Below, piece by piece: positions 1-64,000 of a stretch of 64,000 bases of DNA. A program made the translations under genes and the position numbers. Under the pieces are notes generated by a model. It ran no database searches and was not told the DNA's origin. It worked only from the letters and a program-made list of their open reading frames with translations. Origin of the DNA: Halichondria panicea. Lineage: Eukaryota; Porifera; Demospongiae; Suberitida; Halichondriidae. Numbering within the stretch: the stretch's first letter is position 1; each line of letters begins with the position of its first letter. Location of the stretch: contig NC_087393.1 in assembly GCF_963675165.1 (NCBI RefSeq), positions 2,795,502 through 2,859,501 of the forward strand, given 5' to 3'.

Positions 1-375
1 ATTATATAGGTCACTCTGTGAATGTGGTTCTGTTGGGAGAAGCACTTTCTAGTATAACTATTTATATCGATTTGGGGATCATGTTCTGTTATCCAAAATA
101 TTATCCAATCCTCAACTCAACAGTCATGTTTATATAAACAATAAGTTGAATGTTATAGAAGAAGGTAGATCTACTTCCTCCTGTTTAATAATTTATCAAT
201 AATTATTATTAAATGGTAGATATTGAAGATGTGTTTGTCTAGATATTTTCTCATCTTTCTTGGTCTGCTGCTAACTGCTTCACTTCTGGGTCAGTCTGCT
301 AATGAAGAGTGTTCTCTGTTTATGGGTGTAATGTTTCCTCCATCATGCACCCTTAGCTGTGCTATAATAGTGTAG
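1..375 (+). pseudogene. Broken duplicate of the GABA-B-like receptor first exon and its upstream sequence
   Basis: This segment is a diverged copy of about 660-1000. The 5' flanking sequence, the ATG at 229, the hydrophobic signal-peptide stretch and the first residues of the mature domain all have counterparts in the exon that starts at 883. The copy stays open from 229 to a TAG at 373-375. After the codons for VMFPP it loses similarity and runs into unrelated sequence, so the ligand-binding part of the exon is missing. It is either a truncated tandem duplicate or the edge of an older receptor cluster lying further left. No splice donor in a useful position was found, so a functional alternative first exon is unlikely but not excluded. 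Confidence 0.7.
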
Positions 376-882
376 TAAAGACCCTTCATCTTTAGTTTGG
401 AACTACCAACTTGCATGACTATGTTTCTAGCTCATTTATCAACCTTTTACCATAGATACTATAAATTACAATGTAATTTATAGTATCTATGCTTTTACCT
501 TACATTTACGTGTTTTTTGTGTGCACTAAGTCTTGGCAAGTTAAAGTTAATGCTCTAGAGTAAAGTATCAATCATTATCAATTACTCTAGTATATGTAAG
601 TTGGTTCTCATATCATCAAGAAGCTGCTTGTCAATTCATGTTGTATGCATAGCTATTGCATATAATTATATAGGCCACTCTATAGCTGTGAATGTGGTTC
701 TGTTGGGAGAAGCACTTTCCAGTATATTTACATCGATTTGGGGATCCTGTTCTGTTATCAACTCAAGGTACATGCAGTCATGTTTACATAAACAATCAGT
801 TGAATGTTATAGAAAAGTATAAGAAGGTACTTCCTCCCTGTTTAATAATTTACCAATAATTATTAAATTGTAGATATTGAAG
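376..882. other. Spacer upstream of the GABA-B-like receptor
   Basis: No coding potential was seen. The last 220 bases (about 660-882) are the better-preserved copy of the duplicated upstream segment, so the receptor promoter and 5' UTR probably lie here. A short inverted repeat (GTTTATAGTATC-like, about 458-490) sits in the left part. No TATA box or initiator could be assigned with confidence. Confidence 0.4.
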
Positions 883-3800
883 ATGTGTTTGTCTGGATAT
901 TTTCTCATCTTTCTTAGTCTGCTGCTAACTGCTTCACTTCTGGGTCAGTCTGCTAATGAAGAGTGTTCTCTGTTTGTGGGTGTAATGTTTCCTCCAACTG
1001 CACCTAACAAGAGTCTGTCCAAAGGATTTACTGGTGTGAGACGTGCCATCGAAATCATCAATAACTCATCCTTGTTGAGTGGCTATAAACTGCACAGTAT
1101 GCATCTGGACACAGAGGTAAGAAAGTATAAAGATGTACACTTGCATAACGTTGACATTATGTACGTGGTAGAATTAGTCTAGTTCTTCACCTCGCCTGAA
1201 AAAATGTTTAAGCAAGAAGCAGAAAAGCTACTCAAATTTATCTCAAGTGTGTACAGAGCCTATGGTCCCACTATATGTACACTGCTTAGGTTTAAATTTC
1301 AAAGGATATAATTATTACTGCAATTAATGTACCATGGGCTAAATCAAAATGGATATATAAGAGGCTTTTTTCTCAGATTTGACTGATACATAAATTACAG
1401 CTACATGTAGATTGTAATTATTTCTTCACTGTAAAACACCACGATTTGGTATGACGTACATTATCATATTTCCAGGGGGGGAATCCCAGGGCTCCCGTAT
1501 GAAACCCTGCTCACTATAAATTATTATTTCAATACGTTTTTAATCAGTGTAACAGAACGCAAGCCTTGAAGCAATTATTTCAACTGGGTACGGGTGAACA
1601 AAAGAGTGTTGCGGTGATTGATGCCGGTTGCTCTACTGCTACTGAAGCGACTGCAGAGATTTCGCACTTGTTTGGATATTCTCAAGTGAGTGATCATTAC
1701 ATCAGTTACAATTTAGAGTGTGCACTAATTGTCAAGTGAGTATAATTATATAGCTGTATGTAACTATGTTATAGTTAGAACATGGGCATGAGGTATCTAT
1801 GTGTTATAGTGTCCCAAAGCTCGAGGGCTTTAGCCCGAGGGATGAGGGACACTATAACCATAGATATCGAATCCACATGTTTTAACTGATTTAGATCCCA
1901 AAACCTATTGGCTACTAGAAATGCACTAGCTTAGCAACAGTCAACCTATATAAACAGCCAACCTATAGCAACTGGATCATTATTCTTTTGAAAACTAATA
2001 TCTGAAGTTGGCATCTCTGTGTCTCTACTAAATCTGTGGTCTCTATATATTCAAGTCAACCCTGTTCCTCCACCTCAGTTGATGGACAAAATTATAGTCC
2101 TAGCTCCACCCACAAAACGGAAACATCCAGCTCCTCCCCCAGTTTTGCAGCAAACAAGCCCAGCACACTTCCCAAGAAACAAGCGGCTCGTACTACTCTC
2201 ACAAAGCGAAAGGAAGACACCTAAGCTATAATTTGCAGCAAACAAGCCCTATACTACTACTCTTGAACAAAGCGAAAGGAACTTTAGGAAGAAGCCAAAG
2301 CTAGAATCCCAGCACTTCCATACATCCAGCCTTGCAGCAAAAAAAGCACAGCACACTGCCGCCCAAAAAACGAGCGTCTCCTACTACTCTCGAACAAAGC
2401 CAAAAAAAGAAACTAGAGCTTCTCTCTTTCATTCTAGTTCTGTTATTATATTACTAGACAAAGCATCTAGCTACAATAATTTTTATGTTATTACATGTGC
2501 ATCTTCTTGTAAATCACAATACAATGTACAATCTTGTAGTTTGTAGCCCAGAGCAATCTATAGTACCGGTACTATAGCTCATAGTTCCCTGCTAAATACA
2601 CTCAAATGGGATCTAAATAATTATAGCCTTGTTCCCAGGCCCATTTTTCTTCTATTGGAACGCTAGCTATATACTGTATATACATGTAGGCCGTATTTTT
2701 CGACTTACGTAGAAAATTTGACATAGGAACAAGGCTACTGTAACGTTATCAGAAACAAACTTTAATAGTGATAGTTCTCTAATAATTATGCTGTAACTAT
2801 GATGCACACGTACGTACTAAGTGTACGTATATTGCTCATGCTATATGAATGAACCACAGATATCTTGCCAGTCATCTTCACCAGTGCTCACGAACCGGGA
2901 TCGGTTTCCTAGGTATTTCCAGCTTTTACCGAGTATTTCTGAGATGGCCCATCTTTTTGCTGAAATTGTGATTGAGTTTCATTGGACTCACGTGGTTGTC
3001 TTTGTTCAAGATACAGTTGTTTACAAAACGGTAGTATAATAATAATATTTTTGGGTGTCAAAGATTTGTCTCTAAATTCGTCTTCTGTATAATTATAGGT
3101 AGCAAATGAGGTCACAACCCTCTTCAATCAGCTTAACATTACTCATACCAGCTACATTATAGCAACTAAGATGGGAATATCGAGCTTGGACCCTCCACCG
3201 TTTGAGGTACTCTGAACTTATGCACACTACTAACTACTTTTATACACATTAATTATACAGAACAGCGATGAAAGGATTTTCATCATTGCCACTGATGAAA
3301 ACGTTGCAGTTGACCTTCTCTGTACTGTATGTTATATCTGCAAACTAAGCATGTCCATGACGCATGTATGCAGGCGTACAGAAAATGGACTCAACCAGTC
3401 CTACGTGTGTTCATCACTCAGTTTTATTCTCGAACTTGGTATGACAACTACAACGACTCCAATTGCCAATTAAAAACAGTTTTACACCTATCGTTTTCTG
3501 TGGCCTATTTTAAGCCAGTTACAGAGGTATGTCGTGTCATAAAGAATAGTGAAGGCAACTGGACTATACAGCCCAGTTATTAATTGGAGTGCACACAATC
3601 TATTTTTAATTTATGCATTCCCATAATTTCAAATACATAGAAAAACAGTTTACAGAGTTTGGCGACTTACTCTATGCCATATAAACTATTATAAGAGGAC
3701 CATTCTATAAGAATAGTTGGTAATGTTAATGACAGTTAATTAAGATCGAGCAATATAGTTAAAATTGAGAATCTGCTTTCAACGATATGCCTATAGGATT

Positions 3801-6303
3801 GTATTGGGTACTCTGTAAGATGTCGGTTCCTATATTTAATTGTTTCAGCATGCAGGATCACACTAAAGATACTAATCCCTATAAGTTTGGACCCTTATAC
3901 TTAAAACACTTTGATATACATAACGTACACTGCATCTATCAGGCAATGTTTGCAAAATGCAGGATAAGTATGATCCTTATTGCTACGATGCCACACTATT
4001 CCTGGCAACTGCTCTGAATCAATTACTGAGTGAGTCCTTTCATATACAGTTTCATAGCAATTGACCATTATTTTTGTAGACAAACGTGTATGGGAGTCCA
4101 ACTGCTCTCAAACTGAAGGAGGGGCTGTACTCGGTCTGGATAATGTCTTTAGAACATTACAAAATCTTAGTGACCAAACGATTACTTTTGGTGAAACAGT
4201 GAGTTTGTAATTGTCACGATACATACAATCTGCCTCTAACTTGCTGGCCTCGTTCCTCACAAGCACTGATGATTGTGGAACACTATAATTATGTACACAA
4301 CTTGCAGGGAGAAGTGACGTTTAATGAGTTTGGTGTGAGAACAATAAAAACCACACCTGTATTTCAGTTTAGATACACTCAGCCTGAAGGTTAGAATAAT
4401 CATGCGCCCTCATTTGACATAACTCTGCATGTATTGTTGGACAGGTGTGCAGGAAAAGAGCTTGGAACTTGTCAACTTTGGCTTATTTAACAAAAGTGAA
4501 ATAACAAACTACATTCTTGTCTATAATGATAATGAAAGCAACGTAACAGTGTTCCCTGGTGGGCATATGTCCTGTAAATGCTAGTGTTTGTTGTTATTTT
4601 CAATTGATGCAGATGGTATTCCATATGATGGCAAGGTAGTAACCATTGTGACTACTTTATTTCTTCCTGTAACCGTTGGTTTTGGTATCCTGGCCAGTGC
4701 CGGTATTATTTTTGCATTTTCTTGCCTTATCTTCAACTTTAAGTTTCGAAATCATAAGTAAGTTACTTTTTAATGTGCTTAGTGTGCAGTAATAAGTTGT
4801 TCTTATTTTCAGAGTTGTTCGACTAACTAGTCCAACGCTGAACTACTTCATTATCACTGGCGCTGCGCTCTTTTACATTGATGTGTATTTCTTCACGCTT
4901 CCAACTTACAAAGAAGAAGATGTTCGTTTGACTTGTAATGCTGAAACGTGGTTTACTGTTGTTGCTTACACACTTTGCTTTGGGACAATAATGGCCAAAA
5001 TGTTTCGAGTTTGGCTTATCTTCAGAAACCCAAAGCCAAAAATGAGACTGGTATGCCAAAATTCATAAGTGTAATTAGCATAATTATACCGGTAGTCACG
5101 CTTTACCCAAATCTTCCCAGGGCCATTGAATTCGAGGTCTTTGTCCCAGCCGTAATGTAAATACTTGCATGGTTATACAACAAAGCGACTAGTATTAATG
5201 TTTTTGGGTGACTAACAAATTGTAAGGATGTGTGCATTGGTTCGCTTATGATGTGTTGTGATTAACCCGGCTCTGCTGTAATACACATGAATATAGAGTG
5301 CAATTTGACACTTCTCACCTTCTACTGCAATCACATGTAGGTAATCAGTGATTGGTGGTTAATAGCTGCAGTGATGGCACTACTAGGAGTGGATCTTATA
5401 ATCCTGACTGTGTTCACCATCATTGAGCAGGCTGGAATTGGAGGAGAACTTATTAGACTGACCAAGAGTCTAGAACATACACAAGATGAGGTGGATTTAG
5501 TATAGTAATGGCATGTATACCAAAACAGTACAGTTTTACTTTTCCTCTTGTCCCTATCATATAATAATAATAATAATTATCGTATAATAATAATATCCAG
5601 GATGGAGTAGTACGTGTTCAATATCTTCGCTACTATTGCGACTCGAAGCCTCATGACATCGTGTCTGGATTTTTCTATGCCTTTAAGGGACTACTTCAAG
5701 TGGTTGCTTTAGTGTTGGCCTTCATGACTCGCAAAGTGAAAGTGAAAGGTCTTGATGATGCCAAATACATTGCTGCCATTATCTATATCACAAGTATCAT
5801 AATCGGTGTGCTAACAGTTATTGAGTACAGCCTTGATGACTACATCAATGCGTATGCATCAATTTTCGCTACTGGGCTATCTCTTATTCCAACGTGCGTT
5901 CTGCTTTTGGTCTTTGTACCCACAGTGAGTAGTAAATTAATTGTTTTATGTATGTTCAGGCTGATTTTATTGCAGATGATTCGACTGTACAAAGACCCCA
6001 AAGGAGAAAATGTGTTTGCTGCTCCTCACACCATTTCCACGGTTGGTGATGATCAAGCTATTCTCACTCTGAGGACCAGAGTGAGAGAGCTGGAAAATCT
6101 CTTACTATCAACGGTTCCTGAGGTGTGTCCATAATTCTAAACTGGTTTAATTATAGCAAAGCATTATGATGATCATAATAATTACTATTGTAGGCATTTT
6201 CGAACACCATTACTATTTTCATAGCCCTTATTATTAATTTTCCAACATAATACTGCAGGACAAAAACAACCCCCAGAACAAGTTAACTCAACTTGAGCAC
6301 TAG
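883..6303 (+). CDS. GABA-B-type metabotropic receptor (class C GPCR)
   Basis: Sixteen exons join in phase into 766 aa: 883-1116, 1548-1685, 2860-3030, 3099-3206, 3261-3326, 3374-3526, 3963-4029, 4080-4198, 4308-4389, 4445-4558, 4613-4757, 4813-5050, 5341-5490, 5601-5924, 5976-6122, 6259-6303. The ATG at 883 opens a hydrophobic signal peptide. Exons 1-10 encode an extracellular ANF-receptor-type Venus flytrap (SSSPVLTNRDRFPRYFQLLP is the family's hinge-side motif). Exons 11-14 encode seven membrane helices, with typical GABA-B features such as NAETWFTVVAYTLCFGTIMA and AFKGLL in helices 3 and 5. There is no cysteine-rich domain between flytrap and helices, which separates it from mGluR. The tail carries a short leucine-rich coiled-coil piece (LRTRVRELENLL) like that used by GABA-B subunits to dimerise. 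The ligand cannot be read from sequence; sponge receptors of this type may bind GABA, glutamate or other small organic ligands. A flytrap exon between 3526 and 3963 could have been missed, although phase is kept without one. Confidence 0.93.
1791..1871. repeat. Hairpin-type inverted repeat in receptor intron 2
   Basis: The arms GTTATAGTGTCCC and GGGACACTATAAC, with flanking TATCTATG and CATAGATA, fold onto each other around a short GC-rich loop (CTCGAGGGC/GCCCGAGGG). This looks like a small palindromic DNA-transposon remnant. No target duplication was resolved. Confidence 0.6.
2145..2410 (+). repeat. Imperfect tandem repeat, three copies, in receptor intron 2
   Basis: Three diverged copies of a unit of about 90 bases begin with AGCAAACAAGCCC-like sequence (near 2151, 2237 and 2336). 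Each runs through a CTACTACTCT segment to an ACAAAGC(G/C)AAA end. The first copy has a 60-70 aa open frame rich in Ser, Lys and Pro, but the frame is not kept in the other two. I treat it as non-coding repeat. Confidence 0.55.
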
Positions 6304-7028
6304 CTAGGGTAACAACTCATAAACAAACCTTTCATGTACATGTATATACTGCTAGACTGTAGTCTGTGTGATTTTGTGCAAGTAGTTGGTTGGAAAATTC
6401 TTCATAAACTGTAAACATTGTAATTAATGTATGGATTACTATACTTCAAGTGTATTTTGTATTTGTTGGTGAACGTTCGTTGCAGCTTTTTTTTTAGCTT
6501 TTTTTTCATATTAAATGGAATATTTAGGTACGATAACAGTTTGGAATTTTCTTTTAAAAAAACCTTGTTCTTGGTTTCCATGGTGTGGAGAAAGATGTAG
6601 GAGATCAGATAACATTTTGAACCCCTCCCACTTAACATCCACACTTTTTGTTACTAGATGGGCGTTTCTTTGCATTGATTTGCTATAAGAGGACTTTGTA
6701 TGGATTATTGGCAAAGTCAGCATGCTTTCTGACAAATGGAAGCACTACAATCAGCTGGCTGCGATACAGAATATCTCGTGCATATAACTTATTTTTTATC
6801 ACAGTCCCTCTGCCATTCACTATAATTATTATGTCAATACTGTTTGAAAAGAATTGGAACAAAAATTAAAATTCTGAGAGTTCTAGTGAGTTTGCACGCA
6901 TGCGCTGGTATGCAAAAGAGGGCGGCGAATTCACTGTTGGTTTTCTGGTTTTCTGCCAGGGACACAGTTTTTTCTACTCCCTCCGATCCCTGGCCTTTAG
7001 TTATTAAGTTATTCACCCTGTGGGAACC
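6304..7028. other. Short head-to-tail spacer between the GABA-B-like receptor and DHX16
   Basis: No supported gene. The spacer must hold the receptor 3' UTR and terminator and the DHX16 promoter and 5' UTR. The 250 bases before the DHX16 ATG are less AT-rich than the rest. Open frames crossing this stretch show no family resemblance. Confidence 0.4.
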
Positions 7029-19120
<12,092 letters not shown>

Positions 19121-19380
19121 ATTTTGTTTTCTATTTGAAGTTGCTATGATTGCATTTTCTAACTGTAACATAATCTTCAATGTAAATTTGCTGCGTGCGT
19201 TCTGTTTAATTTAAGGGGACGCAATAACGCCATAATTATGTATAATATTCAAATGACAATCACTCAGTGTAATAATAATATTAAATACATACGAAAAAGT
19301 TGCCGTGTGAACCAAAACGTGTGGAAACAAGAGAGTGGGAGAGAGCTATAATTATTACTGCTTTCTACTGCTCTCATGCA

Positions 19381-19711
19381 CTCTCTTGTTTCCATCACAA
19401 CACAATTAAATGTGATATGTGCCAAACCATAGATAAAACTGTGGCACAGTTTACTCTTACATGATCAGATATTGTTCATACCAAATTGTTCACTTGCCCA
19501 GCTTAAAACTTGTACTGTACCAGTATAATCTAATTATGGTGTACTGCTCTCTTGTTTCCATCACAACACAATTCAATGTGGTATGTGCCAAACCATAGAT
19601 AAAACTGTGGCGCAGTTTACTCTTACATTATCAAATATGGTTCATACCAAATTGTTCACTTGCCCAGCTTAAAACTTGTACTGTACCAGTTAATCTAATT
19701 ATGGTGTACTG
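19381..19711. repeat. 166-base direct duplication
   Basis: Two adjacent copies (19381-19546 and 19547-19711) begin CTCTCTTGTTTCCATCACAA and end near TTATGGTGTACTG, with only a few differences. The sequence just before (about 19322) carries the inverse GGAAACAAGAGAGTG. The pair may therefore sit inside a larger inverted-repeat element. Confidence 0.85.
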
Positions 19712-20040
19712 TTGCAGTGCATGTCACAGAGAGAAAGCATAACAATAACATTCCCATTTGACCTCTGTTTAACTGTATAATTATGTAGGCTATTGACGAA
19801 AGAGTCTCTCCCGCTTGCTTGTTTCCGTACTTCTTTTTAGTGACCCTAGCAACTTTCACATTGCAATGGTTAGTTCAATACATGCATGCTTGTTCTGATT
19901 GTATACAGTAGTCGTTGCAATTGACTATAGTGTCTGTATAGCCCCTGTCAGAGCCTCTGTGATATTATAGTAGAGTGATAGTGTCAAATTACAGTTCAAT
20001 GAGGGTGTGTTTTCATGCATAATTATCATGATATAGTTAT

Positions 20041-20125
20041 TGTCCACTACATCAGAATTTATGGCAGTAAACCTACGAGGGCGAGGCCAAGAATGGTGGG
20101 TTTACTTTCCCAAATGTAGTGGACA
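20041..20125. repeat. Short inverted repeat
   Basis: TGTCCACTACAT at 20041 pairs with ATGTAGTGGACA ending at 20125. A second inner pair (GTAAACC with GGTTTAC) supports a two-step hairpin or a small MITE. Confidence 0.55.
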
Positions 20126-20351
20126 GTAAGTGTTATACCCTGAAAATGCTTGCTACCTTGATCACCTTGGATACAAGTAGCTCAAAAACTACCGAAAACC
20201 AATGATCTATAATAATAGATCTAGATCTTTATAAAATGGAAGCTTGGAGGCTATTCAAATAGACAATAGACCCACACTCCATCCCCATTCACTAATTGGC
20301 AAACAATGGACAGCTGTAAACAACAATGCCAGAGTCCTATAGTCTGCATGC

Positions 20352-20607
20352 TGATCACCACAAATTGATATAGGAAGCTCCTGTATAACCATGCACATAC
20401 CTTCCACACACATTTTGATCACCACAAATTGATATAGGAAGCTCCTGTATAACCATGCACATACCTTCCACACACATTTTGATCACCACAAATTGATATA
20501 GGAAGCTCCTGTATAACCGTGCACATACCTTCCACACACATTTTGATCACCACAAATTGATATAGGAAGCTCCTGTATAACCATGCACATACCTTCCACA
20601 CACATTT
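20352..20607. repeat. 64-base tandem repeat, four copies
   Basis: Units start at 20352, 20416, 20480 and 20544 with TGATCACCACAAATTGATAT and are nearly identical (one C/T change in copy 3). A partial fifth copy and a variant follow. Minus-strand open frames across it exist only because 64 bases cycle through the frames. This is a minisatellite, probably variable in copy number. Confidence 0.95.
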
Positions 20608-21373
20608 TTATCTGCTGATCACCACAAACAGGTGTTGTGCTGGAAGGAAGCTCAAGTGGTGCGGGCTGCATGCTGATCATTAGCCTGATCCCAGGCCTCT
20701 CTTCCTTTTTGAGGCCTTGTGAAGGAGGCTAGCTGATCATGTGCTGCATAGAAATAGAATTAAGAAACCATTCTGTTATTTATAATTTATATTCAAATGG
20801 TGCTGTATTATCTCTAAAACAGTCCTTTGAACCCAGGGAAAATATGTTATGTGATGCTCCTTGCCAATTATAACCATTATTTGTCTCATGCAATATACGT
20901 GTACAATCAAAATCTATCTCTGTATAGCGCATAAACTTTGGCGACGAATTAAGGCGAATCAAGCTAGGTGAGGGTTACCACATTAATTTATTATAATATT
21001 ATATATTAAGATACAATATCTCATATGCGTGATCAATTAACGCCATATGAATATATGCAGCATAATTATGTTTATCAGTTTACTCATTTACCAAATAATT
21101 ATTATGCTCGTCAAATTTTTACTGTAGTCTACTATATTATTATGTGTGGAAATTATTAATTAATTAAATCGATTTTCAAGTCTGCATGGTTTTCCAAACG
21201 ATTTCACAGCACTGAATCTCTCAGCAGATTTTCCAAAGGTAACAAGGAAGAGCCCTTTAGACATGGACTATAATTATATATAGATGGGACCAATAATCGA
21301 GCTTTTTCAATGACCAGAATGAATGGTGGCTTCGTCGAAGTCCATGCACCATTTTTTCTGGATATTATGATAT

Positions 21374-21493
21374 TATCCTATGGATACTGAGGATTATCAC
21401 GAGTCTGTGCCAGTAACTGCACGAGTGCCTGCAAGGCACGAGTGACAGTTACTAGGCACGGACGAGTGATAATCATCAGTATCCATGGGATAA
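21374..21493. repeat. Long imperfect hairpin
   Basis: The left arm TATCCTATGGATACTGAGGA, with GATTATCAC and CAGTAACTG, pairs with the right arm CAGTTACTAGGCACGGACGA, with GTGATAATC and CAGTATCCATGGGATA. Around the centre GCACGAGTGCC... repeats. It may be one terminus of an old foldback element that continues to the right. Confidence 0.7.
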
Positions 21494-21517
21494 TGCATTT
21501 ATTGCTTGGCAACCAAA

Positions 21518-21691
21518 ATGCAGGTTGAATCTGCGCATGCGCAACATGCGGTTGCTTTATCAACCAGAAGAATGCGTAGCAACAAAATTGAGTTCTCCCA
21601 GTTGAAGACAAGTTTAAGAGAAAGAAAACAGCTAGTTAGACAAAGAAATAAGACTCTAGAACACCAAGAGAGCTTGCAGAAGGCTACTTAA
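21518..21691 (+). CDS. Doubtful small ORF (57 aa) in repeat-derived sequence
   Basis: From an ATG at 21518 the frame stays open for 57 residues, basic and glutamine-rich (LRERKQLVRQRNKTLEHQE), suggesting a short coiled coil. It lies directly behind the hairpin at 21374-21493 in sequence without other gene signals. It could be a remnant of an element-encoded protein or chance. No family recognised. Confidence 0.15.
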   Translation: MQVESAHAQHAVALSTRRMRSNKIEFSQLKTSLRERKQLVRQRNKTLEHQESLQKAT

Positions 21692-22549
21692 AGATTTTGT
21701 AGAAAACAGACAAGAAAAAAAGACAAGAAAAACGTTGACAACCAGCAACCCGTTTTGAAAATGGATAGTTCTGAAGGATAAACACCATGTGCTTGCTTTC
21801 TATCATGCTCCAGTGTATCAGAAGAGGAAACATGCACCGCTGTAACTGAAGAAAAGTGTGACAACCGTTTTTGAAGCCAAAACGACTTTATACAAGCCTG
21901 AATATATGGTGGTGCAGTACACTTCTACATGTGCAATACTCTGCTCAAAGCACCCACTCCCAACACTGATGCCTGTTTGATGCATTACATATGAACACTG
22001 ACAACCTCCTGACCCTCAGCTTCACTGCAAAAAGAGCACAAAAGTGATACAGAGCATCAGAAAACAAGAAAAGAGACTGATAAACATTGCAATGCATGAT
22101 TATAAGTGTGTAAACTATGTTTTTCTTGTTCTCTCACTGCTGAAAACGTTTTATTCCAAATAATAATCACTTCCTAGTGTGCAATAACAAGTGTGCAATA
22201 ATACTTCCGGGTGTGCAATATGGGAAAATATCTGCACAGTCGGTGATGAGTCGCTTCCTGTGCAATTTGAATGTAAAACGCTGATGTCAGCACTTATTAA
22301 AAAGCAATAAATAAGTATATAGATTTAGGTACATGTATAATGTGTATAGATATGTACACATTATAATTATACATGCATGTACCTAAGCTTGTAGGATCCA
22401 TAATAATTATGTATGTCACATTTTAATGATGTCACAGAGTTTAATCCAGGAAGCATTCTACCTATCTACCTGTGGATCTCTACCACAGTAAAACACATGA
22501 GCAGAACCAACTTTAGACACTTATTGTTCTGAAAAATACTGGCCTTAAA

Positions 22550-24704
22550 ATGAGCAGTTCACAAATCCCTCCATGGGTTAGAAAGGCAATAGACCAACGT
22601 CTTGGTTCTCTAACAAAGAGAAAGGTACGTCGACACCTGGTAGATGTCAGTGTATATAGCTAAATTTGTTTAACATTATAATTATACTATAGCTATTATT
22701 GCAATAGTTGACAACATTAATTTTTAAATCTGCAGGTTCCTGCTGAAGCTAGTTTTGAAGGATTGAGTGGCAAAAAGAATTTATCTCATAAAGAATGGGA
22801 TGATGAGCTCAGTAGTTTCATAAGCACCCTCCTTGTTGAGCAAGAGGCTAACAAGCACCGTCCTCACAAGCAGGCTGTTACCTTTGCTCTTTCACTTTTG
22901 TCCATGTTGAAAGATCGTAAGACCAACGGCGGTAATGAATTATTGATTCATAAGCTTGTGCTTGCTCTTCTTACTCTTTCATTAACACACCCTGAAGCTA
23001 CAAATGCCCAAGGTTTCAAAGGTGTGATTCAAGAAGAAGTGCTAGATCAGTATTCGCATGATGAGTTCCTTCAGGCTTCTGGGAATAAGCTTCTTGATAT
23101 TGCTGAAGATTTGGTTCAGTTGGATCTTTCCTCCCAACCTTTCCAATTTCCTCCATTCCAAAAAGCTCTACCCTACTTTCCAAGCTATGGTTATCAGGCA
23201 ACCCTGGTATTTGCTGATGATAAGCTGGATCAAGATATCCAAAGATCTATTATTTCACTCGTGACTGAGCTCAAATGTAAGAAATTTATGCTAAATATAG
23301 ATGCTCCCTTGTATTTTTTTGCTTACAGTGCTCTGTGAAAAAATCGATCAAAGCCAAAATAGTGCATCTAAAGGAAAGCAAGCTCATTCAGGCTTCAACA
23401 TCGGATTTGATCTTGATTATTGGATTCACTGGTGTCAGCTTCTCAACAAGAAGCCTTCCACTCCTGTGGTGAATGCAGCTAAGATGATGGATTCACCTAC
23501 TGACAACTTTATGAAGAATCAGCCCAAGCTACGCTACACAAATGGTCACGTTTGGTTGTTTCTCAAAGCAGACAGTAAAGAGGACAGTGAGCAAATGTTG
23601 GCAGTGAGTTTGTATAATTTTGCATGTAAGAATTAGGATCTACATAATTATGTAAATACATCCATGACGACATGGAAAGATAACATAGTTAGTTTATAAT
23701 TGTAGTCGAGTCATGGTTTGCACCTCAAACATTCCTGATCATTGCAGATGGTCCGTGCCCATGTTAAGGGTTTTAGGAAGTCTGGCGTATCAGTTCGCCT
23801 GAAGGTAACAGCCGCCTACAAGAAAAACGAAGGGAGAATATTTGGTGGCCAGTTTCAAGATGGAGTGACCAATGCTGTTGATGCCGTGTCGATTGTGAGG
23901 TATGTACTTACCTAACCTTAACATATACAGTAAGTATAGTTATCAAATCCCTCACATGAACCAGTGTTGTATATTTCCAGAGAGGTGGTCTTGCCACCAA
24001 TTCCTTCTACTATGGATACCCCTAACCCTGAAGGAGGCTGCTTTGCTTTTGTTCAGTTCTTCAAGTTTGACAAATCGGCTTTACATGACTATTCCATCCC
24101 TATCTCTGAGAATATGATAGGTCGAGACAGCATGTACAGTGAAACTCTAGCACGACTGGATGATAGATGCCATATCAAGAGGGCCAGGTTGATCAACTCT
24201 AGAGATGGGACCAACACAGAGCTTCTTCGACAAAGTCTACCATTTGTTCCGAGTTCGGATAAAAGCGTTGATCGTGGTCCCATGTCAGAAGGGCTCTTCT
24301 TTGTTGCCTTTGGAAAATCTGCTGAGAGATTCAGTGATATCGTGCAAAATTTATTTGGTCACTCAAAAGCACTGTTCACTGAAGACTTGATGCTGACTCA
24401 TGTGCATGGAATGTAAGTAAATTGTAAATAATTATGAAGAAGTAATTAATTTTGTTCCTAGGTTTGGAAGACTGTTCTACTGCCCCAATACAGTAGAGTT
24501 GGATTCTCTCCCAAAATTCTCCGATGCTGACATTTACCCTGCCATTCCATTCTGGATGAAGTATGTGAGCAAAAACCCTGCTTTCTTCTACAACCACATT
24601 CAGTATCTACATGGGATGGCCACCAACTATGTTCATGGTGATCCTCCATCCAAGAGAATTCTCTATCTTATGAGCGCGCTGTTTGCTCGCTGGCACTCCA
24701 CATG
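22550..24704 (+). other. Exons 1-6: unknown N-terminal region and DyP-type peroxidase domain
   Basis: Exons: 22550-22624, 22736-23276, 23329-23603, 23748-23899, 23981-24412, 24462-24704. The ferredoxin-like N half of a DyP fold starts near YGYQATLVFADD. VWLFLKADSKEDSEQML matches the family's central strand and helix. The distal Asp lies in QFQDGVTNA (D335, aligned to the GxxDG motif, with the first Gly replaced by Gln). The proximal heme His is in CHIKRARL (H412). The distal Arg is in LLRQSLPF (R431), 19 residues after the His, near the 17-18 spacing I recall for bacterial members. GLFFVAFGKSAERF is the usual penultimate strand and helix. All three residues expected for heme peroxidase activity are thus present. 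DyPs oxidise dyes, phenols, Mn or porphyrins; which applies here is unknown. Confidence 0.85.
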
Positions 24705-27700
24705 GTAAGCGTAATGAAAATAGCCAACCTTATTAGACGTTGTATGTTGCACCTAATCAATTTTGTGCAGCACACTTTTTGTGTGCATGGTGATCAGCAT
24801 GCAGATCTGAAATGTGTATGTATACTGGTTGTGCACCATATCCTTCCAGCACACGTTTAATTTATGGAGATCAGCATATTTGCACCAAGTGGTGCACCTG
24901 TAATTTGTAATCAGCAGATCTAAAATGTGTACATACTTATTATGATTAACAGCCTTAATTTGGCATTTCGGGCATGGCTCCTATGTCAATGACGTTGCGT
25001 CCTCTAATATTGGTGGTTTAAAATAAAAATAATAATTTCTCCATTATACTGTATTCATACACTTCTGATCGACGGTACGTATCTATGTGCAGGCCGAGAT
25101 ATGCATACAACTGTTATTAACCCGAGGCCCTCCTGGCCGGGTTAAAGTATAGTCGATCTGTTTGTGTATTCTGAATATGCACTTAGTGGTATGTTTACAG
25201 CATCGATAGCAAATATAATATCAGATTTTCGAATAAAAGCTCCGTTGTCGAATAAAAGCAAAAACTAGAACTTACTATACACTAGTTATAGTCCATATGT
25301 GGCTTTGTTTCGAGCAGTTTTTGCAAAGTGTGCCTCGGAATTTGGAATGATTGTATGTGTCTATTATAAGGGACTATCAAATAAAATCTGCGAAATGTTT
25401 ATCTGCCAATCTCAAAATAATTATATGCATGGTCCTCCGAAATATGGCACTATGAATTATTATTCTGAGAAACACATTACAGAAAATATTGATTAGCTAC
25501 CTATAGATAAAACACCAATAATCTAGTAGCTAGCTAAAGTCTATTTAAATTGTGTTGAGTTAAGGCATACGCATTCAAAACCCGAACTTCTATCATCATC
25601 ATGCATGCATAGATTTATGCTTCTACCTCAAGATCATCAAATTTCTGTTCCCATTAAGCTCCTAGCTTTTCTAACACTTTTTGACCATTCCTGAGGCACT
25701 CGAGTACTTGAACTTATAGGCTGGGTGTAGCATAATTATATAGGCAGTTTCTTTAGAAAATTATATCATATGTTATTATTATTATAGGATTCACAAATTT
25801 GATGTTCCACGACTACCGCATTTGAGCGAATTTCTTCGTGAAGATGAGAAAGGAATCATGGATCGCCCTATTCAAGTTCGAAAGGGCTATAGCTACAAGA
25901 AGATGTTGGGAGAGGTGTTCACTAGTGACAAGTAACTATATGCAAATACTTACATGTATGACTGTTGAAGCAAAAATAATTTCTTACTTCAGGCGTGTTC
26001 CTAACTCTTCGGGAAAGATATATGGCTTTTCCGAAAACTTTGATACCTACCGGATTGATCCGAAGGTTTGTGTGCGATATCTTCTAATGTGTACATATAT
26101 ATAGGTATAAATTATATACTTACAGCAGTATTTGCATGCATGCGCATGTAGACATGCACCATAATATTATTATTACAAGTAGTCTTGAATTTATACACTG
26201 CTTTATGCATAATCGTCACAGGATCTGATTGTTGGGGTCACTGACAGACTCTCTTTTGGAAGTGGCAAAGAAGTGATGCCTTACCTCAAGGAGGGTGCTG
26301 AGATGGATCTATCCCTTGGTCTAGGTCTCACTGAGGCTGGGAACATGGGCCACATCGTTCCTGGTCATCACTACATCTTGGAGTTGGTATGGAAAATAGT
26401 TAACTTTTCCTCTGCTTGTCGTCTAAAGGTTATAGCTTAGTGTGGTATACAGTACATGCACATGTGTGTGTGTATAGTGGAACATTTCTGCGCTTTAGGG
26501 TCAACCAAACCTGCTTGTAAAATTTGCATTGTACGTACAGGGCGTGGAAGGAATGATTGAGAAGCTAAGAAAGTTAAGCAAGAACCCTAATCTTGCTGAT
26601 CAACAGCTGTTCTATGAGAGTGCCATTCATTCTTTCGAGGTAATACATGTGTTTGATATAGAAATAAGAGTGTATATATAGTTGCTATATAATCTTATAA
26701 TTATGTATGATTATAGGGTGTACAACAGTATATGTTGCGGTACAGCAACCTAGCGAGAGAAACAGGACAGAAATTACACACATCTACATCACAGGCCAGG
26801 TGGGATTCCACTGTTAGACTTAATTGTCAGTGTTCACAATTATCTCATTTCATCCAGTGATCGTAAGAATATGAGGGATATTGCCAACCGTATGGAACGT
26901 ATTGCCCATGGCCGTGACTCGAAGGATTTTTCTTTCCAGTGAGCACCAATATAAATAGGCAATCTTGTTGAATTTTAACTAACCAATAATGTTGCGTTTC
27001 ACAGTGATGCTGTGCAACTTGTGTTTTCCATGCATTGCTGCCTCCATCTTGTGGGCCAGGCTGTGTCTGTGGGCAGGCTAGACCAACTTGTTATAGCCTT
27101 TTACCGAAGAGATGTCAAAAACAAAATGCTCACCGAAGAAAAGGTTTCTTACTAGCTGATTTGCTAAATATACTGTTCCTGCATGCATCCCTATTATAGC
27201 CATTTTTGATTCTCCCATCTACAGGCACAAGAGATTATTGACGCTTTCTTCATCAAGTTCGATGAGCATGCTGTGCTAAATCGCTACAACATCCCTTATG
27301 GGCACACTACATATGGGTCTACATGTGTGACTGGCAGAGGAGGTCCTTTCCCAACTGGAGACTCTTTGAACCAATGGATTCAACAGGTTAACGGTTATAA
27401 TTGTTGTACACATGCAGATATCACATTACAGCTATTCCAAAATCCAGATAACAGTTGGCGGTTACCTAGAAGATGGTTCTGATGGTTGCAATGAAATAAC
27501 CTTGATGTGTCTGAAGGCTTGTCGTCGCCTCCCGCTTAATGCCCCTTGTGTATCTCTGCGACTTAACAGCTTAACACCCGAAGCTGTAAAGATGGAGGCA
27601 GCTAAAGCTTTGCTGAGTGGCGGAGCTCACCCAATACTCTTCCATGATGATAAAATGGTTGATGGTACGTTGTCCATGTAAGCTAGCTACATGCAGGAAC

Positions 27701-30700
27701 TCAGTTGCACGTTTCTTTATTATAACCATTCAGGGTTATATGAGGTGTTACGCCAGTCTTACCTGCGTTCTGGTCTCCAAGAGCCTGATGACCTGAAAGC
27801 AGTGGCCAGAGGTTATTCGTGTGATGGTTGCTATGAGCCCATGTTCACTGGAAGATCAGAGTTTAAATTTGCGTATATCGACCTATTAAGGGTATGTTTG
27901 CATGCCAACATGCAATAGCATGTATGTTCTGATGAAGAATTGATCTGACAAGTATGCACGAATCCCTACTCAGTTTATCATAATTACCCCGTGCATGTGC
28001 AACAAGGGTAGAGTGATTAGTGTGTGTGTGTCGGTATGTGTGTGTGTGTGGACACAAAAATGAACTGTTTGAGCAAACTAGACACTGTCAATGGACTTCT
28101 TTAACTGCTAATGAATGAGACAGTAGTGAAACATAATAGGTTACATGTATGCTTTAGTATAGCTGAAACTTGTAGGCGATCTTCGAAAACGACAAAAAAA
28201 CATGGTTTTCTGATCAAATTTTGCTTTATAGATCCACAATCATTCCCCATAATGAATAGGGTCATTACGATAAAAAGGTATTGTATCGTTTTAAGCTCGT
28301 TATTTTCGCGTCCTGTTACACGTGAAACGTTCACTGTATAAGCTGTTTATTGCAAAAGCCAGTGCAGCAAATCACAACTTTATCTCTGGCATCATTTAAA
28401 GCAATATTTAAAAACCGTATTACTATAGATCTAATGTTTTATGAACTCTGATTTTGCGAGTTTTGATCGTTTTGCGAAAACCTATATCGATACTTGTAGG
28501 ACATCACGATCCTTTCTAGAACGCAAATGTAATTAATTAGATGGCAAAGATGGATGATTTGGGTTTTTCACACGCAAAATATTCTAGCTACTGTGCTATA
28601 TAGCTTGATGTACGTATATACATGTATAGGTTCTTATATTATTGATGCCCAGTGCACTACTATAATTATGTACATTGGCAGAATACAGGAACAGTGCACT
28701 CGCTTGTATAGGGATTCATTCATGCATGTCAGGCCTCTTGCTTGGAGTCTGTTTTTTTCTGTAACTGTAATTTAGTCACCTCGATCTTCTTTACATGTAG
28801 GCTATCATCTATTCACTAAACTCTGGGGCAAACTATCAGGGTGCCGGACCACTCTTCCTTGCTGGTGGAGTATCTTCTTACAGAACTGCATTGCCAGAAG
28901 ACATCCACACTTGGGATGAATTTAAGGTAGTATACATAATTATACATGTAATACGCGCACATGTATATAAATATAATTACTCTATGAGAGTTATACTTGG
29001 GTGCATACAATTATAGTGGTTGTGGGACAGGCTATTGGCGTCCTCAAAATAATCCACTTCCCTGAGTATAGAATTATGATTTTGCTGCAGGCTATTTTCA
29101 GAATGCACCTCAAGCTGCTTGTTCAGAACCTGTACAACCTCATTTTGGGTGCATATGGGAACCCTTGGAAAATCTGTCCCTCACCATTATTGTCGTGTCT
29201 ACTGGAGGGATGTGTGGACAGTGGCACGGACATGACTAATGGTGGATCAAGGTATATGGCTGTACATGTATATTAACGTCTAATTGTGCCCTTTTAACAG
29301 TAGTACATTGCAAGTAATAGATATAGCATGAGACCGATTGTTGTATACAATATACAGGCACAAACCCGATTGAGGGTTAGCTGCCTGTATATTGCATGGG
29401 ATTCTCATGCTTCGTGTTTTATACCACAACAACCGTACCAAATTTTGCCTAGAGGCTACGTGATCATGTAATAAAAAAATTACACAGAAAGGACCAGCTG
29501 TATGAATTTTTTATATAATTATGGTTGCATCTACTAATAAATATCTCACCTACTAGATTCCATATCCTCACCCCAATGTACGTTGGGTTTGCCAACGCTA
29601 TAAACTCGCTCTACAACGTGAAGAAAATGGTGTACGATGAGAATGACGTTACCACATTGGAAGATCTCAGGATGGCTCTAATCAACAACTGGGGAGAATC
29701 GTAAAATTAATTGCATATGATGTATATAATAATTATGACATGTGCCTTATAGAACTGTGGAGCCATTCTATGATGAAATTGGTGTGGGTGTTCTGCACAG
29801 TACTATGTCAGCTGAGCGCTTCAAGGAGCTTCGTGAGCATGCTCTTTCTCTTCCTAAATTTGGAACAGACACTGCTGATGACGAGGTAAAAATGTATACT
29901 GTTAAAATGCGTAGCATGCATTTATGAAAGCCGTTCATTGCAGATCAATGATATTGCTCTATGGTTGGCAACTGAGATGAATGAAATTGCTTATGAAGCT
30001 CTCTATGAAGAAGGAAACATCTCAAAAATGTATGAGGATCTAAAAAAGAAACACAGTGTGCCTGGGAAACCTTTTCTTTTCCAAGTGAGCTAACCTCAAG
30101 AGTAAAAAAATTAGCTGGCAAATTTACCACCCATGAAAGGTTATGACAGGGAGTGGTACATTCGAGAGTTACTTCAGTGTTGGTGCTGGCTGTGCTGCTA
30201 CTCCAGATGGGCGTCTAAACGGACAGCCAACTGCTTCAGATTGTAGTCCGCAGCCATTTGCACAAGTAAATATACTCAATGTGGTTACACTGCACCTGCA
30301 TATAAATGTATTATCAATTAAGGGCGTATATATACGCCCTTGGTATTATTTATGGTGTTATTTATACTTTGGGCCGTAGCCGCAGGAGGTATACATACGG
30401 TCAAGCTAGTTGTTTGTGTGTGCATGTGTGTGTGCATTTGCACAGGCGCTTGATAATTTTTACACAAATATACAGGATCGCCCAGTGCCAACGGTGAACC
30501 CAATGGACATAGTGGATACATTGAAGCCATACAACAAACTAAACCTTGACAAGTAGGCTTTTAGATTTATATATAAAGTACAATTAATATTGTTGTATAT
30601 AGGTTAATTCCAAATGGATGTGAAGTGGATTTGACAATCTGTGAAGAGTTTCCGATTGAATCACTACTGGAGTTTATGGAAGCCTTTATCAAGGTACTAA

Positions 30701-30940
30701 TTAATGTTAACTGCATAGTACGTTAATAACACATACTCCATATAGAGGCAAACAGGGTCTAACCTTGTGACAGTGACCTGTGTGGACTCATCAAGCATTC
30801 AAAGGGCTGTGAACGAGCCGCAAAAGTTTGATCTGGTTAGGAATAGAATGGGAGGCTGGAGCAACTTCTTTGTGTCTATGTTTTCTGGGCACCAAAAGCA
30901 GCACGCACGTAGACCAGTGTTTGGGCCACATATGAATTAA
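22550..30940 (+). CDS. DyP-type heme peroxidase fused to a glycyl radical enzyme
   Basis: Twenty-five exons with consistent GT-AG junctions and phases sum to 4233 bases, exactly 1411 codons (1410 aa). Residues 1 to about 165 are helical and unrecognised. About 170-510 resemble dye-decolorizing peroxidases. From 573 to the end is a full-length GRE barrel plus radical loop. The start ATG at 22550 is the first in frame, and no signal peptide or membrane segment follows, so the product is probably cytosolic. The predicted chemistry is peroxide-driven heme oxidation in one half and thiyl-radical chemistry initiated by a glycyl radical in the other. The substrate is unknown. The gene is flanked by DHX16 and SHPRH and has the same intron style as they do, so it is not a bacterial contaminant. 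A bacterial origin of at least the GRE half by old transfer is inference. The main alternative is two genes split in the 1.1-kb intron 6. Confidence 0.88.
24705..25787 (+). other. Intron 6, the seam between peroxidase and GRE halves
   Basis: This 1083-base phase-2 intron is the longest in the gene. It splits a Trp codon (TG then G) and keeps the frame from FARWHST into IHKFDVPRLP. It contains a weak copy of the CCCGAGGC dispersed repeat (about 25115-25265) and AT-rich sequence. If the two halves were separate genes, the terminator and second promoter would have to be here, but no in-frame ATG precedes the conserved GRE sequence within exon 7 except one at MDRPIQ. Confidence 0.8.
25788..30940 (+). 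other. Exons 7-25: glycyl radical enzyme domain
   Basis: Exons: 25788-25931, 25993-26065, 26222-26386, 26541-26639, 26717-26799, 26858-26938, 27005-27143, 27225-27386, 27448-27664, 27734-27891, 28801-28926, 29091-29251, 29557-29700, 29753-29885, 29944-30084, 30140-30265, 30476-30552, 30603-30693, 30746-30940. Family landmarks appear in the right order: DLIVG; GHIVPGHHYILELG; TVGGYLEDGSDGCNEIT; the active-site GCYEP (C993, E995); CPSPLLSCLLEGC with TDMTNGG; ATPDGRLNGQPTASD; and the radical loop RMGGWSNFF (G1383) 27 residues from the end. About 838 residues is the usual GRE length. The single Cys followed by x-Glu places it with the dehydratase, C-N/C-S lyase and decarboxylase GREs, not with pyruvate formate-lyase, which uses paired cysteines. 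The acceptor before exon 22 (AAAG) has a weak pyrimidine tract. Confidence 0.92.
29325..29410. repeat. Imperfect inverted repeat in GRE intron 18
   Basis: GCATGAGACC...ACAATATACAGGCA at 29325-29360 pairs with TGCCTGTATATTGCATGGGA...TCATGC ending at 29410. A small hairpin element wholly within the intron. Confidence 0.6.
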
Positions 30941-32592
30941 ACATTGATTGTCTATAATTATTGTGTACGATAATTTTGTGATACCATCTCATTTGTAGAT
31001 GTGTATAATGTACCGGTACTCGGTAGTAGAGACTTAATAGAGGTAGATCTGAATAACTTAATTATAATTAATGATAATGTTGTTATATGAAATCAGCACC
31101 AAGGTGTGGACAATTTAATAGTAAACTTACAAAAACTTATATTATTACTTCTAATGACAAGGGTATGGAAACTGAGGCAATGATTAATTGAACTTTACCT
31201 GGACTCACATTTAACATTCTTGGGTAAGTGTTACAACTCGTAATGCCTTACATGAGCCATAAACGCTATTGTATCGTCAGGATAGTTCACGTTGGTACCC
31301 CCTCTGTGGAGCGTGGACTTGGGTTTGGAATGTCAGGGACGGTCTGCAAATATATTTTGTGTTCTCTGTGTGTCCCAGCTGGCTTGAATTTGTGTTACAT
31401 TTCCATCTTTAAGACTTGCTAGCGATTGTTAAGTTAAACCGCAATCTGGAAAAACTTGTGCCATCATAATCTTACGAACTGTACACTATAAGGTAAATGT
31501 TGGTATCACCTAAGCTTAATTAATTATAAATTTCTCTGGAGATAATCGTTGGAAAAATGTAAAATTTACGCCATAATACAATTAAGATATGGTGATTATA
31601 AAAATCAGGTTATCTTTTGGAATATACTGAAACTTTGGAAGCATTTTATCAGACCCATAATATCCCCTGACTCATAATACAGGTATCTACCTTACGTATA
31701 CGTGCATGTATATAATTATGTCATGCATACGTACGTAAATACAATTATAAAGTAGCTATATATATTGATAGAAATAATATTATACAAACTTAAATGCAGC
31801 TGCATCGATCATTTTCATTCACAAAGAATTGTTGTAGGTATAGAACTAGAAACCAACAGCAATTGTTTTAGGTATTCGTGGGGAAAAAAATCATCGGTAT
31901 CTAAAAACGATGCAAATTCATACACTCCTTGATATCGATACAATGATAACGGACAGCTATATAATTATTAATTAATATGTGATTTGATAATTTCTTTACG
32001 AGTTAATTCTGAAAGATGCACTTCAATCCAATAAAAATTGGCAAAATTGGCAAAATTGGCATTTCTTTGGTTTCGTAATTCGTAATAAATTTTATGCGCG
32101 TTTGTAGTTGGGCGGAGTCCAACTAGAAACGCACATAAAATTGTGCATTTGATGCACTTTTATCAACTCCAAAGTCCACAATGAGCCCAAGATTGCGTAA
32201 TTCTTTCAAGGCCTCAGCAAAAATGACTGTTGAGTTCTATCTTTTTCGTGTGTCAATGTATGCTGAACGAATGACAAAGTCGTATGGTATCTTTGTAGAT
32301 TTAATTAATATGATAGGAGATACTAGGAGATCACATGCAACAAATCTTCTCTTCATAGCTGCTAATTGTAATTGACTAGATCCATAGCTAGATCTAGCAG
32401 TTTTCAGGAGGCTAAGAACATAGACATATATAATTATAGTATAGTAGCAACCAGGCTATAATTATAGGAACCCTTGACCTTTAGTTAATTAGCTAGAGGT
32501 TGATGTAGCCTCGAGACCAAGCTGTTGCCAATGAAGGTACAGCTGGGCTAGTGCACTGCTAGATGATACGTACATATATATGTATAGTGTGC
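30941..32592. other. Spacer between the fusion gene and SHPRH
   Basis: Contains the 3' UTR of the fusion gene and the SHPRH promoter region. An AAAATTGGC triplet repeat occurs near 32034-32060. Open frames at 31228-31422 and 32181-32375 show no family signature and no splice context, so I leave them uncalled. Otherwise AT-rich and featureless. Confidence 0.45.
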
Positions 32593-32595
32593 ATG

Positions 32596-33472
32596 ATGGC
32601 TGAAAGGAAGAGAACCAATCCTCAAAGAATAGACGTTGAGAGAGACGCAAGGCGTTTTTCCTTCTACCAACACATCCCTAGACAGAAGCAGCTGACTATT
32701 GGGAGTGGAGTACTACAGATGCAGAATCAACAAATTTCTCTGCCCGAAATCATTGGCAATGAACCACTGACTAAATCTAGTAAGAATACGTCCCTTGTGG
32801 TATTATGGAGGGCATACACTCCCCTAGCCACGCTAGGCCTTGATGGATTGTATGCTAGTTTAGGAAAAGCGCCACAAAAAATTAATTAGACAGTGGCGCG
32901 GCCGGCGCACAAATATAATGTACTGGTTTGGCGCTTAGCAATAGAACGTAGAGTACTAGTAGCTGTTTCCACAAGGCTATATAATATATCGTTGATAAAT
33001 GGCATGTACATAAATAGCCTTGATTGAAGGCCGCATTATATAAATAGGTAAGCACCAGCAATAAATACTTCCAGAATTTACTCGGTGCTTAATTTGAAAT
33101 TACTTTGTCAACTTGGTGCTTCTATTAGGGTGACGCTGTAATTCGAACAGACTGTGCTCCCCGAGCATTGAGAATTATTCTGGGAAATATATTTTCTGTT
33201 GACTTTGGCAAAACAAATAGGTACAAACAAGAAGATTTGTAACAGCTTGAATAACGTAAAAGACTACCTACAGTACAGCTGGTTTTTATGTAATACAATT
33301 TGAATTATCGAAAAGAAGATAATTATTGACGATATAACTTGATTCTACGTGTACTTCATTCCTGTATTGATTTTATACTGTAACTCAGACACTCAATCAG
33401 ACTTCTAAAATTCAGTGTAAATTACTTCACAAATGCCTCGGTGCGCGCATGCGCAAGCGAGGTATACGGTAT

Positions 33473-33507
<35 letters not shown>

Positions 33508-36500
33508 TACAGCTGCTCAAGGATCAATGAAATGCAAGAAGAGGCTTCTTTTAGTCATATTTTCTTGGATTTTCATTCGTGGATTTGCAACATAATGCTT
33601 CGTCTCGAGTATGTGTACTTTTCCTTACTTGCCTTTTAGAAGAGTGCGTAGCAAAACTTGTTCACCGAGTGTTGCTACTCTACTTAGTAGTTAGCTCTGC
33701 ACTAGAACGCTAGCTATTGGTAGCTGCAAGAGTGAGAAGAGAGCTGCAAGGTATAATTATTATAATGTGTGTATAAGCTATTGCTAATAGCTAGATCTAG
33801 TAGCTTTATGCAGAGATATTCGAGAGAGGGGTGGGAAACGCTGTGTTAAAAAACACTGTCGATCCGCGTTACGGGTGATGTCATAATATTGACCCAAAAT
33901 TGCTAAAACAGCAGTATAATAGCTGAAATACACTCATGGTTTAAACTGAAGTTATAATGTAAAAAAAATTTAAGAGAGGGGATACTGGCAAGGAGTTGTG
34001 AAGGAAAGAATAAACAGAAAACTTTCGAAAGAATAATGAGAACATGAGTGAACACATCTATAAGAGGCGTAAATCTACTAAGTCTATGAGAACTGGTTGG
34101 TGGGACTAAAATTTAATTAACGATAAATATATAACAATGGTGGGAGTTGATTTGTTATTCGTTTTGGTCTGGATTTAACTTGACGCTTTCACCATTCCTT
34201 GTCCTTCGTCCTTTCTATAGTGTAACAGTAACTTCGAGGTAGTCTACCAAAAAAATTAGTATAGGGTGACATAATTATAATTATATCATACATGTATCAT
34301 TGATACCACATGTACGACACATTTCGAAATGTGAATTACGTATTAAACATGCATTTCTATGTCTTAATAATAATAATAATGTCATTACATTGTAAACCTA
34401 CAGAATGTGTATACACAGCAAAGGTAGTCTCATATTAACTACAACCTCGGGTTAAAAACAGACATAGTCTTCATACATGATTTACATGCAACAATCCAAT
34501 CATACTTTCTTCACATTATACATTAAGAAAACTAGTACCTACTTATATACTAGTTGTAGAATGAACTTTTCAAATGGCAGCAGGTACAAAAAGTGCAAGA
34601 AAGCACCTCAAAACAGGTGAAACTTAATAATTTGTATCTGGGCTGCTCTATTAGTGTCTAGTGATCCAACAAATATACACTAGAATCAGCGGAGTAAAGG
34701 GTTTCTATGGACTTCCCGCGCATTTGCTGGGTTTTGTTGAGGCGTAACACGGATTGACATTTTCGTAATCCGTTTCCCACCCCTCTTCTCGAATATCTAT
34801 GTTTTATGTTATGTACGTAGCTTTGCACCTCCACCGAGGCATCACCACCCGCGGTGCTGTCATTATAGTAGCAGCATGAATAATACGTATAATTGTAGAG
34901 GAAAAAGAAGAATAACAGAAAATAGATAACCAATTGAGCAAACTCCGCCAAGGCCCACGGGGTCCCATGTCCACGCCCACTTCCTCTCCACTAGATTAGA
35001 GACACCACCTCTTTACAGCCTGCGGGAAAGGGGACTGGCCAGGTGACTATCAACTAAGGGTGTGATTTCTGATTTCCTTTTATCAGTTCAGTGGTCATGT
35101 GTAACTACAGTATTTATGCAAGGCAGTGACATCACTATAATTACATTACGTTGGGGTCGAGTCATTGATAGTCACCTGGCCAGTCCCTTTCATGCAGCTT
35201 ATAAATAGCTTATACAATGTAGGTGTACTGTACACAGCTCGGGTTCATACTGAGCCCGAGGTAGGCTATCTGTTCTGGGATCTCGTATGACAGCTAGCTA
35301 GCTCTCCAATGGTACATTATTATAAATTATGTGTGGAAAGAAAGAGACTTAATAAGGTCTCGTGACAACCTTCGATGTGCACTGATATAATCTTCATGCA
35401 TGTGCTACAGTCATAACCCTGATCTGACTTAAAATTTCGTTTTGCAGTAGCAACAAGAAAACGTAAAAGAAAGAGTAAGAGAGCGGTTGTCGCAGTGACA
35501 TACAAGCCGAAGCTGAGAAATTCTCCATCTGTTTTGGCCTCCCCTACTATCTCAGAAAATACACTCCTGTCGTTTCCAGTCGTACAGATTCCAGATCATC
35601 CCCCAAAATGTTCCGTTCCCATCCTTCATTCCTATACACCTGGACAAGAAGCATTTCTTTCTCGAGATACACACCAATTAATATCAAATTGCATATCCAT
35701 AGGCAAGGTGTGTGTATCACTTAATGGTGACATACCTCTTAACAAACTGTTTTTGGAATGTGGAATTTCTCTCAAGTTGTCACTTGAGTTCTTTGCAGCT
35801 GCACCCCCTTTGCTCAAAATTGCTGATGGCACACAGTTTGTGTATGTGTGTGTGAGTGAAATTAATCCGCCACTGAAAATAAATGTGTGTGGCTTGCTCT
35901 CTGGGAAGAAGATGCGATTGATGGCAGCACCAATTGGTGATACTCCTCTTGTTAATGAGCTCGTTATTGAGGTGTGGGCGATGGAGTCGCTCTGTACAGT
36001 TGCTGATTCATCTGAAGTAGTCAAGTGCTATAGTCAAATCCATGATGTCAGAGAATTGGTTAAAACACTACATCCAGGCTGTTTGGACACCTGTGATACT
36101 AGAAATGTTGGTGAGTTATAATTGTTGCAACTCAAGGTGCGTAGGCCGCCGTGGGTTATAGTAGTCTACCAGGTCTGTTTGTCTGTCTGTCGTGTATTCT
36201 GCACGGTGTTTACATGCATGTATGGCCTCAGCTTTTGTATTTTGTGTATGTGTGTGTGAGTGTAACAAGTGAAAATATTTTGTTAAACAAAAGCTAACAA
36301 GCTTGTGCACTGACAACTGTAGAGATATGCGAGGCTTTAATTTGAGGCACTTCAGTACACATGTGCACTAGACCACGTGGACCCCCATTACCAATTTGGT
36401 GCGAACACTCCAGTCTTCGTTGCTGACTCAACTGGGTTCCTATAATAAAATAGTCCTAGCGGATGACCTACATCCCTGAAGCTATGCCAATCTCAATTCC

Positions 36501-39500
36501 TTGCCACAACTCAGCTGAATTCTCTCCAGCTTAACTGCGACATTGTTAATTGTTATAGACTCAAAATTGCATGACTTGCTTGCGAGGAGTAATTATTGTT
36601 GCAGGCTCCTATCCTTATACATACTGCGGTTTTCACATTAATTTTTATAACACTCCTCTTGAATCGTTGTGTATAGAGCTGCAGTTTATAATAAAATATA
36701 CTATTTTGCCCTTCCAACTTTTGTACAGGCTCAGTCTATGTCAGTGTATCTGACGCTATTAATAACTTCTACAAGGAGGTGCAAACCAAACAGAGTAACA
36801 AGTCTCCGGTTAAAAGTTCCATTGCAATGATCTCCCCTTTTGGTCTGTCCGCTACTCTCCGCAGTTACCAATGCAAGGCTGTGAATTGGATGATAGGGAA
36901 GGAGGAGGAGTGTAAGCCTGGTGGAGCTTGTGACAGGAGTGAGGAGTCTGGTGGTTGTGATGGTGAGGGTGTTCACAAGCTGTGGTGGAGGTTGCCTACA
37001 TCAGACGAGGAAGTATATTTCAACTCCTTTTCTGGAAAGTGAGTCAGCAGAAGCATTACATTTTTGTTCACTAGTATTCTATACAGTTGGCAGTTGTATA
37101 TTCCACCTGGCATGCATATGGTAATGGCTCTACGTTGTTGAGGACTATAGTTGTATCTTACATGCCAGAGGTATAAATAACACATCTTGATTGTCTTGAC
37201 AAGTTGTCCTAGCATAATACGTTTTGTTCTGCCATCAGATGATATTGGTCGGACACTAAATTACCCACGGATGCAATGTCCTTAGTAATCTCTATAAACA
37301 CAGTTTAGGTAGGGTAAAGTAATGCTTAATTAATAGTAGCTTACCTAGTCGTCTCGTCACTCTGTTACATAGCTATAAAATTATATAAGCCTGCTCTTGT
37401 GCAATGAACAAATACACATGGCTGATATGAGATCATTAATTTAGTGCGCATGCGCATCATACTATGGCCTTTGGCCTTCAATCTTCGCATGCTAGGACAC
37501 TATGACCAAGCAAGTAGCTAAATGGTCGGTCAAATAGGCTAATTGCTCGGAAATTGACCGATGACCGACTATTATTTATTCCTCTGCATGCAGCTACATA
37601 ATGTTGAGGCTGGAGTAGATGTAAGGTAAAGTTATAGGTGTAAACTGTTGCACAATGTGTTAGGGGGTTAGGGTTAGCCATACTATACTCAGGATGGCTC
37701 GCAATTGCACCTAATTAGTATCGCATTTGTGTGCATTACTCTAGTAGTGATGTCATAATAATTTCAAATTACAAAAGCACTTCACGTCATCATGTTGTTA
37801 GATTCTCAAGGCAGCGATTCCCAGTTGCTCCCTCGCCAAAGGGAGGCATTCTGGCAGACGAGATGGGTCTTGGAAAGACTGTTGAGATTTTGGCTCTCAT
37901 TCTGGCTCACCCATGGCCAGGTGAAAAATCAAAGAACAGCTCTTGCTCGAACTCTTCTACTTCTGAAAATGTTGAACAGAGTGCTGCAGTTGAGGAAAAA
38001 ACGAAATTGCTTTCTGCAGACATTCAAGGCACAGACAGTAAAAGAAGTTGTACAAATCTTCAACACAAGGAGCTTTTGACAGAGTTGGCTGCGCATGAAG
38101 GCCAAAAAGTGTTTGAAGCACAATCAAGCCCTAGTGACATCGCCAGAATGCAAACTGGCGTCAAATTAGATGATGGTGCCCCTCTACCTCATGTTGTAGA
38201 TTCTCATCGACCACACGAGAAAAGGCCGGCTGTCTGCATTAAAGATACTGATAGTCCTTCAGATGTCATTCAGTGTCTTTGTGGAGCCATCAGTGACCAT
38301 GGTTATGAGGGTGAATTTGTGCAATGTGAGTTGTGCCTCGTCTGGTTCCATACTATCTGTGTCGATTACTCTTCCCAAAGACATGGAGAACATTTTTACT
38401 GCGTGCGGTGTCTACTGGAAAATGTTAGTTGCAGCAATACATGTATAGTTCTATGTAGCATACCTCATTTACATGACTCATTCAGTCCATCTTATAAGGT
38501 GTATATCGAGTGCATGTAGTTTCAGAATTTATATTAATTGTGTGTTTATGATTAATGTATCAATGCCTTTACCCAGCCCCTGCCGTGTGGAGCGACTCTG
38601 ATTATCTCACCTCAGGCCATAGTTCAACAATGGATGGATGAAATAACCAAGCACACACAGCCAGGAGTTATCTCTGCCTATGTGAGTATCGCACATGTTT
38701 GGTTTCCGGCCCTGTTGTTAATTGTGCATTAATTAAATAGATGTACCAAGGCATCTCTCGAGGCAGATGTGTGTCTCCCCTTGAGCTTGCTCGCTATGAT
38801 ATTGTCATAGTATCGTACGAGACCCTGTGCAACGAGTTTTATTATGCTGTGAGCCATGAGATGTCTAAGAACCTTCGAAAGAGGAAGCGTTACTACTACT
38901 CACCTAGCCCCCTACCGGCTTTGCTATGGTGGAGGGTGAGCAGAAAAGACATACATTCATGCACAGTCTGCAAAATACTTTGCTGTTAATCTGCATTTAC
39001 TATACACCCTTGCATCTAATTAAGCTGCTCTGAAGTAGTAAGGCATAAGTTGGGATTGTGTATAGCATTACCCTTAATAAACAAGTGCTGTGTATATTAT
39101 ATAAGTTACTGGGACATGGATAACTGTCGTGTCAGCAAAGAAGCATTCGTATGCCAGCATTGAAACAAAACCCGTGGTGTGGCTCCATGTGTATGTACAT
39201 GTAGTGCGCATGTGCTTAACTGAAGAGCCCTGAGTTTCAACTAGCTATAATAGTTAGCAAGCTTCAAGCTTCATGACTTTACTTTCTCGTAAACACACTC
39301 ACTGCCGTACTACCACCTAATATTGTCTGTTCTGGTTAAAGGAAATAGAATTGTAGCCCAGGAGGGGTAAATATTATTTTATTGTTAATTGCCACACCTT
39401 AGAAGCACCATACTTTTACGCTGGCAGGTATAGTACATATATGTATCTCACAGGTTACTCTGGATGAAGCCCAGATGGTGGAATCCACCAACGTGAGGGC

Positions 39501-42500
39501 TGCAGAAATGACCAAGAAACTGAGTGCAGTCAACAGGTGGTGTGTGACAGGCACACCTGTGCAGAGGCAGCTGCTCGGTTAGTATGACTGCATGTAGGTA
39601 GTACTCATAATATTATATGTACGTGTTTGAGCTGCTATTTATATGTAATTTCATGTACTGTACGTTGTAACCCTCTTGTAAGCTTTGTTGTTGTCGGAAC
39701 CATGTTTAGATGCATCGCTATGTTTGTCTTCTTCCAGACCTGTATGGCCTCCTGCTGTTCCTCAAGGTAGACCCGTACCTGCACTCTACTTGGTTCTCAC
39801 GACTCTTATGGGAACCCTACCTCAATGGCAACAGTTGTCCCATGGTAGAACTCTTCGCTGAGGTCATGTGGAGAAACTCAAAGGCTGATGTAGCTAGTGA
39901 GGTGAATATGGGTCTTGGATCATTTTGAATCAACCTACGTGTGTACTTTATAGATAATAATTAACGCCAAAAGCCCTCTTCTATTAATCTACCTATACGC
40001 CAGGATGCAATAGGATATGAAGTAGTGTATATACATAATTCTATACCAACAAGTTCAGCTCACGTCATGCATGTATCACAGTTGTGCCTGCCAGGCCATT
40101 CAGAGGAGGTTCACTGGCTACAGTTCAGCTCAGTAGAGGCTTATTTCTACCAGAGACAACAAGGAAAGTGTCACACTGACCTAGAAAATGTGATACGCGG
40201 GCTGGCCCCTGGTTGTACCCTCTCCAGCCTTGAACAGGCCACCTTCCACAAGGTGCAGGATTTATTAATACAGGATTTTTAGCTGGGGGAGTTGAAACGT
40301 ATGGTGATCCAGGGGCATTCTGTTGTAATTTGGGAGATGTTTTGGGCGCTTTAAATAATTATTTTGGTTACTAAAACACCCTTATAATAGTTTTTTACTC
40401 TACCTGATATTATTTTTGATGCATTAGACTATGTCAGATGTGTCATGACTATGTCCCAACTATCAGGTATACATGCCATATGTATCTTATCCAATAGTCA
40501 TCTCTGTTTCGCTCCAGCTGATGACTCCCCTACATACTCTGAGGCAAGCCTGTTGCCACCCCCAACTGGTTCGCAGTGGCTCCTACCTACCGGTCAGCAT
40601 GGGAAACAAGAAGTAGGTAGCAGTCTGAGTATGCGCGTGTAGAGAGATTACATGTGTACTTTAACTACATGTACATAGAGTAATCTTTGTTTCCAGAGCT
40701 GACACCGTTAATTCTTAATTATGCCTCGGGGGAGGGGGGCGTATAGCTGCATAAGTATTATGATAAAGCTGATTGTATGTTTGTGTGTGTGTGTGTTCCA
40801 GCTGTAATTATGTCTCAGTTGCGCATGCGCAGCAAGGTATACTGCTAGTGGTGGGTCTGTCTGTGTGTCTATAATAATTATGTTTTAATTTCTAGAAGCT
40901 TCTATTTTTTAGCGACGTTTTCTTTGAATTTGATGCGTGTATTTTTTTCTCGAGATATAGCTAGTGTTACGAATCTCTTTCCAGAATTGTGCGTAGCATT
41001 CTATGTGGATAAATTTTGAGTTGGTCTCCCACTAGAGCTGTATATATTTCGTATCATGTACAAGAGTGAGAAAAGAGCTACAGAGCTTCGTTCAATACCA
41101 GAATCAGCAACCATTGTGAGCTTTGCGCATGCATGCTGTAGACACCACTTGTATTGAGGCGGTGCTTGATTCCGTGAAGTAAGGATCTACGTGCTTAGCA
41201 CCTTTTTTTAATTATTTAATTGATAGTTGTCAAAGCTTGACTGAGAGATCTCTCTGGTTATAATTATATTATAGTTGTTGCTTGCCCCATGTAGCTACAT
41301 TACCATGCCACGACTTCTTGAGAAGCTGACATCCCAAGCCAAAGTGGAGGCAAGGGAGGCCCTCAGGGCAATGGTAGCTGCACTCAACGGCCTGGCTGGC
41401 ATTTTCATCATTCAAAATGATGTAAGCAGGAATATGTATGTAATATACTTAATTCAGAGCATATATGCACATACATTGTTGAATGCCTGTGTGAGTCCCA
41501 AGCTCACGTGTCTAAACTCTGGACCATAATTATTTCAGTGATTCATTTCAGTGCATGTTGACACGTCTGTAAATCCATATGCCTTTACCCATACAGTTGT
41601 TTACAGCATCAACCTGCTACAGAAGGGCAATGACAGCATGGCAGGAGCACCAGAGTCATGACATAGACTGTGACAAGCTCCAACGCATACACACAATGGA
41701 AAATCTTGCGGAGCTATTGCAGCGTGGATTAGTGGGATATGAACATTCCCTCAGGGACAGTACACTAATGGAAGAGGTGTGGTCTCAGTGTTCTTGCTAA
41801 CAGTGTGATATACGTATTGGTCAATGGCACTTTTAATTATGGGTGGGCCCACTGGAACTACATGTATGTCAGCACGCTTTGTCTTCGTATTAACTTTCTT
41901 CTAGCTATTGCCTTCCTCATTTGAAAAACAACCACCTTAGTCTTACTCTTATGTACATGTATGTTTTGTGTGTGTATTTAGGCGGTTGCTCTGAGATCAC
42001 AGTACACGGAGAAGGTGGAAAGTCAGGTGAAGGTTGCAGCAGAGGGACTGTTTGTTACCAAGAATAACATTGACTTGGCTCAAAGCGAGGTGAGTCTTGC
42101 AATTGAAATGACAAGCATAAGTCAACAATATTTTAGTCACATAATCATGTTTGTCTCTCTCTAGTGCAACTGGATGCAAGCTGGCTTCCTCGAGGAGATA
42201 CCTGCCGAACTTCTAGAAGAGGTTGCCATGGCCTCAGATGGTCAGTCCACTGCTGAGGGAAAAGAGAGTGTAGGAGACAAAAATATTTCCCAGAAGGAAA
42301 CTGACACTGACACTACAGCTTGTGAAAATGACCAGGTTGTGAAGCCAACAGAGCTGTCTGAAACGGAGGCATTAGGCAAACAATCCCAAGGTGAACAATC
42401 AGAATCAATCGACCTATCTGATGACCTGGCTATTGAGAGTAGCCCTGTTAAAAACAAGAAGACTCAACCAGAAGTGAAGAAACCCAGACCTCGAATTGTA

Positions 42501-45500
42501 AGTTTCACATACAGGTTACGTTTCTCAATGTGGCTCACCTTAACACATAATTATTCACAATTAGACTCCATCTCAGCCATGGTGGGTGAGTGTGTGTAAG
42601 TGGCTGTGTGGGCATGGTCTTGATGAGGAGTTGGTCGCAGCTGTGAAGATAGAGTGTGAGCAGGGAGCAAAAGTACTTGCAAAATCTATTCCACGGTAAA
42701 TATTTTAATCGTTAGTATAGACATACACACTTGAACTTAAAATCGATTCACTGAGTGAATTTAAATAATTATAGCAGCAACTTTCTAAATATTTTTGTGA
42801 AAGTAATTATGCAACAAGGCAGTGTTTTCGAGTATTCTTTGAGCATTATACAGTTGAGCCTCGGTTATCCGAACACCTTTGTCCCCGGGCCCATTCGGGT
42901 AAGTGAAATATTCGGATAATCAAAAGCTGGCTTTTTGCCAGCCACGTGGGCAATTTCCTACTGCGCATGCTCAGATTGCACTATGCTCTAGCATTCGGAT
43001 AATCGAGGATTCGGATAACCGGGATTCGGATAACCGAGGCTCAACTGTAGTTCAATAATAGTGGCGGTCACTTGATCCCAGCTTTGTTCTACAATCCAGC
43101 GTAACAATTGATACAGTGACTCATACGGACAGTGACGGTCTGAAATGTTTCTTAATTGTTTCCCCCACCCATTTTATGTTGACAGTATTAGAGCAGGAAG
43201 TACATAATTCTGTGCTACCTACTTTCTGCTCTTTTAAAGTCGACATAAAGTGGGTGAAACAGTTACGTACTTAAAATTGTTTTCCTTCACCAGGTTCTCT
43301 GACCTCAGTGGCATCAGTTACTATATTACTGACCATGCAGATAAGACTCAGGTAAATGAAGAGCAAATGTAAAATTAATGTTCTGGTCACAGGAATTAAG
43401 TGCTATCTATATACAGCTAAGTTTTAGTATACTGGACTAATTCTGTGCGTACCGTCCTTTACTGTATCCTACATGTAATAAAAACGCCAAGTCCTTTGCT
43501 CCAATTGACTGTATGTAAATTTTTGCACTTTGGTAATTAAAAAGAAATTGCCTGAAATTGAGGCAATTTCTTTTCTAATACAACTTTACAGCCTTGGAAC
43601 GGCTTCACGTTCTAACTCTAAGCGCCAAATTTTGTTTTCTCAGTACGCCACGGGCGCTGATTTGAAAAAGACGCTATAATAAATACATTAATTGCCAGTT
43701 TCGTATTCAGTTGTCGAAGTCTTGCTCATGTTCTAAAGTCATAACAAAGCAATTCCATTGAGCATTATAGTTTTGCTTTACCTTGCAGTCTACTCGTCAA
43801 TGTGTGATCTCCCTCCTTGACGATCTCTGTACCAGCCCTATCTCCCGGCTGATTGACCACGCCTCTTCCTGTCACCTCCGACCAGAGCCAGATTCTGACT
43901 CGAACCGGGATGAGGTTGAAAAGCAACTGTAAGCTCGAATTGTTGTTTAATAGGGCTAGATAGGCCCTTTGTAGGTTTTTTTGCACTAGGCTGTTGTAGA
44001 TTTGCTAACTAGTGTAAACATAACACTAGTTAGCAAATCTACAGCCTATCTATTATTGTGTTTTACATTGTCGTTACATAACTATGTTTGAGCAGCTGTC
44101 TGCTATGTGTGACTGAATCTAAAACCATTTCCTATGAGAGACAGCTGTTTTCCGATTATGAACATGATAAGTGGGCTGAGCAAACGTCCCATGAACATGG
44201 TGGAGGGTCCCGCAAGCCCAGTCTGATGGAAAAAATCATTAAGACATTATGGTCCTACTCGAATAGGCAAAAAGGTGATGATCTAACAGAAACTTGGAAC
44301 TATACGTCGCTATTGTACATGTACAATTATTATTATTATTGATGTATAATACGTACTGTGTATTCACCACAACATTGGTCAACCAAACAAATCACACGGC
44401 AAAATTGGCCTTGGTATATGTTAGGGGGTATTTTTTCTGTGATAGGAAAATGGGAATTCGACATTCTTTTCACCCACACCGAAGCATACGAGATTGAAAT
44501 TATTAGTTCTTTTTCTCTAAGGATTTCCCAAGAAACTTCAGCAATCTGGGCAAGCTTACCTGAGCTACATGGAAGAATTAAAGAAAGAATACACTGTGAG
44601 TGAATGATTTCTAGACTTTTATTAAATTATGATTGCATTAGCTGGCATGCCATCAGATTATCTGTTCCGCTTAACCATAATTGTTATACAGGCCATTCGC
44701 AGTCTTTGGCTTACCTTGGACCGGAGATTGAGAGTCCATGATGAGTTGGACATGGCCTCTACCAGACTGCGTAAAATGGCACGGGAGGAAGTCTACAGTG
44801 GTAGAGAGATTTCCTTTGCTATACATCCAAATCAGGTGACAATGATTGATTAAGAAGAGACCTACGTAGTTCAAGGAATTGATGGAGATTTTGTTTTCAC
44901 CTACTACCTACTAATGCAAGCTTTGTACCTGTACCACCTTAGGTATTACAAAAAATGTATCAGTTTGACTCTGAGAAGGATGTAGCTGAGCGTGACCTTA
45001 AAAAGTGTGTCGGCCAAGTTCTATATCTCAAAAACCTTGCAAAGGTAACATTACAACTGAATCTAGTTCCTATGCGTAGTTCCTAGTAGACGCAGAGGTA
45101 TGATGGTATAAAGCTGTTCTTGTGTGTGTGTTGTGTGTGTTTGTCGGGTGCATGTGTGTTGTAAAGTGCTCAACGGTTGGAGTACGTGCTAGTACAACTA
45201 AAGCTTCTCTAGGCTCCTAGTCACATTTTTTTAGGTTTTGATTAATGGACTGACATGTATCTTCATAATCTTTAACCGTAAACGATACTGTTCAACCAAA
45301 TGTGAGCTTTGCAAAAATTAGGTACATGTTCTCGCAAATACAACTGATTGTTTTCCTGTACAGAAAAAATGTGTTGAGGAAACATGCCCAGTGTGCTCCC
45401 AAGCCCTCCACACGGAGGTGAGTCAGCCAACATGTCACTACATACATATCTACGCACAAAGTTTTTGTTTAAATTAGTTTTCTTATTACAGCATTCTAGC

Positions 45501-47365
45501 GTGTCTTATATGTACATGTGTGTATACTTATGGTAACCCCAGTCCCTTCACATACAGTGGGCCGTCTTTTCTTGTGGACACCCTCTATGTGTGGACTGTA
45601 CGTCATCTCTCATTCAACAGCAGCCTCACTCCCATTACCAACCATGTGTGACTGTTAAGTGCCCTCTCTGTAGAGAATCGTCTCGCATTTCAAATGTAAA
45701 CTATGTGCGAGAAGGATTGGAGGAAGGTTATCGAGAGGATATTCCAATACAGGGCTGTCACTCTACCAAGGTTGCAGCAGTTGTTCGTACGCTGCTTCAT
45801 ATTCAACAGAGTGAACCTAGATCAAAGTGTCTTGTGTTCTCAACTGTAAGTATAGGGAAGGGGGTGTTTTATCTCCACAATACCACTCGATCTGTACATT
45901 AAATTGTTTCATGTATATCTGTTATAGTGGCTGGATGTACTTGACATTATTGCTGCTGCCCTTGGAGTTAACAACATAGACTACCGATTCTTGAAAACCA
46001 AGAAAACTTTCCAGGTTTGCTAGTGCATGCCCAACACCTCACACTTCAAAATGTACTTAAACGCTATTGCCCCCAGGAGAATCTTGCCCATTTCAAAAGC
46101 TCTCCTGACACCAACGTCCTCCTATTGCCGTTCCACTCAGGGTCAAAAGGTCTAAATATTGTGGAAGCCTCCCATGTCCTCCTTGTTGAGCCACTTCTCA
46201 AATTGGGGGTTGAGCTACAGGCCATTGGGCGCATACATCGCATGGGGCAAACCAGGTTGGAACAGTGTACATTTTAAATTTGACATTGCATTCTTAAACT
46301 CGGAATGTATATCATGCACTTATAATTATTGTGATGGATACAAGCACTGTGTGATGTGTGAATCAATGTGTGGTAGAACTGAGTGTATAATTATTTTGTT
46401 CCACATTATAATTATTGTATCATGTCATGATGTGCCTGTGCCCGTTGTTTATCATCTCCAGACCAACGAAAGTCCATCGTTTCCTGGTGAGCAAGACTGT
46501 GGAGGAAAAGATTCATGTTCTCCTTAAATCTCAGCCAGACAAGTGTCGGTGAGTGTGTATATATGTAAAAAGACTATTAAAAGCAGCAGAATTTTTTGGG
46601 GCGGCGCAGAAATCGAATGGAGAAAATTAATGGCCACATTCAAATTGTAGCTTGGAGGCGAGTGCATAATTAGAGCTAAGACCGTTCATTTCTGGCACTC
46701 GCCTTTGTTACACTTTTTATGGAAGTGCACCTGCATATAATTATGTATAATAAGCAGTGTATGAGCCTCAGTGTCCTAGTATACTTTAGTAGTTGTAGTG
46801 ATGATAGTCATGACTTTGTGTACATTGCCATGTTTATGAATTATTAACCCGAGGCACGTAGGCGACAGGTTATTGTATAGTCCATTGGTTTGTCTGTTTG
46901 GGTTTGCTCACCTGGCTGCCATGCATAGCACTGCATGCGTTTACAGTTTACAGCATGGCCTCCACACAACAAGTTATTAGTTTAATACGTGGCAGATTAG
47001 CTTCTCTTGCATGTTGGCTTAGTTTGAGGCACCCCATTACACGTGTGGTGTACAGCAGATCCTACAAATGGTCCATGCAGAACTCCCATGCAGAAAGATG
47101 CCCTATTATGTCGTTTTCAAAGCCTTGTCACAATGTTTTTAATCTGATTTTGCTCTGTATAGTTCAAGTTTCATTTCCCTCTATAGGTTTTCATGTGCAT
47201 ACATAGATCTACTAGAATCAAAATCATAATATACTTGTAAGAGGTCATAATATACAACCGCCAAGGTTTTAGCGATTATTAGTTTCTTATTGTTTCAACA
47301 GACGAGAGAAGGAGAGTGAGCTGGCGCTGACACTGTCCGACATCAGAGATATGATCGAGCTATAA
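32596..47365 (+). CDS. SHPRH: SHPRH-like SNF2 helicase / RING E3 ubiquitin ligase
   Basis: Twenty-seven exons join in phase into 1655 aa (an ATG at 32593 would add one Met): 32596-32779, 35448-36110, 36729-37038, 37802-38423, 38577-38681, 38741-38935, 39454-39577, 39738-39901, 40082-40252, 40518-40612, 41295-41421, 41597-41776, 41982-42089, 42165-42497, 42565-42695, 43294-43351, 43789-43928, 44096-44274, 44522-44595, 44692-44835, 44943-45044, 45364-45417, 45558-45845, 45928-46014, 46077-46255, 46462-46548, 47302-47365. SNF2 motif I is DEMGLGKT (K411), box II DEAQ, motif [11 protein letters not shown], motif [17 protein letters not shown] finger (544-589) is inserted between motifs I and Ia. 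A C3HC4 RING (C1411 to C1459) splits the second RecA lobe, the diagnostic SHPRH layout. In vertebrates and yeast (Rad5-like) it acts in the nucleus in DNA-damage tolerance by ubiquitinating PCNA and remodelling chromatin. The linker-histone H15 domain of vertebrate SHPRH is not seen. Confidence 0.95.
33432..33760 (+). repeat. Dispersed repeat with (TG)n, copy 1 (SHPRH intron 1)
   Basis: Starts TGCCTCGG, has a GCGCATGCGC segment and a (GT)n run (33475-33506), then TTCTCTAGTATGTG-like sequence and ends AGAGTGAGAAGAGAGCTGCA. The same order of blocks is found at 40724-41095, and a relative in reverse orientation at 60780-61190. Interspersed family of unknown class. Confidence 0.6.
33812..34800. 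mobile_element. Mutator-like MITE in SHPRH intron 1
   Basis: The ends AGAGATATTCGAGAGAGGGG and its inverted counterpart CCCCTCTTCTCGAATATCTA share a GTGGGAAACG inner block. Nine-base flanks GCTTTATGC (33803-33811) and GTTTTATGT (34801-34809) are a target duplication with two transitions, suggesting an older insertion than the one at 16108. No transposase. Same end style (purine-rich, then GGRAACG) as the other two elements. Confidence 0.75.
35027..35190. repeat. Inverted-repeat element (MITE) in SHPRH intron 1
   Basis: Arms AAAGGGGACTGGCCAGGTGA plus CTATCAA at 35027-35054 and the near-perfect inverse TTGATAGTCACCTGGCCAGT plus CCCTTT at 35165-35190. The interior is about 110 bases of AT-rich sequence with no frame. 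Confidence 0.8.
40724..41095 (+). repeat. Dispersed repeat with (TG)n, copy 2 (SHPRH intron 10)
   Basis: Shares with 33432-33760 the CTCGG start, a GCGCATGCGCA block, a short TG run, TTCTCGAG and the AGAGTGAGAAAAGAGCT end. Diverged and with indels. Confidence 0.55.
42851..43047. mobile_element. pogo/Tigger-like MITE in SHPRH intron 15
   Basis: The 197-base element has inverted termini CAGTTGAGCCTCGGTTATCC(GAA) and is flanked by TA on both sides. This terminus and the TA target are characteristic of pogo/Tigger elements of the Tc1-mariner group (established knowledge). The interior carries further TTCGGATAA motifs. Non-autonomous. Confidence 0.88.
43542..43576. repeat. Short perfect hairpin in SHPRH intron 16
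   Basis: AAAGAAATTGCCT and AGGCAATTTCTTT pair around a 9-base loop. Possibly a structured intron element or a MITE relic. Confidence 0.6.
43989..44046. repeat. Near-perfect palindrome in SHPRH intron 17
   Basis: GGCTGT followed by TGTAGATTTGCTAACTAGTG pairs with CACTAGTTAGCAAATCTACA followed by GCC, around a loop of about 7 bases. It fills a third of a 167-base intron. Confidence 0.75.
46849..47030 (+). repeat. Dispersed CCCGAGGC-type repeat (SHPRH intron 26)
   Basis: Starts TTATTAACCCGAGGCACGTA, then GTATAGTCCATTGGTTTGTC and a CACCTGGCTGCCATGCATAG block. Block order matches 47535-47738 on the same strand and 14925-15195 on the opposite strand. Confidence 0.55.
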
Positions 47366-47534
47366 TTATGTCATTTATGAGGTGGATCAGGAGTCGTTAC
47401 TATAATTAGTATCAATCATTTATCCTTCCTGAATGCACTACCGTTAGTATAGAGTGCATCATCTCTCTGCTTCAGTTCATTTTGTCACTTATAGTATCAT
47501 ATCATTCATGATTCCGAGTTCATTTTGTCCCTTA

Positions 47535-47738
47535 TTACCCGAGGCGCGTGTGGGCGGCCACGGGTATAGTAGTGTCCATTGGTCTGTTTGTTTGTTTGTC
47601 ACAGGTATATCTACTCACCTGGGTACCACAGCGCTGCGTTTACAGCATGTATACCTTCACAGAACAATATCTTGGTTTAAATAGTGGCAGATTTTGATGT
47701 TAAAGCTTCTTTGTCGAGAAGAAGCTTGAACTTGCACG
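47535..47738 (+). repeat. Dispersed CCCGAGGC-type repeat, best copy
   Basis: Begins TTACCCGAGGCGCGTGTGGG, then GGGTATAGTAGTGTCCATTG, a TCTGTTTGTTTGTTTGTCAC run, CACCTGGGTACCACAGCGCT, and ends near TTGTCGAGAAGAAGCTTG. It is the clearest member of the family also seen at 14925, 25115 and 46849. Confidence 0.65.
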
Positions 47739-47747
47739 TTGGCAGCA

Positions 47748-49077
47748 TAGATTGAATAGGGAGAGGGATTGGAAACGGAAGTAGTATCACGTGACATTTT
47801 ACATTGAATTTGCAGCATGGCACCAAAGAGCCTTTGATGTCAATCCATGTTACGGTTGCTCAACACGCGGGAAACAATGTTTCATGAATTATGATCACTA
47901 CAAGATATTCAGAGCCCCCCTAAAACGTCATTCGCCCACTAATGGTGAGCATCAGTTGGAAAAAAAAAACTTTTGTGAAGAGAGCTAGAGGTACAAAACA
48001 TGCAATGAGATCTTTATGTAGCTAAGACTGTGCAACTCATCGGTGTACTGTGTCCCATATGGTGTCAAGAGCGCAAGTTTTAGTACAAATGTAGTATAAT
48101 CTAGCAGACAAGATTTTACCAACGTTAGATACACAACCTCGATTAAACCCCGGCGTAACGCGGATATAACTTCCGTTTCCAATCCCTCTCCCTATTCAAT
48201 CTATGTTCAATCTAAGAACACGGATTTACCCTGCACAAGCAAGTGTTCCAAGACGCACTGGCGCTGCGGTATGGCTGGACCCCCCTGAACTTACCATCGA
48301 AATGCACATGTGGATCAACATTCACTGTGGAGCATGCACTATCCTGTGCTAAGGGGGGGTACCCTTCGATTAGACACAACGAAATCAGAGATTTAACAGC
48401 ACACATGCTCACCGAGGTCTGCAACAATGTTTGCACCAAACCAGAACTTCAGCCCATGACAGGAGAGGTCCTGAGAGGAGCGAGTGCCAATGTCCAAGCA
48501 GGAGCAAGACTGGACATCGCTGCTAATGGTGTTTGGGGAGGCACATTTGAGAGAACATACTTTGACGTTAGAGTCCCACGCCCCTTCCAACAGACACACA
48601 GATCCCCAAACCATCTATCGTAAGCGCGAACAGATTAAGAAGAGAGCTTATGAACAAAGGATAAGGGAAATTTAACATGCCACCTTTTCCCCGCTAGTTC
48701 TCTCCGCTACTGGAGGTTTAGCCATAGCTAGGGAGGCCACTACATTCTATAAGAGACTATATATAGGGAGGCCACTACATTCTATAAGAGACTTAGCCTC
48801 CATGCTTTCCGCCAAATGGGATCAGACCTATAACAACACACTACGCTGGCTAAGATGCAAATTAGCCTTCTCACTGCTACGCTCGTCAATACAGGGCCCG
48901 ATCATCACGTGGCCACCCAGTCCACAATTCTGTCATCCATGCAAGAAGCTCGCCTTTAACTCGTTGTAACTAATTCTATCCTTACATGTTTATTTATATT
49001 TTTTGTACTATAGCTTTTTTACCTGATGTGTACTGTAGATCTACTACTGTTTATGAAAAAAAAAAAAATCAATCTAT
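47748..49077. mobile_element. Mutator-like MITE interrupted by a LINE fragment
   Basis: The left end ATAGATTGAATAGGGAGAGG (then GATTGGAAACGGAAGT) is matched by its inverse ending at 48204. The original insertion left the 9-bp duplication GTTGGCAGC at 47739-47747 and 49078-49086; the right copy is now 0.9 kb away because a LINE landed on the right edge of the element. Without the LINE the element is about 457 bases. A 65-codon open frame inside (47791-47988) shows no family signature. Confidence 0.85.
48208..49068 (+). mobile_element. 5'-truncated non-LTR retrotransposon (LINE) 3' end
   Basis: The insert ends in a run of about 13 A and is bracketed by a 12-bp duplication TCAATCTATGTT at 48196-48207 and 49069-49080, the hallmark of target-primed integration. 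It encodes a broken C-terminal LINE protein: a CTCG...H...C zinc-binding-like motif (CTCGSTFTVEHALSC) and RHNEIRDL at 48243-48600. A +1 shift near 48570 moves into HTDPQTIYRKREQIKKRAYE, followed by a stretch resembling GGLAIAREATTFYKRL. A 37-base direct duplication (around 48733-48800) adds another break. Inactive. Confidence 0.85.
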
Positions 49078-49125
49078 GTTGGCAGCTAGCTAGCTACACG
49101 TGGCCTTGATTACGTAGTTGCAGCT

Positions 49126-49437
49126 GAAGTGATCCGTACCAGGAACAATTGAAGTAAAATTGTGACTGGTGTTGGTTAAGGTTGACTCTGGATCCTATAC
49201 TCCAGCAGCCTGGCAGGAGCCATACCTCTCTAAGCCTAAGACTCCAGGCTTCTTTGCTGTAATCCCAGTCCACAGTGCATGTCTAATGTGACATGTACCA
49301 CTCAATGTTTCCCAGTCTGGTTTAGTTTTATTGCTCTTGAGTTGCTGTGCTAGTCATCATGCTACATCCACTGCATTATCACTCTTCTGGTTTCTTTATT
49401 ATCATGTCACCAGCCGAGGGTTTGCACTTTAGTGCCG
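49126..49437 (-). repeat. Dispersed repeat, copy 2
   Basis: Reverse-complement relative of 14528-14820 with shared blocks such as TAAGCCTAAGACTCCAGGCT and GTGACATGTACCACTCAATG. This copy has a few short insertions relative to copy 1. Confidence 0.8.
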
Positions 49438-49927
49438 TAGTTAATTTGTCTATGCAATTGACAACACTGTTCTTTACTCCCCCTTTTATTATTATCATTC
49501 CACAATTGGATCGGAGGTAAGCCCACCCTTTCTGCAACTGTAGTGTCAGGCTGTTTGGTGGAGAGTTTTCTCGGTGCGTGTGGGCTCTTTGCTTCTGGCT
49601 GGGGGGAGAGGTACCGGCTACATGTGATGACGCCAGATCAAAGTTCGAGATGTCTTAGCAGGCAGCTAACTTAAAACTGGAACGAACAAGGGGCCCGGGG
49701 AGTCCAACTGTTTAATAATTGCTGATGGCTGATGGCTGGTGAACATGTTGACGCTGTATACATTCATCATAATGCCCATGTGATAAGTAGCAATAAGAAC
49801 ACCATAAAGTCGATTGTCAGGCCCAAAAGTGGCCACAATAAATATAAGGGGAAACAAACAGTCATGTATATTCAGTCCGCAGTTTAAACATTAACTATGT
49901 CTATTAATTTAAAAAAATGGTATCAAT

Positions 49928-50802
49928 TTAATCAGTTTGATCTTTTTTCAATGGAAGCGTGTAGTTATTTTCACTAGCAGAAAAAGCTGGATTTTCTTGA
50001 TGAAGTGACCTTTCAAAAGCATTATCGTTAGTATAAAATTCGTATGTTTTGCCTTTCCTCTTCTTCAAAAGTCTGAGATGAAGACAATTACATGTATAAG
50101 TGCAGTAAGCATGCTAAAACAACATCTCCTTACATTATTATCACGATCAGGATTACTAACAATATAGCAGCACCAAGTACAGCTCCAACAGCAGCTCCTA
50201 TCACCACTGGTAGTGAGGTCTGCTACATGTAGTCGTCAACTGTTATCAGAGTTACCTGCTCAAAACCTGCTGCTTGAGTATTGCCACTGTCTATTCCAGC
50301 CTGATGGATACAGTAGTACACAATGGATGTGTGAGAAATAATTATTAGCAATACATACAATTTATATTGTTGAGTTACCTGTATACCAGTAGTTACTGCT
50401 TCTTCACTTAGCCTCTGTTCACCAACAGAAGCGTAAAAAATGACAGCAAGTCCACCACTACTCTTCTCAACATTCACAATAGTCACACATGGCCTCACAT
50501 AGCTACATGCATGCAGTGACAAAGTATACATACAACCTTAATAAATAAACCTACCTTAGTTGATCAAAGATACATGCAGCTTGGAAAGCAGAACAGTAAG
50601 CATTCAAAATGTTTTCAAGTGTTTCTTTAAACTGTCCTTGTAGCTCTTCAGTCAGTTGCTGAAAACATAATAGTTATTACAGACTATAATAATATTAGTT
50701 TTAAGCTTACAGCAGGCAATTGATAATCACCAATGACAGCAACAATTGTATCTTCATTGGCTTTGCGGTTGCCTGGGATACATGTTGGTTGTTGTACTAC
50801 AT
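49928..50802 (-). other. C-terminal exons: SEA-like juxtamembrane region, transmembrane helix and tail
   Basis: Six exons in transcript order: 50711-50802, 50555-50658, 50379-50502, 50256-50300, 50134-50219, 49928-50072. The first three encode about 107 residues with an [13 protein letters not shown] helix and [20 protein letters not shown] strands, reminiscent of juxtamembrane SEA-type folds (tentative). A 15-residue linker exon follows, then [20 protein letters not shown] as the membrane helix, a basic stop-transfer LLKKRKGK and a tail with YEFY, DNAF and ENPAF motifs. NPxF/NPxY-like sites are used for endocytic or PTB adaptors in other receptors. Phases close exactly on the stop codon. Confidence 0.85.
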
Positions 50803-53800
50803 CTACAAAGAAGAATTTGCAGTGAAAAAATTAACAATCATTATTCTGTAAACTAAAAAACAGTGAGCACATGCATGATTATCTGATGTTACATTAACAA
50901 AGCATGGTACACACAAGGCCACTTGTTTCTGTGCTTTTTGGTTCTTTCTTGCATGACTTATAAATCCTAGTACCTATAACATCGTACAAAGAAATTTTAG
51001 ATTCATGATAGACGAACATTAATGTTTAACAACTACAATCAATACAAGTGCTATAGCTTGAGCAGCATAATTATTATAATTATCCATTTCTTGGAAACAC
51101 ATAACTAGCAGCACGTGGATGGCACTGCATTGGAGTGAGTTGCCATCATTTAAATATCTGGGAGTAATTATATAATAAGTACGAAAAATAATAATTAAAC
51201 ATGTGAACTACACTGCAATGAAGGCATCCAAACCCTCGAACCTATTATAAAGGAGGAACCTCCACCATAGTATTCTTCTAAGATGAAGCATAATTATACA
51301 CTGAGTATGCTTTAGTTTAGTTCTCCAGTCTGCATTTGGTCTCCGCACAAATTGTGCAACGTCAGTAAACTAGAAAATGTATGAAAAGGGCAGCAAGGTG
51401 GATAGCGGCCAAATGGAATAGAATACAGTAGGAACCATACGATGAGTGTAGACAAAATCTCAACTGGCTACCTTACTGTTAACAGACGTATAAAAATAGA
51501 TTACCTTCAATTTTCGGATTTTTACTCCTACGATGCTCGTTCTCAGGGTCGTTCCTTATTTTGTAAATACGCTACTACAGATTTTCCTTTTTTGTATAGT
51601 ATTTTTCTATATGGAACTCGTTACCCGCTACAATTGCCTAGAGTTGTTCATATACCGTATAATTATAGCAGGTAATTTCCGGGGGACAAAATAATTATTC
51701 GTGGTTTTCATGGTTGGAGGCTCTGACCACGAATATTTTACGAGCGACCTTGTCTAATTTAGAGCCACTCTGCGCATGAGCAATAGTGTTTTGCAATTAA
51801 ATTTGCCTATTACATTGTCAATATTTCCAAGATGCTGCCTATAATTATATCACCTTTACCTGCAAGTGCAAGCAGCAACAACGAAAACATTATCCACAAA
51901 GTTGAATAAATAAATAATTATTGCTCAACCAATGTTTTGCCCCCTGAAAATTACCGGCTATACGGTAGTACTTTTAGTAGTTGCTTACAATTTTTAGACT
52001 GTTACTCTTTATCTATTTTTGTGTAATGGGGAGCACCTTTGTAAGGAAATGTTGCCTATGTGTGACCCTTTCCCCTATGGATGAATTTATACTTGGGGAA
52101 TGAAATAGCGAAAGTGTACTAGATCTAGCTCCCTTTGCACTTTATCAGGCAATGTGTTTGAAAATAGATCAGTAGTGCATGGTTTTACTAAAGTCAATCA
52201 ACATACCGCTGCATGAAAATCCATTTCCAGTAAATCCAGTCATACAAGTACAAGCAAATTCCCCATTGGTCACACTGTCTGTGCAGTTCGCATTTATATC
52301 ACAGGGATCAGAGAGACAGGGATTTGGATTTGCATCTATGGCACATCAACGAATCATTTACCGGACATAATTTATATTTGTAACAATCCTCACATATACA
52401 AGTCAATCCGTCGCCTTGAAATGGGGAGTTGCATTCACACACGAAGTCTTGATTGTTCGCACTGCTTCTAGTACAGACAGCATTGACATCACAGGGATTA
52501 GAGAGACAGGGATTTGGATCTGTACACCCAATACGATATTTGAAAATCTACCTACCATAATTCTTTATACAAATTAAATGTGTTAAGCTGCCAATTTGTA
52601 TAAGTACGTACGTACCTTTAAAGTTCTAATTCATAGGCATTGCACATTGGAACTTACAGATGCAACTGAATCCATCTCCTTCATATGGATCAAAGCAGGA
52701 ACAATTGAACGTGGTCATGAGCAGTCCATCTCTTGCACAGTCAGCATTGGGGTCACAAGGACTACTCAGGCAGGGATCAGGTACTGTGTCAATTACAGAT
52801 TAGTGGACTGTGATGCTTGCATTAACTGATCAACATACCACTGCATGAGAATCCATCTCCGGTGTATTCAGGCCTACAAATACAAGTAAAGTTCCCATTG
52901 GACAAACTGAGTCTGGTACAGCCAGCATTGACATCACAAGGATTAGAGAGACAGGGGTTGCGATCTGTGAGGGCAGAAAAATAAATGCACATCTTTCGGA
53001 TGAACTATAAAGCTACATTTTCAAACATGGTCAACTCAGTGGGCAACTGACTGCACTACAAGCACGTGCATACAACCATGTAGCTAATTGGGGCGAGCGT
53101 AGCGAGCCCTAACTTAGTGACGATGGTAGGAAATTTCTCTGTATGTATGTAATGGTACGGTGGTACGGCCTGATAGCTGGTTTTTACACACGCGGTCCTT
53201 ACCAATTTTGTGTATTCCTGACAACGAACGCAAACAAGAAAGACTTCGAATAAGGAGGGATCGAGAGAGACAAGCAAGAGCCCAAGAAACAGCTGAAGAG
53301 AAAGAAGTCAGGCTAGCCAAACACAAACAACAAAGGCTGGATATATCCCAAAGGCTTCGAAGACAGAGTGACCAAGAAAGACAAGCAAGTGCTAACACGC
53401 TCACCCCATGACACCTTGTGTCACCCTAGTATAGCCACATGCGCAGATATGTAATTAGGTACAGGCACTTACAAGTACAACTGAATCCATCTCCTTCATA
53501 TGGAGCACTACATAAGCAATTGAATGTGTTCACGAGAAGCCCATCCCTTGTACACTCAGCATTGGGATCACAGGGACTGCTCAGACAAGGATCAGGTACT
53601 GTGTTGGAATATCAGTGGTAGTTTCAATTCAACTGATACAATTACGTACCGCTGCATGAGAATCCACTTCCAGTGAACCCAGTTCTACAAGTACAAGCAA
53701 ATTCCCCGTTGGTTACACCGTCTCGGGTGCAGTCCGCATTGACATCGCAGGGATCAGAGAAACAGGGATCTGGATCTGTGGCACATCAAAAAATAGTTTA

Positions 53801-56800
53801 CCGACACAATATATATTTGTAGCAATACTCACATATACAAGTCAATCCGTCTCCTTGAAATGGGGAGTTGCATTCACACACGAAGTCTTGATTGTTCGCA
53901 CTGCTTCTAGTACAGACAGCATTGACATCACAGGGATTAGAGAGACAGGGATCTGGATCTGTACACCCAATACGATGATGTAAAATCTATCTACATGTAC
54001 CATAATTCATTATACAATCATGTGTGCTAGCTGCCAATTTGCAGACGTATGTACTTTTATTCATATAGGCATTGCTCATGGGGATCTCTTTACGAGTCAA
54101 TGTCCCAATTAACTTACAGATGCAACTGAATCCATCTCCTTCATATGGATCAATGCAGGAACAATTGAACGTGGTCATGAGCAGTCCATCTCTTGCACAG
54201 TCAGCATTGGGGTCACAAGGACTACTCAGGCAGGGATCAGGCACTGCGTCAATTACATATCAGTGGACTGTGGGTATTCAATTATACGCATTAATCAACA
54301 TACCACTGCATGAGAATCCATTTCCTGTGTATTCAGGCCTACAAATACAAGTAAAGTCCCCATTGGACAAACTGAGTCTGGTACAGTCAGCATTGATATC
54401 ACAAGGGCTAGAGAGACAGGGGTTGCGATCTACACGAGGGCAAAAAACAGTAAAATGCACATCTTTTGGAATTCAAACATTGTCAACTCAACGGGCAACT
54501 GACTGCACTACAAGTGTACACAACCGCGCCACATGCACAGATATGTAATTGAGTTTAGTTTGAACTACACTTACAAGTACAACTGAATCCATCTCCTTCA
54601 TATGGAGCATTACACAAGCAATTGAACGTGTTCACGAGAAGCCCATCCCTTGTACACTCAGCATTGGGATCACAGGGACTGCTCTGACAAGGATCAGGTA
54701 CTGTGTTGGAATATCAGTGGTAGTTTCAATTCAACTGATACAATTACGTACCGCTGCATGAGAATCCACTTCCAGTGAAACCAGTCCTACAGGTACAAAC
54801 AAATTCCCCGTTGGTTACACCGTTTCGGGTGCAGTCTGCATTGACATCGCAGGGATCAGATAGACAGGGGTTTGGATCTGTGGCATATCAACAAATCGTA
54901 CTGACACAATAATTATACTATTGCAATGCTCACATGTGCAAGTCAATCCGCCTCCTTGAAATGGAGAGTTGCATTCACACACGAAGTCTTGATTGTTCGC
55001 ACTGCTTCTAGTACAGACAGCATTGACATCACAGGGATCAGAGAGACAGGGATCTGGATCTTTACACCCAATACGATAATGAAAAATCTATCTACCATAA
55101 TTCATTATACAATCATGTGTGTTAGCTGCCACGTACGTACCTTTAAAGTTTATAATTCATAGGCATTGCTCATGGGGATTGCTTTACGAGTCAATGTCCC
55201 AATTAACTTACAGATGCAACTGAATCCATCTCCTTCATATGGATAAATGCAGGAACAATTGAATGTGGTCATGAGCAGTCCATCTCTTGCACAGTCAGCA
55301 TTGGGGTCACAAGGACTACTCAGGCAGGGATCAGGCACTGCGTCAATTACAGATCAGTGGAGTGTGGGGTTTTCAATTAGACGCACATACCACTGCATGA
55401 GAATCCATCTCCGGTGTATTCAGGCCTACAAATACAAGTAAAGTCCCCATTGGACAAACTGAGTCTAGTACAGTCAGCATTGACATCACAAGGATTAGAG
55501 AGACAAGGGTTGCGATCTGTGAGGGCAGAAAATAGTAAAATGCACATCTTTCGGATGAACTAAAAGTTACTCAGCGGGCGGCAACTGACTGCACTATATA
55601 TAGAAGTCTGAGTATAGTTTGAACTACACTTACAAGTACAACTGAATCCATCTCCTTCATATGGAGCACTACACAAGCAATTGAATGTATTCACGAGAAG
55701 TCCATCCCTTGTACACTCAGCATTGGGATCACAGGGACTGCTCTGACAAGGATCAGGTACTGTGTTTGAATATCAGTGGTAGTTTTAATTCAACTAATAC
55801 AATTACGCACCGCTGCATGATAATCCACTTCCAGTGAATCCAGTTCTACAAGTACAAGCAAATTCCCCGTTGGTTACACTGTTTCGGGTGCAGTCCGCAT
55901 TGGCATCGCAGGGATCAGAAAGACAGGGGTTTGGATCTGTGGCACATCAACATATCGTATCGACACAATAATTATATTATTTGTAGCACTGCTCACATAT
56001 ACAAGTCAATCCGTCTTCTTGAAATGGGGAGTTGCATTCACACACGAAGTCTTGATTGTTCGCACTGCTTCTAGTACAGACAGCATTGACATCACAGGGA
56101 TCAGAGAGACAGGGATCTGGATCTTTACACCCAATACGATAATGAAAAATCTTTCTACCATAATTCATTATACAATCATGTGTGTTAGCTGCCACGTACG
56201 TACCTTTAAAGTTTATAATTCATAGGCATTGCTCATGGGGATTGCTTTACGAGTCAATGTCCCAATTAACTTACAGATGCAACTGAATCCATCTCCTTCA
56301 TATGGATAAATGCAGGAACAATTGAACGTGGTCATGAGCAGTCCATCTCTTGCACAGTCAGCATTGGGGTCACAAGGACTACTCAGGCAGGGATCAGGCA
56401 CTGCGTCAATTACAGATCAGTGGAGTGTGGGGTTTTCAATTAGACGCACATACCACTGCATGAGAATCCATCTCCGGTGTATTCAGGCCTACAAATACAA
56501 GTAAAGTCCCCATTGGACAAACTGAGTCTAGTACAGTCAGCATTGACATCACAAGGATTAGAGAGACAAGGGTTGCGATCTGTGAGGGCAGAAAATAGTA
56601 AAATGTACATCTTTCGGATGAACTAAAAGTTACTCAGCGGGCGGCAACTGACTGCACTATATATAGAAGTCTGAGTATAGTTTGAACTACACTTACAAGT
56701 ACAACTGAATCCATCTCCTTCATATGGAGCACTACACAAGCAATTGAATGTATTCACGAGAAGTCCATCCCTTGTACACTCAGCATTGGGATCACAGGGA

Positions 56801-59800
56801 CTGCTCTGACAAGGATCAGGTACTGTGTTTGAATATCAGTGGTAGTTTTAATTCAACTAATACAATTACGCACCGCTGCATGATAATCCACTTCCAGTGA
56901 ATCCAGTTCTACAAGTACATGCAAATTCCCCGTTGGTTACACTGTTTCGGGTGCAGTCCGCATTGGCATCGCAGGGATCAGAAAGACAGGGGTTTGGATC
57001 TGTGGCACATCAACATATCGTATCGACACAATAATTATATTACTTGTAGCACTGCTCACATATACAAGTCAATCCGTCTTCTTGAAATGGGGAGTTGCAT
57101 TCACACACGAAGTCTTGATTGTTCGCACTGCTTCTAGTACAGACAGCATTGACATCACAGGGATCAGAGAGACAGGGATCTGGATCTGTACACCCAATAC
57201 GATAATGAAAAATCGATCTACCATAATTCATTATACAATCATGTGTGCCACGTACGTACCTTTAAAGTTTATAATTCATAGGCATTGCTCATGGGGATCG
57301 CTTTACGAGTCCATGTACCAATTAACTTACAGATGCAACTGAATCCATCTCCTTCATATGGATAAATGCAGGAACAATTGAACATGGTCATGAGCAGTCC
57401 ATCTCTTGCACAGTCAGCATTGGGGTCACAAGGACTACTCAGGCAGGGATCAGGTACTATGTCAATTAGAGATCAGTAGACTGTGGTGTTTTCAATTATA
57501 CGCATTAATCAACATACCACTGCATGAGAATCCATCTCCTGTGTATTCAGGCCTACAAATACAAGTAAAGTCCCCATTGGACAAACTGAGTCTGGTACAG
57601 TCAGCATTGACATCACAAGGATTAGAGAGACAAGGGTTGCGATCTACGAGAGGGCAGAAAAAAGTATAATGTCGGATGAACTAAAAAGCTACTCAGCGGG
57701 CGGCAATGCATGACTGCACTAGAAGTCTGAGTATAGTTTGAACTACACTTACAAGTACAACTGAATCCATCTCCTTCATATGGAGCACAACACAAGCAAT
57801 TGAATGTGTTCACGAGAAGTCCATCCCTTGTACACTCAGCATTGGGATCACAGGGACTGCTCAGACAAGGATCAGGCACTGTGTTGGAATATCAGTGGTA
57901 GTTTCAATTCAACTGATACAGTTACATACGTACCGCTGCATGAGAATCCACTTCCAGTGAACCCAGTTCTACAAGTACAAGCAAATTCCCCGTTGGTTAC
58001 ACCATCTCGGGTGCACTCCGCATTGACATCGCAGGGATCAGAGAAACAGGGATCTGGATCTGTGGCACATCAACAAATAGTTTACCGACATAATGTATAT
58101 TTGTAGCAATGCTCACATATACAAGTCAATCCGTCTCCTTGAAATGGGGAGTTGCATTCACACACGAAGTCTTGATTGTTCGCACTGCTTCTAGTACAGA
58201 CAGCATTAACATCACAGGGATTAGAGAGGCAGGGATCTGGATCTGTACACCCAATACGATGATGAAACTAAATGTGCCATAATTCATTATACAATCATGT
58301 GTGCTAGCTTCCAATTTGCACACGTATGTACCTTTATTCATATAGGCATTGCTCATTGGGGATTGCTTTACGAGTCAATGTCCCAATTAACTTACAGATG
58401 CAACTGAATCCATCTCCTTCATATGGATCAATGCAGGAACAATTAAACATGTTCATGAGCAGTCCATCTCTTGCACAGTCAGCATTGGGGTCACAAGGAC
58501 TACTCAGGCAGGGATCAGGCACTGCATCAATTACAGATCAGTGGACTGTGGGGTTCTCAATTATACGCATTAATCAACATACCACTGCATGAGAATCCAT
58601 CTCCGGTGTATTCAGGCCTACAAATACAAGTAAAGTTCCCATTTGACAAACTGAGTCTGGTACAGTCAGCATTGACATCACAAGGATTAGACAGACAGGG
58701 GTTGCGATCTGTGAGTGCAGAAAATAATAAATGCACATCTTTCAGATGAACTAAAAAGCTACATTCTTCAAACATTGTCAACTCAGTGGGCAACTGACTG
58801 CACTACAAGCACATGCACACAACCCCATAGCAAATACAGCCACATCATGCGCAGATATGTATAGGCACTTACAAGTACAATTGAATCCATCTCCTTCATA
58901 TGGAGCACTACACAAGCAATTGAATGTGTTCACGAGAAGCCCATCCCTTGTACACTCAGCATTGGGATCACAGGGACTGCTCTGACAAGGATCAGGTACT
59001 GTGTTGGAATATCAGTGGTAGTTTCAATTCAACTATTACAATTACGTACCGCTGCATGAGAATCCACTTCCAATGAACCCAGTCCTACATATACAAACAA
59101 ATTCCCCGTTGGTTACACCGTTTCGGGTGCAGTCCGCATTGACATCGCAAGGATCAGATAGACAGGGGTTTGGATCTGAGGCACATCAACAAATCGCACT
59201 GACACAATAATTATACATTTAAACAATGCTCACATATACAAGTCAATCCGTCTCCTTGAAATGGGGAGGTGCATTCACACACGAAGTCTTGATTGTTCGC
59301 ACTGCTTCTAGTACAGACAGCATTGACATCACAGGGATTAGAGAGACAGGGATCTGGATCTGTACACCCAATATAATAATGAAAATCTATCTACCATAAT
59401 TCATTATACAATCATGTGTGTTAGCTGCCACGAACGTACCTTTAAAGTTTATAATTCATAGGCATTGCTCATGGGGATTGCTTTACGAGTCAATGTCCCA
59501 ATTAACTTACAGATGCAACTGAATCCATCTCCTTCATATGGATAAATGCAGGAACAATTGAACGTGGTCATGAGCAGTCCATCTCTTGCACAGTCAGCGT
59601 TGGGGTCACAAGGACTACTCAGGCAGGGATCAGGTACTGCGTCAATTACAGATTAGTGGACTGTGGTGTTTTCAATTATGCATTAATCAACATACCACTG
59701 CATGAGAATCCATCTCCTGTGTATTCAGGCCTACAAATACAAGTAAAGTCCCCATTGGACAAACTGAGTCTGGTACAGTCAGCATTGACATCACAAGGAT

Positions 59801-62800
59801 TAGAGAGACAAGGGTTGCGATCTGCGCAAGGGCAGAAAAATAATAGTAAAATTCACATTTTTTGGATGAACTAAAAAGCTATATTTTTCAAACATTACGA
59901 CTGCATTACATGTACATCCTAATAGCCACATGCGCAATTGAGTATAGGTTGAACTACACTTACAAGTACAAGTGAATCCATCTCCTTCATATGGAGCACT
60001 ACATAAGCAATTGAATGTGTTCACGAGAAGTCCATCCCTTGTACACTCAGCATTGGGATCACAGGGACTGCTCAGACAAGGATCAGGTACTGTGTTGGAA
60101 TATCAGTGGTACGTAGTTGTCATTGAAATTAATTATGTACCGCTGCATGATAATCCACTTCCAGTGAACCCAGTCCTACAAGCACAAGCAAATTCTCCGT
60201 TGGTCACACCGTCTCTGGTGCAGTCCGCATTGACATCACAGGGATCAGAGAGACAGGGGTTTGGATCTGTGGCCCAGGAAGATGATGATTGACATATTAA
60301 TTTAATCATCAACCCTTACATGTACAGTTGAATCCATCTCCTTGGAATGGAGCAATACACAAGCAATTAAATGTGTTCACGAGAAGTCCATCCCTTGTAC
60401 AATCAGCATTGGGATCACAGGGACTGCTCTGACAAGGATCAAGTACTGTGTTGGAATATGAGTGGTAGTTTCAATTCAACAAGTGTTGCAAGCTGCGCTG
60501 TGCTAATGCCTCTCGCCATGTTTTGCTTTTGCTCAAAACTATTAGACTATTAGAGTGTTATAGAATAGGTAATTATAGTTTGCTTTGTATAATAATGTTA
60601 CGTTATTATCTGATTGCTGTTGACAATGAATTCAATTCCACACAATCATTATAGGAGAGAAGCTTAGAAGCCTATCTGATGGGTTGAATGCATGATCTTC
60701 AATTTAGGATAAACTGCTTTATTGTAGACCTACAATGTAGAAGTTTAGTATTTTGCATTCCTGATGAATAATTATACACATGGTAGCAGTCTATTATGAA
60801 CTCTTGGTAGCATTGTAGTGTTTCGTAGCTTAATTGTGTTTTGTCTCAGGATCTCACACGTGGGACAGAAAAAGGGTTGTATCTGCAATAGGTTAAAGTT
60901 CGCAATGGCTGCTGCTCTCTGGCCGGCTGGCAGTACAGCTTTGCAGACTCTTGTAGCTAACAAAAAACCAGCGCGCATGCAAGGCTAACTCATAAATTGA
61001 AGAAATTTTGTGCAAACAGATGATGCTACGAAAAATTCTGAAGAGACTGCAACAGCCTTCACTATAAGTAAAATGAGCCGTGACTGAAGAACACAGCTTT
61101 AGTTTGCAAATCCACGAACGAGAACGTTGCTAGAAGCCTATAGAAGCTGTTAGTTTCTGTTGAGCAGTTACAGCTGGAATACACACAAGCAAACACAAGT
61201 CAGCTTTACCTCATCCCTCGTGCAGCTACGCCTCGAGGCTAATTACATACCGCTGCATGAGAATCCACTTCCAGTGTACCCAGTCCTACAAGTACAAGCA
61301 AATTCTCCGTTGGTAACACCGTGTCGGGTGCAGTCCGCATTGGCATCGCAGGGATCAGAGAAACAGGGATCTGGATCTGTGGCACATCAACAAATCGTAC
61401 TGACACAATATATATTTGTAGCAATGCTCACATATACAAGTCAATCCGTCTCCTTGAAATGGGGAGTTGCATTCACACATGAAGTCTTGATTATTCGCAC
61501 TGCTTCTAGTACAGACAGCATTGACATCACAAGGATTAGAGATACAGGGATCTGGATCTGTGGCACAGGAAGACGATGATTGACATATTAATTTAATCAT
61601 CGACACTTACATGTGCAGGTAAATCCATCTCCTTGAAATGGAGAGTTGCAAGTACAAGTGAATTCACTGTTCAGAGGATCACCTTGATGACAAACAGCAT
61701 TCACATCACATGGACCACTTAAACAAGGATCTGGAACTGCACGATCAAGATGGTTAAGCCAACGTAAATTATACCTCACAAACGTACGTACTTGAACACT
61801 CAAATCCAGTTCCAGTGAATCCAGATCGACATACACACATGAACACTGGACTCAAGGAACTTTCTTTTATGCAATCGGCATTTGCATCACATGGATTGGA
61901 TAAGCATGGGTCCACAACTGTAAATGAAATAGCAAATAAATGTACTGCCACTTCAGAAGTCTGTACACGTCAGAAGTCCTTACAGTAAAGTGGATTCAAA
62001 CCAGTTTACATGCTTAGTTAGGGCCGGGGACGATAACCACCCGCATTTGTACTGTTGTCTAAGGAGGATAACTGCTAATCGCAGAACTCACCTTGACAAC
62101 GGACTCCAGCGTCTTCTGAGTGCTGATTGAAGCAAATCACAATGGAGTTTTTAGGACAGTCTACCAATCTACTCTCTGTACCAGCACAGCTCACACCATC
62201 AAGGAAAATGCTTCCTGTCCCAGCACCAAAGTGCGCAGAACTGAATGCAACAGCACCTGAATAATTATAGTACTTAGAATTGATATGCAAATAACTAAAA
62301 GGACCTTCGGAATAGCTACGATCTAGAATTGATATAAATACCTGAATCAGAATACCCCAATTGTCTGCATACAACAGTTACATCAGCAGAGTCCCATGAG
62401 TCGTCACAGACAGTGCCCCATTCATTGTTTATGCAGATTTCTATTCTGCCTTCATTTGGTACACTTGCTCCATTCAATCGAATATCTCCAGTCAAGCAAG
62501 GAGCTGAAACATACTAACGTAATTTATGACTATACCTGCTATGAATACAAACCTTCACATCCAACTCCAGCATCATCACTGTGGTCACAATTATGGTCCA
62601 GAATTGGTCTGCTAGAACATTCCAAGAGCTGACTACTGCTAGAGGAGCACTGCACATCATCCATGTATATGGGACCAGTTCCCGAGCCGAAAAAGGCATT
62701 GCTGTACGGTGTTCCGGCTGCAAAATCCATAAGCAAACTCATTTTATCTCAGTTTTAATGTAATAAATACTATCTGTACATGTGCAATTACGTATGTATA

Positions 62801-63917
62801 TAATGGAAGGCACATCTGATAATACATACTTATAATTTTCCTAGAATAATAATCGATGTAGTTATGATGGCTTACTGGAAGTATAAGCATATCCCAGCTG
62901 CTTGCAGACCAATGTGGCATCAGTTGTGCCCCACGAGTCATCGCATACAGTTCCCCACTGATCATTGATACACACCTCCACTCTTCCCTGATACTGGTTT
63001 GACCCATCAACAAGACGAATATCTCCGTAGCTGCACACACTGCCCGTATCTGTTAAACTTTTATATCATAATAATTTTGCAATAATTATAATAACAAACC
63101 TTCAATCTGACACCTCACTCCGGCGTCCTCATTGTGACCATTGGAACAGATAACAGATGCAGCTCGAGTGCAGTCAATAAGACTGTTTTCTTCCCCACCA
63201 CAGCTAACTCCATCAAGGAAAGTACTCCCTATTCCAGCACCAAAGTGTGCTGCAGAGAATGCCACAGCATCTGCAAACAAGAAAATTCACTGCAAGTAGC
63301 ATTTGTGTATAGAGTAATTCTCGACATACATATACTTATTTAGCAAAACAACACAAAATGCTTTCACTCTAGAGATTAATAGTTGTATTTATAAGCAACT
63401 ACATAATATATAAACCTGTTGTGTTTTTATTGATGACAATAATATACATGCAGTGGGTGATTAGTGTACACAAATTGTATTACAACTAAAACCACACACA
63501 CAATAATATTATGTATAATGAGCAATGGTTTATACCATCGAAGCGCCTTGGTAAAATATAAAACACAATTGCAACTGTCATAAAAATTACCTGTTGCAGT
63601 ATATCCTAGCTGTCGACACACAACCGTAGCATCAGCAGAGCCCCAGGAGTCATCACAGACAGTGCCCCATTCATTGTTCATACAGATCTCTATCCTGCCT
63701 TCATTTGGAATGTTGCCTCCAGCCAGTCGAATGTCTCCAGTTGAGCATGGAGCTTCACATCCTACTCCAGCATCATCGTTGTGTGCACAGTTGTTAGTAA
63801 GAATAGGACTACTAGGACACTCCAAGAGTTGACTGCTGCTAGAGGAACACTGAACATCATCCAAGTATATTTGACCAGTTCCAGAGCCGAAAAAGGCATT
63901 ACTATATGGTACTCCGG
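49928..63917 (-). CDS. SRCR and multi-EGF single-pass membrane protein (5' end outside window)
   Basis: The gene reads right to left. Visible exons encode, in order, a partial SRCR domain, three complete SRCR domains, 41 EGF-like domains, a cysteine-containing juxtamembrane region, one transmembrane helix and a 48-residue tail ending at the TAA at 49928-49930. Almost all exons in the extracellular part are phase 1-1, so domains can be gained or lost without frame damage. The N-terminus, signal peptide and any further domains lie beyond 64000. SRCR and EGF modules occur in adhesion, scavenger and recognition receptors; sponges carry SRCR-bearing aggregation receptors, so cell adhesion or self/microbe recognition is a reasonable but unproven role. 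Over 2,200 residues are visible. Plus-strand open frames in this region are antisense shadows of the EGF exons. Confidence 0.92.
51070..51650 (+). mobile_element. Degraded LINE reverse-transcriptase C-terminal fragment in an SRCR/EGF intron
   Basis: The plus strand encodes pieces typical of the end of a non-LTR reverse transcriptase: [10 protein letters not shown] near 51140, [15 protein letters not shown] near 51385, and an open frame at 51442-51675 with [20 protein letters not shown] and [11 protein letters not shown]. Stops and shifts separate them. It is antisense to the host gene. Confidence 0.7.
51653..51967. mobile_element. MITE with TACCGTATA ends
   Basis: The left end TACCGTAT, a few bases, then GGTAATTTCCGGGGGACAAA is inverted on the right as TTTTGCCCCCTGAAAATTAC then C and TATACGGTA. 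The interior has CGTGGTTTTCATGG and ACCACGAATATTTTACGAG segments. It lies directly behind the LINE fragment in the last large intron of the SRCR/EGF gene. Confidence 0.78.
53090..53430 (+). other. Arg/Gln-rich open frame in an EGF-gene intron, probable mobile-element relic
   Basis: Between EGF exons at 52964 and 53473 an 83-codon frame (53160-53411) encodes highly charged repeats such as [20 protein letters not shown]. Such heptad-like R/E/Q arrays are often seen near the N-terminus of Helitron/PIF1-type element proteins, from memory and unverified. The insertion is absent from the equivalent intron of most other blocks, which supports a mobile origin. Confidence 0.35.
60780..61190 (-). repeat. 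Dispersed repeat relative in a large EGF intron
   Basis: The 805-base intron between EGF exons 60445 and 61251 is much longer than its neighbours. It carries GCGCGCATGC, CAAATCCACGAACGAGAACG and CAGCTGGAATACACACAAGC blocks that resemble, in reverse orientation, the family at 33432 and 40724. The insertion coincides with the place where the regular five-domain order breaks. Confidence 0.45.
62092..63917 (-). other. SRCR domain exons (one partial, three complete)
   Basis: Exons in transcript order: 63591-63917, 63100-63270, 62876-63049, 62553-62717, 62342-62503, 62092-62256, all phase 1-1. Each SRCR is split by one intron after the CRQLGY motif. First halves carry [20 protein letters not shown] and second halves (Y/V)[10 protein letters not shown] or FSAAHFGAG, then LLEC, C and DAGVGC. 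This is a group B-like cysteine pattern. The right-most exon fuses the second half of one domain with the first half of the next, so an intron has been lost or never gained there. More SRCR sequence is expected beyond 64000. Confidence 0.93.
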
Positions 63918-64000
63918 CTGCAGAATTCAGTAAATAAATTGTACAAGCTTTCTACTTACTGTAATGTTGGACATTAAAAGTGAAACAAGCAATGTTAGTG

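Follow-up and report, generated by a model that had tools for sequence, protein, structure and literature searches.

One animal gene in the window (the whole stretch of 64,000 nucleotides that was analysed) encodes a DyP-type heme peroxidase (DyP) fused to a glycyl radical enzyme (GRE). The fusion is complete, the catalytic residues are retained, and a recognised activase is nearly absent from the bacterial genomes carrying the same architecture. GREs are treated as anaerobic enzymes dependent on oxygen-sensitive radical SAM activases, and ordinary GREs require such an activase. The leading explanation, held tentatively and with confidence just short of even, is that the DyP half uses peroxide and replaces the activase as the starter of the GRE radical.

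The gene, rebuilt from the DNA (22550-30940, forward strand), comprises 25 exons and 1411 codons including the stop, encoding 1410 aa, with a single stop located at the end. Introns are GT-AG in 24 of 24 cases with a median length of 73 bases, and the exon 22 acceptor at 30140 (ATGAAAG followed by GTT) keeps the reading frame through all 1411 codons. Within exon 6 (aa 492-573) the DyP region ends (FYCP) and the GRE region begins (YNH...FARW..TW), so transcripts ending in intron 6 would leave the fusion intact. Exons 2-25 are alignable to bacterial fusion proteins, the weakest including exons 10, 21 and 23, while no clear bacterial counterpart exists for exon 1 or for roughly the first 160 residues. 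Table 1 lists the features.

Table 1. Positions in the window of the DyP-GRE gene, its exons and its catalytic codons
Feature	Position	Strand	Basis
Whole gene, DyP-GRE fusion, 25 exons, 1410 aa	22550..30940	+	gene model, Pfam, alignment
Exon 1, aa 1-25, no clear bacterial counterpart	22550..22624	+	gene model, alignment
Exon 2, aa 26-206: N-terminal extension, DyP from about aa 161	22736..23276	+	
Exon 3, DyP	23329..23603	+	gene model, alignment
Exon 4, DyP; distal acid D335 at 23859-23861	23748..23899	+	
Exon 5, DyP heme pocket; proximal H412 at 24171-24173, distal R431 at 24228-24230	23981..24412	+	
Exon 6, aa 492-573, DyP end and GRE start	24462..24704	+	
Exon 7, GRE N-terminal region	25788..25931	+	gene model, alignment
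Exon 8, GRE	25993..26065	+	gene model, alignment
Exon 9, GRE	26222..26386	+	gene model, alignment
Exon 10, GRE	26541..26639	+	gene model, alignment (among weakest)
Exon 11, GRE	26717..26799	+	gene model, alignment
Exon 12, GRE	26858..26938	+	gene model, alignment
Exon 13, GRE	27005..27143	+	gene model, alignment
Exon 14, GRE	27225..27386	+	gene model, alignment
Exon 15, GRE	27448..27664	+	gene model, alignment
Exon 16, GRE active-site loop DGCYEP; C993 at 27829-27831, E995 at 27835-27837	27734..27891	+	
Exon 17, GRE	28801..28926	+	gene model, alignment
Exon 18, GRE	29091..29251	+	gene model, alignment
Exon 19, GRE	29557..29700	+	gene model, alignment
Exon 20, GRE	29753..29885	+	gene model, alignment
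Exon 21, GRE	29944..30084	+	gene model, alignment (among weakest)
Exon 22, GRE; acceptor 30140 in frame	30140..30265	+	gene model
Exon 23, GRE	30476..30552	+	gene model, alignment (among weakest)
Exon 24, GRE	30603..30693	+	gene model, alignment
Exon 25, RMGGW loop and stop; R1380 at 30845-30847, G1383 at 30854-30856, W1384 at 30857-30859	30746..30940	+	

Relatives of the fusion and their activases

The original prediction held the fusion to be unreported, which the literature contradicts: a DyP-PFL fusion is described in the fungus Chaetomium cochliodes, and that paper, citing a 2014 encyclopedia article, places it also in distantly related prokaryotes and eukaryotes (PMC5041501). The paper infers transfer from proteobacteria and gives induction of the fusion gene as 3-fold with H2O2 and 18.5-fold with peroxyacetic acid; it also names a putative PFL activase for Chaetomium, radical SAM activation being assumed (PMC5041501). 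Among the full-text matches listed there is no other description of a DyP-PFL fusion, no GRE of this kind from animals or sponges and no report of a peroxidase-started GRE, and a PFL fusion goes unmentioned in the DyP and heme peroxidase papers searched by term. The architecture is already known; the literature matches listed contain neither an animal copy nor an exchange of activase for DyP. To our knowledge, this would be the first animal copy.

In bacteria, tblastn against plasmids recovered a fusion of 1326 aa from Asticcacaulis and, from Hymenobacter, a GRE next to DyP pieces. Scanning genome contigs yielded 23 full-length fusions, with carriers in Acinetobacter, Pedobacter, Burkholderia, Trinickia, Actinoalloteichus, Shewanella, Marinomonas, Hahella, Rheinheimera, Chromobacterium, Flavobacterium, Taibaiella and a gammaproteobacterial MAG. 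Fusion L036 (genome G270, 1209 aa) came from a sample of 398 Pseudomonadota genomes, and L057 (genome G1043, 1304 aa) from a sample of 395 Bacteroidota genomes. No second relative was found at E <= 1e-40 in 385 genomes of the class of G270, and no relative at all turned up on viral contigs. The patchy spread of the fusion over phyla points to lateral transfer. Overall identity between the animal protein and the bacterial fusions is 30-36%, the nearest being L036 (36% overall, 41% in the GRE part). These two are joined in both the GRE tree (87/85) and the DyP tree (91/91), with the animal branch long and flagged as unsure, and the animal gene is probably of bacterial ancestry. The trees, covering 13 of the 27 fusions (GRE tree), 11 of 27 (DyP tree) and 26 of 27 (a further tree), drew long-branch and composition warnings from the program.

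In the GRE tree (20 rows), the fusions, the Hymenobacter protein, L057, L058 and L059 are united at 100/100. Four ordinary GREs stand outside this group, and the tree flags three of these as long branches. Where its C-terminus is aligned, this clade carries R-x-G-G-W, against R-V-[SA]-G-Y or R-M-A-G-Y in ordinary GREs. The Hymenobacter GRE is unfused and adjoins DyP pieces, the gene being broken in the record. These pieces, the C-terminal one above all, resemble the long class of DyPs, a likeness that counts for little in a broken gene.

The partner of the GRE changes inside this clade. L057 is sister to L058 plus L059 (100/99), the only two clade members without a DyP that were found; both lack a fused DyP, both adjoin an activase over the cut-off, and no DyP-like stretch lies beside either on 16-17 kb of each. 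L057, conversely, has a fused DyP, and its genome is without an activase over the cut-off. The DyP tree (11 fusions and 7 free DyPs) contains a 100/100 split, at which the program warns that long branches meet, placing L057 with the long DyPs of Gloeothece, Nonomuraea and Bradyrhizobium and the main-clade fusion DyPs on the short-DyP side. BLAST agrees, with the L057 DyP matching Gloeothece at 258 bits and no main-clade DyP below E 1. Since the L057 DyP groups with another class than that of the main clade, DyP has probably joined the GRE clade twice, with no dedicated activase seen in either case.

Among the largest 30 neighbour clusters of at least 3 loci, drawn from the loci of the genome-contig scan, no positionally conserved neighbour is shared between genera. 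Apart from the fusion itself, the one cluster there that crosses genera is a family of 321-356 aa, aldo/keto-reductase-like by eye, which lies near the fusion in Acinetobacter, Pedobacter cryoconitis and Flavobacterium; being 25-27% identical between genera and at differing distances, it is taken as a chance neighbour and not a partner. A SUMF1/PvdO-type gene lies upstream in L001 and L057 (45-49% identical) and is absent by tblastn from the other 28 of 30 loci, so it was rejected as a general partner and left out of the mechanism.

The activase survey used TIGR02494 (radical SAM GRE activase) at its profile cut-off as the marker; a radical SAM enzyme outside TIGR02494 could also serve as activase, a point that counts against DyP as starter. 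Among the 25 whole bacterial genomes with an intact fusion, outside of which stand the plasmid records L001 and L002, two exceed the cut-off (2 of 23, with none in G270 and none in G1043). These are Shewanella abyssi and Chromobacterium alticapitis, and in both the activase adjoins an ordinary PFL (RVSGY). In Shewanella abyssi a further activase-like frame falls short of the cut-off (130.7 bits) and lies next to a GRE-like frame with RVTGY; an activase-like piece in Trinickia (73.6 bits, in a 136-aa frame) also stays under it, and the remaining 22 of 25 carrier genomes reach at most 38.1 bits among the matches listed.

In contrast, 14 of the 15 genomes with a GRE and no fused DyP exceed the cut-off (10 of 10 and 4 of 5), these comparison genomes being defined by a profile A3 match at E <= 1e-20 without a DyP-spanning match. 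The single exception, G1076, has a GRE frame of only 428 aa; G406, with a GRE piece containing two stops and no activase over the cut-off, was excluded from both groups. The Fisher p of 7e-8 for fused against unfused treats the carriers, which are phylogenetically non-independent, as independent. Collapsing the fusions to about 14 genus-level lineages, with Trinickia counted and the comparison genomes uncollapsed, gives 3 of 14 and p 1e-4. Ordinary GRE genes in a further Bacteroidia sample have a radical SAM motif frame in the flank in 9 of 10 cases.

An exon-wise search of limited sensitivity found no GRE activase in the animal genome, TIGR02494 giving only two hits of ~20 bits. Searching for the radical SAM domain returned pieces of five genes (LipA, MoaA, Elp3 and two MiaB-type families), presumably LIAS, MOCS1, ELP3, CDK5RAP1 and CDKAL1, none of them a GRE activase, along with one further unclassified 18-bit hit. 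As this search was exon-wise and found only five radical SAM genes, an activase may have been missed.

These data bear on an alternative in which an unrecognised radical SAM enzyme activates the GRE and the DyP only removes peroxide or acts as a redox gate, which comes near to what the original prediction proposed. It is unlikely, yet deserves serious weight, given the dependence of ordinary GREs on an activase, the activase-like piece in Trinickia, and at least weak TIGR02494 matches in 20 of the 23 carriers, matches that could stem from other radical SAM proteins or from ferredoxin-like ones. Its main evidence is the putative activase named for Chaetomium in PMC5041501, a weak point of the DyP-starter reading, since at least one carrier may use one. 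The alternative has to contend with the near absence of over-cut-off activases from the 25 carriers, the two exceptions both lying beside an ordinary PFL, and with the alternation of activase and DyP as partners inside one GRE clade.

Domains and catalytic residues

Dyp_perox and PFL-like, two Pfam domains named in the original prediction, were found, and Gly_radical, named with them, did not fire. Dyp_perox_C (PF20628) spans aa 333-503 of the animal protein over the cut-off (E 2.2e-15), with TIGR01413 narrowly missing its cut-off (91.5 against 100.5 bits). PFL-like (PF02901) covers aa 679-1214 (E 2.4e-91), with NCBIfam TIGR01774 at 192 bits, below its cut-off of 678. Gly_radical gives no hit on the animal protein although this carries the glycine motif RMGGW (R1380-W1384), and in all 5 bacterial fusions scanned it is either undetected or under the cut-off. 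Its profile PF01228 has no match anywhere in the animal genome, the DyP-GRE gene included, probably because the domain has diverged and is split between exons; as even this gene is missed, Gly_radical negatives in the animal genome are weak.

The animal protein and 24 bacterial fusions, 25 rows in all, agree without exception at H412, R431, C993, E995, R1380, G1382, G1383 and W1384, and position 335, the distal acid, is D or E across them. The animal DyP combines proximal H412, distal R431 and acid D335, the last in GGQFQDG, which departs from the exact GxxDG spacing. Judged by alignment, the catalytic residues of both halves are retained in the animal protein. A Cys-x-Glu loop is the mark of dehydratase/lyase-type GREs, and the loop found here (GCYEP) points to such a reaction and not to pyruvate formate-lyase. 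The closest solved structure to the GRE half is diol dehydratase 5i2a (E 7.5e-41). Structure models were made of a bacterial relative cut down to 1200 aa (pLDDT 55.6) and of its DyP part alone (pLDDT 62.5), values low enough that the models serve fold searches only and not the heme-glycine distance; in Foldseek, the DyP matched DtpB and the GRE matched diol dehydratase, each with prob 1.00.

The silence of Gly_radical in the animal protein and the five bacterial fusions is the main evidence for a second alternative, in which the GRE half has lost radical chemistry and serves the peroxidase as a scaffold or for substrate binding, and the lack of an activase in most carriers fits it as well. This alternative is judged distinctly improbable in view of the invariance of C993, E995 and G1383 in all 25 rows and of the better conservation of the GRE half, in which the animal keeps 134 of the 168 columns invariant in 25 bacterial fusions, against 27 of 41 in the DyP half.

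Locus and host

Animal-type gene pieces flank the DyP-GRE gene on both sides, encompassing class C GPCR, SNF2 plus PHD and SRCR domains, as well as a PWI domain and a RING-like piece with SNF2/PHD that are both below the cut-off. Searching the 131 Mb assembly with the animal protein placed all 25 matches at a single locus on a contig of 5.74 Mb, and GC is 0.37-0.43 across the window in 4 kb steps. Wnt genes are present in the assembly and absent from 14 of 14 prokaryote controls, indicating that the host is an animal. The central claim of the original prediction, a complete DyP-GRE fusion in an animal nuclear gene, holds, carried by 25 in-frame exons, 1411 codons, both Pfam domains and the animal-type flanks. 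An assembly chimera, contamination or mis-spliced neighbours, for which no evidence emerged, is scarcely credible beside the 24 in-frame GT-AG introns, an exon spanning both domains, the GC range along the window, the animal-type flanks and the single place in the assembly.

Peroxide as a candidate radical starter and known systems

If the DyP half starts the radical, its domain would bind heme and react with H2O2 or an organic peroxide to form ferryl compound I. The oxidising equivalent would then pass to the GRE domain, generating a radical on G1383, or directly on C993, in place of the iron-sulfur/SAM activase step. The C993 thiyl would abstract hydrogen from a substrate in the barrel, leading to a dehydratase/lyase-type reaction. 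Such a sequence of steps would make the protein a self-contained radical enzyme and would be analogous to class I ribonucleotide reductase, where the thiyl radical of a like barrel also arises by way of a generator that depends on an oxidant.

Support for DyP as starter comes from the invariant catalytic residues together with the rarity of the activase in carriers, from the alternation of activase (L058, L059) and DyP (L057) in one GRE clade, and from the unfused Hymenobacter GRE adjoining DyP pieces. The lack of a conserved neighbour across genera and the animal radical SAM genes, none a GRE activase, point the same way, as does the peroxide induction of the Chaetomium fusion gene given in PMC5041501. 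A broader proposal, advanced with more reserve, is that the R-x-G-G-W GRE clade, whose DyP-fused members span three bacterial phyla and the animal, may have exchanged its oxygen-labile radical SAM activase for a heme peroxidase on two or more independent occasions, giving a peroxide-switched enzyme usable in an animal cell.

Two functional suggestions of the earlier reading fare less well. Adaptation to sponge tissue alternating between oxic and anoxic states is unsupported, the same fusion occurring in bacteria such as Acinetobacter and Pedobacter, which are aerobes. An oxygen-protected radical system is possible as a reading; a peroxide-started radical is the stronger one, since most of the carriers searched lack a recognised activase. 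If DyP does start the radical, a peroxidase in the place of the activase would constitute a second way to start a glycyl radical, explaining GREs in aerobes, paralleling the split between class I and class III ribonucleotide reductases, and representing a glycyl radical enzyme of the oxygen age.

Among known systems, the Chaetomium and other DyP-PFL fusions have the same order, with an N-terminal DyP and a C-terminal PFL/GRE in one chain (PMC5041501). Here, however, the gene is an animal one with 24 introns, the likeness to the Chaetomium protein being by description and the sequence kinship being with bacterial fusions; PMC5041501 assumes radical SAM activation, whereas the bacterial carriers here are mostly without a recognised activase. 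The C-x-E GREs (diol/glycerol dehydratase, choline TMA-lyase, hydroxyproline dehydratase) share the barrel, the Cys-x-Glu loop and the C-terminal glycine, and the fusion differs from them in R-x-G-G-W instead of R-V-[SA]-G-Y, in its fused heme peroxidase and in having no adjacent activase. Short-class DyPs (encapsulin-cargo, DtpB and YfeX type) have the proximal His, distal Arg and acid in common with the fusion, whose distal motif is G-x-x-F-x-[DE], with two extra residues, against G-F-x-D-G, and whose DyP is part of a protein of 1200-1400 aa. Class I ribonucleotide reductase couples an oxidant-dependent radical generator to a thiyl-radical barrel; by analogy, the fusion would use a heme peroxidase where that enzyme has a metal/tyrosyl subunit, while retaining the C-terminal glycine.

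Bacterial loci with fused and unfused enzymes

The SUMF1/EgtB/PvdO-type genes beside the DyP peroxidase-glycyl radical enzyme (GRE) fusions of L001, a bacterial plasmid record, and L057, a Bacteroidota locus, are 45-49% identical, their hosts being two bacteria very far apart; no such gene was found at the remaining 28 loci searched. On the Hymenobacter plasmid (L002), two overlapping frames hold the GRE, followed by DyP pieces, also in two frames, an arrangement reflecting either a GRE-DyP pair without fusion or a low-quality stretch of sequence. The R-x-G-G-W GREs of L058 and L059, each with its own activase, score under the cut-offs of those NCBIfam GRE models they match, and possibly have a new GRE function.

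Surroundings of the animal gene

Introns 6 and 16 of the DyP-GRE gene far exceed the intron median of 73 bases, and two tandem repeats lie upstream of the gene. The class C GPCR, PWI-domain (under cut-off) and SRCR pieces are neighbours of animal type. Elsewhere in the window, SNF2 and PHD domains precede a RING-like piece scoring under its cut-off, together an SHPRH-like set.

Features of the bacterial loci and the window
Feature	Position	Remark
SUMF1/EgtB/PvdO-type gene	L001:6714-7718	directly upstream of fusion
SUMF1/EgtB/PvdO-type gene	L057:3800-4762	upstream of fusion, one reading frame between
GRE, then DyP pieces	L002:8061-11999	
R-x-G-G-W GRE	L058:6148-9808	Bacteroidota, uncharacterised
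R-x-G-G-W GRE	L059:6689-10077	Bacteroidota, uncharacterised
Tandem repeat	window 19381-19711	166 bases x 2
Tandem repeat	window 20352-20612	64 bases x 4.1
Intron 6	window 24705-25787	1083 bases
Intron 16	window 27892-28800	909 bases
Class C GPCR, PWI-domain, SRCR pieces	window 5577-6131, 7008-7508, 63433-63951 (-)	
SNF2, PHD, RING-like	window 37719-45899 (+)
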